The notes under the pieces were generated by a model. It worked only from the letters and a program-made list of their open reading frames with translations, did no database searches and had not been told where the DNA came from. Of a DNA stretch of 64,000 nt, positions 1-64,000 are shown one piece after another. The position numbers and the translations under genes are program-made. How positions within the stretch are numbered: the first letter of the stretch is position 1; each line of letters begins with the position of its first letter. This DNA comes from Sphingobium yanoikuyae (GTDB taxonomy: Bacteria; Pseudomonadota; Alphaproteobacteria; Sphingomonadales; Sphingomonadaceae), in the NCBI RefSeq assembly GCF_013001025.1, contig NZ_CP053021.1, positions 1,364,001 through 1,428,000 on the forward strand, in the 5' to 3' direction.

Positions 1-1367
1 ACCTTCATGTCGAAGCGGCTCGACACCTCGATCTGGGCGGGCTTCTTGTCGATCAGCACGACGCCGAAGCCATGGCCCATCAGCATCTGGGCCACGGTCT
101 GGCCGAACCGGCCATAGCCCACGATGATGGCGCTGCCGCGCGGCGCATCCTCCGGCCCCGGCAGGTCGTCGCGATCCTTGGGCTGGGCGAATTCGAACCG
201 GCGGGCGAACAGCATCAGGAAGGGCGTCGTCGCCATCGAGAAGGTGACGATCGCGCTGAACAGGCTCGCCGCCTGCGGTGCGATCAGATAGGCATTCTGC
301 GCCTGGGCGAAGAGGACGAAGCCGAATTCACCGCCTTGGGAGAGCAGCAGGCCGGCGCTCAGCGCCTGTTGCCAGGCCATGCCGAACAGCCGGGCGAGCA
401 GGGCGATGATCGCGGTCTTGGCGGCCACCAGCATCGCCGCCATGCCGATGACGAACAGGGGATTGGCGGCGACGGCGCGCAGGTCCAGCACCATGCCGAC
501 GGCCAGGAAGAAGAGGCCGAGCAGGATGGAGCGGAACGGCTCGACGTCGGATTCGATTTCGTGGCGATAGGGCGAGTCGGCCAGCATCACGCCCGCGACG
601 AAGGCGCCAAGCGCGGTCGAGAGATGCAGGCTGTGCATCACCGATGCGGCGGCCAGCACGGTGAACAGGCCGACTGCAACGAACAGTTCGCGCTCGCCCT
701 GCCGACCGACCAGATTGAGCAACGGTCGCAGGATGAAGCGGCCGGCCAGCACCAGCCCGGCGATCGCGGCGACGGTATAGCCGGCCAGCACCCATCCGGG
801 CGGGCCGCCGGCATCTGCCGGATTGCGGGAAAGAGCCGCGACGATGGTAATCAGCGGAACGATTGAGAGATCCTGGAACAGCAGGATCGAGAAGACCTTC
901 TCGCCAAAGGGCGAGTTGATGCGGCCGCTGCTCTTGAGGCTGGGCAGCACCTGCGCGGTCGAGGAGAGGGCGAGCGGCAGGCCAAGCGCGATCGCGGCGC
1001 CCCAGGTGAAGCCGGTCGAGTAGAAGATGATGGCGATGAGGGCGAGGCCGCACAGCACGACCTGCGCCAGGCCAAGCGCGAAGATGTCGCGCTTCAGTCG
1101 CCACAGGCGCGCGGGATGGAGTTCGAGCCCGACGAGAAAGAGCAGCAGGACGATGCCGATTTCGGCAATGGCCAGCTTCGATTCCGCGCCGCCGACGAGA
1201 CCCAGCCCTTGCGGGCCGACCAGCGCGCCGGCGACGAGATAGCCCAGCACCGCGCCCAGGCCGAAGCGGCGGAACAGCAGGACGAAGGCCACGGCGACGC
1301 CGAGCAGGATCACGCCTTCGGACAGGAGAACGTCGGTGGCCGACATGGCGGTTTCGGCGACCGGCAT
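1..1367 (-). CDS. Kef-type monovalent cation:proton antiporter (CPA2), 3' end cut by window
   Basis: This is an inner-membrane cation/proton exchanger of the CPA2 (KefB/KefC/RosB) family. The visible 455 residues begin MPVAETAMSATDVLLSEGV and run through about 12 hydrophobic segments typical of the Na_H_Exchanger domain. They then enter a cytoplasmic Rossmann (RCK/TrkA-N) domain with the NAD-binding loop VGYGRFGQ. The gene runs off the left edge inside that domain, so any C-terminal TrkA-C domain is not visible. The start ATG shares one base with the stop of the upstream scaffold gene (TGATG), which suggests translational coupling; a second in-frame ATG lies seven codons later. Which cation it carries cannot be told from the sequence. 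Family assignment is firm; a role in potassium efflux or stress is only family knowledge. Confidence 0.88.
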   Translation of the reverse strand, partial: MPVAETAMSATDVLLSEGVILLGVAVAFVLLFRRFGLGAVLGYLVAGALVGPQGLGLVGGAESKLAIAEIGIVLLLFLVGLELHPARLWRLKRDIFALGLAQVVLCGLALIAIIFYSTGFTWGAAIALGLPLALSSTAQVLPSLKSSGRINSPFGEKVFSILLFQDLSIVPLITIVAALSRNPADAGGPPGWVLAGYTVAAIAGLVLAGRFILRPLLNLVGRQGERELFVAVGLFTVLAAASVMHSLHLSTALGAFVAGVMLADSPYRHEIESDVEPFRSILLGLFFLAVGMVLDLRAVAANPLFVIGMAAMLVAAKTAIIALLARLFGMAWQQALSAGLLLSQGGEFGFVLFAQAQNAYLIAPQAASLFSAIVTFSMATTPFLMLFARRFEFAQPKDRDDLPGPEDAPRGSAIIVGYGRFGQTVAQMLMGHGFGVVLIDKKPAQIEVSSRFDMK

Positions 1368-1789
1368 CAGGCGTCCGCCATCCGTGCGGCTTCGGCAATC
1401 GCTTCGAAACCGAGCCGGATCGAGGGATGGCGCGCAGGATAGCCGCGGGCCGGCGCCAGCACGGCAAGGCCGGGCCAGAAATCCAGATCTTCGCTCTCGC
1501 CCGACAGATAGGCGGCCAGCTTGTCGCGCGCCTCTGCCAGTTCGTCAGCAGTGAGGCCGATCGCCTGGGCCGCCATCAGCGCGGCGGAGGCCTGGCCCAG
1601 CGCGCAGGCCTTCACGTCCAGGCCCATTTCGGCGAGCTTGCCGTCGGCCATGCGGACATCGGCCGTGATGCGCGAGCCGCAGGTCGGCGACCGCTTCTCC
1701 ACGCTGGCTTGCGGATCGGCCAGCCGCTGGTGGTGCGGGATGCTCGCCGCGAGGCGAAGAATGTCGTTATTGTAGAGGGATGCGCTCAT
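1367..1789 (-). CDS. IscU/SufU-like iron-sulfur cluster scaffold protein
   Basis: This is a small (140 aa) protein of the NifU_N/IscU/SufU scaffold family, on which Fe-S clusters are built before transfer to apoproteins. Two of the three expected cysteines are visible, in TCGSRITADV and in KACALGQASAA. In the C-terminal region, where IscU/SufU have the third cysteine, the aligned stretch reads PARHPSIRLGFEAI with no cysteine. I chose the ATG at 1789 over an in-frame ATG 15 codons upstream because GGAGGGAT lies just before it. It is coupled to the antiporter downstream (TGATG). It is a stand-alone gene, not inside an isc or suf operon here, so its role as a general scaffold is uncertain; it could serve a specialised Fe-S task. 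Confidence 0.8.
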   Translation of the reverse strand: MSASLYNNDILRLAASIPHHQRLADPQASVEKRSPTCGSRITADVRMADGKLAEMGLDVKACALGQASAALMAAQAIGLTADELAEARDKLAAYLSGESEDLDFWPGLAVLAPARGYPARHPSIRLGFEAIAEAARMADA

Positions 1790-1840
1790 TATCCCTCCAT
1801 GTAGGACAGTTATGCCTGCGGGAGAAGGCGGCAAAATGGC

Positions 1841-2737
1841 CTAGGGGCCGCGATAGCGCAGCGCGTCCACCAATATGCTGAACGCAGCGGCCGGCTGGCG
1901 GCGGCTGGGATAATAGAGATGATAGCCGGCAAAGGGCGGGCACCAGTCCTCCAGCACCGGGATCAGCCGGCCTTCGTCGATATCCGCGCGCACCTGATCC
2001 TCCATCACGAAGGCGAGGCCGAAGCCGGCGAGGGCGGCGCGGCGGATCATCTCGATGCTGTTGAACGCCAGTTGCCCCTCCACCCGCACCCGGATTTCAT
2101 GGTCGTCCTTTTCCAGTTCCCAGGCGTAAAGGCCGCCGGCGCTGCGCAGGCGCAGATTGATGCAGTCATGAGCGGCCAGATCCTGCGGCGTGCGCGGCAC
2201 CGGGCGGCTGGCGAAATAGGCGGGCGCGCCGACCACGATCATGCGCAGGTCCGGGCCGATGCGCACGGCGACCATATCCTTGGCGATCGCCTCGCCCAGC
2301 CGCACGCCAGCATCGAAGCGTTCCTTGACGATGTCGACAAAGCCGGAATCGATGCTCAATTCGACATGGATGTCGGGATAGCGCGGCAACAGCCGTTGCA
2401 ATGCTGGCCAGACGACCGTGTTGCTGGCATGTTCGGCAGCGGTGATGCGGATGGTGCCGGCCGGCCTTTCGCGCAGGTCGCCGAGCGAAGCCAGTTCGGT
2501 CGCGATGCTGTCGAGCGCCGGGCGCAGCGTGGCGGACAGGCGATCGCCGGCCTCGGTCAGGGACACGCTGCGGGTGGTGCGGGTCAGTAGGCGCACGCCC
2601 AGGCGCGTTTCCAGCCGCCTGATGGTATGGCTGAGCGCGGACTGCGACGTGCCGAGCAGCGCGGCCGCTCGGGTGAAATTGCCGGTGTCGGCGACCATCA
2701 GGAAGGCGTTGAGGTCGACCAGCTCTTCGCGCCGCAT
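1841..2737 (-). CDS. LysR-family transcriptional regulator
   Basis: A 298-aa LysR-type regulator. It has an N-terminal winged helix-turn-helix (about residues 1-60, with FTRAAALLGTSQSALSHTIR) and a substrate-binding effector domain (about 90-295). The C-terminal part (YHLYYPSRRQPAAAFSILVDALR) is typical of the group that regulates adjacent oxidoreductases. It is divergent from the aldo/keto reductase at 2837, with a 99-nt shared promoter containing a T-N11-A palindrome. By the usual logic of this family, it most likely controls that reductase and itself. The effector is unknown. Confidence 0.92.
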   Translation of the reverse strand: MRREELVDLNAFLMVADTGNFTRAAALLGTSQSALSHTIRRLETRLGVRLLTRTTRSVSLTEAGDRLSATLRPALDSIATELASLGDLRERPAGTIRITAAEHASNTVVWPALQRLLPRYPDIHVELSIDSGFVDIVKERFDAGVRLGEAIAKDMVAVRIGPDLRMIVVGAPAYFASRPVPRTPQDLAAHDCINLRLRSAGGLYAWELEKDDHEIRVRVEGQLAFNSIEMIRRAALAGFGLAFVMEDQVRADIDEGRLIPVLEDWCPPFAGYHLYYPSRRQPAAAFSILVDALRYRGP

Positions 2738-3823
<1,086 letters not shown>

Positions 3824-3921
3824 CGAACTGTGGGCCGGGGTGTTTCCCCGGCCCATTGCGCGTTTGTCCCTGTCCGCCTATCGCCGCCGCGAACGGCCGG
3901 AACGAAAAGGATAGCGCGGCG

Positions 3922-4377
3922 ATGCACATATTGGTCGATGCCGACGCCTGCCCGGTGAAGGAGGAAATCTACAAGGTTGCCTTCCGCCATGGCGTGCCGG
4001 TCACCATCGTCAGCAACAGCCCGATCCGCATTCCGGCGCATGAGTTGATCGACCGCGTGGTGGTGAGCGACGGGTTCGACGCCGCCGATGACTGGATCGC
4101 CGAACGCGCCGGTGCCGATGCGCTCTGCATCACCGCCGACATCCTGCTCGCCGACCGTTGCCTCAAGGCCGGTGCCGGGGTGATCTCCCCCAACGGCAAG
4201 CCCTTCACCAGCGCCTCGATCGGTAGCGCGATTGCTGTGCGGGCGATCATGGCGGACCTGCGCGCCGGCGCCGTGGGCGATCCAATCGGCGGGCCGCCGC
4301 CTTTCTCCAAGACGGATCGTTCGCGCTTCCTGTCCGCGCTGGACGAGGCCATCGTGCGGATCAAGCGGGGGCGGTGA
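3922..4377 (+). CDS. YaiI/YqxD (DUF188) family protein
   Basis: A 151-aa member of the YaiI/YqxD/DUF188 family, a PIN-like fold group of unknown function, probably a nucleic-acid-acting enzyme. It starts at MHILVDADACPVKEE, the family's conserved N-terminus with acidic residues, and has ITADILLADRCLKAGA and the C-terminal GGPPPFSKTDRSRF signature. The longest open frame starts 34 codons earlier, but that part is not family sequence and AAGG lies before the chosen ATG. Its stop overlaps the next gene's start (TGATG), so the two are probably one operon. Confidence 0.92.
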   Translation: MHILVDADACPVKEEIYKVAFRHGVPVTIVSNSPIRIPAHELIDRVVVSDGFDAADDWIAERAGADALCITADILLADRCLKAGAGVISPNGKPFTSASIGSAIAVRAIMADLRAGAVGDPIGGPPPFSKTDRSRFLSALDEAIVRIKRGR

Positions 4378-5549
4378 TGGGCGATTATGATGCGATAATC
4401 CTGGGTGCCGGCGCCGCGGGTATGATGTGCGCCGCGACTGCCGGCCAGCGCGGCCGCCGGGTGCTGCTGGCCGACCATGCCGATGCACCGGGCAAGAAGA
4501 TCCTTATCTCCGGCGGTGGGCGCTGCAATTTCACCAATACCCATACCGCTGCCGACCGCTATCTGTCGGCCAATCCGCATTTCGCCAAATCGGCGCTGGG
4601 CCGCTACACGCCGCAGGATTTCCTTACCCTGATCGGCCGCTATGGCATTGCCTGGCATGAAAAGACGCTGGGGCAGCTGTTCTGCGACGGATCGGCGAAA
4701 CAGGTCGTGGCGATGCTGGAAGAGGAATGCGCGGCCGGCGGCGTGACCATGGCGCTGGGCCAGCCGGTGACGGATATCAGCCATGGCGATGGCCTGTTTC
4801 GCGTCAAGCTGGGCGATCGCATCGTGTCGGCGCCGTCTTTGGTGCTGGCGACCGGTGGCCCGTCCATCCCGAAATTGGGCGCGACGGGCATCGCCTATGA
4901 GGTCGCGCGCCAGTTCGATCTCAAGGTGGTGCAGCCCCGGCCGGCACTGGTGCCCTTCACCCTGGGGCCGGACGACGCCCTGTTCCAGTCGCTCTCCGGT
5001 GTATCGGCCGAGGTGGAGGTGCGCTGGAACAAGACCCGGTTTCGCGAGGCGGCGCTGTTCACCCATCGCGGCCTCTCCGGCCCGGCGATGCTGCAGATTT
5101 CCTCCTATTGGGAACATCGCACGCCGATCCACGTCAATTTCCTGCCCGACCTCGGCGTGGACTGGTTGCTGGCCGAAAAGCGCAACCGTCCACGCACCGG
5201 CTTGCGGCGTATGCTGGCCGAGCATTTTCCCGAGCGCATGGCGGACGCCCTGCTCGAACGGATCGGGGCGCAGGGCGACCTTGGCAATCTGCCCGACAAG
5301 ACCCTGCGCCAGATTGGCGAGCGGCTGGCGGGCTGGTCCTTCATACCGTCCGGCACCGAAGGCTATGCCAAGGCGGAGGTCACGGTCGGCGGCATCGCCA
5401 CCGCTGGCCTGTCGTCGCGGACGATGGAAGCCGCCAAGGTGCCGGGCCTCTACGCCATTGGCGAGGCGGTCGACGTCACCGGCTGGCTCGGCGGCTATAA
5501 TTTCCAATGGGCCTGGGCCAGCGGCTGGGCGGCGGGGCAGGCGCTCTAG
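4377..5549 (+). CDS. BaiN/HI0933-type NAD(P)/FAD-dependent oxidoreductase
   Basis: A flavoprotein of about 390 aa in the HI0933/BaiN family. The N-terminus has the dinucleotide-binding motif ILGAGAAGMMCAA. It is followed by the family signature ISGGGRCNFTN (about residue 45) and, near the end, a second FAD contact in GEAVDVTGWLGGYNFQWA. The start is either the ATG at 4377 or a GTG one codon upstream; the ATG overlaps the preceding stop. The reaction is not known for most members. The 3' end overlaps the convergent histidine kinase gene by the four bases CTAG, shared by both stop codons. Confidence 0.9.
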   Translation: MGDYDAIILGAGAAGMMCAATAGQRGRRVLLADHADAPGKKILISGGGRCNFTNTHTAADRYLSANPHFAKSALGRYTPQDFLTLIGRYGIAWHEKTLGQLFCDGSAKQVVAMLEEECAAGGVTMALGQPVTDISHGDGLFRVKLGDRIVSAPSLVLATGGPSIPKLGATGIAYEVARQFDLKVVQPRPALVPFTLGPDDALFQSLSGVSAEVEVRWNKTRFREAALFTHRGLSGPAMLQISSYWEHRTPIHVNFLPDLGVDWLLAEKRNRPRTGLRRMLAEHFPERMADALLERIGAQGDLGNLPDKTLRQIGERLAGWSFIPSGTEGYAKAEVTVGGIATAGLSSRTMEAAKVPGLYAIGEAVDVTGWLGGYNFQWAWASGWAAGQAL

Positions 5550-7264
5550 GCACGCCCCACGGTCTGCGCCTGCGCGGCCGCGATGCTGGCCTGAAGATGC
5601 TGGCGGCGGAAGGGCTTGGAAAGGCGCGGAATATCCGGGGCGATCAGGTCGACGCCTTCATAGCCCGATATGATGAGCAGCGCGATCTCGGGATGGTCGA
5701 CGCGCAACCGCAGCGCCAGTTCGGCGCCGGTCATGCCGGGCATGATATGGTCGGTGACGACGATGTCGGGCCGGAAATCGGCGGCGATCATGCTGAGTCC
5801 CAGTTCGGCATTGTCGATGTCGACCACGTCATAGCCAAGGTCGGTCAGCATTTCCCGCGTGCCATGGCGGACCAGGGCATTGTCGTCGATCAGCAGCACC
5901 TTGCCTTGCGTTGCTGTGATCTCGCCGCCATCACCATCCGCCACCACGGCCACCGGCTTCTGCTTCTCGATCGGCAGCCAGAGCTGGACTTCCGTGCCCT
6001 GGCCCACTTCGCTGACGATTTCGAGCGCACCGCCCAACTGGCCGGCCAGGCCATGCGCCATGGACAGGCCAAGCCCGGTGCCATGACCGACCGGCTTGGT
6101 CGTGAAGAAGGGCTCGGTTGCAGATGCCTGGACCGCCGGGGTCATGCCGATGCCGGTGTCGGTGATGCGCAGGCAGACAAATTGGCCGGGGATCAGTGGC
6201 ACGGGGAGGCGGCTCTTGCACCGTTCGGCGGAAATGATGACCTGGCCGCCGTTCGGCATGGCGTCGCGCGCGTTGACCACCAGGTTGAGGATGGCCAGTT
6301 CCAGCTGATGTCGATCGGCGCGTACCGGCGGCACATCCGGCGCGGCATCGACATGGAGAATGATCTGCGGGCCGACCGTGCTGACCAGCAAGGTCTGCAT
6401 ATTCTCCAGCGTCTCGGAAAGATTGACCGATGTCGGTTGCAACGGCTGGCGACGGCCGAAGGCCAGCAGCCGCTTGACCAGCGTCTGCGCGGTTTCCGCC
6501 GCCTGCATCGCGATATTGGCGGTACGGGCGACCGCTTCGGGGGATCGACCACCGGCGATGATCTGGTCCAGCCCGCCGATGATCGGCGTCAGCAGATTGT
6601 TGAAGTCATGCGCGACATGCCCGGTCAACTGGCCCAGCACGTCCATCTTCTGGATTTGCCGCAGCTTGTCCTGCGCGCTTTCCAGTTCGCTCGTGCGTTC
6701 GCGCACGCGCTGGTCTAGATGATCGTTCAGGGATTCGAGTGCGCTGAAGAGTCGGCCATTTTCGAGTGCGGTGGACGCGGCCCGTGCCAGCGCTTCGAGC
6801 AGCGAAATCTCATTGTCGGTCGGCATCGCCGGTTCGGACCAATAGGCGCCCACGGCGGCGATCGGGTCGACCCGGCCGATCGGCACCATGATCATGCTGC
6901 GGACGAAGGTCTGGCTATAGGCATCGACCGGCACCCGGACATCGTCGAATATGTCGGCGATGACCGCGGTTTCCTGGTTCAGCATCGCCCAGCCGGACAC
7001 ACAGGTTTCCGCCGGGAATCGTTGCCCGGCCCATAAAGGCGCCTTGGCGTCCTCGGCGATATAATGGCATTTGTCGCCGTCGCGCAGCACGACCGCGATA
7101 CCGTCTGCGCCGACGGCGCGGCGGGCGAAGGCGCGCAGGACGGCGACCACCGCATCCAGGGACCGCGCGCCGGCCAGGGCTTCCATGGCCTCGGCCGCTA
7201 TGGTCCAGCGGGCCGCGAGCGCCTTCTGAGTCGAATGGTCTTCCCGGCCATATGCTCCATTCAT
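5546..7264 (-). CDS. hybrid sensor histidine kinase with GAF input and C-terminal receiver
   Basis: A 572-aa cytoplasmic hybrid kinase with no transmembrane segment. The order is a GAF domain (about 25-170), a coiled coil (about 170-208), a HisKA dimerisation domain with phospho-acceptor His219 in GHVAHDFNNLLTPI, a HATPase domain (N box ILNLVVNARDAM, G boxes TGIGMTP and GTGLGLSMAHG), then a CheY-like receiver (VLLIDDN, phospho-acceptor Asp in VVTDHIMPG, Lys in RLSKPF). The GAF input suggests sensing of a small ligand or redox state. No partner regulator lies beside it; the receiver may pass phosphate on or feed back. AGAGGT precedes the ATG. The start is followed upstream by a 170-nt gene-free stretch that must hold its promoter. 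Confidence 0.93.
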   Translation of the reverse strand: MNGAYGREDHSTQKALAARWTIAAEAMEALAGARSLDAVVAVLRAFARRAVGADGIAVVLRDGDKCHYIAEDAKAPLWAGQRFPAETCVSGWAMLNQETAVIADIFDDVRVPVDAYSQTFVRSMIMVPIGRVDPIAAVGAYWSEPAMPTDNEISLLEALARAASTALENGRLFSALESLNDHLDQRVRERTSELESAQDKLRQIQKMDVLGQLTGHVAHDFNNLLTPIIGGLDQIIAGGRSPEAVARTANIAMQAAETAQTLVKRLLAFGRRQPLQPTSVNLSETLENMQTLLVSTVGPQIILHVDAAPDVPPVRADRHQLELAILNLVVNARDAMPNGGQVIISAERCKSRLPVPLIPGQFVCLRITDTGIGMTPAVQASATEPFFTTKPVGHGTGLGLSMAHGLAGQLGGALEIVSEVGQGTEVQLWLPIEKQKPVAVVADGDGGEITATQGKVLLIDDNALVRHGTREMLTDLGYDVVDIDNAELGLSMIAADFRPDIVVTDHIMPGMTGAELALRLRVDHPEIALLIISGYEGVDLIAPDIPRLSKPFRRQHLQASIAAAQAQTVGRA

Positions 7265-7434
7265 CGTGTGACCTCTGAAGTGGAAGGGAATCGCACTATA
7301 TCATCGATCAGACGGGCAGGGGAAATGGAGATTTGTCAGTAGGTTAAGACTAGGTATGATTACATAATATACGCAATTTTACGGCTTGTTCGTGCGGGCG
7401 CGAAGCCATGAAATGCGGGGGGTCGAAATCGCCG

Positions 7435-9510
7435 TCATGGCTGCGGCGGTTCATTTTCCTGGGGCTGGGTCGGCGCGATCCGCGGTGGGGGCACGCCCTG
7501 CGGCGGCAGCGGCAAAGGCTGGTCGGACGGAATGCGAAGCTGGTTGCCATCGATCGTGACGGTCATTCCGCCCTGATCCATGCCGACGCCGACATTGCCG
7601 ATGCCGGTTTCGACGCTGACATTGGCGATGGCGTTTACCAGGTCGGGATCTTGCTCTTCCTCGGGCACCTTCTCGACTGGCTCGTTGATGGCGCCGGCCA
7701 TGAAATTGCGCCAAATACGTGCTGGCACACCGCCGCCGGCCGCGCCGCCGGGCAGCGGGGCATTGTCGTCATTGCCGATCCACACTGCCGTCACCAGGCC
7801 GCCGGCATAGCCGACGAAAATCGCGTCGCGACTATCCTGGGTCGTGCCGGTCTTGCCAAAGGTGCTGGTGCGCAGCGCGGCGGCGCTGCCAGTGCCGCGA
7901 TTGGCGGCGGACGACAGGAGGTCGCGGATCATTTCGAGCTGGTCGTCGCTGAAATGACGCTGGCGCTTCATCAGGCGATCGAACCAGCCCTGTTCCTCGG
8001 GGGGCAGGCCATGGGCGAGCACCGGATAGGCGCCGGCCGCCACCGACGCATAGGCCTCGGCCAGTTCCACCAGCGGGATTTCCGACGTGCCGAGCGCGAG
8101 GCTGAGATCCTCGGTCAGCGGCGCGGTAACGCCCAGATCGCGGGCAACCTTGATGACATTGTCGACGCCGACCTTCTGGGTCAGGCGCACGGCTGCCACA
8201 TTGCTCGACGCGGCAAAGGCCTGGCGCAACGTGATGCGGCCGCGATATTTGCCGCCATGATTGGCCGGGCGATAGGTGCCGGTGGTGATCGGCGTATCCT
8301 CGATCATGTCGTCGGGCGTCATGCCGGCGCGGAACGCGGCGAGATAGACGAACAGCTTGAAGGTGGAGCCGGGCTGGCGCTTCGCCTGCACGGCGCGGTT
8401 GAAGCTGCTCTTCTCGTAATTCTTGCCGCCGATCATGGCGACGACGCTGCCGTCGGGCTTCATCGCCACCAGCGCCACCTGTGCCCCGCCCAGCGGCGCG
8501 CGCCGGATCGCGGCTTCGGCGAGGCGCTGGATGCGCCAGTCGAGCGTCGTCTTCACCTCCTGCGCGCCATAGACGGCGCCCGCCCGGTCGCGCGCTTCGG
8601 GCAGCACCCAGTCGGCAAAATAGGTGCCGCTGGTGGCATCCGGGGACTCGCGCACATCAAGGCGGGCCGGGGCGAGCTGATCGCGCTGGGCCTTGCTGAT
8701 ATAGCCGGCCTCGACCATCGCCTGCGTCACCAGCGCGGCGCGGGCGCGCGCGCCCTTCAGGTTGCTGGTCGGTGCAAGGCGCGAGGGCGCCTTCAGCAGG
8801 CCGGCCAGCATCGCGGCCTGGGATATGGTCAGCCGTTCGGGCTGACGATCGAAATAATGGAGCGAGGCGGCGCGCAGGCCATAGACATTGTCGCCGAAAT
8901 AGACGTTCGAGAGGTAGCGTTCGAGGATCTGGTCCTTGGTCAGCCAGGCCTCCAGCCAGAAGGCGATCAGCGCTTCGCGCGCCTTGCGGCCCATGGTCCG
9001 ATCGCTCGACAGGAATACGCCCTTGGCCAGCTGCTGGGTGATGGTGCTGCCGCCCTGCGATGATCCATCGGACCAGATATTGTGCCACATGGCGCGGGCG
9101 ATGCCGCGCGGATCGACACCCCAATGGTCATAGAAGCGGCGATCCTCGATCGCCATGAAGGCCTGGGGGACATGGGCGGGCAGCTTGGCCACCTCCACCG
9201 GCTTGTCGATGATGGCGCCGCGCCGCGCGACCAGATGGCCGTCGGCCGACATCAGGCTGATGCTGGGCGGGGCAATGGGCTGGAGCGAACGCGACATCGG
9301 CGCCGTCACCGCCAGCCAGGCGATGATCAGCATCAACAGGGCCAGCCCCACCGCCACGATCCAGCCGAAAATCTGCAGCCGCCGCTTCCACGGGGTGGGC
9401 GGGGCAAAGGCGCTGGGCGGGCCGGCGCCGAACGGGCGCGCTTCGTCAGCAGCCGGGGCGGGCGTGCCGGTAGGGGCGGGGTTGGGCAATTCGGTCATCG
9501 GCACGGCCAT
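7435..9510 (-). CDS. penicillin-binding protein 1A family (bifunctional transglycosylase/transpeptidase)
   Basis: A 691-aa class A PBP that polymerises and cross-links peptidoglycan. A proline-rich cytoplasmic tail (about 1-42) is followed by one membrane anchor (about 45-70). The GT51 glycosyltransferase domain follows (EDRRFYDHWGVDPRGIARA with the catalytic Glu; QGGSTITQQLAKGVFL). The transpeptidase domain has SxxK in GSTFKLF, SxN in ASSNVAAVRL and KTG in FGKTGTTQDSRDA. A proline-rich C-terminal tail (about 645-691) ends PQENEPPQP. An alternative start is four codons downstream. It is monocistronic and divergent from a small membrane-protein gene at 9618. Confidence 0.95.
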   Translation of the reverse strand: MAVPMTELPNPAPTGTPAPAADEARPFGAGPPSAFAPPTPWKRRLQIFGWIVAVGLALLMLIIAWLAVTAPMSRSLQPIAPPSISLMSADGHLVARRGAIIDKPVEVAKLPAHVPQAFMAIEDRRFYDHWGVDPRGIARAMWHNIWSDGSSQGGSTITQQLAKGVFLSSDRTMGRKAREALIAFWLEAWLTKDQILERYLSNVYFGDNVYGLRAASLHYFDRQPERLTISQAAMLAGLLKAPSRLAPTSNLKGARARAALVTQAMVEAGYISKAQRDQLAPARLDVRESPDATSGTYFADWVLPEARDRAGAVYGAQEVKTTLDWRIQRLAEAAIRRAPLGGAQVALVAMKPDGSVVAMIGGKNYEKSSFNRAVQAKRQPGSTFKLFVYLAAFRAGMTPDDMIEDTPITTGTYRPANHGGKYRGRITLRQAFAASSNVAAVRLTQKVGVDNVIKVARDLGVTAPLTEDLSLALGTSEIPLVELAEAYASVAAGAYPVLAHGLPPEEQGWFDRLMKRQRHFSDDQLEMIRDLLSSAANRGTGSAAALRTSTFGKTGTTQDSRDAIFVGYAGGLVTAVWIGNDDNAPLPGGAAGGGVPARIWRNFMAGAINEPVEKVPEEEQDPDLVNAIANVSVETGIGNVGVGMDQGGMTVTIDGNQLRIPSDQPLPLPPQGVPPPRIAPTQPQENEPPQP

Positions 9511-9617
9511 GCTGTATTATGTTGTTGATACGGTCAAGTCTGTCCCGCGACGGGACATCCCGGATTTTACGAAATTTGCCATGGAACTAATGGTAAATAT
9601 CGCGTTAACCAATCCTT

Positions 9618-9827
9618 ATGAGAAACCGAGTCCTCGTCCTCACCAACGAAGCCGCCCGGCACCCCTTTCGGCAGCGGCTGCCCCGTCACATTTTCCAGCT
9701 GACGGACGATGCGTCGTCGCAGGCGCGTCGCCGCCGCGATGTGGCCGTCTCCGACGACAATGACTGGAAGCTGTTCGTGCTGAGCTTCTCGGCCTTCTTC
9801 ACAGCTTTCTACAGCTTCATCTTCTAA
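9618..9827 (+). CDS. small C-terminally anchored membrane protein, unknown
   Basis: A 69-aa protein. The N-terminal 45 residues are polar and arginine-rich (ARRRRDVAV); the C-terminal 20 residues form one hydrophobic aromatic span, LFVLSFSAFFTAFYSFIF. That layout suggests a single-span inner-membrane protein with the N-terminus in the cytoplasm. I do not recognise a named family. Support for a real gene: it fills the space between two convergent/divergent neighbours, its stop overlaps the stop of the convergent transporter gene by three or four bases, and the hydrophobic tail is too regular for chance. No strong ribosome site is visible. It could relate to the divergent PBP gene, but that is only proximity. 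Confidence 0.6.
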   Translation: MRNRVLVLTNEAARHPFRQRLPRHIFQLTDDASSQARRRRDVAVSDDNDWKLFVLSFSAFFTAFYSFIF

Positions 9828-11143
9828 AGCTCGCCGCTGCAGGCCGGGCCGTCACAGGCCTTGTGCAGCCGCCAGGCCAGCCAGGCGCAGGGCAGGCACA
9901 TCGCCGCCACCAGCAGCAGCTGATAGACCACCTCCAGGCCGGCTAGGGTCAGGCCGATCGCGATCAGTGATCCGACCACCATGGCGCCGGAATTGACGAT
10001 ATTATTGGCCGCCACGGTGCGCGCCGCTTCGCACTTCTCGACCGTGGTCGTGAGGAAGGCGTAGAGCGGCACCACGAACATGCCGCCAAAGGTCGCCACG
10101 CCGAGCAGGCAGAGCGACAGCGGGATCGCCATCGGATGGGCGAGGAAGCCGGCGAGCGGCAGCATCTGGCCGCCCGGCGCCGGCGTCCACAGGTCACACA
10201 CCACATGGAAGGCGATGATGCAGCAGCCCATGCCGATCACCGACGCGGGTGCATATTTGGCCGAGACATGGCCGGCGAGCAGCCGGTTGATCGCGATCGA
10301 TCCGATCGCGATGCCGATCGAGAAGATCGCCAGGAACAGGCTGGCGACCGACTTGTCCGCGGTCAGGACATTCTTCACCAGCGGCGGGAACTGGATGAAC
10401 AGCACCGATCCCACGGCCCAGAAGAAGCTGATCGACATGATCGCCAGATAGAGGCGCGGAATATGCATCGTGCCGCGCACCAGCGCGACCGAGGATCGGA
10501 TGACGTGGAAGTCGATCGGCTGCTTGGCGAGCAGCGATGGGGCAGGGGGCACGGCCCGGCTGGCAAAATAGCCAATGAAGGCGGTCACCACCACGCCGAT
10601 GGCCGCGGCCTCGATCGGGATGATGCCGGCGAGGATGGTGCCGGCCAGGATCGCGATATAGGTGCCGGCTTCCACCAGCCCGGTGCCGCCCAGAACCTCG
10701 TCATCGTGCAGATGTTGGGGCAGGATCGCATATTTGATCGGGCCGAAGAAGGTGGAGTGGATGCCCATCGCGAACAGCGCGGCGAGCAGCAGTGGGATCG
10801 CCAGGATATGGACGGCAATGCCGCTCCAGATCAGCGCCAGGCCGGTCGCGCCGACCGTCATGATGATGATTTCGGCTGCCTTCACCCAGCGGATGATGAC
10901 GGCCTTGTCGCGCTGATCGGCCAATTGGCCCGACAGGGCGGACAGCAGGAAGAAGGGAATGATGAAGATGCCGGTGGCCAGCGCACTGAACCAGGTTTCG
11001 GACCGCTCGTCATTATAGACCTGATACACCACGAACAGCACCATGGCGTTCTTGAACAGGTTATCGTTGAAGGCGCCGAGAAGCTGGGTGATGAAAAGCG
11101 GCAGAAAACGGCGCTTTTTGAGGAGCCTGAGTGAGGCTTGCAT
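9824..11143 (-). CDS. LplT-like MFS transporter
   Basis: A 439-aa major facilitator with about 12 membrane spans. The N-terminus LFITQLLGAFNDNLFKNAM is the signature of LplT-type lysophospholipid flippases (PlsC/Aas-associated MFS). In many alphaproteobacteria this transporter is fused to acyltransferase and acyl-ACP synthetase domains; here it stands alone. By family it would move lysophosphatidylethanolamine inward for re-acylation. It is divergent from pgsA, also a phospholipid gene, separated by 131 nt, which fits a membrane-lipid theme. The substrate is inferred from family only. Confidence 0.85.
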   Translation of the reverse strand: MQASLRLLKKRRFLPLFITQLLGAFNDNLFKNAMVLFVVYQVYNDERSETWFSALATGIFIIPFFLLSALSGQLADQRDKAVIIRWVKAAEIIIMTVGATGLALIWSGIAVHILAIPLLLAALFAMGIHSTFFGPIKYAILPQHLHDDEVLGGTGLVEAGTYIAILAGTILAGIIPIEAAAIGVVVTAFIGYFASRAVPPAPSLLAKQPIDFHVIRSSVALVRGTMHIPRLYLAIMSISFFWAVGSVLFIQFPPLVKNVLTADKSVASLFLAIFSIGIAIGSIAINRLLAGHVSAKYAPASVIGMGCCIIAFHVVCDLWTPAPGGQMLPLAGFLAHPMAIPLSLCLLGVATFGGMFVVPLYAFLTTTVEKCEAARTVAANNIVNSGAMVVGSLIAIGLTLAGLEVVYQLLLVAAMCLPCAWLAWRLHKACDGPACSGEL

Positions 11144-11274
11144 GAGTGCGTTTGGCTTTTCGCTGTGGACGACCGGGGGGCGGTCTAGCCGCTGCAGGCG
11201 GGCCTGTCCAATTTCCTGTTCACTTCTTGCTGCCTTCGCTTGTGCCCGATGCGGGACTGTGGCAGGTCGCCCTG

Positions 11275-11838
11275 ATGCTGACGCTGCCCAATTTGCTGAC
11301 GCTTTCGCGCATCATCACCGTGCCCTTGCTGGTGGCCCTGTTGTGGCCCGGCGAGATGGGCGCGCGCTGGACCACGGGCTATGGCCTTGCCTTCGGTCTC
11401 TACTGCCTGATGGGCATCACCGACTATTTCGACGGCTACCTCGCCCGTGCGCAGGGTGCGGTGTCGAAGCTCGGCGTGTTCCTTGATCCGATCGCGGACA
11501 AGATCATGGTCGGCGCGGTCATCCTGATGCTCGCCGCGACGCGCGACATCGCCGGCATCCATATCGCGGCCGCGATGATCATCCTGCTGCGCGAGATTGC
11601 CGTGTCGGGGCTGCGGGAATTTCTGGCCGGCCTTCAGGTGTCGGTCCCGGTGTCGCGCCTCGCCAAGTGGAAGACGACGTTCCAGTTGATCGCGCTGGGC
11701 GCCTTGATCCTGGCCGGCGCCGTGCCGCAATTCCCCTTCGTGCAGAGCGTTGGCATCCTGACCCTGTGGGCCGCCGCGATCCTGACGCTGATTACCGGCT
11801 GGGATTATCTGCGCGTTGGCATCAAGCATATGGATTGA
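11275..11838 (+). CDS. pgsA: CDP-diacylglycerol-glycerol-3-phosphate 3-phosphatidyltransferase
   Basis: PgsA makes phosphatidylglycerol phosphate from CDP-diacylglycerol and glycerol-3-phosphate in the inner membrane. The protein, started at MLTLPNLLTLSRIITVPLL, is 187 aa with several membrane spans. The CDP-alcohol phosphatidyltransferase motif D-G-x2-A-R-x8-G-x3-D-x3-D is complete in the segment from DGYLAR to DPIADK. The longest frame begins 43 codons earlier, but that part is not family sequence. The gene is followed five bases later by moaD and then moaE; the pgsA-moaD-moaE order is seen in other alphaproteobacteria. Confidence 0.95.
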   Translation: MLTLPNLLTLSRIITVPLLVALLWPGEMGARWTTGYGLAFGLYCLMGITDYFDGYLARAQGAVSKLGVFLDPIADKIMVGAVILMLAATRDIAGIHIAAAMIILLREIAVSGLREFLAGLQVSVPVSRLAKWKTTFQLIALGALILAGAVPQFPFVQSVGILTLWAAAILTLITGWDYLRVGIKHMD

Positions 11839-11843
11839 CCGGC

Positions 11844-12104
11844 ATGGCGACTGTGACCCTCGTCTATTTTGCCTGGGTGCGCGAAGCCATTGGCCGCGAT
11901 GAGGAGCGGGTCGAACTGGCTTCGCCGGATGAGACTGTAGCGGAACTGGTGGCGCGACTGGCGGCGCAGGGCGGTGGCTATGCCGAAGCGCTGGCCGATC
12001 CGGATCGGTTGCGCGCGGCGCTGGACCAGCAGTTTGTCGGTTTCGATCAGGCAATCGGCACGGCGCGGGAATTGGCGCTGTTCCCGCCGGTCACGGGTGG
12101 ATGA
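11844..12104 (+). CDS. moaD: molybdopterin synthase small subunit
   Basis: MoaD is the ubiquitin-like sulfur carrier of molybdopterin synthase; its C-terminal thiocarboxylate supplies the dithiolene sulfur. The 86-aa frame starts MATVTLVYFAWVREAIG and ends with the required Gly-Gly (FPPVTGG). It overlaps moaE by the four bases ATGA, so the two subunits are coupled, as expected for a 1:1 complex. There is only a weak ribosome site, consistent with read-through from pgsA. Confidence 0.93.
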   Translation: MATVTLVYFAWVREAIGRDEERVELASPDETVAELVARLAAQGGGYAEALADPDRLRAALDQQFVGFDQAIGTARELALFPPVTGG

Positions 12105-12544
12105 AACGGGTCGCCATCCAGGCGGATGATTTCGATATTTCGGCCGAGCTTGCCGCGCTCGAAGCGCTGGGCGGCGGCGGGGTGGCCAGTTTCACCGGTA
12201 TCGTCCGCGGCGAAGAGGGGCTGGTGGCGCTGGAACTGGAACATTATCCGGCGATGACGCAGCGCCAGGCCGAACGGATCGCGGAGGAGGCGATGGCGCG
12301 CTGGCCGCTGCTGGGACTGTCCATCATTCATCGCCATGGCCGGCTGCTGCCGGGCGAGCGGATCGTGTTCGTCGGCACGGCATCACGGCATCGCGCGGCG
12401 GCGCTGGAAAGCTGCGCCTTCCTGATCGACTGGCTGAAATCGCGCGCGCCCTTCTGGAAAAAGGCGCATTATGCCGATGGCGCAGGCGCCTGGGTCGCGC
12501 CCCGCGCCGAGGATGAGGCCAAGGCGCAGGATTGGGATCGCTGA
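12101..12544 (+). CDS. moaE: molybdopterin synthase large (catalytic) subunit
   Basis: MoaE (147 aa) converts precursor Z (cPMP) to molybdopterin together with thiocarboxylated MoaD. Family marks: FTGIVRGEEGLVALELEHY, then HRHGRLLPGERIVFVG, SRHRAAALESCAFLIDWLK and the catalytic-lysine region PFWKKAHY. Full length. It starts inside the end of moaD (ATGA) and ends 4 nt before the stop of the convergent oxyR gene, so no separate terminator fits between them. Confidence 0.95.
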   Translation: MKRVAIQADDFDISAELAALEALGGGGVASFTGIVRGEEGLVALELEHYPAMTQRQAERIAEEAMARWPLLGLSIIHRHGRLLPGERIVFVGTASRHRAAALESCAFLIDWLKSRAPFWKKAHYADGAGAWVAPRAEDEAKAQDWDR

Positions 12545-12548
12545 TCGA

Positions 12549-13478
12549 TCAGGCGGCGTTGGCGCGGATTGCTGGATGGTCCGCCGCGTCGCGCAATATC
12601 TCGGCGAGCAGATGGAATTCCTTTTCGCGCGGGCTGTTCTTGCGCCAGACCAGGGCAATGTCGCGCCAGGCATGATCGGACTGCAGCGGGCGTGCGGTGA
12701 TATTGGTATGTTCCAATATGCCGCCGGCCAGCGCCATTTCCGGCAGCATCGTGACGCCCAGGCCATTGTCGACCATCTGGATCAGCGTGTGGAGCGAGGT
12801 GCCCATCATCGTCGCGCTGGCGCGCAGGTCGGGGCGATTGCAGGCGGCCAGCGCATGGTCCTTCAGGCAATGCCCGTCCTCCAGCAGCAGCAGCTTGTTC
12901 TCGTCGATCATGTCCGGCTTGATCCAGTCCGGCGGATTGGTCGGATCGTCGCGCGGGAAGGCGACATAGAGCGGATCCTGGAACAATATCTCGCTATCCA
13001 GTTCGCCGGTCGGATAGGGCAGGGCCATCAGCACGCAGTCGACATTGCCATGGCGCAGCGAATCGATCGCCGCCTGGGTCGTTTCCTCGCGCAGATAGAG
13101 TTTCAGTTCCGGCCGGTCGGCGCGCAGGCGGGGAAGCAGACGGGGTAGCAGGAAGGGCGCAATCGTCGGGATGACGCTCATCCGCAATTCGCCGGTCAGC
13201 GGCTTGCCTGACGCCTCGGCGATCGCGGCAAGCTCCTCCGCCTCGCGCAGGACGCGGTGCGCCTTTTCGACGATGCGATCGCCCAGCGCCGTGAAGCGCA
13301 CGACGCGGCGCGTTCGCTCGACCAGCGTGACGCCGATCAGGGATTCCAGTTCGCGGATGCCGGCAGACAGGGTGGACTGGGTCACATAGCAGCTGTCGGC
13401 TGCCTTGCCGAAATGGCCATGTTCCTTCAGCGCAACCAAATATTGCAGCTGTTTGAGCGTGGGCATGTAGTTCGACAT
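12549..13478 (-). CDS. oxyR: OxyR, hydrogen-peroxide-sensing LysR regulator
   Basis: A 309-aa LysR-type activator. N-terminal HTH (GHFGKAADSCYVTQSTLSAG) and effector domain. It carries both redox cysteines of OxyR: Cys204 in LLLEDGHCLKDHAL and Cys213 nine residues on, the same spacing as Cys199/Cys208 of E. coli. That makes OxyR, rather than a generic LysR, the right call. By family it senses peroxide through a Cys-Cys disulfide and activates catalase/peroxidase genes. No such target is beside it; the upstream gene on the same strand is a TauE-type permease 39 nt away. A T-N11-A palindrome lies just before the start. M5 is an alternative start. Confidence 0.92.
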   Translation of the reverse strand: MSNYMPTLKQLQYLVALKEHGHFGKAADSCYVTQSTLSAGIRELESLIGVTLVERTRRVVRFTALGDRIVEKAHRVLREAEELAAIAEASGKPLTGELRMSVIPTIAPFLLPRLLPRLRADRPELKLYLREETTQAAIDSLRHGNVDCVLMALPYPTGELDSEILFQDPLYVAFPRDDPTNPPDWIKPDMIDENKLLLLEDGHCLKDHALAACNRPDLRASATMMGTSLHTLIQMVDNGLGVTMLPEMALAGGILEHTNITARPLQSDHAWRDIALVWRKNSPREKEFHLLAEILRDAADHPAIRANAA

Positions 13479-13481
13479 TTA

Positions 13482-13506
13482 TCGGATTCCTGAATTAGAA
13501 ATCCGA
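13482..13506. promoter_or_regulatory. candidate OxyR autoregulatory T-N11-A box
   Basis: TCGGATT-N11-AATCCGA is a perfect 7-bp inverted repeat with LysR-type T-N11-A spacing, placed 3 nt before the oxyR start codon and within the 39-nt gap after the TauE-type gene. A second partial copy (TTATCCGATATA) follows at about 13517. Negative autoregulation from a site overlapping its own promoter is the common pattern for oxyR. Binding itself is inferred. Confidence 0.5.
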
Positions 13507-13517
13507 ATATAAGCGAA

Positions 13518-14291
13518 TTATCCGATATAACCAAGATATTTGGCGATGCCGAAGGCCGACGTCAGGGTCAGGATGATGCCGACGGCCACGAACAGCACTT
13601 TAGGCGCGACATGGCGGGCCAGCATGGCGCCAAAGGGGGCTGCCACCACGCCGCCGATCAGCAGGCCGATCGTGTAGGTGGTGAAGCTTTCCCAGCCCAG
13701 ATGGAACAGGAAGGTGAGGCTGATCGACAGGGTCAGAATGAATTCGACGCTGTTGACCGTGCCGATGGTGTGGCGCGGGCTCGATCCCTGGATCAGCAGG
13801 TTGGATGTCACGACCGGACCCCAGCCGCCGCCGCCCGACGCGTCCATGAATCCGCCGACCAGGCCCAGCGGCGCGACCCATTTCGGGCTCTTGCTGTGCG
13901 GGGGGAAATGGAAGCCGCGCCAGATCAGGTAGATGCCGATCGCTGCCAGGTAGAACTGGACGAAGGGCTTGATGATCGCGCCGTCGATGTTGGAGAGCAG
14001 GTAGGCGCCGGCCACGCCGCCGATCACGCCGGGAATGACGAGCCGGGCGAACAGGCCCCAGTCGACATTGCGGTGCAGGATATGGCTGATCGCGGACACG
14101 CCGGTGGTGAAGGTTTCGGCGGCATGGACGCTGGCGGACGCACGGCTGGGCGGCACGCCCATGGCCAGCAACAGGGTGCTGGAAATCACGCCATAGGCCA
14201 TGCCGAGGGCGCCATCGATAATCTGCGCGCCGAAGCCGATCAGGATGAAGGGCAGTATTTCGCCAAAATGGGCGATAAATGTGTCGATCAT
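13518..14291 (-). CDS. TauE/SafE family sulfite/organosulfonate exporter-like permease
   Basis: A 257-aa inner-membrane protein with about 7-8 hydrophobic spans of the TauE/SafE (DUF81) family. It starts MIDTFIAHFGEILPFILIGF. The two homologous halves are visible, with GLGGG-like turns at IDGALGMAYG and FMDASGGGGWGP. The family includes sulfite and sulfoacetate exporters and taurine-linked permeases. The neighbourhood gives a mild sulfur theme, since cysE lies divergently upstream. It is followed by oxyR on the same strand with a 39-nt gap, so partial co-transcription is possible. The substrate is not proven. Confidence 0.85.
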   Translation of the reverse strand: MIDTFIAHFGEILPFILIGFGAQIIDGALGMAYGVISSTLLLAMGVPPSRASASVHAAETFTTGVSAISHILHRNVDWGLFARLVIPGVIGGVAGAYLLSNIDGAIIKPFVQFYLAAIGIYLIWRGFHFPPHSKSPKWVAPLGLVGGFMDASGGGGWGPVVTSNLLIQGSSPRHTIGTVNSVEFILTLSISLTFLFHLGWESFTTYTIGLLIGGVVAAPFGAMLARHVAPKVLFVAVGIILTLTSAFGIAKYLGYIG

Positions 14292-14479
14292 CCAATCACC
14301 TTCGTTCTAATTGTCTACCTCAATGATTGGTATATCTTGAGGCGCCAAGCAAGTTTCTGTTTTGGGCCGGGAAGGCGAATTAGGGCGCGCTCTGGAAAAA
14401 TTGCCGCTTAATCTCTATGTTGCTGGCAACAGGGTAAAAGGGGCGCGCCAGCAGGGCGGGTCCGTTCAGGGACGTTTCG
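14292..14479. promoter_or_regulatory. divergent promoter region between TauE-type gene and cysE
   Basis: A 188-nt intergenic region serves both outward genes. The half near the permease is AT-rich and holds a 6-bp inverted repeat, CCTCAA-N13-TTGAGG (14318-14342), plus CCAATCA facing TGATTGG. I cannot assign a regulator. The part near cysE is less distinctive. Confidence 0.35.
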
Positions 14480-15196
14480 ATGCTGCGTAATCTCATCGCC
14501 TATCTGGATTCGGTCAAGTCGCGCGACCCTGCGCCGCGATCGCGGGCGGAAATCCTGCTTTATCCCGGTATCTGGTCGCTGGCCTTCCATCGCGTGGCGC
14601 ATCGTCTCTATCGCGCGCGGCTCTATTTCCTGGCGCGGGCGGTCAATCATCTGTCGCGCTTCCTGACCGGCAATGACATTCATCCCGGCGCGAAGATCGG
14701 CAAGCGCTTCTTCATCGATCATGGCTTCACCGTGATCGGCGAGACGGCGGAGATTGGCGATGATGTCACCCTCTATCAGAATGTGACGCTGGGCGGGACC
14801 GATCCCGCCAACGGGATTGCCGGAAAGCGCCATCCGACGCTGGAGAATGGCGTGATCGTGGGGTCGGGTGCGCAGGTGCTGGGGCCGGTCCGTGTCGGCG
14901 CCCGTGCCCGTGTCGGCGCCAATGCGGTGGTGACCAAGGATGTGGCGGAGGCCGCGACCATGGTCGGCATTCCCGCGCGCGCGATGCTGGTCGATGTCAC
15001 CGCCTATCAGCGCGACTTCCTGCCCTATGGCACGCCCTGCTCCGATTGCTTCGATCCGGAAAAGCAGAAGCTGGAATTGCTGCAGTGCGAAGTGGAGCAG
15101 TTGCAGAAGCGGTTGGCCGAGTTGCTGGCGCAGAAGCAGGCGCCCGAACTGCCTGCCGATGACGTCGCCCTGTTCAAGGAGCGTGGCCGGGCCTGA
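14480..15196 (+). CDS. cysE: serine O-acetyltransferase (short EpsC/SrpH-type)
   Basis: Serine acetyltransferase makes O-acetylserine, the carbon acceptor for cysteine synthesis, in the cytoplasm. The 238-aa protein is the short-N-terminus type. Left-handed beta-helix hexapeptide repeats occupy about residues 65-170, with the catalytic His in FIDHGFTVIGE, and IGDDVTLYQNVTLGGTDPAN and GKRHPTLENGVIVGSG. The C-terminal 45 residues form a clear heptad pattern (LELLQCEVEQLQKRLAELL), a predicted coiled coil beyond the usual catalytic core. Its stop overlaps the start of the DUF2794 gene (TGATG). Confidence 0.92.
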   Translation: MLRNLIAYLDSVKSRDPAPRSRAEILLYPGIWSLAFHRVAHRLYRARLYFLARAVNHLSRFLTGNDIHPGAKIGKRFFIDHGFTVIGETAEIGDDVTLYQNVTLGGTDPANGIAGKRHPTLENGVIVGSGAQVLGPVRVGARARVGANAVVTKDVAEAATMVGIPARAMLVDVTAYQRDFLPYGTPCSDCFDPEKQKLELLQCEVEQLQKRLAELLAQKQAPELPADDVALFKERGRA

Positions 15197-15543
15197 TGTC
15201 CAATGTGACGCCGTTCCCAGCACCCAACGGCCAGCAACAGGGGCAGGTCGGGTTCGATCGCCTGGAATTGCAGCGGATCATGGATCTCTATGGCCGCATG
15301 GTCGCTGCCGGACACTGGCGCGACTATGCCATGGACCTGGGGCGTGAGGCGGCAATTTTCTCCGCTTTCCGGCGTTCTGCCGAGCGTCCTGAATATCGGA
15401 TCGAGAAGCGGCCGGCGTTGCGCAACCGCCAGGGCATGTGGGCGCTGGTGGGTGAAGCGGGTCATGTGCTCAAGCGCGGGCAGGAGTTGCAGGGGATATT
15501 GGCGCCTGTCGAACGCAAATTGATGCGCATCGTCGAGGACTGA
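15196..15543 (+). CDS. DUF2794 family protein
   Basis: A 115-aa protein of the DUF2794 family, found mainly in alphaproteobacteria and of unknown function. The core reads ELQRIMDLYGRMVAAGHWRDY and ends KRGQELQGILAPVERKLMRIV. It is cytoplasmic, with no signal or membrane segment. It is translationally coupled to cysE (TGATG), which suggests but does not prove a link to cysteine metabolism. Confidence 0.85.
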   Translation: MSNVTPFPAPNGQQQGQVGFDRLELQRIMDLYGRMVAAGHWRDYAMDLGREAAIFSAFRRSAERPEYRIEKRPALRNRQGMWALVGEAGHVLKRGQELQGILAPVERKLMRIVED

Positions 15544-15864
15544 TCCGCCGATCCGGTTAATTGCGCCCGCGCGCTGCGGCAGTTCGGCGCATTTTCCATT
15601 CGCCCCACGTCCACATGTGCCCGCGTAGCGCCAAGTCGCGTTGCAACAGCGTCATGACCCGACTTATGCTGCATCGCGTCAACAGGTGGCTGGTTCCACT
15701 GACGCGGCAACTGACCGAACAGGCCGGGGGCTTCGATCTTTGTCAGGGCGAGAGGTGCGCGCATCCGGATTTTCCGGAGCGCTCTGTCGCGTCCTGTCCG
15801 GGTCGGGGCGATCGGTTGCGGGCATATTGTCGATTAGCTTGCACATTGGACAAGGAGAATTGTC
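15544..15864. other. gene-free stretch upstream of ugd
   Basis: About 320 nt without a credible gene. Open frames crossing it on either strand are arginine/proline-rich, have no ribosome site and overlap ugd or DUF2794 in other frames. It presumably holds the ugd promoter and leader; the last 20 nt contain AAGGAG before the ugd start. I see no convincing riboswitch or small-RNA structure by eye. Confidence 0.5.
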
Positions 15865-17208
15865 ATGCGGATCGTGATGACCGGATCTGGTTATGTTGGT
15901 CTGGTATCGGGCGCCTGCCTCGCGGATTTCGGCCACGAAATCATCTGCGTCGACAAGGATGAGCGCAAGATCGCCAAGTTGCGCGAAGGCGGCGTGCCGA
16001 TCTATGAGCCGGGCCTGGCCGATCTCATCGCGCGCAACGTCAAGGCGGGCCGGTTGAGCTTCACGACCGATCTGGCAACGTCCGTGGCAGACGCCGATGT
16101 CGTCTTCATTGCGGTCGGTACGCCGGCGCGTCGGGGCGATGGCCATGCCGACCTCAGCTATGTCTATGATGCCGCGCGCGAGATTGCCGGGGCGCTCAAG
16201 GGCTTTACCGTTGTGGTTACGAAGTCGACCGTGCCGGTCGGCACCGGCGACGAAGTCGAACGGATCATTCGCGAAACCAATCCCGACGCCCAATTCGCGG
16301 TCGCCTCCAATCCCGAATTCCTGCGCGAGGGCGCCGCGATCGAGGATTTCAAGCGCCCGGATCGCATCGTCGTCGGCATCGAGGACGAGCGCGCACGCCC
16401 GGTGATGGAAGAGGTCTATCGCCCGCTCTATCTCAACCAGGCGCCACTGCTGTTTACCGGTCGTCGCACCAGCGAACTGATCAAATACGCCGCCAACGCC
16501 TTCCTGGCGATGAAGATCACCTATATCAACGAGATGGCCGAATTGTGCGAACGGGTCGGCGCGGATGTGCAACAGGTAGCGCGTGGGATCGGCCTTGATA
16601 ACCGGATCGGTTCAAAATTTCTTCATGCTGGCCCCGGCTATGGTGGCTCCTGCTTCCCCAAGGACACGCTGGCACTGGTCAAGACGGCGGAAGATTCCGG
16701 CGCGCCCATTCGCCTGATCGAAACCACCGTCGCGATCAACGAAAGCCGCAAGCGCGCCATGGCGCGCAAGGTGATCGGCGTGTGCAACGGATCGGTGCGG
16801 GGCAAGACGATTGCGGTGCTGGGCCTGACCTTCAAGCCCAATACCGACGATATGCGTGATGCGCCGTCGCTGTCGATCATCCAGGCACTGCAGGATGGTG
16901 GCGCGCAGATCCGCGCCTTCGACCCCGAAGGGATCGAGGCGGCCCAGCCGCTGCTGCAGAATGTCGATTTCTTCCACGATCCCTATGCCGCAGCGCAGGG
17001 GGCATCGGCCGTCGTGCTGGTCACCGAATGGGACGCGCTGCGCGCGCTCGACCTGTCGCGCCTGCGCGGCGTGATGGCCGGCAATGGCCTGGTCGACCTG
17101 CGCAACATCTATCGGCCCGAAGTCGCTGAAGCGGCTGGATTTATCTATGACAGCGTTGGCCGTGGCATGGCGCCGGAGCCTGAAATGCTGGTTGAAGCTG
17201 CCGAGTAA
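15865..17208 (+). CDS. ugd: UDP-glucose 6-dehydrogenase
   Basis: Ugd oxidises UDP-glucose to UDP-glucuronic acid with two NAD+, supplying acidic sugar for surface polysaccharide. The 447-aa protein has an N-terminal Rossmann domain (GSGYVGLVSGACLADFGH), the central domain, the catalytic cysteine in PGYGGSCFPKDT and the C-terminal UDP-binding domain (VLGLTFKPNTDDMRDAPS). Strong AAGGAG site 8 nt before the ATG. It stands at the edge of the exopolysaccharide locus and is followed by a 16-bp perfect hairpin. The context suggests that the polymer made here contains glucuronate. Confidence 0.95.
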   Translation: MRIVMTGSGYVGLVSGACLADFGHEIICVDKDERKIAKLREGGVPIYEPGLADLIARNVKAGRLSFTTDLATSVADADVVFIAVGTPARRGDGHADLSYVYDAAREIAGALKGFTVVVTKSTVPVGTGDEVERIIRETNPDAQFAVASNPEFLREGAAIEDFKRPDRIVVGIEDERARPVMEEVYRPLYLNQAPLLFTGRRTSELIKYAANAFLAMKITYINEMAELCERVGADVQQVARGIGLDNRIGSKFLHAGPGYGGSCFPKDTLALVKTAEDSGAPIRLIETTVAINESRKRAMARKVIGVCNGSVRGKTIAVLGLTFKPNTDDMRDAPSLSIIQALQDGGAQIRAFDPEGIEAAQPLLQNVDFFHDPYAAAQGASAVVLVTEWDALRALDLSRLRGVMAGNGLVDLRNIYRPEVAEAAGFIYDSVGRGMAPEPEMLVEAAE

Positions 17209-17214
17209 AAGTTC

Positions 17215-17255
17215 CTCGCCTCGTCGCAAAAATGGCTGATTTGCGACGAGGCGAG
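17215..17255 (+). terminator. hairpin after ugd
   Basis: A perfect 16-bp inverted repeat (CTCGCCTCGTCGCAAA and its complement) with a 9-nt loop begins 6 nt after the ugd stop codon. There is no run of Ts after it, so it is an imperfect intrinsic terminator; it could also protect the 3' end of the mRNA. It separates ugd from the GH16 gene. Confidence 0.6.
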
Positions 17256-17322
17256 CTTGTCTGGAAGCAATTGTTAACCCTCGTGGCGGACCCTTTAGGG
17301 ACACCAAAACGGGGGTTGCATT

Positions 17323-18717
17323 ATGCGCAGCAAATCGGCCGGCTCCATGATCGGAGCCGGAGCAATCATTACGTCTGTCTTCGCGGCAGGCGCCGCCACG
17401 ATCCTGTCGGGCGGAACCAGTACGACCAGCAGCTCATCGACCAGCACGGCCGATAGCGGCACGGTCACCATCTCCAGTAGCAGTGCGAGCAGTGCGACGA
17501 CGACCAGCACGGCGACGACCAGCAGCACCAGCAACAGCTTTGCCGACTTCGACTTCGCCAACGGCACGGTGTTGCCGGGCAAGGCGACGCTCTGGATCGG
17601 CAACGCCACCTACAAGCCGGGCAGCAGCACCGCCTATGTCCCGGTCTATCTCGATCGGGCGACGCCCAACACGGTGATCGCGCGGATCACCACGGTGAAC
17701 GGCACCGGCACGCTGAAGGCCACGTCCGGCACCAACTACAAGACGGTCGATACCGTCGTCATCTTCCGGCCGGGCGATCCGCTGGAACAGACGGTGGAAG
17801 TGCCGGTCATCAGCGCGACCGAAGGCCAGCAGTTCAGCGTGAAGCTGCGCGAGGCGCCCTGGGGCGCATTGCAGGGGCAGTCGACGGCAACCGTCACGGC
17901 CAAGGCCTATGTCGCGGCGACCGAGAAGGCGACCGGCACCTTCCGCGAAGCGCGGACCTTCGCGGCCTCGGGCACGCTGCAGTTCGAACTGCTCAAGGAC
18001 ACGCACAAGCGGTCTGTCGATGGCGGCTGGGACCGTTGGGCCACGACCCTGTCGCATGGCCGGGCGCAGACCGGCAATGGCGAGACCGGCCTCTATGTCG
18101 ACACCACCACCTATCCGGGGATCGAAGGGCCGGTCTACTGGAGCAACAAGGGCCTGGTGCTGCACAGCCAGGTGCTCAAGACGCCGATCAGCTATCAGGG
18201 CGTGACCTATAATTATGGCGCGTCGATCCTGGATGGCCGCAACTTCCTCGCCTCGCAGATCGGCTATGGCCAATATGAGTGGGAAGCGAAGATGCCCAAT
18301 CGGCGTGGTTCCTGGCCCGCTTTCTGGCTGATCTCGACCAGCGGCTGGCCGCCGGAAATCGATGTCTATGAAGGCTTTGGCTATCAGAGCTATTGGGATT
18401 TCGATCGCCATGTCGGCCAGACGATCCATGTCGGCGCCAACAGCACCCGCTATGACCAGCGTGGCATCGTCATCCAGACCGAACAGGCCTATGGCCTGTC
18501 GGGCTATTCGCAGGACTTCCACAAGTTCGCGGTCGATATCCAGCGTGACTACATCACCTGGTTCGTCGATGGCAAGGAAACCTACCAGTCGGTCAACCCG
18601 TTCAAGGGCTTCCGCTTCTATCCGCTGATGAATGTCGCGGTGAAGACGACGGGTGCCTATGACGATGGCAGCGGCGACATGACCATCCGCAGCTTCAAGG
18701 TCTATTCCGCGCCATAA
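17323..18717 (+). CDS. secreted glycoside hydrolase family 16 protein
   Basis: A 464-aa exported enzyme of the GH16 family (beta-1,3/1,4-glucanases and related endo-acting enzymes). Order: a hydrophobic N-terminus (about 8-30, a probable signal/anchor), a Ser/Thr-rich linker (about 30-72), a Calx-beta-like beta-sandwich (about 80-195), then the GH16 jelly-roll (about 215-464). The catalytic motif E-I-D-V-Y-E gives Glu345 (nucleophile), Asp347 and Glu350 (acid/base). Such enzymes beside polysaccharide genes often trim or release the polymer. It has its own transcript after the ugd hairpin. Its last 16 nt overlap the 3' end of the convergent glycosyltransferase gene. Confidence 0.9.
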   Translation: MRSKSAGSMIGAGAIITSVFAAGAATILSGGTSTTSSSSTSTADSGTVTISSSSASSATTTSTATTSSTSNSFADFDFANGTVLPGKATLWIGNATYKPGSSTAYVPVYLDRATPNTVIARITTVNGTGTLKATSGTNYKTVDTVVIFRPGDPLEQTVEVPVISATEGQQFSVKLREAPWGALQGQSTATVTAKAYVAATEKATGTFREARTFAASGTLQFELLKDTHKRSVDGGWDRWATTLSHGRAQTGNGETGLYVDTTTYPGIEGPVYWSNKGLVLHSQVLKTPISYQGVTYNYGASILDGRNFLASQIGYGQYEWEAKMPNRRGSWPAFWLISTSGWPPEIDVYEGFGYQSYWDFDRHVGQTIHVGANSTRYDQRGIVIQTEQAYGLSGYSQDFHKFAVDIQRDYITWFVDGKETYQSVNPFKGFRFYPLMNVAVKTTGAYDDGSGDMTIRSFKVYSAP

Positions 18718-19637
18718 TAAGCCCGGCTGCCCCGGCCCGTCAGGGCATAGAGGCGGCCCCAGCATTTGATCCACTGCCCGGCGATGTCGACCCGTCGCGC
18801 GCCGGGCAGTAACAGGGCGAGGAGGCCGGCGGTGCGCATCGCGAACACCGCCAACGTCCGCCCGAACAGGGTGAGGGTGCCGACGATGCCGGGCCGATGC
18901 TTCCGGCGGGTCAGCGTCTCGGTAAAGCCGATCCGCCACATGCGGGACAGTATCCAGCCGAGCCGGACCCGTTCGGGCGGCACCCATTCGCTGACGCGCG
19001 CATCTGCAGCCCAGCCGAAACCGATGCCGGCATCGCGCAGGCGGGTGAGGTAATCCAGATCCTCGCCGCCGCTGCGATTGAAGCGCGGATCGAACCAGGG
19101 GGCGGGCAGCGCCTCTAGCGCCTTGCGGCTGAGCAGCAGATTGTTGCTGGCCCATAGCATGTCGGTTGCACCCGAGGGCCGATCCTCGGCCCGGAATACC
19201 AGCGCTTCGCGCGCCCAGTGCGGCGGGGGGCGCAGGAAATGGGCGTCGACCGGACCACCGATCACATCGGCGCCGCACATCTCTCGAACTGCGAGGAGTG
19301 CGTCGAGCCAGCCGGGCTGCGGCCATTCATCATCATCGATCATCGCCAGATACTGCATTGCCGGAGCTGCCAGTGCGGTGGCGACGATCGCGTTGCGGAC
19401 CGAGCAAAGGCCGGGCTCTGGCACATGCAGGATGCGGATCGGCAAAGGATAATCGGGATCATCCTGCATCTCGTGCGCGACCATCGCGCCTTCCTGCCCG
19501 ACGGGGTCGTTGTCGGCGACCAGCAACTGGACATCGTCATGCGGCACGACGGCGGCCAGGCTTTCGAGCAGGTGGCGCAACTGGCCCGGCCGGCGGAACG
19601 TCGGGATGGCGATCCAGATGGTCGGGGCGGCGGGCAT
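18702..19637 (-). CDS. family 2 glycosyltransferase (EPS locus, last gene of chain)
   Basis: A GT2-type glycosyltransferase of 311 aa that adds one sugar to the lipid-linked EPS repeat. The GT-A fold is visible: IAIPTFRRPGQLRHLL at the N-terminus, VADNDP, and the metal-binding region MIDDDEWPQPGWLDALL. The C-terminus has a hydrophobic amphipathic region (about 255-285). I start it at MPAAPTIWIAIPTF, where TGATG overlaps the acyltransferase stop, rather than at an upstream ATG 18 codons earlier. It is related to the GT2 at 23740 (shared VADND and MxDDDE regions). Donor sugar unknown. Confidence 0.88.
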   Translation of the reverse strand: MPAAPTIWIAIPTFRRPGQLRHLLESLAAVVPHDDVQLLVADNDPVGQEGAMVAHEMQDDPDYPLPIRILHVPEPGLCSVRNAIVATALAAPAMQYLAMIDDDEWPQPGWLDALLAVREMCGADVIGGPVDAHFLRPPPHWAREALVFRAEDRPSGATDMLWASNNLLLSRKALEALPAPWFDPRFNRSGGEDLDYLTRLRDAGIGFGWAADARVSEWVPPERVRLGWILSRMWRIGFTETLTRRKHRPGIVGTLTLFGRTLAVFAMRTAGLLALLLPGARRVDIAGQWIKCWGRLYALTGRGSRAYYGAE

Positions 19638-20722
19638 CAGGCAGCAACCTTGACCGGGGTCGGGCGGGCGCGTCCGCCGCGTTGCAGCCATTTGATGATC
19701 TTGTGGCCCGGCAGCTCGATCAGGCGATAGCTGGCCCAGCAGAGCAGCCAGGTCGCGATCAGCATGGCGGCGATGAAGACCCAGTCATGGCCGACAAAGC
19801 CATGGCGATGGGCGATCCCCATGACGCGGGCCATGATGTCGCGCACCAGCGGATGCCACAGATAGATGGAGTAGCTGATCAGGCCCAGATGATAGCTGAC
19901 CGGGTTGGCCATCACCGCGCGGGCGGCGGCGCCATCATAATAGCAGGTGAGGACCAGCGCGGGCATCAGGCACACGACCAGCACATCGGCGGCTCGGGGC
20001 AGCATCAGGGCGACAGCGATGATGACACATATGGCGGCAAATCGGCCGGGGCCGGCGAGAAGGTTGCGGGTCAGCGCCATGTCGCGGATGCGATAGGTCA
20101 GGACGCCCAGGGCAAAGCCGGCAAGGCAGCGCAGCAGCGTCAGCACTGTGTCATAATCGTTGACGTCCAGCGGACCGCTGGCGCCGCGTCCGGAACTGGC
20201 GACCAGCACCAGAATGCCGACGCACAGCGCCAGTTGCGCCCAGGCCCAGCGGGAAAAGGCCATGATCGCGATCAGCGGGTAGAGGAGATAGGCGGCGACC
20301 TCCGTGCTGACCGACCAGCTGTTGCCGGCGATCGGCTGGGTGCCCCATCCCCAGCTCTGGATCATCAGCAGGTTGGTGAGGATATTGGGCAGGTCGAGCG
20401 GGATCGCCTGTGTCCCCGACACATTGACCAGGATGCGGGCCATGAACACCAGCGTCACGATCAGGTGCAGCGGCCAGACGCGGGCGGTGCGGTTGATCAG
20501 GAAGTCCATGTAACTGGACCGCCCCAGATTGTGCATCAGCCGGTCATAATAGCCGTAGGAAATGACGAAGCCGCTGAGAATGAAGAAAAGATCGACCGCC
20601 AGATAGGCGCGCGAGAAAAGCGGGATCGCGAAAGCCTGAAAGGCTGGCGCATGGGGAATATGGTAGAGCAGGACCGAAACGGCGGCGATGCCGCGCAGGC
20701 CCGTGAGCGAGGAAATTCTCAT
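19637..20722 (-). CDS. acyltransferase 3 family membrane protein
   Basis: A 361-aa inner-membrane O-acyltransferase (Acyl_transf_3, OafA/GumF-like) with about 10 spans. It probably adds acetyl or another acyl group to a sugar of the EPS. Signature: MRISSLTGLRGIAAVSVLLYHI, with the conserved Arg and His, then FILSGFVISYGYY. The ATG overlaps the GH10 stop by four bases (ATGA); the longer open frame upstream is arginine-rich out-of-family sequence. Its own stop overlaps the next GT2 start (TGATG). Confidence 0.9.
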   Translation of the reverse strand: MRISSLTGLRGIAAVSVLLYHIPHAPAFQAFAIPLFSRAYLAVDLFFILSGFVISYGYYDRLMHNLGRSSYMDFLINRTARVWPLHLIVTLVFMARILVNVSGTQAIPLDLPNILTNLLMIQSWGWGTQPIAGNSWSVSTEVAAYLLYPLIAIMAFSRWAWAQLALCVGILVLVASSGRGASGPLDVNDYDTVLTLLRCLAGFALGVLTYRIRDMALTRNLLAGPGRFAAICVIIAVALMLPRAADVLVVCLMPALVLTCYYDGAAARAVMANPVSYHLGLISYSIYLWHPLVRDIMARVMGIAHRHGFVGHDWVFIAAMLIATWLLCWASYRLIELPGHKIIKWLQRGGRARPTPVKVAA

Positions 20723-21840
20723 GCGGCATGTCTCCCGGCCGGCGGCGCGTCGTCGAAGGCGGCGGCGATGGCGTCCCACAGCGGCTTGCGGCGCAGGGAA
20801 CCGTCCAGCGGCAATCCGCGCGACAGCTGGCCGTCGGGCCATTTATAATCCTTGTAGTTGGACAGCCAGGAATAGCGGTCCGACAGGCCCCAGCAGAGCA
20901 CGGCCTGCATTGCCGGATTGTCCAGCGCGACATCGATGAAGGCCCGGCCGACACTGGCAACTTCGCTGTCACGTTTGGCCGGGTTGGGTGGGCCGCCAAT
21001 GTCGGCAATGTCGAACTCGGTAATCTCCAGCTTCAGGCCATAGCCGCGCAACTGGTCGAGGAAATCGGCGAAGCGGCGCTCGTCGAACCCCTCCTTATAG
21101 GGTTTGAGATGACCCTGGATGCCGATCGCGTCGATCGGCACATCGCGCGCTTTAAGCCGGTCGAGCAGCTTCAGCATCGCGGTCCGGCGGCGCTCGCAGC
21201 GGGGCGAGTCATGTTCGATGCCATAATCGGTCAGGAACAGGGTCGCCCTGGGATCGGTCTCGCGCGCGGTGTGGAACGCGATGTCGATATAATGTTCGCC
21301 GAGCGCCTGCATCCACATGCTGTCGGCGCGCATCCCGTCGGCGCGGCCGTCATTGGGTTCCAGCGCCTCGTTCACCACGTCCCATTCCTGGATGCGCCCG
21401 GCATAGCGTGGCATGGCGGTGGTGATATAGCTCGTCATCAGGGTCTGGCGCTGGCGGTCGCTGGCGGCCTTCAGCGCGGGCTCCAGCCATTTGGGCTGGG
21501 CGGCATACCAGACCAGCGCATGGCCGCGTGCGCGCATGTCATGCTTCTGGGCGAAATCGATGATCTGGTCGGCACCGCTGAAATCATATTGGCCCGGCTT
21601 GGGCTCGGTCGTGCCGCGCTTCAGTTCATATTCCTGCACCAGGATATTGCATTCTTGCGCCACCGCCTGGGTGAAGCCGGCATCCTCGCGCAACTGGCGC
21701 GACTTGACCGCCGCGCCGAAATAGCGGCCCTTGGCACGGGCATGGGTGGCGAGGCCGGGCGGCATGGCGGCCGCCGCAACGCCAGCAGGCAGCGTCGCCG
21801 CCAGCGCCATGCCACCGGCCAGAAATTCGCGACGCTTCAC
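20719..21840 (-). CDS. Tat-exported glycoside hydrolase family 10 (endo-xylanase-like)
   Basis: A 373-aa GH10 (beta/alpha)8-barrel enzyme; the family cleaves internal beta-1,4 linkages in xylan. Acid/base Glu158 lies in EWDVVNEAL and nucleophile Glu275 in LEITEFDI. The N-terminus VKRREFLAGGMALAATLPAG is a twin-arginine signal, so the folded enzyme goes to the periplasm. I choose a GTG start at 21840. It overlaps the preceding stop (GTGA) and has GGGAGG 8 nt upstream; an ATG 14 codons earlier lacks both. A xylanase-like enzyme inside a Wzy-type EPS gene chain suggests it edits or degrades the nascent polymer, not plant xylan. That is inference. Confidence 0.9.
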   Translation of the reverse strand: MKRREFLAGGMALAATLPAGVAAAAMPPGLATHARAKGRYFGAAVKSRQLREDAGFTQAVAQECNILVQEYELKRGTTEPKPGQYDFSGADQIIDFAQKHDMRARGHALVWYAAQPKWLEPALKAASDRQRQTLMTSYITTAMPRYAGRIQEWDVVNEALEPNDGRADGMRADSMWMQALGEHYIDIAFHTARETDPRATLFLTDYGIEHDSPRCERRRTAMLKLLDRLKARDVPIDAIGIQGHLKPYKEGFDERRFADFLDQLRGYGLKLEITEFDIADIGGPPNPAKRDSEVASVGRAFIDVALDNPAMQAVLCWGLSDRYSWLSNYKDYKWPDGQLSRGLPLDGSLRRKPLWDAIAAAFDDAPPAGRHAA

Positions 21841-22802
21841 AGGCGCGGCCTCCCGCCCACCATCTGGGCCATGTCGATCCATCGGTCGGAAATCCGGCGA
21901 TAGACCGGGTCGGGTAGGATGATCTGCATCAGCACGGTGGCGGCCAGTCGAGGACCGAAGGCGCCGCGCAGAACGGCGCCGACATAATAGCGCATCGCCT
22001 GAAACCGGCTGGTCGGCCAGATGCTCTTGGCCGCATGCCAGCCCATATAGGCGGAAAAGGCACGGGCTGAGATATGGGGGCGCAGGTCGCGCAGCCAGAT
22101 GAGGCTGCCGACGCTGCCGCGCACCGCCGACAGCCGATGTTCGGCATCGCGGTCGGCCCAGATCGTGCCGGGCCGCGCGGTCATCTGGAACTGGCCGCCG
22201 GCCAGCGCCAGGCGAACGGCAAAGTCGGTATCGTCACCGAACTTCACATCCTCGCGATAGCGGACCTTGTTGGCGAGGCCGCGACTGAGCGCCAGGCTGC
22301 TGGTCTGGATGAAGCCGCGATCGCACATGAGATAGCGGTCGATCGTCTCGCCGGTCGCGATCGCGCGCGGGGGCTTCAGGAAATTGCGGCCCTGGCCGCG
22401 ATCGACCAGCACCTGGCCATAGGCGACCACATTCTCGTGCTGTTGCAGCAGGGGCAGCAGGTCGGCGAGATGATGGGGCAGGAAGCGGTCATCGCAGTCG
22501 AGAAAGGCGATATAGCGCCCGCGCGCCTGCGCGATCCCGGTGTTGCGCGCGGCCGATGCGCCGCGATTGGGCTGGACGATGACACGCAGGCGCGGGTCTG
22601 CGATCCCGGCCAGCACCTGTTCGGTGTCGTCGGTCGACCCGTCGATCACGACGATCACCTCGATCAGCGCGATCGTCTGGTCGAGCGCGGACAGGACCGC
22701 GTCGACCACCTTGTCGCGGCGCTGATAGGTCGGGATGACCACGGAAAAGAGCGGCGAGGCGGCCTGTTCCTGCAGCGCGGACGGAGGTTGCCAGGCCGCC
22801 AT
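21837..22802 (-). CDS. family 2 glycosyltransferase
   Basis: A 321-aa GT2 enzyme of the EPS chain. N-terminal GT-A domain: LFSVVIPTYQRRDKVVDAVL, DGSTDDTEQVL, NRGASAARNTGI, and the DXD-type site FLDCDDRFLPHH. A C-terminal region (about 215-321) rich in Trp/Arg probably packs on the membrane. The ATG at 22802 shares a base with the preceding stop (TGATG); a GTG one codon earlier is possible. It is the paralogue of the next gene upstream (22802-23743), with matching blocks along the whole catalytic domain. Confidence 0.88.
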   Translation of the reverse strand: MAAWQPPSALQEQAASPLFSVVIPTYQRRDKVVDAVLSALDQTIALIEVIVVIDGSTDDTEQVLAGIADPRLRVIVQPNRGASAARNTGIAQARGRYIAFLDCDDRFLPHHLADLLPLLQQHENVVAYGQVLVDRGQGRNFLKPPRAIATGETIDRYLMCDRGFIQTSSLALSRGLANKVRYREDVKFGDDTDFAVRLALAGGQFQMTARPGTIWADRDAEHRLSAVRGSVGSLIWLRDLRPHISARAFSAYMGWHAAKSIWPTSRFQAMRYYVGAVLRGAFGPRLAATVLMQIILPDPVYRRISDRWIDMAQMVGGRPRL

Positions 22803-23743
22803 CACGAACGGGCGCCGCTACTGAGGGCATCGGCCTTGCCGAAGCGCAGGACGAAGCCGTTGACGAGCGAGCGATAGAGCGACTTTGGCATGTAGGAACG
22901 CAGCAGCTGGCGCGCGATCACCCGTGGCGGCACGCCGCCCGCGGTCAGGCCGATGGCGAGGTCGCGGATCGCCGCGACCGGGCGGATCGGCGCCATATGA
23001 TAGGCGAGCACGGTGGCACGATAGCCGCGCCGCGCCCGGTTGGTCAGCATATGGCCGCAGCGATCGAGCCAGTCGAGCGAGGTTTCATAGCCGCGCACAT
23101 AGGAGGTGCGGCCGACCTCGGTCGCGTCCAGCCAGATGGTGAGCGGGCGCTCGATCATCCGGAAGCGCGCACCGGCGCCCTGAAGTCGGACGCAGAAGTC
23201 GAGATCCTGCCCCTTCTTGAGCGCGGGGTCGAACAGCACCTGCTGGGCCATCCGGGTTGGTACGACCATCGTTGAGGTCTGCATGAACTGGTTGGCGCAG
23301 AAGAGATATTCGCCGACATCCTCGTCTTCTCGAATGCCGCGGTCGGGGCGGATCCAGTAGCGATCGACGCCTCGATCGACTTTCATCCGCGAATAGAGAA
23401 CCGTGCGGCCGCCGTCGCCCGCCAGCGCTTCCGCCATGGTCGACAGCTTGCCGGGCAGGAACAGGTCGTCGGAATCGAGGAAGGCGATATAGCGCCCCTC
23501 GGCGGCGAGGATGCCCCGATTGCGCGCCGCGCCACCGCCGGCATTGTCCTGGCGGATGTAGCGCAGGCGCGGGTCGCCGATCGCTTCGATCACCGGGCCG
23601 GGATTGTCATGCGAGCCATCATCGACGACGACGATCTCGAAATCGGTCCAGTCCTGCGCCAGCACCGACCGGATCGTGTCGGTGACCACGTCGGCGCGGT
23701 TGTAGAGCGGGATGACGACGGAGAAGAAGGGGATGTTGGTCAT
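22802..23743 (-). CDS. family 2 glycosyltransferase
   Basis: A 313-aa GT2 enzyme of the EPS chain. Blocks: FFSVVIPLYNRADVVTDTI, VVVDDGSHDNPGPVI, NAGGGAARNRGIL and the DXD-type site FLDSDDLFLPGKL. Similar in length and layout to the following gene, so the two probably arose by duplication and now add successive sugars. It overlaps its upstream neighbour by ATGA. Donor and acceptor unknown. Confidence 0.88.
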   Translation of the reverse strand: MTNIPFFSVVIPLYNRADVVTDTIRSVLAQDWTDFEIVVVDDGSHDNPGPVIEAIGDPRLRYIRQDNAGGGAARNRGILAAEGRYIAFLDSDDLFLPGKLSTMAEALAGDGGRTVLYSRMKVDRGVDRYWIRPDRGIREDEDVGEYLFCANQFMQTSTMVVPTRMAQQVLFDPALKKGQDLDFCVRLQGAGARFRMIERPLTIWLDATEVGRTSYVRGYETSLDWLDRCGHMLTNRARRGYRATVLAYHMAPIRPVAAIRDLAIGLTAGGVPPRVIARQLLRSYMPKSLYRSLVNGFVLRFGKADALSSGARS

Positions 23744-24669
23744 GCGCCATGGACCTTTCGATACTCTTCATAATGGACGCCGGTGAGGCCGGCGATTTTG
23801 CCCGCGGCGCGATAGAGCTTGCCGAGGCGCTCCACCCGCTTGCCGCGGTCCAATGTGGTGAGGGGGCCGACCGCGCCGACCAGGAAGCCGACCGCGATGC
23901 GGGGGCTTTCGCTGAGCGCCGCACGAAGGGCGCCGCCATGGGTGCGGGCGACGATCATGTCGGTCATGCCGACGCGATAGCCGCGCATCAGCAGCCATTT
24001 GGCGGTAACCCGGCTGGCCGGGATGAGTTCAGTGACCAGCGCTTCCTCCGACCAGGCGAAGCGGAAACCGGCGCGCTGCATCCGGGTGAAGAGCTGCTTG
24101 TCCGACCCGCCGGTGAGCGCCATGCGCTCGTCGAACGGGCGGGCGCCGATGCGGCGCAATGCGTTGGCGGACATCAGCACGTTGGCGGTGCTGTCGACCA
24201 GCGAGACCGGGCCGGACTTGTCGCGCCGCTTGGGCTGGAGCAGCGGATGACGCGAGGCCCAGGCGGGCAGCGGGCTGTCCATCTCGCGCAGCACCGCGCC
24301 GCCGACGACATCGGCGTCCCAGCGATCGGCGGCCGTCACCAGCGCGTCGATCCATCCGGGGCAGGCGGCCTCGTCATCGTCCATCATCGCCACATGGGTG
24401 ACGCCGGGCCGGGCAAGCGCCGCCTCGACCAGCGCATTGCGGACCAGGGGAATGCCACGTTCGCGCACCAGCAGCGCCTCGATCGGCCAGCGATAGCCCG
24501 ACGTCGCCAGCGCCTCCACCACGGCCAGCCCCTGCTGCTCCCTGGCGTCATTGTCGGCGACCAGCACATCGATCCGGTGCCGGGTTTCGAGCGCGGCGAG
24601 CGAGGCAAGCGTGCGCCGCAGCCCCTGGGGGCGATTGCAGGTCGCGATGCAGATGACGACATTAGCCAT
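23740..24669 (-). CDS. family 2 glycosyltransferase
   Basis: A 309-aa GT2 enzyme. Marks: VVICIATCNRPQGLRRTL, VLVADNDAREQQG and the acidic site AMMDDDEAACPGWIDAL. The C-terminal 70 residues include a hydrophobic stretch (IAVGFLVGAVGPL). It resembles the GT2 at 18702-19637 more than the two genes between them. Its start lies 8 nt inside the end of the polymerase gene. Its last four bases overlap the next GT2 gene. Confidence 0.88.
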   Translation of the reverse strand: MANVVICIATCNRPQGLRRTLASLAALETRHRIDVLVADNDAREQQGLAVVEALATSGYRWPIEALLVRERGIPLVRNALVEAALARPGVTHVAMMDDDEAACPGWIDALVTAADRWDADVVGGAVLREMDSPLPAWASRHPLLQPKRRDKSGPVSLVDSTANVLMSANALRRIGARPFDERMALTGGSDKQLFTRMQRAGFRFAWSEEALVTELIPASRVTAKWLLMRGYRVGMTDMIVARTHGGALRAALSESPRIAVGFLVGAVGPLTTLDRGKRVERLGKLYRAAGKIAGLTGVHYEEYRKVHGA

Positions 24670-26044
24670 GGGTAGCCTCCGGGCGGGCGAGAAAACGGCG
24701 GCGCCACTGCGGAAGCGGGCGCGCCTTGTAGGTGGCGTGGGCGGCGGCGATGGCCGCCAGGAAGATCACCCAGACCTGCCGATCCTTGTCGAAGAACGAG
24801 GTTTCCAGCAGATTCTGGTAAAGAACGAAGACCCAGATCGCGAAGCAGGGCACCATGATCGGCCGGTTCTGCGGCGTCGCCCCAGTCAGGAACCAGATGG
24901 CAGGCAGCGCCAGGAAGGTGAGCAGCAACATGATGAGGCCCAGCGGTCCGGTGGTCACCAGGATTTCCAGATAGCCATTATGCGAATGGGCGGTCAGGGT
25001 CTGAAACGCCTGGTTGAGATAATCGAGCGAGGGGCTGCGATCGCCGACCTGCCAGAAGCCGCCGAAACCCGCACCCAGGAAGGGGTGATCCTTGAGATAG
25101 GCAAGGTCGACTTCCCAGATGGACACGCGGCCGGTGAAGGAGGTGGGGTCGGCGAAGATCCGCTCCACCACCGGCTGGAAAGCGACATAGAGCCACAGCA
25201 CCCCGACCATGCCGAGCGCGACCATGATCAGCAGTACCGCCCGTTTCTGGGTGGAATCGCTCAATGCCCGATAGACGGCGCAGACGCCCAGGATGGCGAA
25301 GGACAAGGCGAGCGAGGTCTTGCTCTTGGTCCCGATCACGAAAACGAAGGCCATTACCGAGAAGAGGGCATAATACCATTTCTTGGTATCGACCCAGGCA
25401 TTGGCCGCGACCATGAAGGTCAACGCCATAACCGCGCCGGCAATATTCTTGTGGAAGAAGAAGCCGCGCCAGGCGCCGATCAGCGCCTTGTCGCTCTCGG
25501 TCGGCGGATGGACCGCCGCCGAGGTCAAGGGCAGCGAGACCCAGCAGATGATGAGGGACAGGATCAGGGCGTAGCGCAGTGCCTGGAGCAGCCTTTCGGG
25601 CCCGATCAGGCTGAGCGCGCTGAAGGTGATGTAGATCACGATCAGCTGCTGCATCGCCCGCTTGAACGATACGAACGGATCGACGCCCCAACTGCAGGTG
25701 ATGAAGAACCAGGCAAGCATGACGGCCAACGGCCAGAGCGTGAAGCGATAGCGTGGCGGATAGCGGCGGATCAGCTGCACGCCGGTCAGCAGCATCGCAA
25801 AGCCGATGAACAGCGCCTGCTTGAACAGGTCCGATCCGTTATTTTCCTGCGCCATGGCGACCAGTTCATCCTGGGTGCGCGAGGCGAAAGGCTGCTGGCC
25901 GATGAAGACCAGCATCAGGAAGGTGAAATAGAAGATCTGGGCGACAAGGGTTAGCCGGGCGCTTTCGGTCTTCTTGATGGCGGCGACGCCCGGCCGGGTC
26001 AGGACCGGCGCGGGAATGTCACGATGCCAGGGGGTGCTTGCCAT
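24662..26044 (-). CDS. Wzy-type O-antigen/EPS polymerase (O-antigen ligase family)
   Basis: A 460-aa inner-membrane protein with about 11-12 spans of the O-antigen ligase/Wzy_C superfamily. In a locus with Wzx, Wza and a Wzc-like protein it is best read as the polymerase that joins lipid-linked repeat units at the periplasmic face. The large periplasmic loop carries the family motif FTGRVSIWEVDLAYLKDHP, then FLGAGFGGFW and HSHNGYLEILVTTGPLG, with conserved Arg and His. It lies 3 nt after Wzx, the only positive spacing in this part of the chain. Confidence 0.88.
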   Translation of the reverse strand: MASTPWHRDIPAPVLTRPGVAAIKKTESARLTLVAQIFYFTFLMLVFIGQQPFASRTQDELVAMAQENNGSDLFKQALFIGFAMLLTGVQLIRRYPPRYRFTLWPLAVMLAWFFITCSWGVDPFVSFKRAMQQLIVIYITFSALSLIGPERLLQALRYALILSLIICWVSLPLTSAAVHPPTESDKALIGAWRGFFFHKNIAGAVMALTFMVAANAWVDTKKWYYALFSVMAFVFVIGTKSKTSLALSFAILGVCAVYRALSDSTQKRAVLLIMVALGMVGVLWLYVAFQPVVERIFADPTSFTGRVSIWEVDLAYLKDHPFLGAGFGGFWQVGDRSPSLDYLNQAFQTLTAHSHNGYLEILVTTGPLGLIMLLLTFLALPAIWFLTGATPQNRPIMVPCFAIWVFVLYQNLLETSFFDKDRQVWVIFLAAIAAAHATYKARPLPQWRRRFLARPEATHG

Positions 26045-26047
26045 CGC

Positions 26048-27322
26048 TCAACCCTCCGCTTGGATGCGGCGCCAGCTGCGGTCGAGCTGCCAGATGCCGA
26101 GCATCATGACGAGCTGCGACAGCACGACGCCGGCGATCGAGAAGACGGGCGCGACCAGCAGGGTGAGCAGCGTAACGGCGGCAATGCCGACGCCGCAGCT
26201 GCGCAGGCTCTGGGCTGCGAGCGGACGGAAGGCCTTGCGTGCCTGGGTCATGACGCTCATCGGCGTCTGCACGCACTGGACCAGCGAGAGCAGGGCGCAG
26301 AGCGCCACGGCAGTGATCACCAGCTGATGGTCGAGCGTGGGCTTGAGGATCAGGCCGGGGAAGAAATAGAGCGCGCCGGCCGCGACGACGCAGGTGCCGA
26401 GCCACAGGAAGACAAGGGCGCCCATGAAGATGCGTTCCGACTGGATCGCGGCCTGATGATCGCCGCGCGCGACGGCACGGGTCATGCGCGGGCGTTCCAG
26501 CTGAGTGAGGGCGGTGATGCAGACATTGACCGGGCGGAAAAACAGCATGCCAACGGCGATCGGCGCGAAGGCGGTCGGCCCCGCGAGCAGGGTCACGGCA
26601 TAGCTGTGCGCGTTCGACGTCGCCTCGGTCGACAGCACGCCGACCAGGGTCCAGGCCGACTGTTCCTTCCACACCGGGCGATAGGCGCGCAGGGCGGCCA
26701 GCGGCGACATGGCGACATGGCGGCGCAGATAGGGACTGCCGAAGGGCAGCAGGCCAGCGAGGCTCGCGGCGACGAGCATGGTGCCGATGCCGGTCAGGTC
26801 CGCGCCGGTGCGCATCGCGACCAGCAGGCCGATGAGGATGGTCGCGGCATAGGCGATGTCGGATCGGGCCGCCTGCATCGGCGCATGATGGGCATAGGCG
26901 TTGGACCGGCCGAACCAGCGGATCAGCGACAATGTGCCAGCGAGGCCGAAGACCAGGGCGGCCTGCGGCGAGGCGGTGGTCCAGGCGATGGCGGCGCAGA
27001 TCATCCCCTGGCTGAGTGACAGCAGCAGGTTGACCGGGAAGAAGAAGCCATGCGCCGCGCGATCGACATCCTCGCCCTGATTGACGGCGATCGTATAGGG
27101 TGTCGACACCAGCGCGTTGGACAGGCTGTAGCCGAACTGGATGATGACCAGCAGGAAGGCGAGCACGCCGATGCCGGTGGTGGCGAGATGGTGGATCGAG
27201 AAGAGCTGGACCAGCAGATGGCTGACCGAGACGATCGCCGAGGAGAAGCTGGCGAGGCCGAAGCGGCCGAAGATGGTGCCCAGGCGCTGGGTACGGCCGG
27301 AAGCCGCCTGCGCCTCAGCCAT
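26048..27322 (-). CDS. Wzx/GumJ-like polysaccharide flippase
   Basis: A 424-aa membrane protein with about 12 spans of the MATE/polysaccharide-transporter superfamily. It would flip undecaprenyl-PP-linked repeat units across the inner membrane. Sequence is diverged, as usual for Wzx; support comes from topology, length, and position between WecG-like and Wzy genes. Features include FGLASFSSAIVSVSHLLVQLF in the first span and an LERPRMTRAVARGD cytoplasmic loop. Its start overlaps the WecG-like gene by 8 nt. Confidence 0.82.
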   Translation of the reverse strand: MAEAQAASGRTQRLGTIFGRFGLASFSSAIVSVSHLLVQLFSIHHLATTGIGVLAFLLVIIQFGYSLSNALVSTPYTIAVNQGEDVDRAAHGFFFPVNLLLSLSQGMICAAIAWTTASPQAALVFGLAGTLSLIRWFGRSNAYAHHAPMQAARSDIAYAATILIGLLVAMRTGADLTGIGTMLVAASLAGLLPFGSPYLRRHVAMSPLAALRAYRPVWKEQSAWTLVGVLSTEATSNAHSYAVTLLAGPTAFAPIAVGMLFFRPVNVCITALTQLERPRMTRAVARGDHQAAIQSERIFMGALVFLWLGTCVVAAGALYFFPGLILKPTLDHQLVITAVALCALLSLVQCVQTPMSVMTQARKAFRPLAAQSLRSCGVGIAAVTLLTLLVAPVFSIAGVVLSQLVMMLGIWQLDRSWRRIQAEG

Positions 27323-28121
27323 GGCGGTGCTTCCAGATCAGCCACAGGGCATGGGGATTGGTGGTGATATAGCGCCAGGCCAGTTCCTTGGGCCGGGTAC
27401 CCATGCGGTGCAGCCATTCCAGGCCATTGCGCTGCATCCACATCGGCGCGCGCGGATAATCGCCGGTGATATAGTTGAACAGGCCGCCGCAGGTGACGAT
27501 CCAGCCGGCCTTGATCCGGTCGCGATTGCGCACGCAAAAGGCCTGCTCGCGCGGCTTGCCGGTGCCGACCCACAGGACGTCGGGCGCGGCCGCATTGATC
27601 GCGTCGATCACCGCATCCTCTTCCTCGGGCTTCCAGAAGCCGTTGCGGCGCCCCGCGACGGTGAGGCCCGGTGCCATCTCGACGATCCGATCGGCGCAGG
27701 CGGCGTTCACCTTTTCCTCGCCGCCGAGCAGATAGTAGCTGACCCCCGCCTTCGCTGCGGGCACCAGGCTGTCGATGAACATGTCGGTGGTGCTCGACCG
27801 ATCGGCGATCGGCGGCTGGCCGACCCAGCGCGACGCGGCGACGACGATCTGGCCATCGGCATGGATCAGGTCCGCCTGGGCCAGATTGTCGCGAAACCCC
27901 TTGTCCGTGGCGTTCATCGACAGGCCCTGACCATTGCAGTCGAAGATCAGCAGCGGGCGCTGGTCGAGCGCGCGGCGCAGCGGCGCCTCGCCCAGCATCC
28001 GGTCGATCAGCGCGTCGAGCGACAGGGTCGACACCGGAATGCCGCCGACCAGGGCGATCTCCTCCGGCGTGGACACGGGCTGTTGCAGCGGCTGACGGGG
28101 AATGGCCTGCTCCAGGCTCAT
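27315..28121 (-). CDS. WecG/TagA/CpsF (GumM-like) glycosyltransferase
   Basis: A 268-aa GT26 enzyme that adds a sugar to a polyprenyl-PP-linked acceptor. Family marks: FDCNGQGLSMNATDKGFRD, then LIHADGQIVVAASRWVG, YYLLGGEEKVNAA, and VLWVGTGKPREQAFC, with ITCGGLFNYITG-like sequence near 215. It has no membrane span but a basic C-terminus, fitting peripheral membrane binding. It probably acts early in repeat assembly, as GumM does in xanthan. Coupled by ATGA to the EpsG-like gene. Confidence 0.9.
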   Translation of the reverse strand: MSLEQAIPRQPLQQPVSTPEEIALVGGIPVSTLSLDALIDRMLGEAPLRRALDQRPLLIFDCNGQGLSMNATDKGFRDNLAQADLIHADGQIVVAASRWVGQPPIADRSSTTDMFIDSLVPAAKAGVSYYLLGGEEKVNAACADRIVEMAPGLTVAGRRNGFWKPEEEDAVIDAINAAAPDVLWVGTGKPREQAFCVRNRDRIKAGWIVTCGGLFNYITGDYPRAPMWMQRNGLEWLHRMGTRPKELAWRYITTNPHALWLIWKHRHG

Positions 28122-29023
28122 GCGATCACGCTCCCTGCGATGCTGATATTATGACGGTCCAGATCGTCGATCACGCGGCGCATGTCGGCGATCGCGGTCT
28201 CGCCACGCCGGGCGACAATGGTGACGGCATCGAAGCCCGCGAGGATGGAGCCGAATGGCGTCTGCTCGCCGCGCCGCTGGGCGAGGTAGAAGAGCATCGA
28301 CGTGTCGTGCAGGCCCCAGCCGGCGGCGGTGTCCGCCAGCGGTCCCTTGGTCACCAGGCTGGATGCGCTGCCCGATGCCCGGCCGGCGGTCATCAGCCAC
28401 AGGCCATCGACCGCCGTGCGCGCGGCGGGCAGCAGCGCGGCGCTGCCAAGCAATTGTTCGGCCAGGCCCGCCTTGTTGGCGACGCGGAACAGCCGATCGA
28501 GCGAGGGACGGTCGATATCGACATCGACCAGCATCGTCTGCCCGTCCATCTGTGCCATCACGACGGCCAGATTGGCGGCAAGGATCGCTGCCTCGTCACC
28601 CGCGTCGATCGACAGGATGGCAAGGCGCAGGGCTGCGCCGTCGCTGTCCTTTGCCGCCGCGCGCATCTTGGCGCGGATGGTGCGGACCTTGGCGGCATAG
28701 GCATCCGCGGGGTCGAAGGCGCTGACCACAAGCGGATCGACGCGCTGGTCGCCGGCCGCCAGCAGCGGGAAGCCGCCCTGCATGGCGAGGATGATGCCCG
28801 CCGTTTCGGGATCGAGCAGGCCAAGGTCGATCGCCGCCTGCTGGAAGGGCTGGCCGGCGGCATGGCCATGGGCTTCGATCCGGCCGATGTCGGTTTCGGC
28901 GAGGAAGCCATGTTCGACCGCGAGCTGCGCGAAATCCTTGGTGTCGCGGGCGCGGGGTTTGAGGCCGGTCGTGGCGCCGGCGGTCAGATGGGGATGGGCA
29001 CTAGCCGTGGAACGCAGTCTCAT
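28118..29023 (-). CDS. EpsG-like BY-kinase homologue with degenerate P-loop
   Basis: A 301-aa protein collinear with EpsG-type chain-length-determinant tyrosine kinases. The N-terminal part (about 28-90) has two MshEN-like repeats (FAQLAVEHGFLAETDIGRI and FQQAAIDLGLLDPETAGII). The middle and C-terminal part is a MinD/BY-kinase fold. The Walker A' strand is preserved (TMLVDVDIDRPSLDRLF), but where Walker A should read G-x-G-E-G-[KR]-S the sequence is SIDAGDEAAILAANLA, with no Lys/Arg-Ser/Thr. No tyrosine cluster is present at the C-terminus. It is therefore probably not an active kinase. It is coupled on both sides by ATGA, to the EpsF-like co-polymerase and to WecG, so it is still maintained as part of the export complex. 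Confidence 0.8.
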   Translation of the reverse strand: MRLRSTASAHPHLTAGATTGLKPRARDTKDFAQLAVEHGFLAETDIGRIEAHGHAAGQPFQQAAIDLGLLDPETAGIILAMQGGFPLLAAGDQRVDPLVVSAFDPADAYAAKVRTIRAKMRAAAKDSDGAALRLAILSIDAGDEAAILAANLAVVMAQMDGQTMLVDVDIDRPSLDRLFRVANKAGLAEQLLGSAALLPAARTAVDGLWLMTAGRASGSASSLVTKGPLADTAAGWGLHDTSMLFYLAQRRGEQTPFGSILAGFDAVTIVARRGETAIADMRRVIDDLDRHNISIAGSVIA

Positions 29024-30375
29024 GCGGCCTCCTGTCGCTTGGGGAGCCAGCCGCCCCGTGCGGGGGCAGGCAGCAATTCGGTGATGACTTCGACCTCGGT
29101 CGCTCGGGCCACGCCGGCGGCGGAGCGGACGCGGGGCTGGGCGATTTCGATCAGGACGACCGCCGCAATGCCGCCGACCAGGCCAAGGGCGATGCCGCCC
29201 ACCAGCCAGAGCAGCAGGTTCGGCTTGGCGGGTAGCAGCGGCACGGTCGCCTCGTCGAGCAGGCTGGCATTGGGCTGCGAGATCTGGCTCTTGAGCGCCG
29301 CTTCGTTGAAGCGCTGGCGCACCGTGTCATAGGTCTGGCGGGCCGCATCGACGTCGCGCTGCATGACCATCAGCTGGTCCTGCACGTCGGACATGCGGAT
29401 CATGCGGTCTTCCTGCGAGGCCATGTTCGACTTGAGGTCGCCCTCGCGGCGGCTGGCGGCGACGCTGTTGGCGCTGACGGCACCGGCCTGGCTGGCGCGG
29501 GCGGCGCCAAGCTTGGTCTGGAGTTCGGACAATTGCGCCGAGGCGGCGGCCATGGTCGGATGGTTCGGACCAAGCGTCTTGCCCAGTTCCTGCACCTTGG
29601 CCGATTGGGCAGCGACCTGTTCCTGCAAATTCTGGACGATCAGCGACCCTTCGATGTCCGATACCGAACCGGCGCCGGCCTTGCCGCGCGCGGCGGCGGC
29701 TTCGGCCTGGGCTTGGGTCAGCTGATAGGACATGTTCTTCAGCTTCTCGGCCTCAAGATCCATGCGGTTGATGCCGATGATGTCATGGGCGCGCTGGAAG
29801 TCGGACAGGCGCTTCTGCGCATCCTCATAGCGGCGGCGCACGTCGGCGGTCTGTTCGTTGAACCATTTGGCCGAGGTGCGTGCCGGCGAGGCGCGCAGTT
29901 CCACCTGCTCGCGCATGTAGATCTGTGCGGCGAGGTTGGCGACGCGGGCGGCGACCTGCGGATCGGGATCGAGATACTGGATTTGCAGCACGTTGCTCTG
30001 GCGGCCGGTTGTGACCAGCAGCCCGGCGCGCACGCGCGCGGCGGCCTGTTGCAGGCGGGCATCGGCTGGCATGTCCGCGGGCAGCGCGTCGATGAAGCCC
30101 GCTTCCTTGGCGACCGCATTGATCACCTTGGCACTGCGGATGATGTCGGTCTGGGTGCCCAGGATCGAGTCCACCTCGACCCGGCCCTGATTCTGGGTCG
30201 TGTCGGTCGGATCGGTCTGTGACAGGTCCAGCATCAGCGAGGTCGTCGCCATATATTGGCGCGACTGCATGAAGGCCGCGACCGCGATCAGCAGGAACAG
30301 GGCGCCGCCGATCATCGCGGCGACCCGCCAGCGCGCCTTGACGGCGGCGGCAAGGTCCAGGGGGTTCATCGTCAT
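29020..30375 (-). CDS. EpsF/Wzc-like chain-length determinant (polysaccharide co-polymerase)
   Basis: A 451-aa inner-membrane co-polymerase (Wzz domain plus GNVR region) that sets chain length and links Wzy to the Wza channel. First span at about 18-36 and second at about 390-412 (LLLWLVGGIALGLVGGIAAVV). Between them is a long periplasmic coiled coil (about 170-370) rich in Ala/Gln/Glu. Sequence resembles EpsF of the EpsEFG system. The cytoplasmic tail of about 40 residues has no kinase domain; the partner would be the EpsG-like protein encoded next (ATGA overlap). Confidence 0.88.
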   Translation of the reverse strand: MTMNPLDLAAAVKARWRVAAMIGGALFLLIAVAAFMQSRQYMATTSLMLDLSQTDPTDTTQNQGRVEVDSILGTQTDIIRSAKVINAVAKEAGFIDALPADMPADARLQQAAARVRAGLLVTTGRQSNVLQIQYLDPDPQVAARVANLAAQIYMREQVELRASPARTSAKWFNEQTADVRRRYEDAQKRLSDFQRAHDIIGINRMDLEAEKLKNMSYQLTQAQAEAAAARGKAGAGSVSDIEGSLIVQNLQEQVAAQSAKVQELGKTLGPNHPTMAAASAQLSELQTKLGAARASQAGAVSANSVAASRREGDLKSNMASQEDRMIRMSDVQDQLMVMQRDVDAARQTYDTVRQRFNEAALKSQISQPNASLLDEATVPLLPAKPNLLLWLVGGIALGLVGGIAAVVLIEIAQPRVRSAAGVARATEVEVITELLPAPARGGWLPKRQEAA

Positions 30376-31793
30376 AGTCCGTCCACTCCTCGGAGCATGG
30401 CGCGCATTTCCTCGGCCGGCGTCGGCGCGACCGTGCGCGGCGCGGGCTGCTTGGCCATCAGCAGCAGGAATTGCGGCGCCAGCGTATCTTCAAACATCCA
30501 CAATTCACCGCCCGGCGTGGGCGTAAGGGCTGGCTGCAACCGGGCCAGCGCATCGCTGGCATCGGCCTCCATGCCCGGATATTCGCCCAATATGTCGCTG
30601 CCGACGCGCAGCAGCCGCTCCAGCGAAATTGCCGACATCTGCGATGCGACGATGCCGGCCAGCGCGATCATCCGGCGCCCGGATGCGCTGTCACGCAGGG
30701 CGCGGGTGAACAGGCCATGGCTGGCGCTGCTCATTTCCGCCCAGTCGTCCAGCGCGCTGGCCAGCCCCTGTTCGACATCGCTGGCGGTCACCTGCTCGCG
30801 GCCGCCGGCCTCGGTCACAAGCGCCGCCTGCATGCCGAACAGCCGGGCATGATAGGGCGATCCCATTGCTGCGCCGGCCAGCGCCTCGACGGCTTCCGGC
30901 GTGATCGACAGTCCGGCCTTCTCGCCGCAGCTTGCCAGCAGCAGTTCCAGTTCGGGGCGGGCGATCGGGCTGACCCGCTGGGGCGCGATATGGCGGCGAA
31001 GCGAGGGATGGGCGGCGATCAGGCCGTCGACATCGCCGGCGATGCCGACCAGCACCACCTGCACCGGCGAATGGATATCGGTCAGTAGCTTGAGCAGCGT
31101 TGCGACATCCTGCTTGGCGGTGTCGGAGCGGACCCGGTCATATTCGTCGAGGATCAGGATGGAGCGCTGGCGCACCTCCTCGACCAGCAGGGTGGCAAGG
31201 CCATTCACGTCCAGCGGACCGGTGGCGAGCTTGCGGGCCCGTTCCTGGCCCGCGCCGCTCATCGGCAGTTCGGTCAGGAAGGGGCGGAACAATGAGTCGA
31301 AATCGGCCTCGCCGCTCGCCGACCCATAGAGAGCAACGCAGCCCGCCTCGTCTGCCAGATCGCCGAAGACGCGCGCAAGCGAGGTCTTGCCCGATCCGCG
31401 CGTGCCGAAGATGATCGCATGCTTGCGCTGGACCACGATCGCCTCGACCAGCTTTTCCAACTCGTTGTTGCGGCCTGCCAGGCCATGGCGGTCGGTCACC
31501 GGCATGGCGGTGTTGAACGCGCTGTAGATCGAATCCCGGCGCAGGCTGATGGGCTTGAGCGGCGTTGCCATCGCGCCCATCGCCAGCGGTCGCGGGGTGT
31601 CGTCGGGCGCCGGTTCGGGCTCTGCCGTCCGGTGGAAGCTCGGTGCGACCGGTTCCTCCAGCAGCAACGGAGCCTGATCGGGGATGACACGGGCGGAGGG
31701 GCTGGACCCGCCGGCCAGTCGGCGCGGCAGGGACCAGAGCCAGTCGAGCGTGCCCGCCGAGCGGGCGCCGAAATCATGTTCCATCGCGGTCAA
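30372..31793 (-). CDS. AAA-type ATPase of the EPS export locus
   Basis: A 473-aa cytoplasmic ATPase (AAA_16/Orc1-like). A proline-rich N-terminal region (about 1-95) precedes the NTPase domain. Walker A is IIFGTRGSGKTSLARV and Walker B is SILILDEYDRV; an arginine-rich sensor region lies near HPSLRRHIAP. A helical C-terminal domain (about 330-473) follows. It is related in type to the ExeA-like ATPases seen in some EPS clusters. Start choice: the frame opens with TTG at 31793, which overlaps the wza stop (TTGA) and has GGGAG 8 nt before it. An ATG three codons later has no ribosome site. It may power or gate the complex whose kinase-like member has lost its P-loop. Confidence 0.8.
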   Translation of the reverse strand: MTAMEHDFGARSAGTLDWLWSLPRRLAGGSSPSARVIPDQAPLLLEEPVAPSFHRTAEPEPAPDDTPRPLAMGAMATPLKPISLRRDSIYSAFNTAMPVTDRHGLAGRNNELEKLVEAIVVQRKHAIIFGTRGSGKTSLARVFGDLADEAGCVALYGSASGEADFDSLFRPFLTELPMSGAGQERARKLATGPLDVNGLATLLVEEVRQRSILILDEYDRVRSDTAKQDVATLLKLLTDIHSPVQVVLVGIAGDVDGLIAAHPSLRRHIAPQRVSPIARPELELLLASCGEKAGLSITPEAVEALAGAAMGSPYHARLFGMQAALVTEAGGREQVTASDVEQGLASALDDWAEMSSASHGLFTRALRDSASGRRMIALAGIVASQMSAISLERLLRVGSDILGEYPGMEADASDALARLQPALTPTPGGELWMFEDTLAPQFLLLMAKQPAPRTVAPTPAEEMRAMLRGVDGL

Positions 31794-32638
31794 AACAGCT
31801 TCTCCCGGATGATGAGGACGTCTTCGGGCTTCACCGGATCATCCAGCTTGGCCTGGACCTCCTGGCCGCCGCGCTTCACCTTGATGCTGCGGGTCGAACC
31901 GGCGAGGGTCGGACCACCGGCCAGGGCAAGCGCCTGGCGGAAGGTCTGGCCCGCGACATAGGAGAAGGCGCCGGGTTGCTGGACCTGGCCATAGACATAG
32001 ACCTTCTCGGCCGGCGGCACGAACAGGATGTCGCCGGCCTGGAGCGGCCGTCCGGCGCCCGCGCTCATGTCGGTGAGCGAGATGCGCACGGCGCCGCTGC
32101 CATCGGCGGGGGTCAGGATGACGGCATTGGCGCCGGCCGTGGTCGCGCCGCCAGCCTTGGCCAGCATCGACGCCACGGTATAGTTGCGGTCGAGCGGATA
32201 ATTGCCGGCCTGGGGCACATTGCCCAGCACCGTGACCGAGCGACTGACATAGTCGCTGACCTCGACGCTGACCGAGGGTTTGGTCAGATAGCCGCCACCG
32301 GCATAGCTCGCCGCGATGTCGGACGCGAGCTGGGACGTGGTCTTGCCCTTCGCGTCCACCGGCCCGACCAGCGCGAGCAGCACCGTGCCATCGGCCTTGA
32401 TCCGGGTTTCGGTCGACAGGTCGGGCTGGCCGAAGATCGAGATCTTCAGCTGATCGTCCGGACCGAGCAGATAGCCGGCGGGGGCAGACGCCGCCGGCCG
32501 CGCGGGCGTGGCGGCAACCGCCGCGGCTGCGGCGGCACCGGCAGGCGCCTGTGCCGTTTGGGTTTGGGCCGACAATGAGGTCGGCACCGCCAGCAGGGGG
32601 AGGGCGGCAAGGATATGGAAGCGTGTCGCTATTCTCAT
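31790..32638 (-). CDS. Wza/GumB-type polysaccharide export protein
   Basis: A 282-aa periplasmic/outer-membrane export protein. Signal peptide at 1-24 (ends SLSAQ), an Ala/Pro-rich linker (about 25-55), then the Poly_export domain (YLLGPDDQLKISIFGQPDLS) and two SLBB-like repeats (SVTVLGNVPQAGNYPLD and VYVYGQVQQPGAFSYVAG). No lipobox cysteine is visible, unlike E. coli Wza. It forms the channel with the EpsF-like co-polymerase. GGGAGC lies before the ATG. It is 19 nt downstream of the outer-membrane barrel gene. Confidence 0.92.
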   Translation of the reverse strand: MRIATRFHILAALPLLAVPTSLSAQTQTAQAPAGAAAAAAVAATPARPAASAPAGYLLGPDDQLKISIFGQPDLSTETRIKADGTVLLALVGPVDAKGKTTSQLASDIAASYAGGGYLTKPSVSVEVSDYVSRSVTVLGNVPQAGNYPLDRNYTVASMLAKAGGATTAGANAVILTPADGSGAVRISLTDMSAGAGRPLQAGDILFVPPAEKVYVYGQVQQPGAFSYVAGQTFRQALALAGGPTLAGSTRSIKVKRGGQEVQAKLDDPVKPEDVLIIREKLF

Positions 32639-32657
32639 GGGTCAGGCTCCCTTCGGG

Positions 32658-33905
32658 TCAAAAGCGCAGCAGGGCTGAGAGCGTCACCTGCGTGCCGCTA
32701 TAGTTGGAGACATCGGTGTCGGTACGGCGGCGGTAATGCTGGGCGTCGAGGCTGAGGTCGAAGCGATCGGTCAGCTTGCGCTTGAGCGTCGCGCCGAACT
32801 GGCGATTACGGTCCGCCTCGATCGAGAAGGGGCGTAGCGCCGCATCCTGCCGGAACTTGCGCCTCTGCCAGTCGGCATAAAGGCCGGCCGAAGTCAGCTC
32901 GCTGATCGCGAACTCCCCCTCGATCCGATAACTGGAACGGATCGCGAAGCCGCTAGCGATCAGGCTGTCATTCATGATGTCGCGGGCGGTGGAGGCGGTC
33001 AGCTTCACGCGCGGGATGATGCTGGTCGACAGCCGCACATCCCAGCCCATGCCATTATAGTTGCCGACGGCAGCGGAATCGCTGCTGACATCCAGCCATT
33101 GCAGGTCGGCGTCGACCTGGGTGATCGGCGTCACCGACCGCTGGAAGCGCAGGCCATAGGCGTTGATGCGGTTCTTGATGCCCAGCGTGCGCCGGTCGCT
33201 GACCGTCCGCTCATAATAAGTGGTGAGCGTGCCGAAGCTAGGCTTGTTATAGCCCAGGCCGACCTTGAAGCTGTCGCTGTCCTGGTCGGCATAGTCGAAA
33301 TCGTCGGCATTGCGCGTCGTGTCATGCTGGTAACCGGCGACCGGGAAGAAGCCTGGCCGCTCGCACGACAGGTCGGCCCCCAGCGTGGAGAAGCGCTGGA
33401 GATTTTCGGTCGCGGCGTTGATGTCGCCATAATCGGCGCGCTGCTGGCGATAGCTGGCGCGCGGCGTGATGCCGCAGGTCGCTCCGAATCGAATCGTCGC
33501 CCTGGCCTCCGCATCGAGTCGCAGCTTGCTGCGCTGGGTCTCCGACACGAACTGGTCATAGCCGGCCTTGGCCCGGATCTGGATGTCGTGTCGCCCGATC
33601 GGATGGGCATAGGTCGCCTCGATCGAGGGTGTAACGATCAGGTCGCCGGTGGGGTCTTCGACCCGGTCGTCGACGCGATAGACATTGTCATCATAGAGAA
33701 GATCGAGCCCGGCCGTCAGGTGCAGGCCGAGCGTATCTATGCGCTTGTCATCATCTTGGGCCTGCGCCGTGGAGGGCAGGCCGGCGAACAGCATTGCGCC
33801 GCCAAGAGCGGCCATGGCGGCCGCATGCGGCCATGCAAAATCATTTGCTGCGGGCGCACAGAGGCGCGCCCGCAAACACGGGTTATGGGCATTATCCAAA
33901 CGCAT
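32658..33905 (-). CDS. EpsL-like outer-membrane beta-barrel protein
   Basis: A 415-aa exported protein, first gene of the EPS chain. A long N-region leads to a hydrophobic signal segment (about 27-50, ending AQAQD). The rest is alternating aromatic/polar strands of an outer-membrane barrel ending in the classical C-terminal Phe (TLSALLRF). Length and layout match EpsL/BBP2-type barrels of EPS operons (GumC-GumB-plus-barrel loci). It probably forms or completes the exit pore. MRLDNAHNPC is the annotated start; a downstream Met at about residue 31 would shorten the signal. Confidence 0.82.
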   Translation of the reverse strand: MRLDNAHNPCLRARLCAPAANDFAWPHAAAMAALGGAMLFAGLPSTAQAQDDDKRIDTLGLHLTAGLDLLYDDNVYRVDDRVEDPTGDLIVTPSIEATYAHPIGRHDIQIRAKAGYDQFVSETQRSKLRLDAEARATIRFGATCGITPRASYRQQRADYGDINAATENLQRFSTLGADLSCERPGFFPVAGYQHDTTRNADDFDYADQDSDSFKVGLGYNKPSFGTLTTYYERTVSDRRTLGIKNRINAYGLRFQRSVTPITQVDADLQWLDVSSDSAAVGNYNGMGWDVRLSTSIIPRVKLTASTARDIMNDSLIASGFAIRSSYRIEGEFAISELTSAGLYADWQRRKFRQDAALRPFSIEADRNRQFGATLKRKLTDRFDLSLDAQHYRRRTDTDVSNYSGTQVTLSALLRF

Positions 33906-33975
33906 GAATCCTTATTGCATTGCAGCAACAAGGGGCATGCTAATCGTATTTTTACGTAATGCACACGGGTCCGGA

Positions 33976-33989
33976 CGCGACTTGTCGCG
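33976..33989. promoter_or_regulatory. palindrome in EPS operon promoter region
   Basis: CGCGAC-TT-GTCGCG is a perfect 6-bp inverted repeat in the 171-nt interval before the EPS chain, about 71 nt upstream of the EpsL-like start. It could be an operator or a small hairpin in the leader. No regulator is encoded beside it. Confidence 0.35.
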
Positions 33990-34026
33990 CCAAAACAACG
34001 GCTCGTTTCATCGACGAAAGGAGCCG

Positions 34027-34050
34027 TTAACAGCCGATCCCGGCTGTTAA
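34027..34050 (-). terminator. 10-bp stem hairpin between small membrane gene and EPS operon
   Basis: A perfect 10-bp inverted repeat (TTAACAGCCG / CGGCTGTTAA, 4-nt loop) lies 26 nt after the stop of the 69-aa membrane-protein gene and before the EPS promoter. On the minus strand the hairpin is followed by CGGCTCCTTT, a weak T-rich end. The best reading is that it ends the small-gene transcript and insulates the EPS operon. Confidence 0.5.
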
Positions 34051-34076
34051 TCTGAGGGCAAGGAAACTGGCCCCGA

Positions 34077-34286
34077 TCAGAAGATCAGATAAGCGATCGC
34101 GCCGATTGCCGCGCAGAAGGCGAGGATGCCCGCCCAGCGCGAAACAAACTGAATCGGACCTTCCGCGCGGTCGGCGATCGACAGCGCATGGCCGTTATCG
34201 GGGAGATCGCGGACGGCGATGCCCGCATCGGAAAAGGAGGTTTTTGTTGCGGCAACTGCCGCCAATTCATCAGCCACGACCGTCAT
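34077..34286 (-). CDS. small single-span membrane protein, QFxSRWAG type
   Basis: A 69-aa protein: a polar N-terminal 45 residues, then GPIQFVSRWAGILAFCAAIGAIAYLIF, a single C-terminal membrane span. The QF-x-SRWAG entry to the span recurs in the small gene at 36133, on the far side of the priming transferase gene. No named family comes to mind. The start codon lies inside an 8-bp inverted repeat (34276-34283 with 34303-34310). The two relatives flanking a GumD-like gene suggest a role in EPS initiation or its membrane organisation, an inference from position. Confidence 0.65.
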   Translation of the reverse strand: MTVVADELAAVAATKTSFSDAGIAVRDLPDNGHALSIADRAEGPIQFVSRWAGILAFCAAIGAIAYLIF

Positions 34287-34354
34287 CCTGGGAACTTTAT
34301 GAACGGTCGTTAATATAGGATTTTAGGGTTCACAAATAGTTTACATCGGCATGA

Positions 34355-34386
34355 AAGCCGGCTCAGCTCATCGCAAAAGCCGGCTT
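34355..34386 (-). terminator. hairpin downstream of priming transferase
   Basis: AAGCCGGCT and AGCCGGCTT form a 9-bp stem with a 14-nt loop, about 70 nt after the stop of the priming transferase gene. Each arm is itself palindromic at AGCCGGCT, so alternative foldings exist. No clear T-run. Tentative terminator for that gene. Confidence 0.35.
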
Positions 34387-34454
34387 CTGATGCGGAAAAT
34401 CCTCAATCCTGGTCAAAGCCCCTGTAAACATTGGAGCTTCACCAGCAGGCGGGA

Positions 34455-35846
34455 TCAATAGGCGTTGCGGTGAACCAACACGCGGGCCGTGCCGACCAGG
34501 ATGCCGATGTCGCGCATCAGGCTCCAGCCGTGCAGATATTCCAGATCCGCCTCGACCCGGTTCAGAATGTCGCGCCGGGTTTCGGTCGCGCCGCGGAAGC
34601 CGCGGATCTGGGCCAGGCCGGTGATGCCGGGCTTGAGCGCATGGCGATGCCAATATTGACGGTCGACCTGCCAGAACAGCTGGTCTTCGGCGGTCGAGCC
34701 CAGCGCATGGGGGCGCGGGCCGACCAGGCTCATCTCGCCGAGCAGCACGTTGAGCAGCTGGGGCAGCTCGTCGATGCTGGTGCTGCGGATGAAGCGGCCG
34801 ACGCGGGTGATGCGGTTATCGTCGCGCTGGGTCGAGGTGGCGCCGGCGGTGTCGCACTGTTCCACCCGCATGCTGCGGAACTTGAGGATGTGGAACAGGC
34901 GGTTGCCGCGGCCGATCCGTTCCTGGCGGAAGAAGACCGGGCCCGGCGAGTCCAGCCGGATGGCGACGGCCACCGCGATCATCAGCGGCGCCAGCGCGAT
35001 CAGCACCGGCACGGTCAGGATGATGTCGAGCAGCCGCTTCTTGGCGCGATTGGCAAGGTTGAGCGGACCGCGGGCGACCACCAGCGTCGACACGCCGCGA
35101 TGGCTCTGCACCGCGAGCGGCGCCATCGGGTCGAGTTCCGGCACGATGATCTCGCCCAGGATATTGCCGCCCTTGAGCATCTGCGCCCAGTCGGCCTTGC
35201 GCTCCAGCGGGCAGGAAATGACCACGCGATCGAAATCGCGCAGCAGCATGCCAAGGCGATGCAGCATATAGGGATCGTCCAGATCGGCGCGCAGGCCGAG
35301 CGTCGGTGCGTCCACGATCGTCATGCCGTTCACATCGTCGGGGATCAGGCCGTCGTCGATGATCAGCAGCTGGGCGAACAGGCCTTCGGCGAAATGGCGA
35401 CGAACGGCGCGGACGACCAGCACCCGCTGCATCACGATCAGCGCGCCGCTGAAGAACAGGCCAGTGCTGATGCCCAGGCGCGAGAAATTGTCGGTGACCT
35501 TCAGCGAGAAGACGACCAGCAGGAAGATCAGCAGGGTTCCGGCGAAGGCCATTACTGCACTGCGGCATGACGCCGTCATGCTGGTCAGGCAGCGCGGGTT
35601 GTAGGCCTGGTTGTGAAAGGCGATGGTGCCATAGACCAATATCCCGCCGGCGAGCGGTTGCCAGACCTCCATCGACAGGATTGGAATACCCGCCACGCGC
35701 AGGCCGATGACGAACCCTGCGGCCAGGGCCATCATGTCTGCAAGCAGCAGAACCAGGCTCAGCCACAGGCGCGCGTTCCGCTGGAAAGCGGCGGTGGCGG
35801 GCTGGCGACTGGGGGTTCCTGCAATCGCCAGATCTATTTTGGACAT
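34455..35846 (-). CDS. polyprenyl glycosylphosphotransferase (GumD/WcaJ/SpsB-like priming enzyme)
   Basis: A 463-aa inner-membrane enzyme that transfers a sugar-1-phosphate to undecaprenyl phosphate, the first step of repeat-unit assembly. Order: four spans (about 25-135), a CoA-binding-like Rossmann region (about 140-255), a membrane-dipping helix (LLDIILTVPVLIALAPLMI) and the bacterial sugar-transferase domain (DSPGPVFFRQERIGRG, FHILKFRSM, TSIDELPQLLNVLLGEMSLVGPRP, KPGITGLAQIRGFRG). The ATG at 35846 has AAAGGG 6 nt upstream; an in-frame TTG two codons earlier is less likely. It is a separate transcript from the main EPS chain. Confidence 0.95.
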   Translation of the reverse strand: MSKIDLAIAGTPSRQPATAAFQRNARLWLSLVLLLADMMALAAGFVIGLRVAGIPILSMEVWQPLAGGILVYGTIAFHNQAYNPRCLTSMTASCRSAVMAFAGTLLIFLLVVFSLKVTDNFSRLGISTGLFFSGALIVMQRVLVVRAVRRHFAEGLFAQLLIIDDGLIPDDVNGMTIVDAPTLGLRADLDDPYMLHRLGMLLRDFDRVVISCPLERKADWAQMLKGGNILGEIIVPELDPMAPLAVQSHRGVSTLVVARGPLNLANRAKKRLLDIILTVPVLIALAPLMIAVAVAIRLDSPGPVFFRQERIGRGNRLFHILKFRSMRVEQCDTAGATSTQRDDNRITRVGRFIRSTSIDELPQLLNVLLGEMSLVGPRPHALGSTAEDQLFWQVDRQYWHRHALKPGITGLAQIRGFRGATETRRDILNRVEADLEYLHGWSLMRDIGILVGTARVLVHRNAY

Positions 35847-36132
35847 CGGCAACCCTTTAAATGCGTCGTGACGTCATGGTCCGCCCGCCCGTCGTCAGAC
35901 GGTGGCGATCTTTCCCCAGGACATCCGCTGCCTTTGATTTATGTTGCGTAGCAGCAGGACATAGTTGCTCGGTTGTTACAATTGGGGGAGGGATATTCGG
36001 ACGCACATTTCCGACGATCCGTTGAGCGCGCATTTTTCATCCTGCCGCCCCTTCGTTCTGTCGCAGGGAAAATCGATCAGGCGCGGTGAGAGGCCTTGTC
36101 GGCCTGATGGAAACGACGTCGAATCAAATCGC
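35847..36132. other. gene-free leader of the priming transferase gene
   Basis: A 286-nt region without a credible gene. It should hold the promoter and leader of the priming transferase. A perfect 8-bp palindrome TGACGTCA lies at 35869-35876, about 25 nt before that start. Nothing else stands out. Confidence 0.4.
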
Positions 36133-36369
36133 TCAGCGAAACAGCCACCAGCCGATCAGAAGCAGCGCGCCGACGAGGGCCACGGGGCCGGCCCAGCGTG
36201 ACAGGAACTGCACGCCGGTTTCGGCCAGATGATGGGGGAAAGGCCAGATTTTGGGGCCATCCGCATCCTCGCCATGCTGCGGGACGGGATCATGCCGTGG
36301 CGCCGACCGGGCGCTCTCGTGTCCGGCATTGCGATCCTGTGGTGGCGGAAACAGATCGACCATCATCAT
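36133..36369 (-). CDS. small single-span membrane protein, QFxSRWAG type
   Basis: A 78-aa protein if started at the first of three consecutive ATG codons (36369); GGGA precedes them, and the third ATG (MVDLFPPPQDRN) would be best spaced. A GTG 12 codons earlier is also open. The polar N-terminal part is His/Pro/Asp-rich. The C-terminal TGVQFLSRWAGPVALVGAL leads into a single membrane span ending WWLFR. The segment matches the 69-aa protein at 34077. Same strand as the priming transferase, 286 nt upstream of it. Function unknown. Confidence 0.6.
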   Translation of the reverse strand: MMMVDLFPPPQDRNAGHESARSAPRHDPVPQHGEDADGPKIWPFPHHLAETGVQFLSRWAGPVALVGALLLIGWWLFR

Positions 36370-36460
36370 TCCCGATGCGATGCGAGAATAGCGACCGCGG
36401 ATCACGATAACCTGCGGCCGGGCAAAGATAAACCATTATCCCTGCCCGGCCGCGTTCGGT

Positions 36461-38608
36461 TCAATAGCGGAAACGCGCCGATGCATAGACGGTGCGTCCC
36501 GGTTCGGGAAAACCATCCGTCAGCGTGTAATAGTCATCGAACAGATTGCGCCCGCCAATGCTGAGGTCAATCTGCTCGGTCAGCGCCAGATCGACGCGCA
36601 GGCTGGCATTCACATAGGCGCCGGTGCGGTAATAGCGGGCTGGCTGCGACGCCGGGGTTGCGGTGAACAGGGTCCAGCGGTTCGACGCCAGATCGACGCT
36701 CGGAACGATGTGCAACCTTTCGACCGGCGCCCAGTCGAGATAGGCAAAGCCCTTGTGCGTGGGCACGCCGGTCGGACGAAAGCGCGCGTTGGACGGATCG
36801 GTCAGGTCGCGCTTGATGCCGGTATAGTTGATGCCCGCGTCCAGCCCCGGCAGCAGCGTCGCCGACGCCGACAGTTCGATGCCATAATATTCGCCCTTGC
36901 CGACATTGCGGCTCTGGCTGAGGTTGGTGAGGGCGCAGCCCGTGGTCGGCACGGCGGGCGGCGTGGTCGATGCGGTGCAGGGATAGGCCGGCGTCGGCAC
37001 GCTGAAGATCGCGTCCCGCACCCAACTGTAGAAGAGCGCGCCTTCCAGGCGGATGGATCCCTGGCTCCAGCTGCCGCCGATCTCCGCATTGGTCGCCCGT
37101 TCCGCCTTCAGGTCGGGGTTGGGGATGGCGGTGTTGAAGCGCTGGCTGAACCGTTCAAAGATGGTCGGGAAGCGGGCACGCGATGACAGGCTGGCGTGGA
37201 GCGACAGCGCATCGCTCGCCTGCCAGTCGAACCGGCCTTGCGCGTTCCAGGTGTCGGCGTCCCTGCGCGGATAATTGTAGATGACCGATGGCGTGCCCGA
37301 CGTGCCGAGCGGGGCGCCATATTCCTCGGCCCGTTCCAGGTTGCGCCAGTCATAGCTGCCACCCAGGGTGAAACGGAGCGTGGGGCTCAGCGCCAGCTCA
37401 TTTTCCAGCGCGATGGAATAGGTGGCCTCGCTCTGGGTCTGTTTCGGCTCCGTGGTGGCGACGCCGGCCGTCGAAAAGCTGGTCTGGAACTCGACATGCT
37501 CATCATGGCGATAATGGAAGGCGAGGCGGAGTGTGTCCGCATCGGTCGCGGTGAAATCGAGCTGGGCCGATCCGCCCCACGCCTTGTCCTCATAGGGGCT
37601 GTCAAAGGCGTAGGGGCGACTCTGCGTGGTCTGCGTCCGGTCGTTGAAGGAACGGAGCATCGAATCGAACTGGTTATAATAGGCGCGGGTCTTGAGCGTC
37701 GCGCGGTCGCCCAGCGCCGTGGTCGACAGGAAATAGACGCTGGTGATGTCCCAGGACGGCCAGTCCCAGAAACGGGCCGTGGTGACCGTGTCGCTGATAT
37801 GCAGCGGCGCGCCCTTCGATCCTTCCTGATGGGTATAGCTCAGCGCATATTCGTCGGTGGCATTGGGAGTGAAGCCGACCTTAGCATTGACCCGCCAGTC
37901 CTCCGCCCGCGAAAAGTCCCGCGCGCCGCCATCTTCCAGCGTGGGCACGCGCGGCGTGAAACCATTGGGCAGATCCCAATGATCGGTAAAGCTGCGGGCA
38001 TAGCTGGCCTGTGCATACCAGAGGTCGTGCCGGGTGCCGACCTTGGCCGATGTGGTATAGCCGGCATAGTCCATGTCATTGTCGAAGCTGACCTGCCCGC
38101 GCAGGTCGATGTCGAGCGCCTTGGTCGGCTTGCTGGTCACCAGGTTGATCGCGCCGCCCATGGCGCCGGGTCCGTCCAGCACGGAGGCATAGCCCTTGGC
38201 CACCTGGACCTCGGCAATGTCGGTGGTCAGGAAGCGGCCATAATCGAGCCGGTTGTCGGCGGGCAGATAGACACGGATGCCATCGATCGAGAGTGGCACC
38301 TGGAACCGGTCGAAGCCACGCACGAAAACCAGTCGCTCGTTGCGGGTGCCGCCGCTGTTCCCGGCGGACACGCCGGGCATGAGGTTGACCGCATCGTCGA
38401 GCGAGGTGCGGTTGAAGCTGTAGATGGCGTCGGAGGACAGGGTGCTGCCGTCAATCTCGATCCCGCTGGTGCGGGGGGCGGTGACGATGATCTGGCCGAG
38501 CGAGAAGCGATCGCTGTCGCCGGTCGCGTCGGGCGCGCCCTGCGCCGCTGCCGTCGCGGTCCAGCAGCAGGCGCTGGCCAGCAAAATGCGCATCATGGTC
38601 TGTCGCAT
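36461..38608 (-). CDS. TonB-dependent receptor (ModE-linked locus)
   Basis: A 715-aa outer-membrane TonB-dependent transporter. Signal peptide MRQTMMRILLASACCWTATA, plug domain (about 35-150: QIIVTAPRTSGIEIDGSTL, LVFVRGFDRFQVPLSIDGI, GPGAMGGAINLVTSKP) and a 22-strand barrel ending in aromatic residues (YASARFRY). The start at 38608 is set by AGGGGGAT 6 nt upstream and the signal peptide; the open frame continues far upstream but is not real there. It faces away from a periplasmic protein and a di-heme peroxidase, with a ModE-like palindrome between. The ligand is not deducible; a metal chelate is a reasonable guess. Confidence 0.92.
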   Translation of the reverse strand: MRQTMMRILLASACCWTATAAAQGAPDATGDSDRFSLGQIIVTAPRTSGIEIDGSTLSSDAIYSFNRTSLDDAVNLMPGVSAGNSGGTRNERLVFVRGFDRFQVPLSIDGIRVYLPADNRLDYGRFLTTDIAEVQVAKGYASVLDGPGAMGGAINLVTSKPTKALDIDLRGQVSFDNDMDYAGYTTSAKVGTRHDLWYAQASYARSFTDHWDLPNGFTPRVPTLEDGGARDFSRAEDWRVNAKVGFTPNATDEYALSYTHQEGSKGAPLHISDTVTTARFWDWPSWDITSVYFLSTTALGDRATLKTRAYYNQFDSMLRSFNDRTQTTQSRPYAFDSPYEDKAWGGSAQLDFTATDADTLRLAFHYRHDEHVEFQTSFSTAGVATTEPKQTQSEATYSIALENELALSPTLRFTLGGSYDWRNLERAEEYGAPLGTSGTPSVIYNYPRRDADTWNAQGRFDWQASDALSLHASLSSRARFPTIFERFSQRFNTAIPNPDLKAERATNAEIGGSWSQGSIRLEGALFYSWVRDAIFSVPTPAYPCTASTTPPAVPTTGCALTNLSQSRNVGKGEYYGIELSASATLLPGLDAGINYTGIKRDLTDPSNARFRPTGVPTHKGFAYLDWAPVERLHIVPSVDLASNRWTLFTATPASQPARYYRTGAYVNASLRVDLALTEQIDLSIGGRNLFDDYYTLTDGFPEPGRTVYASARFRY

Positions 38609-38638
38609 GAAAATCCCCCTATTCTTGGTCGTTCGACT

Positions 38639-38662
38639 CGCTATATCCCGCGGTATATAGTT
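38639..38662. promoter_or_regulatory. candidate ModE operator in divergent promoter
   Basis: CGCTATAT-N8-ATATAGTT lies in the 75-nt gap between the TonB receptor and the periplasmic-protein gene. The 6-bp arms CTATAT/ATATAG with an 8-nt spacer resemble the known E. coli ModE site in both half-site sequence (CGTTATAT) and spacing. A ModE-type regulator is encoded at the end of this same locus (40189-40566). I saw no second copy elsewhere in the locus. Confidence 0.5.
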
Positions 38663-38683
38663 TTGCCTTCGGGAGGGAAGCCC

Positions 38684-39211
38684 GTGCGTCAGCCCCTGTT
38701 CCTGCTGTTTCCGGCCCTGTGCGCGGCTTTGGTGCCGGCATCGGCCTTCGCGCAAATGTCGGGCATGCCGGCCTGCGCTGCCCCGGCCGATCCGCCGGCG
38801 GAGATGGCATCGTGGCGCGCGCCGCAGCCGATGCAGGCGGCGGCGGATGCCAAGGGAGCCAGCAAGGTCAAGCTGAAAGCCGGGCAGGCCGTGGCGCTGA
38901 CCCTGCTGCCGACGTCCAGGATCAGCTATCCGCTTCGCCCGGCCAAGCCGGGCGGCAGTGTCAGCTTCGGTGGCATCGTCCATTTCACCGTCGATCAGCC
39001 CGGCACCTGGCGAGTGGCGCTGAGCAGTGGCGCCTGGGTCGATGTGGTGAAGGACGGCACCGCCGCGACCTCGACCGCGCATGGCCATGGCCCCGATTGC
39101 ACCGGCATCCGCAAGATGGTCGATTACAGCCTGGAACCAGGCGACTATATCCTGCAACTCGCGGCCAATGGCGATCCGCAGATGACGGTGCTGGTGACCC
39201 GCCTGCCGTGA
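38684..39211 (+). CDS. periplasmic protein of unknown function in TonB-receptor/peroxidase locus
   Basis: A 175-aa exported protein starting with GTG (VRQPLFLLFPALCAALVPAS), with GGAGG 7 nt before it; the signal peptide ends near SAFAQ. The mature part has a Met/Cys/Pro-rich start (MSGMPACAAPADPP) and then a beta-rich domain (KLKAGQAVALTLLP, GGIVHFTVDQPGTWRVALSS) with a His-rich turn (STAHGHGPDC) near residue 135. Similar proteins are often mis-named homogentisate dioxygenase in databases; nothing here supports that. Overlaps the peroxidase gene by GTGA. The Met/His/Cys content hints at metal binding, inference only. Confidence 0.75.
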   Translation: MRQPLFLLFPALCAALVPASAFAQMSGMPACAAPADPPAEMASWRAPQPMQAAADAKGASKVKLKAGQAVALTLLPTSRISYPLRPAKPGGSVSFGGIVHFTVDQPGTWRVALSSGAWVDVVKDGTAATSTAHGHGPDCTGIRKMVDYSLEPGDYILQLAANGDPQMTVLVTRLP

Positions 39212-40194
39212 AGCCGGCGCGCTGGTTGCTATTGCTCGCGACGCTGCTGCTGATCGGGGCAGGGCGGCCATGGCATTGGAACTTGCCCTTGGGCGAAGCA
39301 CCGCCCCCAAGCCCGGTCGGTAACGCAATGAGTGCGGCGAAGGTCGAGCTTGGCCGCCGTCTTTTCTATGACGCCGACCTGTCGGCCAATGGCACGTTGA
39401 GCTGTGCCGGGTGCCATGAACAGCATCGCGGCTTTGCCGACGGCAATCGCACGCGGCCTGGCGTCCATGGCGATCCGGGGCTGCGCAATGTGCCGGGCCT
39501 GGCCAATGTCGCCTGGTTGCCGCGCCTCACCATGGCCGATCCGGCGATCACCAGCCTGGAGGCGCAGGTCGCCGTGCCGCTACTTGGCGAGCATCCCGTC
39601 GAAATGGGGATGAAGGGGCTGGAGGCGGAACTCCCGCGTCGGCTGGGCGCCGATGCCTGCTATCGCCGGATGTTCGCGCGCGCTTTCCCGGACCGTCGCG
39701 GCCGGATAGACATCGCGACGGTGTCGGCGGCGCTGGCGGCGTTCGAACGCACGCTGATTTCGCGTGACAGCCCTTATGATCGCGATCGACGGGGGCAGGC
39801 TGATGCCCTGTCGATGTCGGCCCGGCAGGGCGCACATCTGTTCGCGGACAAGGGCTGCGCGTCATGCCATGCGGGGCGGGATTTCAGTGACGGCGCCTAT
39901 CATCGGCTGGAACCGGCGACGGCCACCGATCCGGGGCTGGCCGAAAAGACGGGGCTGACCAGTGATGCCGGGCGTTTTCGCACGCCCCCGCTCCGCAATG
40001 TCGCGGTGACCGGCCCCTGGTGGCATGATGGGTCCGCGCAAACGCTGGATGCGGCGATCCTGCGCCATGGCCAGCAACTGACCGACGCCGAACGGATAGC
40101 GATCACGGCTTTCCTCGACAGCCTGACCGATCAGGCGCTCCTCACCGATCCACGCTTCGCCATGCCGGACGAAGCCTGCGGCAAGAAATTATGA
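39208..40194 (+). CDS. di-heme cytochrome c peroxidase / MauG family protein
   Basis: A 328-aa exported protein of the bacterial cytochrome c peroxidase/MauG family. A short N-terminal hydrophobic segment (VKPARWLLLLATLLLIGAG) directs export, where c-type hemes are attached. The two heme sites are LSCAGCHEQ (about residue 70) and KGCASCHAG (about 220). It begins with GTG overlapping the previous stop (GTGA) and ends 3-6 nt into the convergent ModE gene. The family reduces peroxide or performs long-range oxidation; here it may modify or serve the TonB-receptor ligand, which is speculative. Confidence 0.88.
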   Translation: MKPARWLLLLATLLLIGAGRPWHWNLPLGEAPPPSPVGNAMSAAKVELGRRLFYDADLSANGTLSCAGCHEQHRGFADGNRTRPGVHGDPGLRNVPGLANVAWLPRLTMADPAITSLEAQVAVPLLGEHPVEMGMKGLEAELPRRLGADACYRRMFARAFPDRRGRIDIATVSAALAAFERTLISRDSPYDRDRRGQADALSMSARQGAHLFADKGCASCHAGRDFSDGAYHRLEPATATDPGLAEKTGLTSDAGRFRTPPLRNVAVTGPWWHDGSAQTLDAAILRHGQQLTDAERIAITAFLDSLTDQALLTDPRFAMPDEACGKKL

Positions 40195-40566
40195 AAGAGG
40201 GACGGGCAGGGGGATCGACCGCAGCAGGGCGTCAAGCTGGCCCGGCGCCTGTCCGCCGGTCGCGGTGAGCGCTGCCTGCTCCAGCGCACGATAGGCGGCG
40301 AGCACGGCCTGCCCTGCCTCCGTCACTCGCGCGCCGCGGTCACGGCCGCCGCCAGCGACCGTCTCGACCAGCCGGTCGTTCCAGCAGCGGTTCATCGTGT
40401 CGACCAGCAGCCAGCTGCGCCGATAGCTCATGCCCAGCGCCCGCCCGGCCGCCGATATCGAGCCGTGCAGCGCGATCGCATCGAGCAGATCGGCCTTGCC
40501 CGGTCCCATGGCGATCTCGTCCCCGCAAAGGATCTGGATCTTGAGCTTAAGCGTTCCGGTCTGCAT
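40189..40566 (-). CDS. ModE-type winged-helix regulator lacking the molybdate-binding domain
   Basis: A 125-aa regulator consisting of the N-terminal LysR-like winged HTH of ModE only. Key segment: HGSISAAGRALGMSYRRSW, then DTMNRCWNDRLVETVAGG, then a short helical tail. The C-terminal Mop/TOBE domains that bind molybdate in E. coli ModE are absent. Stand-alone ModE domains are common in alphaproteobacteria and may not sense molybdate. It converges on the peroxidase gene (6-nt overlap) and is the likely binder of the CTATAT-N8-ATATAG palindrome in this locus. Confidence 0.88.
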   Translation of the reverse strand: MQTGTLKLKIQILCGDEIAMGPGKADLLDAIALHGSISAAGRALGMSYRRSWLLVDTMNRCWNDRLVETVAGGGRDRGARVTEAGQAVLAAYRALEQAALTATGGQAPGQLDALLRSIPLPVPLS

Positions 40567-40726
40567 GGCCCTGCCTGATTGCGTGCGATTTTCCCCTCTT
40601 AGCCCGTTGTCGCAGGTTCAGCGAGGGGGTGGCATGGCCCGCATTTGCTGCCGCCTTGGAATCGCCGAATTCCTGTGGGACAGGCGCAATGGTCGCCGAA
40701 AAACATAGATAGCCGGATAGAGAGAC

Positions 40727-43168
40727 ATGCCCCAGCCTTCCGCCCCGATCCAGATCGCGCGCCTGCGCCAGCCGATCGGCCTGTTGATCGGAACGGCATT
40801 GGGGGCTGCATTACTGACGCCGGGCCTTGCGGCCGAGCCTGCGCCGTTCGAGCTGACCGGGCCGGACCTAAAGGTCAGCGTGACCCGCGGCACGACCAGC
40901 TTGCCGATCAGCCAAGTGCCGAGCCTGCGGGCCGGCGACAAGCTGCTGATCGAGCCGAACTTGCCCAAGGAACAGGGCGCCAATTTCGTGCTGATGTCGG
41001 CCTTTCTGCGGGGCGCGACCAATCCGCCGCCCAAGGACTGGATCGACAGCGCGGAGACATGGAAGAAGAAGGACAAGGATCGCCGCCTCGCCTTGACAGT
41101 ACCGGACGGCGCGCGTCAGATGGTGCTGTTCCTGGTGCCCGAGACCGGCGGTGGGGAGGGCACGGTCAGCGATGCGGTGCGGGGAAAACCCGGCGAGTTC
41201 GTGCGGGCTACGCAGGAACTCAACCAGGCGTCGCTGGATCGCTCGCGACTGGATGCCTTCATGACGGCGATCCGGACACAGGAAAACAGCCATCCCGAAT
41301 TCCTGCGCAGCGTCGCGCCGGCGCTGGCCCGCAGCCTGTCAATGAAGCTCAATGAGGATTGCCTGTCCAAGGTGATCGAGCTTCAGGCGGCCTGCCTGCT
41401 GGAGAATAAGGATCAGCTGGTCCTCGCCGATGTTCACAGCAGTTCGATTGCCGAGACGCTGAGCGGCACGCCGACCGACCTGGCCCTGCAACTCGCCTCC
41501 ACGCGTGAGGCGGGCTATGGCTATTACAGCCCCTATATCGGCGTGGTGCGCGATCTGGCCCGGATGTTCGGGGCCTTCAGCAGTCCGAGCTTCGAATATC
41601 TGCCGACCGTCAGCCTGCGCCGCGACGACAATATCGGGCTGATGCTGAACAAGGCGCCGTCCTTCGCCAAGCCCAAATCGGTGATGGTGGTCGGCATGCC
41701 CTCGATCGAGGCGGACAGCCCGCCGCGCCTGCGCAGCGGTGCGCAGGCACCGATCTGCGCGGCATTGCCCGGCACGGTGCTGCCGGTCGAGGGGGCGCCG
41801 CTCATCTATTCGACCAGCTATGCGCGCGGCATGACGGTGCAGTTGAAGGCGGCGTCGGGCCAGACGATCGAATATCCGCTGGAAGCGCGGGCCGATCGGG
41901 GCGGCTATGTTATCCGCGCTGATGGTCCCTGGCCGGCCGACTTCAGGGGATCGATCGAGGCTCATGTCTATGGTCAATGGGGCTTCGACCGGTTCGAAGG
42001 GCCCGATTACATCCTGCAGCGGCCCGATGATGCGGTCTGGCAGGTGAAGGGCGAGGCGCCGACACTGGTCGTCGGCCGCGACAATGGCCTGACGCTGACG
42101 GGCGGTGCGCCTTCTTGCGTCGAAAGTGTCACCCTGCGCCAGGGCAATGCAGCGCCCCAGGCGATCGGCTGGAAGGTGCAGGGCCGCGATGCGCTGGACC
42201 TGACCCTGCCGCTTGCTGATCGGCGCGCCGGATCTGTCACTGTCGATGTCAAATATCAGGGCGTCGCCAAGCCATTCTCCATGGCGCTGCGCGCCTATGC
42301 CCCGGCGAGCAAGCTGGACTGGCTGACCGTGCATCAGGGCGATGCCTGGGGTGAAATGACGGGGCAACGGCTCGATCAGGTGGCGAGCGTCGACCTTGGC
42401 GGGCGTAGCTGGAAACCCGATGGCCTGACCCGCGACGGTTCGGTCGATCGGCTCCGTCTGACGGCCGCGGGCGATGGGACTGTGCCCGCCGAAGGCGCCA
42501 GCGCCCGCGTGCAGCTGGAGGATGGGCGCATCGTATCCGTGCCGGTCACGATTGCCCCCGCGCGTCCCCGTGTGACCCTGCTCAACAAGAGCGTCACGCC
42601 CGCTGCGACAACAGGGCTGCCGGTGACGCTGGGCGGATCGGACGTGCTGCCCAATAACGGCCGCCTGGTCTTTTCCGTGCAGGCGCAGGACGGCACCAAA
42701 TTGGCCATGGCCGATGCGATCGAGGTGGCGACGCAGGATGGCGGGGCCAGCGTCCGGCTGACGGCCGGTTCCGGCCTGCAACTGCAAAGTCCGCAGGTGA
42801 TGGTGGCGACCCTGGATCCCGCGGCGCTCGGCCCCGCCTTTGGTCCGCTGCAATTCCGCATCGTGCGGGGCCGCGAACAGGGGGATTGGCAGCCGCTGAT
42901 GCCGCTTGCCCGCCTGCCGCGGATCGAGGCGGTGGATTGCGCGGGCAAGGAGCAGAAGGATCAGGGCTGCACCATCAAGGGACGCGACCTGTTCCTGGTC
43001 GATGCCGTCGCCGGCAATCCCGCTTTCGATCAGCCCGCCCCGGTGGCGCAGGGCTTCACCGGATCGACCCTGACGGTCCCGGCGCCGACCGACGGCAAGC
43101 TCTATGTCCGCCTGCGCGACGCGCAGGGCGCGATGCTGGTGGTGCAGGCGCCATCGCCCGCCGCCTGA
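40727..43168 (+). CDS. large secreted protein of unknown function
   Basis: An 813-aa protein with an N-terminal signal (hydrophobic segment about 17-34, cleavage near GLAAEP). I do not recognise a domain. The N-terminal half holds a region of alternating helices (about 160-270, with Cys in NEDCLSKVIELQAACLLEN). The C-terminal half (about 380-813) is beta-rich with repeated short Ig-like segments, such as ASVDLGGRSWKPDGL and TGLPVTLGGSDVLPNNG. Cysteines occur in pairs (PSCVES; VDCAGKEQKDQGC), suggesting disulfides in the periplasm. GAGAG precedes the ATG. It is alone between a divergent modE-type gene and corA. Confidence 0.8.
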   Translation: MPQPSAPIQIARLRQPIGLLIGTALGAALLTPGLAAEPAPFELTGPDLKVSVTRGTTSLPISQVPSLRAGDKLLIEPNLPKEQGANFVLMSAFLRGATNPPPKDWIDSAETWKKKDKDRRLALTVPDGARQMVLFLVPETGGGEGTVSDAVRGKPGEFVRATQELNQASLDRSRLDAFMTAIRTQENSHPEFLRSVAPALARSLSMKLNEDCLSKVIELQAACLLENKDQLVLADVHSSSIAETLSGTPTDLALQLASTREAGYGYYSPYIGVVRDLARMFGAFSSPSFEYLPTVSLRRDDNIGLMLNKAPSFAKPKSVMVVGMPSIEADSPPRLRSGAQAPICAALPGTVLPVEGAPLIYSTSYARGMTVQLKAASGQTIEYPLEARADRGGYVIRADGPWPADFRGSIEAHVYGQWGFDRFEGPDYILQRPDDAVWQVKGEAPTLVVGRDNGLTLTGGAPSCVESVTLRQGNAAPQAIGWKVQGRDALDLTLPLADRRAGSVTVDVKYQGVAKPFSMALRAYAPASKLDWLTVHQGDAWGEMTGQRLDQVASVDLGGRSWKPDGLTRDGSVDRLRLTAAGDGTVPAEGASARVQLEDGRIVSVPVTIAPARPRVTLLNKSVTPAATTGLPVTLGGSDVLPNNGRLVFSVQAQDGTKLAMADAIEVATQDGGASVRLTAGSGLQLQSPQVMVATLDPAALGPAFGPLQFRIVRGREQGDWQPLMPLARLPRIEAVDCAGKEQKDQGCTIKGRDLFLVDAVAGNPAFDQPAPVAQGFTGSTLTVPAPTDGKLYVRLRDAQGAMLVVQAPSPAA

Positions 43169-43230
43169 TCGCCTTCCCGATCAAGGCTGGCCGCGCTAGG
43201 CTGGCCGAATAGAATGATTTCGAGGCCCGA

Positions 43231-44199
43231 ATGACCGTCATTGCCGCCTATCTCTATCGCAACGGCCAGCGCGTGCGCGAAGTGTCGATCAATGAACGGA
43301 TCGATTGCGCCGAGGACAAGTCGGAATTCGTCTGGATCGGCGTCGCCAGCCCGACGGCCGAGGAAATGCGGACGCTGCAGCAGAATTACAATCTCCACCC
43401 GCTGGCGGTGGAGGATGCGATCAAGGCGGACCAGCTGCCCAAGGTCGACATCTATGGCGAGCAACTGTTCGTCGTCGCCCGCACCGCCCATGTCGAGGAG
43501 AAGACGATCGCCTATGGCGAGACAGCGATCTTCGTCGGCCACAGCCATATCATCAGCGTCCGCCATGGCTCGGCGCGTGGGCATATCGAGCTGCGTCACG
43601 CGCTGGAGGCGGTGCCGGACCGACTGGCCCATGGCGTCGATTATGTGCTGCACGCCATCCTCGACTTCATCGTCGACGGCTATCTGCCGATCGTCGAGGG
43701 GATCGAGGAGGAAGTGCTGACGATGGAGCAGCACACGGTCGACAATTTCCTCGGCCGCGACGAGATCACCCGCATCTTCAACCTGCGGCGCCAGTTGATC
43801 CGTTTCCAGCGCATATTGGGGCCGGTGCAGGAGGTCGCGACCAAGTTCGTCAAGATCGACCTGCCCTGCATCGACCCGGAAACCCGACCTTATTTCAGCG
43901 ATGTGCGCGACCATGTGCGGCGGGTACAGACGATGGTCGACGATCTGCGCGAGGTGCTGAATTCCGTCTTCGAGTTCAGCAATTTGCTGGAACAGCAGCG
44001 CACCGGCACGATCACCCGTCAGCTTGCCGCCTGGGCCGCGATCCTGGCGGTACCGACCGCGATCGCCGGCATCTACGGCATGAATTTCGAGCATATGCCC
44101 GAGCTCAAGACCCGCTACGGCTATTTCGTCGTACTGGCGGTGATCCTGCTGATCTGTTCCATCCTCTACCGGCGTTTCCGCAAGCTCAACTGGCTTTGA
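43231..44199 (+). CDS. corA: CorA-family magnesium/cobalt transporter
   Basis: A 322-aa inner-membrane divalent-cation channel. A large cytoplasmic N-terminal domain (about 1-255) with LHPLAVEDAIKADQLPKVD is followed by two C-terminal spans. The selectivity signature GMN is in AGIYGMNFEHMPEL at the end of the first span. Full length. GAGG lies before the ATG. Monocistronic by appearance; a palindrome lies downstream before the AraC gene. Confidence 0.94.
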   Translation: MTVIAAYLYRNGQRVREVSINERIDCAEDKSEFVWIGVASPTAEEMRTLQQNYNLHPLAVEDAIKADQLPKVDIYGEQLFVVARTAHVEEKTIAYGETAIFVGHSHIISVRHGSARGHIELRHALEAVPDRLAHGVDYVLHAILDFIVDGYLPIVEGIEEEVLTMEQHTVDNFLGRDEITRIFNLRRQLIRFQRILGPVQEVATKFVKIDLPCIDPETRPYFSDVRDHVRRVQTMVDDLREVLNSVFEFSNLLEQQRTGTITRQLAAWAAILAVPTAIAGIYGMNFEHMPELKTRYGYFVVLAVILLICSILYRRFRKLNWL

Positions 44200-44240
44200 C
44201 GGCATCGCCCCGCCGAAATGGAGCGGCGGTCGCTTGACCT

Positions 44241-44271
44241 ATTCGGACAGGTGGTGAGAGCCTGTCCGAAT
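44241..44271. promoter_or_regulatory. 11-bp inverted repeat before AraC-type gene
   Basis: ATTCGGACAGG and CCTGTCCGAAT form a perfect 11-bp inverted repeat with a 9-nt spacer, 42 nt after the corA stop and 13 nt before the AraC start. The gene's GGAGG ribosome site begins 2 nt after the repeat. It could be an operator, a corA terminator or a leader hairpin that affects translation; no T-run follows. Confidence 0.5.
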
Positions 44272-44284
44272 GGGAGGTCAGGCG

Positions 44285-45280
44285 ATGGATGAGGATCGTG
44301 ACGCGTTCGAGGCGATCAACGCCCATATGCTGCGGTTCCTGCCGGAGCTGGTGGCGGAACTGGGCGGCGAAGCGCCGGACAGCAGCAATGCGTCACCCAG
44401 CTATCGCCAGACCATCGCACTGATCGAGGAGGCTGCGCATCGGCTCGCCTGCCCGGATTTCGGCATGCGCCTTGCCCTGCGCCAGCGCGGCGTGGACCTG
44501 TTCGGGCCGCTGGGCGACGCGATGCGCAACGCGCCGACCTTTGGCGCGGCGATCGACTATGTGTGCAGCCATAATTATGCGCACAGCCTGGCGGCGTCGG
44601 TCTGGCTCCGCCGCTTTCCTTCCGTCCGCCATGTCTTCGTCGGGCATGACATATTGCTCGACGGCGTGCCAAACCGGGCGCAGGCGATGGAGCATATCCT
44701 GCTGGTCGGCCATCTTTTCGCGATGGAACTGACCGGCGGGCGGGCACGGGCGCGGCGGGTGCATTTCCGCCATCAGCCGATCTCGCCGGCGCGCATCTAT
44801 CGCCGCTATTTCGGATGCCCGGTCCATTTCGGCCAGAATGAGGACGGGATCAGCTTTTCCGAGCGCGACATGGCAAGCCCGGTGATCGACCGGGATGCCA
44901 CGGTCTTTGCCGCCGTCACCGCCTATATCGAACGGGAATTTCCCCATCGCCATCCGCCGCTGCATGCGCAGGTGCGCGGCATCGTCATGCAATGGCTATG
45001 GACCGCCCATTGCTCGAACGATCGGGTCGCGGCCGAACTGGGGCTGCACCCGCGCACCCTGCACCGCCGGCTGGCGACGGAGGGCACGAGCTTCCAGAAG
45101 ATCAAGGACGAGGTGCGGCGCGACATATTGCGCTACTATCTGGAGCAGACCGACATCGACTTCGCCCATGTGTCGGAGAAGCTGGGCTTTTCCGAGCAAT
45201 CGGTGATGACGCGCAGCTGCAACCACTGGTTCGGCGCGTCGCCGACGCGGTTGCGGGCGCGGTTGCACGCGCCCGCCTGA
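44285..45280 (+). CDS. AraC-family transcriptional regulator
   Basis: A 331-aa regulator with an N-terminal arabinose-binding-type domain of the OruR/ArgR-like group (about 10-210; DFGMRLALRQRGVDLFGPLG) and a C-terminal double HTH (about 235-331). The HTH is marked by VAAELGLHPRTLHRRLATEG and FAHVSEKLGFSEQSVMTRSC. I start at the ATG at 44285 because GGAGG is 7 nt upstream; an ATG five codons earlier overlaps that site. It ends 4 nt before the stop of the convergent TauD-type gene. It may control that gene cluster, but only position suggests it. Confidence 0.92.
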   Translation: MDEDRDAFEAINAHMLRFLPELVAELGGEAPDSSNASPSYRQTIALIEEAAHRLACPDFGMRLALRQRGVDLFGPLGDAMRNAPTFGAAIDYVCSHNYAHSLAASVWLRRFPSVRHVFVGHDILLDGVPNRAQAMEHILLVGHLFAMELTGGRARARRVHFRHQPISPARIYRRYFGCPVHFGQNEDGISFSERDMASPVIDRDATVFAAVTAYIEREFPHRHPPLHAQVRGIVMQWLWTAHCSNDRVAAELGLHPRTLHRRLATEGTSFQKIKDEVRRDILRYYLEQTDIDFAHVSEKLGFSEQSVMTRSCNHWFGASPTRLRARLHAPA

Positions 45281-45284
45281 CCCT

Positions 45285-46124
45285 TCAGCCCGCAATCGAG
45301 GTGCGGTGCATCATCCGCCCGGAATCGCGGGCATAGGGCACCACCCGGTGCAGCGCGCCGGTATTGCTCCAGATGACGAAGTCGCCCGCCTGCCATTGAT
45401 GCTGATAGACGAAATCGGGCTGGGTCGCCCATTCGTTGAGCCGGGCGATATAGGCGCGGCCATAGGCCAGCTCCATGCCGACGATCCGGTCGGCGGTCGA
45501 TCCGACGATCAGGCTCTTGCGGCCATTCTTGTGGGTCTGGACCAGCGGCCGTTCCTTCTCGACGCCGATCGCCAGCTTGCCCTTTTCCGCCTCGGGAATG
45601 GCGTCGGCGATCGAGCGCAGACTGGCGGCGACGCTATGGATGATGCGCAGATCCTCTATCTCGGCGCGCTGCGCTTCGGGCATCTGCTCATAGGCGGCGA
45701 AGGTGTTGGCAAATTCGGTCTGGCCGCCCTTGGGCGCCAGGCGCCGGGCCGAGAGCAGGGTCGCGAGCGGTGGCGGCATCTCCATCGGCATGCCGTCCAT
45801 GTGCCAGAAGAAGGTGCCCAGCACATATTCGGGCGCGCGGTTGATCTTGCGATCGAGCGTCACCTGATAGACGTCCTCGTCCTTGTTGGTCGTCGCCTCG
45901 CTGGTGAGGTTGAGCCGCCCGCCGAGCAGGTCGGTAAAGGCCAGTTGCTCCTCATTGGTGAAATGGACCTGCGGCATGACCAGCACGGTCCGTTCCTCCA
46001 GCATGTCGCGACACTGGGCGACCACTTCGGGATCGAACAGCGCCTCCCGATCGGCCTCGACCAGCGCGCCGATCAGCGGCTTGACCGGGCGGAAGGTGAC
46101 GCGGCTCTTGTGAATGACGTTCAT
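45285..46124 (-). CDS. TauD/TfdA-family alpha-ketoglutarate dioxygenase
   Basis: A 279-aa non-heme Fe(II)/2-oxoglutarate dioxygenase. The facial triad is His108 and Asp110 in FFWHMDGMP and His259 in NTGALHRVVP; Arg270/Arg274 in GRMMHRTSI would bind 2-oxoglutarate. The family hydroxylates taurine, phenoxyacetates, sulfate esters and other small acids. It is preceded by AAGGAG and lies 18 nt downstream of an SDR gene in a likely three-gene operon (SDR-SDR-dioxygenase). The true substrate cannot be named. Confidence 0.9.
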   Translation of the reverse strand: MNVIHKSRVTFRPVKPLIGALVEADREALFDPEVVAQCRDMLEERTVLVMPQVHFTNEEQLAFTDLLGGRLNLTSEATTNKDEDVYQVTLDRKINRAPEYVLGTFFWHMDGMPMEMPPPLATLLSARRLAPKGGQTEFANTFAAYEQMPEAQRAEIEDLRIIHSVAASLRSIADAIPEAEKGKLAIGVEKERPLVQTHKNGRKSLIVGSTADRIVGMELAYGRAYIARLNEWATQPDFVYQHQWQAGDFVIWSNTGALHRVVPYARDSGRMMHRTSIAG

Positions 46125-46142
46125 GATCCTGCTCCTTCGATC

Positions 46143-46916
46143 TCAATCCTGTTCGGCGGCCATGCCGGAAAAGCCGATGCAATAGCCGCCATCGACCGGC
46201 AGCAAGGTGCCGGTGATGTAGGACGCCTCGTCGCTGGCGAGGAACAAGGCGGCATTGGCGATCTCGCTGGCGAGGCCCCATCGGTCCATCGGGATGCCGG
46301 GCACGCGGAAGATGCCGGGCGGCGGTTCGGGATGATCCTTGGCCATCGGCACCAGCCCGGTCCAGATCGATCCGGGCAGCACGGCGTTCACGCGGATATT
46401 GTGCGCGGCATAATCGAGCGCGGCGCATTTGGTCATCTGGCTGACCCCGCCCTTGGCGGCGGCATAGACGCTATGGCCCTTCCACCCGACCATGCCGGTG
46501 GCCGATCCGATATTGACGATCGCGCCGCCGCCGCTTTCCAGCATAGCGATCACGCCATATTTCATGCCCAGGAATACGCCCTTCAGATTGACGGCATGGA
46601 CCCGGTCCCAATTGTCGCTGCTCTGTTCGTGCAGCGGCATGATGCCGCCGCCGAAACCGGCATTGTTGACGAGGATGTCGACCCGGCCAAAAGCCTCGCA
46701 GGCAGTGGCGATCATCGCCTGCATATCCACTTCCTCTGCCACGTCGACATGCAGGCCGATCGCGCCGTTGCCGATCGCGGCGGCGACTTCATCCTGCGCG
46801 CCACTGATGTCGGCGCAGAGCACCCGCGCGCCTTCCTGCGCGAAGCGCTCGGCCATCGCCTTGCCCATGCCCGACCCCGCGCCGGTGATGACCGCGCTCT
46901 TGCCCGCCAGCCTCAT
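46143..46916 (-). CDS. SDR-family oxidoreductase
   Basis: A 257-aa classical short-chain dehydrogenase/reductase. Cofactor site TGAGSGMGKAMAE, structural NNAG motif (ILVNNAGFGGG), catalytic Ser in IGSATG and Tyr-x3-Lys in SVYAAAKGGVSQ. C-terminal SYITGTLLPVDGGYCIGF is typical. ADIS after the second strand suggests NAD(H). Start ATG overlaps the previous SDR gene's stop (ATGA). Probably acts on an alcohol/ketone in the same pathway as the dioxygenase. Confidence 0.93.
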   Translation of the reverse strand: MRLAGKSAVITGAGSGMGKAMAERFAQEGARVLCADISGAQDEVAAAIGNGAIGLHVDVAEEVDMQAMIATACEAFGRVDILVNNAGFGGGIMPLHEQSSDNWDRVHAVNLKGVFLGMKYGVIAMLESGGGAIVNIGSATGMVGWKGHSVYAAAKGGVSQMTKCAALDYAAHNIRVNAVLPGSIWTGLVPMAKDHPEPPPGIFRVPGIPMDRWGLASEIANAALFLASDEASYITGTLLPVDGGYCIGFSGMAAEQD

Positions 46917-47668
46917 GGCATCGGCTCCGTGTCGATGGTCGGCTGGATCAGGATGCGGCTCACATTGGCGCGGCGCGGCAGGCTGACGGCGAGCAATATG
47001 CCCGCGACGATATCGTCGGGTGCCATCGCCCCGTCCTTGTGGGTGTGCTGCTGGATCATGTCGCGCCATTGCGGGTCGGAAATGGAGCTGGCGATCTCGG
47101 TCGCGGTGGCGCCCGGTTCGATGATCGACACGCGGATGCCGGCCTGGCCCCCCTCCTGTCGCAGGCTTTCGGTAAAGCCGGTCAGGCCGAACTTGCTGGT
47201 CGAATAGGCGGCGAAGCGCCAGCCCGAGCGGCGTCCGGCGGTCGAGGAGATATTGACGATGTCGCCGCTGCCCTGCGCCTTCATCACTGGGAAGGCGGCG
47301 CGGCAGGCATGGATGGTGCCCATCAGGTTGATATCGATCACCCGCTGCCACTGGGCGCTGGTCAGGCTTTCGATCCCGCCCGCTTCGTTGACGCCGGCGG
47401 AGTTGACGAGGATGTCGAGCCGGCCGAACCGCGCCACCGTGTCGGCGACGGCGGCCGCCGCATCCGCCTCGACCGAGACGTCGCCGGGCAGGGCGAGCGC
47501 CGTGCCGCCTGCCGCTTCGATCCGCGCGACCAGCGCATCGAGCCGGTCCCGGCGCCGTCCATTGACAGCGATGTTGACACCCTCAAGCGCCAGCGCGAGC
47601 GCTGCGGCTTCGCCAATGCCGGAGGATGCGCCGGTGACCAGCGCGACCTTGTTTTCCAGTGCTGCCAT
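46913..47668 (-). CDS. SDR-family oxidoreductase
   Basis: A 251-aa short-chain dehydrogenase, first gene of the SDR-SDR-dioxygenase run. TGASSGIGEAAAL cofactor site with Arg-rich NGRRRDRL after the second strand, which favours NADP(H). NSAG in place of NNAG. Catalytic Ser in NISSTAGRRSG and Tyr-x3-Lys in AAYSTSKFGLTG. AAGGAGAGG precedes the ATG. It resembles the YdfG/clavaldehyde-dehydrogenase-like SDR group. Only distantly similar to the following SDR, so not a recent duplicate. Confidence 0.93.
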   Translation of the reverse strand: MAALENKVALVTGASSGIGEAAALALALEGVNIAVNGRRRDRLDALVARIEAAGGTALALPGDVSVEADAAAAVADTVARFGRLDILVNSAGVNEAGGIESLTSAQWQRVIDINLMGTIHACRAAFPVMKAQGSGDIVNISSTAGRRSGWRFAAYSTSKFGLTGFTESLRQEGGQAGIRVSIIEPGATATEIASSISDPQWRDMIQQHTHKDGAMAPDDIVAGILLAVSLPRRANVSRILIQPTIDTEPMP

Positions 47669-47776
47669 GACCTCTCCTTGCCCCGCTGGCCTGTGCTGGA
47701 CCGCGATGCTGAACAGTTCATTAGCAGCTGTGGGGGGGATGGTGCGATGGCGGAAGCGGCGATAGCGCCGGGGCGA

Positions 47777-48346
47777 TCATTTGGATTCGAGTTGGTCCAG
47801 CATCGCCTCGATCATGGCCAAGGCCTGGTCATGGCCCTCGGTCAGGCCAAGCGCGGTCTCGCTGACCAGCATGCGGGCGAGCGAGGCGGCGATCATTACC
47901 AGGCCGCCGGCATTGGCGGCCTGATCGGCGGGCAGCAGCGATGCGACCGCCTGCGCCTGATGCGCGCGAAATGCCTGGGCGGCGGTGACGATTTCGGCCC
48001 GCACCGCCTCGCGATGATGGGCGATGGCGCTGAGTTCTGCGGCAAGGGCAGCGGTCGAGGGATCGCGCATCATCTCCCACATGGCGCGCAGCGGACGGGC
48101 GGCGGCGAGGGCCTCGGCGAAGCGGGCCATGCGGCGCTCGTTGATCCGCTGCACCACGGCGCGCAGCAGATCGTCCATGGTGCGGAAATAATAATAGAGA
48201 AGCTGGGTCTTCAGCCCCGCCTGCTGCGCCACCTGCCGCGCGGAAATGCCATGCTCGCCGACCTCTGTCAGGATCGCTTCGGCCGCGTCGATGAAGCGGG
48301 CGCGGTTCTGCGATCCTTCGGCGCCAAGTCTGCGAGCGGTAGCCAT
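47777..48346 (-). CDS. TetR-family transcriptional regulator
   Basis: A 189-aa TetR repressor. HTH at about 20-62 (GISARQVAQQAGLKTQLLYYYF), effector domain after. It is divergent from the MaoC-like gene at 48496 (149-nt gap) and upstream of the SDR operon on the same strand. It is a clear paralogue of the TetR at 49971: both keep a helix with HHREAVRAEI/NHRKAIRQEI and an end with GHDQALAMIEAML/GHDEALAMVEALM. It likely represses this small catabolic cluster. Confidence 0.9.
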   Translation of the reverse strand: MATARRLGAEGSQNRARFIDAAEAILTEVGEHGISARQVAQQAGLKTQLLYYYFRTMDDLLRAVVQRINERRMARFAEALAAARPLRAMWEMMRDPSTAALAAELSAIAHHREAVRAEIVTAAQAFRAHQAQAVASLLPADQAANAGGLVMIAASLARMLVSETALGLTEGHDQALAMIEAMLDQLESK

Positions 48347-48495
48347 ATCGTCCTTTCCGTCCTTCTTCAGCTCCGCTTCTGGGCAATTTTATGAGGCGCG
48401 GCAATGGCCGGGCGCCTGTCCATTTTGGTCAAGTCGTGGTGTCGGGGCGTCGCTAGCCTTGGCATCAAACAAGCCCATTTGCGGAGAGACGATCC

Positions 48496-49668
48496 ATGAC
48501 CAGCCCGACGCTCGATTGTTCGGATATCGACAATTATCTGGGCAAGCCGATCCTGCCCGCGCGGATGGTCGAGCCGATCAACAATGGCGATATCCGTCGC
48601 TGGGTGCAGGCGATGCATTATCCCAACCGGCTCCATTATGACGCGAACTATGCCGCGCAGAGCCGCTGGGGCGGCATGGTCGCGCCACAGAGCTTTGCCG
48701 TGACGATGGACTGCGCCCATGGCTCCGCGCCATCCTGCATTGGCCGCGTGCCCAATTCGCACATGCTGTTCGGCGGCGATGAATGGTGGTTCTATGGCCC
48801 GCGCATGGTGGCGGGCGACCGCATCCTCAATGAACGCATCCCGTTCGACTATACGGTCAAGGATACCAAATTCGCCGGCCCGACCTGTTTCCAGCGCGGC
48901 GACAATTTCTATTATAATCAGCAGGGCGATTTGATCGCCAAGCAGCGTTCGACGTCAATCCGCTACAGCCAGGAAGCGGGCAAGGACAATGTGCCGACCG
49001 AAGGTTTTGACGATCCGGTCTGGACCGACGACCAACTGGAGGAACTGGAAGCGCGCAAGATGCAGTGGATTCAGATGCTCCATGATCTGGGCCATGACCG
49101 GCGCTGGTGGGATGATGTGACGGTCGGCGCGGCATTGCCCGAACGGGTGGTCGGCCCACATTCGATCGTCTCCTTCGCGACCGAATGGCGATCCTATATC
49201 TTCACCCAATGGGGCGGCACCCACCGGCGCACCGACCTCGACATGGAGGCGCTGGGCTTCGTCAAGGAAATGGCGGGGCATGAGAATGACCCGGTGATGG
49301 AGGCGATCAATCCGGAATTCACCGACGGCGCCTATGTCGGCCCGTCGCGTGGCCATCTCTTCCCGCGTTGGGCGCGCTTCATCGGCATGCCGCGCGGCTA
49401 TGGCTATGGTGCGTCGATGGGGGCGTGGATCACCGATTATTTCGCCGGTTGGGCGGGCGAATGGGGGATGACCCGCCATTCCGCCTGCAATTATCGCAGT
49501 CCGGCGCTGACCGGCGACATCACCATCACCACCGGCACCATCCTCGACAAGTTCGTGGATGAGGACGGCCGGCACATGGTGCAGGTCGATTGCCGCATGG
49601 TCAACCAGACCGGCGCCGTGCTGGCCACGGCCAAGGCGGAGATCGAACTGCCCAAGCGGCCGGCCTGA
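48496..49668 (+). CDS. MaoC/FAS1-dehydratase-like double hot-dog protein
   Basis: A 390-aa protein that fits two hot-dog domains of the MaoC-dehydratase N-terminal/FAS1-type. The first (about 15-160) contains RWVQAMHYPNRLHYDANYA, WGGMVAPQSF and a FYGPRMVAGDRI strand. The second (about 215-385) contains MPRGYGYGASMGAWITDYF and ends with the typical hot-dog strand TGAVLATAKAEIEL. Members hydrate enoyl-CoA-type or other substrates; exact activity unknown. GGAGAG precedes the start. Divergent from a TetR gene, followed by a small protein and a second TetR. Confidence 0.8.
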   Translation: MTSPTLDCSDIDNYLGKPILPARMVEPINNGDIRRWVQAMHYPNRLHYDANYAAQSRWGGMVAPQSFAVTMDCAHGSAPSCIGRVPNSHMLFGGDEWWFYGPRMVAGDRILNERIPFDYTVKDTKFAGPTCFQRGDNFYYNQQGDLIAKQRSTSIRYSQEAGKDNVPTEGFDDPVWTDDQLEELEARKMQWIQMLHDLGHDRRWWDDVTVGAALPERVVGPHSIVSFATEWRSYIFTQWGGTHRRTDLDMEALGFVKEMAGHENDPVMEAINPEFTDGAYVGPSRGHLFPRWARFIGMPRGYGYGASMGAWITDYFAGWAGEWGMTRHSACNYRSPALTGDITITTGTILDKFVDEDGRHMVQVDCRMVNQTGAVLATAKAEIELPKRPA

Positions 49669-49709
49669 TCCGTCTGGTCAAGCGCGCCGCGCTGTGGGAT
49701 AGCGCGGCG

Positions 49710-49958
49710 ATGGATTTAGACGATCAGTTTCGCCATTATTTCGGCACCGACGACCTGGCGAGCGTACCGCCTGAGGGCATGGCGGCCGGGATCGAGCGGA
49801 TGCAGGTGGCCTTCGGGCTGGAAACCGACCGCCCCCGGCGCTTCGCCCTGTGGACGTTGCTCTACATGCTGGGCGCCGCGCCTGATCTGGATGTCGCTTT
49901 CGAGGATGAAGCCGATCGCAATGCCGCGCGCGACGTGATGGACATGCTGGACGAATAG
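49710..49958 (+). CDS. small conserved-looking cytoplasmic protein, unknown
   Basis: An 82-aa acidic protein starting MDLDDQFRHYFGTDDLASV, with GGGA near the ATG. No signal or membrane span. A helical pattern runs to FALWTLLYMLGAAPDLD and an acidic end (AFEDEADRNAARDVMDML). The open frame upstream of this start reads through the end of the MaoC-like gene in another frame and is not coding. It sits 41 nt after that gene and 12 nt before the TetR gene, so it is probably co-transcribed. I do not recognise a function. Confidence 0.65.
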   Translation: MDLDDQFRHYFGTDDLASVPPEGMAAGIERMQVAFGLETDRPRRFALWTLLYMLGAAPDLDVAFEDEADRNAARDVMDMLDE

Positions 49959-49970
49959 GCCGCAGGGGCG

Positions 49971-50561
49971 ATGGAGAAAGGCATAACCCGCGCCGGCAGG
50001 AAGGAACGCGCGTCGGCGCGCGGCGCCCTATTGGCCGCGACCGAGAGGCTGATGGTCGAGGAAGGCTATGCCGCCGTCACCACCCGGCGCGTGGCCAAGA
50101 TCGTCGGCGTGACGCCGGCGCTGGTCCATTATCATTTTGCGACGACGGACGACCTGCTGCTGGCGCTGTTCCGCAGCCTGTCGGCCCGGTTCAAGGAAGA
50201 ATTGGCCAGCCGGCTGGATACGCCCGATCCGCTGCGCGCGCTGTGGCAGCTCAATTCCGATCCGGATGGCAGCGCGATCGTGCTGGAGTTCATGGCGCTG
50301 TCCAATCATCGCAAGGCGATCCGGCAGGAAATCGCCGCCTTTGTCGAGGAATTGCGCGATATCCAGACGCGGGCGATCGGCGCGGCCGATGGCGCGGGGC
50401 TGTCGCCGGTCGGGCTTTCCGTGCTGGCGGCGGGCATGGCCCGGTCGATCGTGATGGAACAGAGCCTGGGCGTGACGCTGGGCCATGACGAGGCGCTGGC
50501 CATGGTGGAGGCGCTGATGCGCCACGCCACCGGCAAGGATGCCGACGAACACACCGCCTAG
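49971..50561 (+). CDS. TetR-family transcriptional regulator
   Basis: A 196-aa TetR regulator. HTH at about 28-70 (AAVTTRRVAKIVGVTPALVHYHF), effector domain with EFMALSNHRKAIRQEIAAF. Paralogous to the TetR at 47777 across the effector domain. The two bracket the MaoC-like gene, one on each strand. It may read the same or a related ligand. It is the last gene on the plus strand before a convergent small secreted-protein gene. Confidence 0.9.
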   Translation: MEKGITRAGRKERASARGALLAATERLMVEEGYAAVTTRRVAKIVGVTPALVHYHFATTDDLLLALFRSLSARFKEELASRLDTPDPLRALWQLNSDPDGSAIVLEFMALSNHRKAIRQEIAAFVEELRDIQTRAIGAADGAGLSPVGLSVLAAGMARSIVMEQSLGVTLGHDEALAMVEALMRHATGKDADEHTA

Positions 50562-50599
50562 CCGGTCAGCCGGCGCGATGATGCGCGCCGGCCTTATCC

Positions 50600-50914
50600 T
50601 TATTTCTTCACCGGGATCTTGTTGAGATCGGCCTGCACCTTGGCAAGCGCGGCGTCGGTCAGCGTGTCCGCGGCATATTGCTGCACGCCCTTCAGCGTCA
50701 TCGAACGCGCCATGTCGATCTGCGGATTGGCGGTGAAGCCCGGCAGATTCTTGTCCAGGACGGCCTTGGTCGCCGGATTGTCGAGCAATGTGCCGATGTC
50801 GGTCGTCTCGACGCTATAGGCCGGGGCGGGCGCGGCGGCAGGGGCCTGCGCCATGGCGATGTGCGGCGTGGTCGCAGCGAAGATCAGGCTGGCGGCGATC
50901 AGGACAGTTTTCAT
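50600..50914 (-). CDS. small secreted protein, unknown
   Basis: A 104-aa protein with a clear signal peptide (MKTVLIAASLIFAATTPHIAMAQ). The mature part has an Ala/Pro linker and a helical domain (IGTLLDNPATKAVLDKNLPG, MTLKGVQQYAADTLTDAAL) ending in lysines. Start: of two Met codons, the one at 50914 has GAGAGG 6 nt upstream; the open frame further up is not coding. Monocistronic. Similar short proteins recur in sphingomonads as hypothetical proteins; function unknown. Confidence 0.75.
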   Translation of the reverse strand: MKTVLIAASLIFAATTPHIAMAQAPAAAPAPAYSVETTDIGTLLDNPATKAVLDKNLPGFTANPQIDMARSMTLKGVQQYAADTLTDAALAKVQADLNKIPVKK

Positions 50915-51039
50915 CGGCATCCTCTCAAGGCAACAGGTCTGGTCCCGACGTCCGGTGGCCGTGAGACGATCTGTATCATAAGCGGGGCCGAGCAGGCAGG
51001 GAACCGGGGCGTGATCCAACCGCCCCGGCGATGTTTGGT

Positions 51040-52173
51040 TCAGTAGCTGCCGCCGATCCAGCTGCGTATGACCGCGCCCTGGGCATCCAGTTGCAGCAGG
51101 TCGGCACGCAGGCCCGGCGCGATGCGACCGGTTCCGGCGGCAAGGCCCAGGAAGGCGGCCGGGGCGGCCGATGCCATGGCGATGGCGCGTTCGATCGGGA
51201 CGTCCAGCATGGCGACGCTGTTGTGGACGGCGGCGATCATGTCGAGATTGGAGCCCGCGAGCGTGCCGGCATCATCGGTGCAGGCGCCGTTGCGGACCAG
51301 GATATGGCGGCCCTGGAGCATGAACTCGTCCGCGTCGGAGCCGACCGAGGGCATGGCGTCGGTGACGAGCATCAGCGTGCCTTCCGGCTTGCAGCGCAGC
51401 GCGATCTTGAGCGCGGTGGCGCTGACATGATGGCCATCGACGATGATACCGCAGGTCACGCTGTCCTGTTCCAGCGCGGCGCCGACGATGCCGGGCTTGC
51501 GTGATCCCAGCGGCGACATGGCATTGTAGAGATGGGTGACGCCGGACAGGCCGGCCTCGATCGCGCCGATCATATCCTCATAGCCGCCATTGCTGTGGCC
51601 CGCCGCGACGATCACGCCGCGCTCCACAAGCTGGCGCACCATGTCGGGCGAGGTCCGCTCGGGCGCCAGCGTAACGAGGGTGCGGCCGCGTTTGAGCGAA
51701 GATAGCACTTCCAGCCCCTCGGCATCGAGCGGGCGGATCTTGTCGCCGTCATGAATGCCCTTGCGCTCGATATTGAGATAGGGCCCTTCGATATGGATGC
51801 CGAGCACGCCGGGCACGCCGGCCTCGATCGCGGCGTCGACAGCGGCGACCGCCTGGCGGATGACGGCCAGATCGTCGCTGATGAGCGTCGGCAGGAAGCC
51901 GGTGGTGCCGAAACGACGATGGGCGGCGCCGATCGCGGCGATGCCTTCGACCGTCGGGGCATCATTGAACAGCACGCCGCCGCCGCCATTGACCTGCGTA
52001 TCGATGAAGCCGGGCACCAGCCGGTCGCCGCCCAGGTCGCGCCGCGCGACATCGGCCGGGACATCGGCGTCGGGCAGGATCGCGGCAATGCGATCACCCT
52101 CGATCAGCAGCGCCTTGCCGGCATGGAAGTGGCCGTCGATCAGGATCGACCCGTTGACCAGAGCGTGACGCAT
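51040..52173 (-). CDS. nagA: N-acetylglucosamine-6-phosphate deacetylase
   Basis: NagA removes acetate from GlcNAc-6-P to give GlcN-6-P in the cytoplasm. The 377-aa amidohydrolase has the metal-binding Glu in IHIEGPYLNI, His residues in AAGHSNGGYEDM and GVTHLYNAMSPL, and the catalytic Asp in LVTDAMPSVG. The start ATG shares a base with the stop of the SIS gene (TGATG). It is the last gene of the leftward nag arm (gntR-SIS-nagA). Its product is the substrate of the deaminase whose gene, just upstream, is frameshifted. Confidence 0.95.
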   Translation of the reverse strand: MRHALVNGSILIDGHFHAGKALLIEGDRIAAILPDADVPADVARRDLGGDRLVPGFIDTQVNGGGGVLFNDAPTVEGIAAIGAAHRRFGTTGFLPTLISDDLAVIRQAVAAVDAAIEAGVPGVLGIHIEGPYLNIERKGIHDGDKIRPLDAEGLEVLSSLKRGRTLVTLAPERTSPDMVRQLVERGVIVAAGHSNGGYEDMIGAIEAGLSGVTHLYNAMSPLGSRKPGIVGAALEQDSVTCGIIVDGHHVSATALKIALRCKPEGTLMLVTDAMPSVGSDADEFMLQGRHILVRNGACTDDAGTLAGSNLDMIAAVHNSVAMLDVPIERAIAMASAAPAAFLGLAAGTGRIAPGLRADLLQLDAQGAVIRSWIGGSY

Positions 52174-53208
52174 CAGAGGGTCTCCGTCACCTTGGCAAGG
52201 TGCGGGGGCTGGTCGGGGTTGAAGCCGCGCCGGACCGACAGTGCGTTGACCGCGCGGTAGAAGGCCTGGACCTGCAGCATCGGTTCGATCGCCGGATGGG
52301 CGGCGGGCACCGGCAGGTGGATGGCGCCATCCACCGGCTCCCCGGCGATCAACACCTGGCCGCCGCGCGCAACGACCTCGCGCACCAGTTCATCGACGCT
52401 TTCGGCGGTCTCGTCCGCCTGGCGGAACACCAGCAGCGGAAAATCGGGGCCGACCAGCGCCATCGGGCCATCCTTGACCTCGGCCGCGCTGAACGCTTCG
52501 GCCACTGGTTTCCTTGAATTTGAGCGCGGCTTCCTGCGCGATACCGAAGCCGATGCCGCGGCCGATGACGTAGAGGCCACGCGCGGTGGCGAGTTGTTCG
52601 ACCAGCGGCGTCCAGTCGCAGGCCCAGGCCTGGGCGAGCAGGGCAGGGGCAGTCTCCAGCGCCGCCAGCAATTCCGCATCCTCGCTCCAATGGGCGGCAA
52701 GTTTCAGCAGACTGGCGATCGAGGCGATGTAGGATTTGGTGGCGGCGACGCTGCGTTCCGGCCCGGCATGGAGCGGCAGCAGCGTATCGACCTGGCCGGC
52801 AAGCGGTGAGTCGGCGACATTGACCATCGCGACGGTCCTTGCGCCCGCGCTTTTGGCGGCATCGACCGTGGCCAGGATGTCGGGGCTCTTGCCAGACTGG
52901 GAGATGGCGATGGCCAGCATGTCGGCGAGCGCCGGAGCGGTGCCATAGACCGAGGCGATCGAGGGGGCGGCCGACGTGGTCAGCAGGCCCAGGCGCGTTT
53001 CGAACAGATATTTGGCGAAGGTCGCCGCATGATCGGAACTGCCGCGGGCACAAGTGACGATGCCGCGCGGCGGATCGGCGCGCAGGCTGGCGGCCAGCGC
53101 CTTGACCGTTTGGGCGTTGGCGGCGAACTGGCGGGCGATGACGGCGCCGGCCTCTGCGGCCTCGGCGAACATCAGGGTATCTTGCGGATTGAGCATCGTA
53201 TCAGGCAT
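52173..53208 (-). pseudogene. SIS-type glucosamine-6-phosphate deaminase (NagB-II/AgaS-like), frameshifted
   Basis: Two open frames together make one tandem-SIS protein. The first covers about 235 family residues (CARGSSDHAATFAKYLFE, ISQSGKSPDILATVDAA, then EAALKFKET) and then runs out of frame to a stop at 52390. The second resumes in another frame at AEAFSAAEVKDGPMALVG and ends at KVTETL. Between KET and AEAF, relatives have about four more residues (GlmS: SYIH), 12 nt, but only AGTG is present. That implies an 8-nt deletion near 52503-52506; adding 8 nt restores a 347-aa frame. By family it would convert GlcN-6-P to Fru-6-P. The missing segment lies in the second SIS domain. Either the gene is broken or the sequence has an error. 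The TGATG overlap with nagA is preserved. Confidence 0.85.
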
Positions 53209-53216
53209 CTTTTCGG

Positions 53217-53960
53217 TCAGGCGCGCATGTCGAGTTCGGCAACGAAGTCATAGGCATCGCCCCTGTACCAGCTTTGCGTCGCTTCGATGACGCGGCCATC
53301 GTCCAGGAAACCGCGCCGTTCGATATAGAGGCCGGGCGCCCCTGCCTCGATCCCCAGAAGCTTGGCCTGTTCGGCGTTGAACAGCACGGCGCGCAGGCGC
53401 TGGAGGGCGCGGACCGGACGGTTGCCGGCGGCTTCCAGGGCGGCATAGAGCGAGGCGCCGACGACATCGACACCGTCGAGGCCGAAGCCGGGAATGGTCG
53501 AATATTCGAGCGCCATCGCGACATCGTCGGCATAGCGGATGCGGTTGAACCGGTAGACGGCGGCGCCGGGGCTGAGGCCCAGCGTCAGCGCGTCGTCGGG
53601 CGTCACCGCGCCGACGCTGCGGCCCAGCCACTCGCTGCGCACGGTGCGGCCGCGTGCCGCCATATCCTCGGAAAAGGAGGAGAGCTTGGCGAACTGCTTC
53701 TCGACCCGGTTGGCGACGAAGGTGCCGGCGCCCTGCTTGCGCACCAGCAGTCCTTCCTCGACCAGGGAATCCAGCGCCTTGCGCAGGGTGATGCGGGACA
53801 CCGAGAGTTCCGATGCCAGGTCGCGTTCGGGCGGCAGCGCCTCATTGGGTTTCAGTCGCTGGGTGCGCAGCGCTTCGCGCAGGGCGTCTTCGAGCCGGCG
53901 ATAGAGCGGGCCACCGCCCAGCGCGTCGAGCGGTCCAATCTGTTCGGCAAGCAGCGGCAT
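53217..53960 (-). CDS. GntR-family (HutC-type) regulator of the nag locus
   Basis: A 247-aa repressor. N-terminal GntR winged helix (about 15-85; PPERDLASELSVSRITLRKALDSL, then KQGAGTFVANR) and C-terminal UTRA ligand domain (about 100-245). HutC/UTRA regulators of this type (NagR, NagQ, DasR, YvoA) bind amino-sugar phosphates. It is divergent from the nag TonB receptor and 8 nt upstream of the SIS gene. Similar operator-like sequences precede both arms. GGTGGAG precedes the ATG. Confidence 0.9.
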   Translation of the reverse strand: MPLLAEQIGPLDALGGGPLYRRLEDALREALRTQRLKPNEALPPERDLASELSVSRITLRKALDSLVEEGLLVRKQGAGTFVANRVEKQFAKLSSFSEDMAARGRTVRSEWLGRSVGAVTPDDALTLGLSPGAAVYRFNRIRYADDVAMALEYSTIPGFGLDGVDVVGASLYAALEAAGNRPVRALQRLRAVLFNAEQAKLLGIEAGAPGLYIERRGFLDDGRVIEATQSWYRGDAYDFVAELDMRA

Positions 53961-53997
53961 CTCGTCTCCACCAGCATCTGTGTTGTCTGCACACTAA

Positions 53998-54013
53998 GAC
54001 CAATTAAATACCA
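53998..54013 (-). promoter_or_regulatory. candidate GntR operator, gntR side
   Basis: Read on the minus strand the sequence is TGGTATTTAATTGGTC, 38 nt before the gntR start. It matches 13 of 16 positions of the plus-strand copy at 54101-54116. TTGGTCT/TTGGTAT half-sites resemble operators of DasR/YvoA-type regulators. Binding is inferred. Confidence 0.5.
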
Positions 54014-54100
54014 TATGCCAGTGAAAAATTTCAAACACCGTCACAATTTTGAAAATATCCCTCTTGACGGCGGTATGACTTCGGCGGATGGTCTGCTTAT

Positions 54101-54116
54101 TGGTATGCAGTTGGTC
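54101..54116 (+). promoter_or_regulatory. candidate GntR operator, TonB-receptor side
   Basis: TGGTATGCAGTTGGTC, 45 nt before the TonB-receptor start, is a near copy of the site on the other arm in opposite orientation. Three direct TTGGT units occur here at 54100, 54111 and 54124. This would let the GntR regulator control both divergent transcripts. Confidence 0.5.
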
Positions 54117-54160
54117 CGCCCAATTGGTGCCATGCATCAAATATAAATAAGGGGTGAGAT

Positions 54161-56821
54161 ATGGGGATTCGGACTTTTCTGGTCGGTACCGCCAGCGCCA
54201 TCGCGCTGTTTTCCGGTGCCGCGCATGCGCAGGGAAGCGATGCTTCCGCGCCGGACGCCGATGCAAATGCCAGCGATATCGTCGTCACCGGCTATCGTGC
54301 CTCGCTCGCCAAGGCGATCGACGTCAAGCGTAACGCTGACGCGATCGTCGACAGCATTTCCGCCGAAGATGTCGGCAAATTCCCCAATACCAATGTCGCC
54401 GAAGCGCTGACGCTGGTGCCGGGCGTCACCGTCGACCGCCAGTTCGGCCAGGGCGAAAAAGTGTCGATCCTGGGCACCGATCCGGCGCTCAACCGCACCC
54501 TGCTGGACGGCCAGACCGTGGCGTCGGCCGACTGGTTCATCCTCGACTCGCCGGGCCGTACCTTCAACTATGCGCTGCTCGCGCCGCAGCTGGTCGGCCG
54601 GGTCGACGTCTACAAGTCGCCCGAACCGCGCATCGACGAAGGTTCGATCGGCGGCACGGTCAATGTCGTGACCCGCAAGCCGCTGGACCTGAAGCCCTTC
54701 ACCATGGCTGGCCAGCTTGGCTATCTCTACAATGATCGCTCGAAGAAGGGCGATATCCAGGGGGCGGCGCTGGTCAGCTGGCATAATGAGGAAGGCACGT
54801 TCGGCATTCTCGCCTCGTTCCAGCGCGCCAAGGACCGGCTGCGCCGCGACGGCGTCGAAACCTATGGCACGATGAAGGCCGACCAGTGGGCTGGCGGCAA
54901 TGCCGACAATCCGGTGGACTCGCGCGACAATGGTTGCGTCGGCGAATGCGCCACCACGCTGAGTAATAATCTCGACGCGATCAGCCCCAACGCCTTTGGC
55001 ACCTCCTATTTCGAACAGGGCCGTGAGCGCCTGACCTATTCGGCCACCGCCCAGTGGAAGCCGGTCGACGAGCTAACCCTGGAAGCGAGCTGGCTCAAGA
55101 TCGACGCCACCTACAACAACCTCAACCAGTCCATGTATGCCTTCCAGGGCAATACCTGGAACAGCCTGGGCGCGCTGACCGGGATCGAGGTCAATAACGG
55201 CATCGTCACCAGCGCGAGTTTCAAGAATGCGCTGTCGGTGCTGGACGTCCAGTATCGTGAAGCCGAGATGAAGTCAGATACCTATCGCGGCAAGGCGCGC
55301 TGGGACGGTGGCACCTGGGATCTGACGGTTGAAGGCGGCCTGTCGGACGCGGACGGCGGCACCAAGCGCCAGGTCTTCCTCGAATTCCTGAACTGGGCGG
55401 ATTATACCGTGAATATTGGCGGTGCGCCCAAGTCGCCGGGTTCGCTGAGCTATGCCACCGACGTTCAGGGTAACCCCAATGCCTTCGTCACCGATCCGGG
55501 CTGGAGCGGCAACACCGTCACCAAGCCGACCAGCGACAAGGAGCGTTACGGCCAGGCCGACCTCGGTTTCGATTTCGACGGGGCGCTCAAGCGCATCCAG
55601 ATCGGCTATAAATATCGCCATCACGAGACCGGCCAGCAATATGCGGGCATCGCGCTCAATGGTCTGGGCGTCGCGGCGGCGCAGTTCGATCCCAAGACGG
55701 TCGCGGGCAATTATCTGCGCGGCTTCAGCGGCGTGAACGATCAGATGACCGACCGCTTCATCATCAGCGGCCCGTCGATGGTCGACTATCTGGAAGGCCA
55801 GACGCTGCCGACCCCCTCGATCTTCGCGGCGGCCGAATTTACCGCCGGCAACTGGAACATCCAGGAAGATATCAACGCGGTCTATGCCCAGGCCAATTTC
55901 GACACCGGCACGCTGCGCGGCAATTTCGGCGTGCGCTATGTGAACACCAAGACCGACAGCGCCGGCTATGTCTGCAACGCCGGCGCGCCCTGCAACAGCG
56001 CGGCCGACTGGACCTGGCAGACGACCAAGCGCAGCTATGACAACTGGCTGCCCAGCGCCAACATCGCCTGGACCGCGCAGCAGGATCTGATCCTGCGCTT
56101 CTCCGCCGCCAAGGTGATGTCGCGTCCCAACTATGCCGACATGACCAATTATTTCTGGCTGTCGGACACGGTGCTGACCGGCGGTGGCGGCAACCCGAAC
56201 CTGAAGCCTTATACGTCGGGCAATCTCAACGCCTCGGTCGAATGGTATTTCAAGCAGGGCTCGATCCTGTCGGCGGAAGTCTTCTACAAGGATATCAGCA
56301 ACTATATCCTGCAGAAGACGGCGCCCGAGAGCTATTTCAACCAGTCGCAGGGCCGGGTGACGACCTATCAGATCAGCCGTCCCTATAATGCCGGTTCGGC
56401 CGAGGTGAAGGGTTTTGCCGTCGCCTATCAGCAGAACCTGCCCTATGGCTTCGGCATCCTTGCCAACTATACCTATTCGGACGGTTCGGGCCAGGATGGC
56501 CAGGATCTGCCCTATAATTCCAAGCATCAGGCCAGCGTCAGCCCCTTCTTCGAAAGCGGTCCGGTCGCGCTGCGCGCCACCTACACCTGGCGGTCGAAAT
56601 ATTTCACCGGCATCGACCGTGGCGACAATATGTTCGTGCGGGACTCCGACAATCTGGACGTGTCGGCGACCTATAATGTCACGCCGCAGATCGGCATCAC
56701 CCTGTCGGGCATGAACCTGACCGACGCGGAATATTATGCCTATGCCAACACCACGGCACTGCCGCGCGGCGTCTATCGCTCGGGCCGCAAGTTCCTGGCG
56801 ACGGTGAACTTCAACTATTGA
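54161..56821 (+). CDS. TonB-dependent receptor of the nag locus
   Basis: An 886-aa outer-membrane transporter of the large carbohydrate-type (TonB-Xanth-Caul) group. Signal peptide to about residue 24 (SGAAHAQG), then DIVVTGYRASLAKAIDVKRN at the plug start, the plug (SAEDVGKFPNTNVAEAL, EPRIDEGSIGGTVNVVTRKP) and a barrel ending FLATVNFNY. AAGGGGTGAG precedes the ATG. Context, with hexosaminidase and PTS genes downstream and a GntR regulator divergent, says it imports chito-oligosaccharides or GlcNAc-containing glycans. That is inference from locus. Confidence 0.92.
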   Translation: MGIRTFLVGTASAIALFSGAAHAQGSDASAPDADANASDIVVTGYRASLAKAIDVKRNADAIVDSISAEDVGKFPNTNVAEALTLVPGVTVDRQFGQGEKVSILGTDPALNRTLLDGQTVASADWFILDSPGRTFNYALLAPQLVGRVDVYKSPEPRIDEGSIGGTVNVVTRKPLDLKPFTMAGQLGYLYNDRSKKGDIQGAALVSWHNEEGTFGILASFQRAKDRLRRDGVETYGTMKADQWAGGNADNPVDSRDNGCVGECATTLSNNLDAISPNAFGTSYFEQGRERLTYSATAQWKPVDELTLEASWLKIDATYNNLNQSMYAFQGNTWNSLGALTGIEVNNGIVTSASFKNALSVLDVQYREAEMKSDTYRGKARWDGGTWDLTVEGGLSDADGGTKRQVFLEFLNWADYTVNIGGAPKSPGSLSYATDVQGNPNAFVTDPGWSGNTVTKPTSDKERYGQADLGFDFDGALKRIQIGYKYRHHETGQQYAGIALNGLGVAAAQFDPKTVAGNYLRGFSGVNDQMTDRFIISGPSMVDYLEGQTLPTPSIFAAAEFTAGNWNIQEDINAVYAQANFDTGTLRGNFGVRYVNTKTDSAGYVCNAGAPCNSAADWTWQTTKRSYDNWLPSANIAWTAQQDLILRFSAAKVMSRPNYADMTNYFWLSDTVLTGGGGNPNLKPYTSGNLNASVEWYFKQGSILSAEVFYKDISNYILQKTAPESYFNQSQGRVTTYQISRPYNAGSAEVKGFAVAYQQNLPYGFGILANYTYSDGSGQDGQDLPYNSKHQASVSPFFESGPVALRATYTWRSKYFTGIDRGDNMFVRDSDNLDVSATYNVTPQIGITLSGMNLTDAEYYAYANTTALPRGVYRSGRKFLATVNFNY

Positions 56822-56951
56822 TTGCCTCGCCTGTCAGAAGGCGCATGACTTGAAGACGGCGGGACGGAACGCAACAGCGTCCGCCCGCCGCACGTCCCTT
56901 GTCGCGTCCGCGCGGCGCGGCAGGGGCACGCTATTTTCGGGAGCCTGTTTC

Positions 56952-59228
56952 GTGATCCGTGCCCGCCGCCTGACGCTGCTCGCGTCGCTGATGCTGTCCG
57001 GCATCGCCACCGCCCCGGCCATGGCCGAACTGCCCCGCCTGTTGCCGGTGCCCGCGCAGATGCGAGAGGGGCAGGGCATTTTTCTCATCAGCTCGACCAC
57101 GCCGATCCGGGTGCCTGTCGGCGATGCCGCTGCCCGTAACGCGGCCGAGCGGTTCGCCGATCTGGTCGCGCGCAGCCGGGGCTTTCGTCCTCGGATCGAG
57201 ACGGGTGGTGACGCCAGCAATGCCATAGTCTTTCGCCGAGCGAAGACCGGTGCGGCGGAATCCTACACCCTCGACGTCAGCGACAAGGGCGTCAAAATCG
57301 CCGCCGGCGACGATGCCGGCCTGCTCTATGGCGCGGTGACGCTGTGGCAGGCGATGACGCAGGATCAGGCCGCCGGCCCGGTGACGGTCGTGGCGATGCA
57401 CATTGCCGATGCGCCGCGCTTCCAGTGGCGCGGGCTGATGCTCGACAGCGCCCGCCATTTCCAGTCGCCCGCCTATGTTCGCCAGTTGATCGACTGGATG
57501 GCAGTCAACAAGCTCAACCGGTTGCACTGGCATCTGGTCGATGATCAGGGCTGGCGCATCGAGATCCCCAAATATCCGCGTCTCACCGAAATTTCCGCCT
57601 GGCGTGTGCCCGCCGGGGCGCCCGGCGCGCCACCACTGCCCAAGGTCGGCGGCTTCTACACCCAGGCCGAGATTCGCGAGATCGTCACCTATGCCGCTGC
57701 GCGCGGCGTCATGATCGTGCCGGAGATCGAGATGCCGGGCCATGCGCTGGCGGCGATCCGCGCCTATCCTAAGTTCGGCATGGGCGTGCCGATCCCGCCG
57801 GGCGCGGAGTCCGACTGGGGCGTCTTCCCCTGGCTCTACAATGCCGATGATGCGACCTTCACCTTCCTGGAGGATGTGCTGACCGATGTGATGGCGCTGT
57901 TCCCGTCGCCCTATATCCATATCGGCGGCGACGAGGCGGTGAAGGACCAGTGGAAATCCTCGCCCGCGATGCAGGCGAAGATGAAGGCGCTGGGCATCAG
58001 CAGCGAGGATGCGATGCAGGGCTGGTTCATGCACCGCATCGACGATTTCCTGACGAAACATGGCCGCAAGCCGATCGGCTGGGACGAGATATTGGAAGGC
58101 GGCGCCTCGCCCCACGCCACCATCACCTCCTGGCGCGGGATCGAGGGGGCGGTGACCGCCGCCAAGTCGGGCCATGACGCGATATTGAGCCCGGCGCCGA
58201 TCCTCTATTTCGACAATCGCCAGGGCTTCGGGCTGCTGGAACCGCCGGGGCGCGGCCATCTGTCGGACCTACGCAGCGTCTATGACTTCAATCCCGAACC
58301 CGAAGGGCTGAGCACCGCCGAGCAGCAACATATTTTGGGGCTGCAGGGCAATCTCTTCACCGAGCATGTCCGCACCGAGGAACGCGCCCAGTGGCAACAA
58401 TTCCCGCGCGGCAGCGCGGTGGCCGAAATCGGCTGGTCGCCAGTTACGAGCCATGATTTCGCCAGCTTCATGGACCGGCTGGTGCCGCAGATGGCGCGGA
58501 TGGGGACGCTGGGCCTGAAGCCCGCGATCAGCGCGCTGACGGTGACGGCGAAGACCGACTATGCGCCGGGTGACAAGACGGCGCAGGTGACGCTGGAGAG
58601 CCAGTCGGGCTTCCCGATCCATTATACGCTGGATGGCAGTGCGGTGACGCCGCGCGCGCCGGTCTACAAGGACGGCCTTAGCCTGCCGGTCGGCACTCGC
58701 TTGCGGGCCGGCACCGCCTGGCGCGGCGGGATGATGCCGGGCGCGATCGACATCGGCCTCGACGCGTCCTTCCTGCGCCGCCGCACCGACGAGCAACTGG
58801 CAAGCTGCGCCAACAAGGTCGTGCTCTCGCTGGAGGATGATGCCCCGGCGCAGGGCGAGCGGGCGCATTTCCTGACCGATATCCTTGAGCCCTGCTGGCT
58901 CTATGCCGACGCCCCGGTCGGTGGTGCGACCAGAATCGCGATCGACGTCGGCCAGCTACCGTTCAACTTCCAGATCGGCAAGGATCGCGACGCCATCCAT
59001 TTCCGCGCCCCGGCGACCCCGGCGGGCGAAGTGGAAGTGCGCGCCGGCAGCTGCGAGGGCGAGCGCATCTCCGTGCTGCCGCTGGCGCCCGCGATCGGTA
59101 ATCCGGAAGTGACCCGCCTGGTTGCACCGATCGCACCGCGCAGCGGCAAGGAGAATTTGTGCATCACCTATACGGCGAAGGATGTTGAGCCCCTATGGGC
59201 GATCAAGCAGGTGGAACTGATCCCATGA
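56952..59228 (+). CDS. beta-N-acetylhexosaminidase (GH20), exported
   Basis: A 758-aa GH20 enzyme that releases terminal GlcNAc from chito-oligosaccharides in the periplasm. Signal peptide VIRARRLTLLASLMLSGIA, GH20b domain (about 30-150), catalytic barrel (about 155-500) with the Asp327-Glu328 pair in IHIGGDEAVKD and HWHLVDDQGWRIEI, then a chitobiase-type C-terminal region (about 525-758, with IHYTLDGSAVTPRAP). I chose the GTG at 56952: GGGAG is 8 nt upstream and the signal peptide begins there. The open frame starts further up with a TTG. Its stop overlaps the PTS gene (ATGA). Confidence 0.92.
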   Translation: MIRARRLTLLASLMLSGIATAPAMAELPRLLPVPAQMREGQGIFLISSTTPIRVPVGDAAARNAAERFADLVARSRGFRPRIETGGDASNAIVFRRAKTGAAESYTLDVSDKGVKIAAGDDAGLLYGAVTLWQAMTQDQAAGPVTVVAMHIADAPRFQWRGLMLDSARHFQSPAYVRQLIDWMAVNKLNRLHWHLVDDQGWRIEIPKYPRLTEISAWRVPAGAPGAPPLPKVGGFYTQAEIREIVTYAAARGVMIVPEIEMPGHALAAIRAYPKFGMGVPIPPGAESDWGVFPWLYNADDATFTFLEDVLTDVMALFPSPYIHIGGDEAVKDQWKSSPAMQAKMKALGISSEDAMQGWFMHRIDDFLTKHGRKPIGWDEILEGGASPHATITSWRGIEGAVTAAKSGHDAILSPAPILYFDNRQGFGLLEPPGRGHLSDLRSVYDFNPEPEGLSTAEQQHILGLQGNLFTEHVRTEERAQWQQFPRGSAVAEIGWSPVTSHDFASFMDRLVPQMARMGTLGLKPAISALTVTAKTDYAPGDKTAQVTLESQSGFPIHYTLDGSAVTPRAPVYKDGLSLPVGTRLRAGTAWRGGMMPGAIDIGLDASFLRRRTDEQLASCANKVVLSLEDDAPAQGERAHFLTDILEPCWLYADAPVGGATRIAIDVGQLPFNFQIGKDRDAIHFRAPATPAGEVEVRAGSCEGERISVLPLAPAIGNPEVTRLVAPIAPRSGKENLCITYTAKDVEPLWAIKQVELIP

Positions 59229-61693
59229 GCGGCATGATGGCCAGCGTGACGTTGCGCGCGCCCCTTACGGGCTGGCTGGCGCCGATCGAAAGCGTGCCCG
59301 ATCCGGTCTTTGCCGAGCGGATGATGGGTGAGGGCTTTGCCATCGACCCGATCGAAGGCGAAGTCCGCGCGCCGGCCGACGCGACCGTGCTGACGGTGGC
59401 GCCGACCGGCCATTCGGTCTCGCTGCGTCTGGCCAATGGCGCGGAACTGCTGATCCATGTCGGTCTGGAGACGGTGACGCTTGCCGGCAAGGGTTTCGCG
59501 CCGCAGGTGAAGCCGGGCGATGCCGTTGCGGCCGGCGACCTGCTGATCGGTTTCGATCTCGATGCGGTAGCCGAAGGGGCCAAGGCGCTAATCACGCCGG
59601 TGGTGCTGGCGGGCGAGGGCTATGCGCTGTCACTGGAGCCGCTCGACCGGCTGGTCGGCTGGAATGATGGCGTCGCGCGGATCACGGCGCTGGCGCCGGT
59701 GGCGGCCAAGGGTGACAGCGAAGGTGACACCCATGAACGGGTGATGTGCGTCGACGCCCCCCATGGCATCCATGCCCGCCCGGCCGCGCGCATCGCGGCG
59801 CTGCTGCGCACCTTCGTCGCGCCGGTGTCGATCGTGCGGGACGGCAAGAGCGTCAATGCGCGCAGCACCGTTGCGCTGCTTGGCCTGGGCGTGCGTAGCG
59901 GCGATGAGATTATCGTCCGGGGCGAGGGCAGCGATGCCCGCGCGGCGGTCGAGGCGCTGGTGGCGCTGATCGCAGCGGGGCTGGGTGAGGAGGCGAAGGT
60001 CGATCATCCCGCGCCCGCACCCGTTGTCCCGCAGCATGGCCCGGTGACGGCTGCGCCGGGGCTGGCGATCGGACAGGTGGTGCAGCTGCGCGTCGCCGAT
60101 GTCGACGTGCCGCGCGACGGGCAGGGCGGCGCGGCCGAACATGCCGCGCTCGCGCGGGCGATGGCGGCGGTCGATGCCGAATTGTCGGCGGGCCATGGCC
60201 TGGCGGCCGAAATTGCGGCGGCGCATCGCGCGCTGCTGGCCGACCCGGAACTGGCCGAGGCGTCCGGGCACCAGATCGATGCCGGGCGCAGCGCAGCCTT
60301 CGCCTGGCGCCACGCGACCGCCCAGGCAGCCGAGGCGATCCGTGCGACCGGCGATCCGCTGCTGATGGAACGTGTCGCCGACCTGATCGATATCGAGCGA
60401 CAGCTGATCGCCGCGCTGCTCGGTACCGAGGCCAGCGCGGTGCCGACGCTGCCCCCTCAAAGCATATTGATCGCCGAGGATCTGCTCCCCTCGCAGTTCC
60501 TGGCGCTCGATAGGGACCGTCTGGCCGGAATCTGCACGGCGGCCGGCGGTCCCACTTCCCATGTCGCGATCCTCGCCGCGTCGGCCGGCATCCCGATGCT
60601 GGTCGCCGCTGGCCGGGATGTGCTGGCCATTGCCGAGGGGCGGACGGTCATTCTCGATGCGGACGGGGCCCGGATCGATGCCGATCCGGGCGTGAGCACA
60701 TTGTCGGAGGTCAGCGCGCGGATCGCCGCCGCGCGCGAGCAGCGCAGCCGTGACCGGGCCCATGCCCATGCCGATTGCCGCATGGCCGACGGCACCCGGA
60801 TCGAGATTTTCGCCAATCTGGGATCGCAGGCCGATGCCGCCGCCGCGGTGGCGGCCGGGGCAGAGGGGTGCGGCCTGCTGCGCACCGAATTCCTGTCCCT
60901 GGAGCGGGCGGAGGCGCCGGACGAGGCCGAGCAAAGGAATATTTATTCCGGTATCGCAACGACATTGGGCGATCGGCCGCTGATTGTGCGGACGCTCGAC
61001 ATCGGCGGCGACAAGCCGGTGCCTTATCTGCCGATGGCGGTTGAGGAAAATCCGGCGCTGGGCCTGCGCGGCGTGCGCCTCAGCCTCGCCCGGCCGGACC
61101 TGATGCAGGTGCAGTTGCGCGCGATCCTGCGCGCCGTGCCGGCAGGCCAGTGCCGCGTCATGCTGCCGATGATAGCCGACCTGTCCGACTATCGGGCGGT
61201 CAGGGCGATGCTGGACGCCGAAAAGGCGGCACTGGGCATCGATGCACCGGTACTGCTGGGCGTGATGATCGAGACGCCGGCGGCGGCGATGTTGGCGGAC
61301 ATGCTGGCGGCCGAGGCCGATTTCCTGTCGGTCGGCACCAATGACCTGACCCAATATACGCTGGCCGTCGATCGCGGCAATGCGGCGGTGTCGCACCGGA
61401 TCGATGCGCTGCATCCCGCCGTGCTGCGCCTGATCCGCGAAGTCGGGCGCGGCGCGCAGCGCCATAGCCGCTGGGCCGGCGTCTGTGGCGGCGTTGCCTC
61501 CGACCCGCTTGCCGCGCCGATCCTGATCGGCCTTGGCATCACTGAATTGTCCGCCACACCGGCCGCCATCGCCCGGCTGAAGGCGGTGGTACGCACGCTC
61601 GACATGGGCCGCTGTATCGACCTGGCGGAGCGCGCTTGCGCCGCCGAAAGCGCCGCTGCCGTGCGCGACATGGCCCAAGGAGTCCTGGCATGA
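59225..61693 (+). CDS. PTS IIA-HPr-enzyme I fusion protein
   Basis: An 822-aa cytoplasmic phosphotransferase carrying three PTS modules: IIA-Glc type (about 1-150; His63 and phospho-acceptor His78 in ELLIHVGLETV), HPr (about 170-260; His183 in GIHARPAARIAA) and enzyme I (about 275-822; phospho-His446 in GGPTSHVAILAAS, plus LLRTEFLSLE and GTNDLTQYTLAVDR). It draws phosphate from PEP and passes it along the chain to the IICB permease encoded next. The ATG overlaps the hexosaminidase stop and its own stop overlaps nagE. Such fusions are typical of nag loci lacking other PTS genes. Confidence 0.95.
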   Translation: MSGMMASVTLRAPLTGWLAPIESVPDPVFAERMMGEGFAIDPIEGEVRAPADATVLTVAPTGHSVSLRLANGAELLIHVGLETVTLAGKGFAPQVKPGDAVAAGDLLIGFDLDAVAEGAKALITPVVLAGEGYALSLEPLDRLVGWNDGVARITALAPVAAKGDSEGDTHERVMCVDAPHGIHARPAARIAALLRTFVAPVSIVRDGKSVNARSTVALLGLGVRSGDEIIVRGEGSDARAAVEALVALIAAGLGEEAKVDHPAPAPVVPQHGPVTAAPGLAIGQVVQLRVADVDVPRDGQGGAAEHAALARAMAAVDAELSAGHGLAAEIAAAHRALLADPELAEASGHQIDAGRSAAFAWRHATAQAAEAIRATGDPLLMERVADLIDIERQLIAALLGTEASAVPTLPPQSILIAEDLLPSQFLALDRDRLAGICTAAGGPTSHVAILAASAGIPMLVAAGRDVLAIAEGRTVILDADGARIDADPGVSTLSEVSARIAAAREQRSRDRAHAHADCRMADGTRIEIFANLGSQADAAAAVAAGAEGCGLLRTEFLSLERAEAPDEAEQRNIYSGIATTLGDRPLIVRTLDIGGDKPVPYLPMAVEENPALGLRGVRLSLARPDLMQVQLRAILRAVPAGQCRVMLPMIADLSDYRAVRAMLDAEKAALGIDAPVLLGVMIETPAAAMLADMLAAEADFLSVGTNDLTQYTLAVDRGNAAVSHRIDALHPAVLRLIREVGRGAQRHSRWAGVCGGVASDPLAAPILIGLGITELSATPAAIARLKAVVRTLDMGRCIDLAERACAAESAAAVRDMAQGVLA

Positions 61694-63366
61694 GCTTTCG
61701 TCCCGCCACCCTGCTGGCCCGGCTGCAACCCCTTGGCCGGGCGCTGATGCTGCCGATCGCGGTGCTGCCGATCGCGGCGCTGCTGCTGCGCCTTGGCCAG
61801 CCCGACATGCTCGCCATTCCCTTCATCGCGGCGGCCGGCGACGCGATCTTTTCCAATCTTGGCCTGCTCTTCGCCGCCGGTGTCGCCGTGGGCCTCGCCC
61901 GCGAAAATCATGGCGCGGCGAGCCTCGCCGGCGTGATCGCCTATCTGGTGACGACCGAGGGGGCGAAGGTGCTGCTGGTCCTGCCGCCCGACGTGGCGGA
62001 GGTGGCGCAGGCCGCCTGGCGCGCCAAGGAAATCGCCAAGGTCTCCGTGCCCGCCGGCATCCTGTCGGGCATCGTCGCGGGCCTGCTCTACAACCGCTTT
62101 TCCGACATCAAGCTGCCCGATTATCTGGCCTTCTTCGCGGGACGGCGCTTCGTGCCGATCGTCGCGGGGCTGGCCGGCCTGTTCGGCGCGCTCATGTTCG
62201 GCCTCGGCTTCCCCTGGATAGAGGCGGGGATCGATCGCCTCAGCCAATGGGTGGTGGCGGCCGGGCCGCTCGGCCTGTTCGTCTATGGCCTGCTCAACCG
62301 GTTGCTGCTGATTACCGGGCTGCACCATATCATCAACAATGTCGCCTGGTTCCTGCTTGGCGATTTCCATGGCGCGACCGGCGATATCAAGCGCTTCTTC
62401 GCGGGCGATCCGACTGCCGGCGGCTTCATGTCGGGCTTCTTCCCGGTGATGATGTTCGGCCTGCCGGCCGCCTGCCTTGCCATGTATCGCACCGCCTTGC
62501 CCGATCGGCGCAAGCGGGTCGGCGGCCTGCTGCTCAGTCTCGCGCTCACTTCCTTCCTTACCGGCGTGACCGAGCCGATCGAGTTCAGCTTCATCTTCCT
62601 GGCGCCGATCCTCTATGTCGTCCATGCGGTGCTGACCGGCCTGTCGATGGTCGTCATGGACGCGCTGGGCGTGAAGCTGGGTTTCGGCTTTTCCGCTGGC
62701 CTGTTCGACTATCTGATGAACTATGGCCTTGCGACCAAGCCGCTGATGCTGATCCCGGTCGGGCTTGTCTATTTCGCTGTCTATTATGCCACCTTCAGCT
62801 GGTGCATCCGCCGCTTCAACCTGAAGACGCCGGGGCGCGAGGATGAGCCCGCCGCTGCGGCCGAGATGCCAAGCGTGGCCGGTGCGCGCGGGCCAGCGAT
62901 GGTCGCGGCGCTGGGTGGCAAGGCCAATGTCCGATCGGTCGATGCCTGCACCACCCGGCTGCGGCTGGTGCTGGGCGACAGCGCAATCGCCGACGAGGCG
63001 CGGCTGCGGGCGCTGGGTGCGCGGGGTATCGTCCGCCTGCGCGATGGCGGCTTCCAGGTGGTGCTGGGGCCGATCGCCGATCAGGTCGCGGCGGAGATCC
63101 GCAGCGCGCTGGCCGGGCATGATCCGGCGCCAATCGCTGGCACGTCCGATCTGGTCGCGCTGCTCAAGCGCGCCGGTGTCCGCGCCGTCGAGCCGCGCGG
63201 CACGCGTTTGCTGGTGCGCGTCGATCGCCCCGCTGCCGTGGATGCGGAGGCGTTGCAGGGCGCGGGGGTCAAGGCCTGGGTCTTGCCGGCATCGGCCGAT
63301 GGCTGGCTGCACCTGATCCTGGGCGATCAGGCAGAGCCACTGGCGGATGCGTTGCGGGCTGCCTAG
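61690..63366 (+). CDS. nagE: PTS N-acetylglucosamine permease, IICB with second IIB-like domain
   Basis: A 558-aa inner-membrane PTS permease for GlcNAc uptake with phosphorylation. IIC domain with about 10 spans (1-380; GLHHIINNVAWFLLG and FLTGVTEPIEFSFIFLAP). IIB domain (about 395-475) with phospho-Cys420 in VDACTTRLRLVLG. A second IIB-like domain (about 485-558) aligns to the first (VRAVEPRGTRLLVRV) but has Arg at the Cys position, so it cannot be phosphorylated there. No IIA; that is in the preceding fusion. ATGA overlap with that gene; stop shares CTAG with the convergent ABC-F gene. Confidence 0.92.
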   Translation: MSFRPATLLARLQPLGRALMLPIAVLPIAALLLRLGQPDMLAIPFIAAAGDAIFSNLGLLFAAGVAVGLARENHGAASLAGVIAYLVTTEGAKVLLVLPPDVAEVAQAAWRAKEIAKVSVPAGILSGIVAGLLYNRFSDIKLPDYLAFFAGRRFVPIVAGLAGLFGALMFGLGFPWIEAGIDRLSQWVVAAGPLGLFVYGLLNRLLLITGLHHIINNVAWFLLGDFHGATGDIKRFFAGDPTAGGFMSGFFPVMMFGLPAACLAMYRTALPDRRKRVGGLLLSLALTSFLTGVTEPIEFSFIFLAPILYVVHAVLTGLSMVVMDALGVKLGFGFSAGLFDYLMNYGLATKPLMLIPVGLVYFAVYYATFSWCIRRFNLKTPGREDEPAAAAEMPSVAGARGPAMVAALGGKANVRSVDACTTRLRLVLGDSAIADEARLRALGARGIVRLRDGGFQVVLGPIADQVAAEIRSALAGHDPAPIAGTSDLVALLKRAGVRAVEPRGTRLLVRVDRPAAVDAEALQGAGVKAWVLPASADGWLHLILGDQAEPLADALRAA

Positions 63367-64000
63367 CCGAGTGCGATCCGGCGCGTGATGCCGATCGCAT
63401 CGAGAAAGCGCTCGTCATGGCTAACGACCAGCAGGGCGCCGTCATAGCTGCGCAGTCCCGCTTCCACTGCCTCGATGGCTTCGAGGTCGAGATGGTTGGT
63501 CGGCTCGTCGAGGATCAGCAGCGGCGGCGGCGCGCTGCCCAGCACACAGGCCAGGCCCGCGCGCAGCATCTGTCCGCCGCTGAGGCTCGCGACGCGCTGT
63601 AGCGCAGCGCCGCCGCGAAAACGGAAATGGGCGAGCAGGGCGCGACGGCCATTCTCGTCCAGTTCCGGGTGCAAGCGCGCGAGATTGTCCGCGATCGACA
63701 GCGTGGGATCGAGCAGCGCAGCGGTCTGGTCGAGCACGGCGTGACGCATTGGCCGGTCGATCCGCCCGGCGAGCGGCAGTAATGTGCCGGCCATGGTCGC
63801 AAGCAGGCTGGTCTTGCCCGATCCATTGGGCCCGGTGATGGCGATCCGTTCCGGCCCTTCGACCAGCAGGTCGACATGTTCCAGCAAGGGCATGGCGGGA
63901 TCATGGCCGACGCTGACATCGGTGAGGCGCAGGATGATCCGATCCGGCGCAAGGCCGGTCGAGGGCAGGGTAATGCGGATCGGTTCCAATATCTCGACCC
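63363..64000 (-). CDS. ABC-F family ATPase, N-terminal part beyond window
   Basis: The visible 212 codons are the C-terminal ATPase half of an ABC-F-type protein. Walker A ITGPNGSGKTSLLATM, signature LSGGQMLRAGLA, Walker B LLILDEPTNHLDLEAIEAVE, H-loop VVSHDERFLDAIG. Preceding residues fit the linker between two ATPase domains, and the frame stays open to the window edge. An in-frame TTG at 63989 is not a believable start. ABC-F proteins act on ribosomes or in antibiotic resistance and have no membrane part. The exact subfamily is not clear. Confidence 0.85.
   Translation of the reverse strand, partial: VEILEPIRITLPSTGLAPDRIILRLTDVSVGHDPAMPLLEHVDLLVEGPERIAITGPNGSGKTSLLATMAGTLLPLAGRIDRPMRHAVLDQTAALLDPTLSIADNLARLHPELDENGRRALLAHFRFRGGAALQRVASLSGGQMLRAGLACVLGSAPPPLLILDEPTNHLDLEAIEAVEAGLRSYDGALLVVSHDERFLDAIGITRRIALG

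Follow-up and report, generated by a model that had tools for sequence, protein, structure and literature searches.

A probable EpsG-family tyrosine pseudokinase beside a kinase-less co-polymerase in an exopolysaccharide gene cluster of Sphingobium yanoikuyae

Catalytic BY-kinases cycle the octamer of the co-polymerase (PCP) by means of ATP and a Tyr tail, as outlined in the main text of the EcpK paper (PMC12004946). In the same text, a third PCP-2 subfamily, composed of a PCP and a dead kinase, is proposed for EcpK/EpsV and HfsB/HfsA, and binding of the scaffold to the PCP is shown for the former pair and argued for the latter. EcpK, found with EpsV in Myxococcus xanthus, is described there as a stand-alone BY pseudokinase that accompanies a PCP-2 without a kinase domain and in which Walker A, Walker B and the Tyr tail are missing. 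No whole-word match for EpsG, c-di-GMP, AAA or MshEN occurs in that main text.

The window analyzed here is a stretch of 64,000 nucleotides from S. yanoikuyae, which encodes a stand-alone protein with a kinase fold, without catalytic motifs or Tyr tail, adjacent to a PCP-2 that has no kinase domain. Going by its published description, EcpK differs from this protein in that the A' motif is also missing and the C-terminal helix is basic (PMC12004946). The earlier note on this DNA had proposed a non-catalytic structural partner of an EPS co-polymerase, which we keep as the best reading but not as a new idea, given EcpK/EpsV and the HfsB/HfsA proposal.

The gene belongs to a cluster of the Wzx/Wzy type, in which the genes for a sugar transferase, an EpsL-like barrel, an EpsE-like OPX protein, an AAA ATPase, an EpsF-like PCP, the candidate pseudokinase, WecG and a probable flippase are followed by those for a Wzy_C protein, three family-2 glycosyltransferases, GH10, an acyltransferase and another family-2 glycosyltransferase, with GH16 on the opposite strand (Table 1). 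The flippase candidate matched no Pfam or NCBIfam family above cut-off. The candidate pseudokinase gene has 4-base overlaps with both its PCP and WecG/TagA neighbors. Among 23 named loci from Sphingobium, Sphingomonas and one record filed as Novosphingobium, 15 of the 16 window genes compared were present in every locus, and the remaining one, GH16, in 22. The two glycosyl hydrolases inside the EPS cluster may hint at the linkage of the polymer. In one locus, L054, four cluster genes were each split across two open reading frames.

Table 1 Positions of the candidate pseudokinase gene, its motifs and other genes discussed
Feature	Position	Strand	Remarks
EpsG-like stand-alone protein, probable BY pseudokinase	28118..29023	-	301 aa
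N-terminal MRLRST motif	29006..29023	-	Start MRLRST 73, MRLRSS 3, i.e. 76/80 orthologue rows; other four without
MshEN-type domain, 24+5+24 residues, residues 30-82	28778..28936	-	Most c-di-GMP ligand residues lost
RxxR helix A111..R114..R117	28673..28693	-	R114 79/80 (one gap), R117 80/80, A111 74/80
Ex-Walker A loop SIDAGDEAAIL, residues 138-148	28580..28612	-	Lys replaced by A145
Walker A' strand MLVDVDIDRPS, residues 164-174	28502..28534	-	D167 80/80, D169 78/80
Ex-Walker B strand, residues 242-249	28277..28300	-	Asp position is Y246
C-terminus, residues 282-301 and stop	28118..28180	-	R282, R283, I285, D286, L288, D289 each 80/80; no Tyr tail
Kinase-less EpsF-like PCP-2, probable partner	29020..30375	-	TIGR03017 270.5 bits (cut-off 422.75); GNVR domain
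AAA ATPase between OPX and PCP genes	30372..31793	-	P-loop GTRGSGKT intact
EpsE/Wza-like OPX export protein	31790..32638	-	TIGR03028 171.9 bits (cut-off 262.65); Poly_export, SLBB
EpsL-like outer membrane beta-barrel	32658..33905	-	TIGR03014 90.3 bits (cut-off 275); BBP2_2
Initiating polyprenyl-phosphate sugar transferase	34455..35852	-	Bac_transf; TIGR03025 302.7 bits, over cut-off 295.55
WecG/TagA glycosyltransferase	27315..28121	-	PF03808; TIGR00696 over cut-off
Probable Wzx-like flippase	26048..27322	-	Label from position and hydrophobic sequence alone
Wzy-like polymerase/ligase	24662..26044	-	PF04932 Wzy_C
GH10 glycosyl hydrolase	20719-21882	-	In 23/23 named loci
GH16 glycosyl hydrolase	17323-18717	+	In 22/23 named loci
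L067, second operon: OPX, AAA, EpsF-like PCP, another MRLRS pseudokinase	G000:C1:1547471-1550718		Window's genome

The NCBIfam EpsG profile TIGR03029 matched the protein over nearly its whole length (profile positions 5-272 of 274), with a score of 93.6 bits, below the curated cut-off of 313.8. A PDB sequence search returned the kinase domains of BceF, CapB, Etk and Wzc as top matches, and the BY-kinase fold was computed to be present. The catalytic BY-kinases of the Wzc/CapB kind have this fold in common with the window protein, but their ATP site and Tyr tail are intact. As the full-protein model was built from 20 sequences and had a mean pLDDT of 77, we drew no conclusions from it on the shape of the pocket.

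To follow the catalytic motifs among orthologues, we took the first 82 (P0001-P0082) of 95 database homologues, which after removal of three fragments and addition of the window protein gave 80 rows. The position of the Walker A Lys was occupied by Ala in 72 rows, Gly in seven and Thr in one, and by Lys or Arg in none. The Walker A Ser/Thr and the Gly preceding the Lys were also substituted, the latter by an acidic residue, and the flank of the replaced loop was nearly constant (G142 in 80/80, D143 in 75/80 and E144 in 79/80). At the Walker B Asp position, Tyr was found in 57 rows, His in 11, Phe in seven, Leu in three and Ser in two. The window protein is free of Tyr over its last 25 residues, and the last 22 residues contained Tyr in 0/23 named loci. 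No tyrosine phosphatase of PF01451, the one family looked for, was found near the gene. Among 16 copies of the window clade, the median dN/dS of the candidate pseudokinase gene was 0.166, and the same comparison gave 0.152 for the PCP, 0.118 for OPX, 0.189 for WecG and 0.227 for the AAA gene. The conserved P-loop region together with the low dN/dS indicates that the gene is maintained and that the loop was rebuilt and not merely lost; a sequence error or a pseudogene is ruled out by the 80 rows and the dN/dS values. Thus, the earlier note was right that SIDAGDEAAIL is a genuine loss of the P-loop, that the MinD-like A' strand with D167 and D169 is kept, that no C-terminal Tyr cluster exists, and that the gene is intact and tightly coupled to its neighbors. 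The loss also extends to the sphingomonad orthologues.

The same note had set the protein apart from both Wzc and EpsG systems. When 377 genomes were searched phylum-wide with the EpsG profile, 18 had matches with E ≤ 1e-45, and among the six best EpsG loci (five over the curated cut-off) the Walker A Lys was found in none and Arg in one. In a profile search, 4875 proteins passed 1e-20, of which the best 120, including P0096 and P0100 of the query alignment, were aligned to a canonical GEGKS kinase; they are the closest proteins and not a random sample. In these best 120 of 4875, the Lys position held Ala in 79, Val in 18, Thr in 14, Gly in six and Ser in three, with Lys or Arg in 0/120, and Tyr was absent from the last 25 residues in 111/120. 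The difference from Wzc stands, but the contrast with EpsG fails, because the best 120 EpsG-family proteins are likewise without the Walker A Lys and mostly without the Tyr tail. Arg at the Lys position occurred in a few relatives, the sphingomonad L061, L064 and L078 as well as L171. EpsG, of the methanolan-type EpsEFG, resembles the window protein in its MshEN-type N-domain, BY-kinase fold and partners of the EpsE/EpsF kind, and the window's partner genes matched the epsE/epsF-like profiles TIGR03028 and TIGR03017, each under its cut-off. In EpsG, the loop has kept its shape (GDGxS, GEGxS or DDGx[SA] in most of the best 120 of 4875), and the A' strand and the majority of the key MshEN positions are retained; in the window protein, the loop is acidic (GDE), the Walker B Asp is missing, the MshEN-type domain is eroded, the start reads MRLRS and an AAA gene lies nearby. 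If these observations are read correctly, the family curated under the name 'chain length determinant protein tyrosine kinase EpsG' would largely not consist of kinases, and phosphorylation-free PCP-2 systems would be more common than the two studied pairs suggest.

The MshEN-like repeats reported earlier proved to be an MshE-type fold in two halves, but with most ligand residues replaced. No Pfam MshEN entry was found at E ≤ 1 for the window protein or seven kinase-like relatives scanned, and the NCBIfam MshEN-type profile did not match the window protein; the domain was recognized by its fold and via relatives. Four distinct relatives (L170, which is P0100; L172, which is P0096; L073; and P0139) exceeded the cut-off of 38 bits of NF053729. 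In all 16 rows of the window clade (15 named loci, L033-L047, and the window), G3 and Q24 of the first half and R1 and G3 of the second half were replaced, and the second-half Gln was retained in 14/16. Where the domain would be expected, after the MRLRST start and ahead of the kinase fold, it was missing in 8/8 Sphingomonas loci (L048-L055), although P0045, filed under Sphingomonas, retains an N-terminus of MshEN-domain length. In the best 120 of 4875 EpsG-family proteins, by comparison, G3 was present in 120, Q24 in 114, and the second-half Arg, Gly and Gln in 120 each. The first-half Arg was Arg in only 17/120 and Ser in 70, which counts against c-di-GMP binding by EpsG itself. A passage of the MshEN paper names exopolysaccharide biosynthesis in Methylobacillus among the functions of MshEN-containing proteins (PMC5013675).

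Taken together, the window protein is probably a BY pseudokinase, a stand-alone EpsG-family protein that keeps the kinase fold and has lost catalysis. To judge from its motifs, it is very likely non-catalytic. Its sequence is also conserved, its gene shows purifying selection, and the neighboring PCP has no kinase domain, all of which is best explained by a structural partner. Both the ATP site and the Tyr tail of the catalytic cycle are missing. The protein would pack under the PCP as a cytoplasmic scaffold via the RxxR helix and the conserved C-terminal face, the contact with the PCP being suggested by gene order and relatives, and may help the PCP ring to assemble and to act with Wzy and OPX without tyrosine phosphorylation. 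We take the RxxR helix to be the counterpart of the ExxRxxR oligomerization motif of BY-kinases, with the Glu lost. In BY-kinase rings, the helix corresponding to the one with K112, R114 and R117 meets the next subunit. As the A' Asp pair and K112 (>90% in a 20-row alignment) are strongly conserved, some nucleotide or metal use is conceivable, and ATP might be bound or phosphorylation performed through a non-canonical site, for instance the A' Asp pair with a Lys or Arg of the neighboring subunit. R114 and R117, invariant in the same 20-row alignment, would suit such a site, but we consider it improbable: every Walker A residue considered above is replaced (in one case the substitute is acidic), the Walker B Asp is gone, and there is no Tyr tail. 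That the protein is a functionless relic on its way out is the least credible reading: three inputs (ATP, the Tyr tail and c-di-GMP) do appear lost, yet the gene is under purifying selection and its N-terminal, P-loop-replacement and C-terminal motifs are nearly invariant. A surviving role as a c-di-GMP receptor, to which the MshE-type fold, the four relatives over the NF053729 cut-off and the second-half Gln would point, is very improbable as well, with four ligand positions replaced throughout the window clade and the whole domain gone from eight Sphingomonas loci, the exception of P0045 notwithstanding.

Under the scaffold reading, any cycle of the pseudokinase would have to be powered by something external. 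Relatives whose MshEN domain is intact, such as EpsG, could use c-di-GMP; in the window lineage this site is eroded, and the AAA ATPase encoded alongside is the most plausible local source of a nucleotide-driven change. If this reading is right, these two, c-di-GMP and the AAA ATPase, are candidate substitutes for tyrosine phosphorylation in the control of polymer export. The AAA protein is not a member of TIGR03015 (XrtA ATPase; 17.5 bits vs 324.5). Its gene lay between those for OPX and PCP in 23/23 named loci, and the GxxxxGK[ST] motif was intact in 61/61 AAA matches scanned, among which three came from loci that had been retrieved a second time. At E ≤ 1e-3, the window's own genome held a single other homologue, beside a second PCP and an MRLRS pseudokinase. 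When 199 family genomes were searched with the AAA protein as sole query, the threshold of E ≤ 1e-15 was passed by 34 homologues, spread over 31 genomes; 30 of the 32 that could be assessed, L175 and L178 being left out for their short contigs, had an EpsG-like/PCP locus no more than about 10 kb away. At one of these 30, L176:10300, the EpsG-like gene beside AAA, OPX and PCP genes is broken and switches mid-protein to unrelated sequence, perhaps through misassembly near the contig end.

These observations would fit an adaptor: the dead kinase would link the PCP with the AAA ATPase, whose ATP hydrolysis would take the place of the phosphorylation cycle in opening and closing the PCP ring. Among 87 solo kinase/PCP loci, which were picked by kinase matches and not at random, the AAA gene was present in 0/20 with Walker A Lys (17) or Arg (3) vs 58/67 without, 23 of the 58 being one orthologue set; with two of that set kept, the counts were 0/20 vs 37/46. 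Fisher's test gave p = 4e-13 for the 87 loci with kinship ignored. On the tree, however, the AAA-bearing Lys-less rows were essentially one block, with two independent pairs on supported branches and four on all (sign-test p = 1), and the minimum number of changes was four for Lys and five for the AAA gene. We therefore make no causal claim for the AAA gene and the loss of Lys. Moreover, nine of the 67 Lys-less loci had no full AAA match (L108 and L080 end at contig ends, and L084 has a partial AAA at the region edge), the gene was absent from the six EpsG loci, five of them without Lys or Arg, and the two non-neighboring homologues (L179 and L180) lie away from EpsG-like/PCP loci. The adaptor is accordingly possible but doubtful, and the scaffold as such is retained as the preferred reading.

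Other dead or live systems could be told apart from this one. HfsB, which accompanies HfsA in the Caulobacter holdfast system, is likewise stand-alone, has lost the Walker A Lys and has a PCP partner without a kinase, but the HfsB-like proteins of L126 and L128, so labeled from an HfsE-like gene scoring 608-624 bits, short of the cut-off of 750, sit on a long branch of their own and have lost the Lys while keeping the loop (GEGVS, GEGTS). HfsB orthology of the window protein was rejected on this placement, and no AAA gene was seen in the stretches read around L126 and L128. XrtA-type TIGR03018 loci (L129-L143) also have a stand-alone kinase beside a PCP but differ in that 15/15 retain Walker A GK[ST] and have one Tyr or more close to the C-terminus, and none had the window-type AAA (best 18 bits, L140). 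One of them, L129 (G000:C1:1133400), with GEGKT and an SYYG tail beside PCP and OPX, is in the window's genome, and so is at least one fused PCP-2a protein of the Wzc kind (L068), indicating that live and dead systems coexist there. Three further stand-alone TIGR03018-like proteins (L144, L145 and L148) have no Walker A Lys (GAGTS, GCGGS and GAGVT) and fall outside the EpsG-like clade; the window-type AAA gene was not found in the stretches read around them.

Among titles and abstract openings, a coverage outside which most subscription papers lie, we found none that calls EpsG a pseudokinase or links a pseudokinase to an AAA ATPase. Pseudokinase/PCP pairs are already published, and priority for the EpsG or AAA points cannot be claimed; the new points are the MshE-type domain in EpsG relatives, eroded here, the AAA gene between OPX and PCP, and MRLRS as the mark of the acidic P-loop clade.

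MRLRS or a close variant ([MV]R[LI]RS) occurred in 40 of 104 compared rows, and the last Walker A Gly was Asp or Glu in 37/40 of these vs 0/64 of the others, the former being one clade. At the DNA level the start varied, with 15 different 18-mers among 29 loci and some of the differences synonymous, so that conservation acts on the motif at the protein level; in addition, the ATGA overlap fixes the first base of codon 2. A hook in which an Arg enters an acidic pocket has been modeled for EcpK/EpsV in the main text of that paper (PMC12004946), and this model and the distribution of the acidic residue make an MRLRS plug testable. We raise, as rather unlikely in its entirety, a scheme in which the EpsG branch of PCP-2 is phosphorylation-independent: EpsG proper would be a dead-kinase ring scaffold gated by c-di-GMP via MshEN, the Sphingomonadaceae would have let this input erode and handed the nucleotide cycle to an AAA ATPase dedicated to it, and in the MRLRS clade the emptied P-loop would have turned into an acidic pocket, maybe plugged by the two N-terminal Arg of its own or a neighboring subunit. 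The pseudokinase of the second operon in the window's genome, L067, has the P-loop AIEASEQAAILTANI and no MshEN domain, and its Walker B-like Asp is present.
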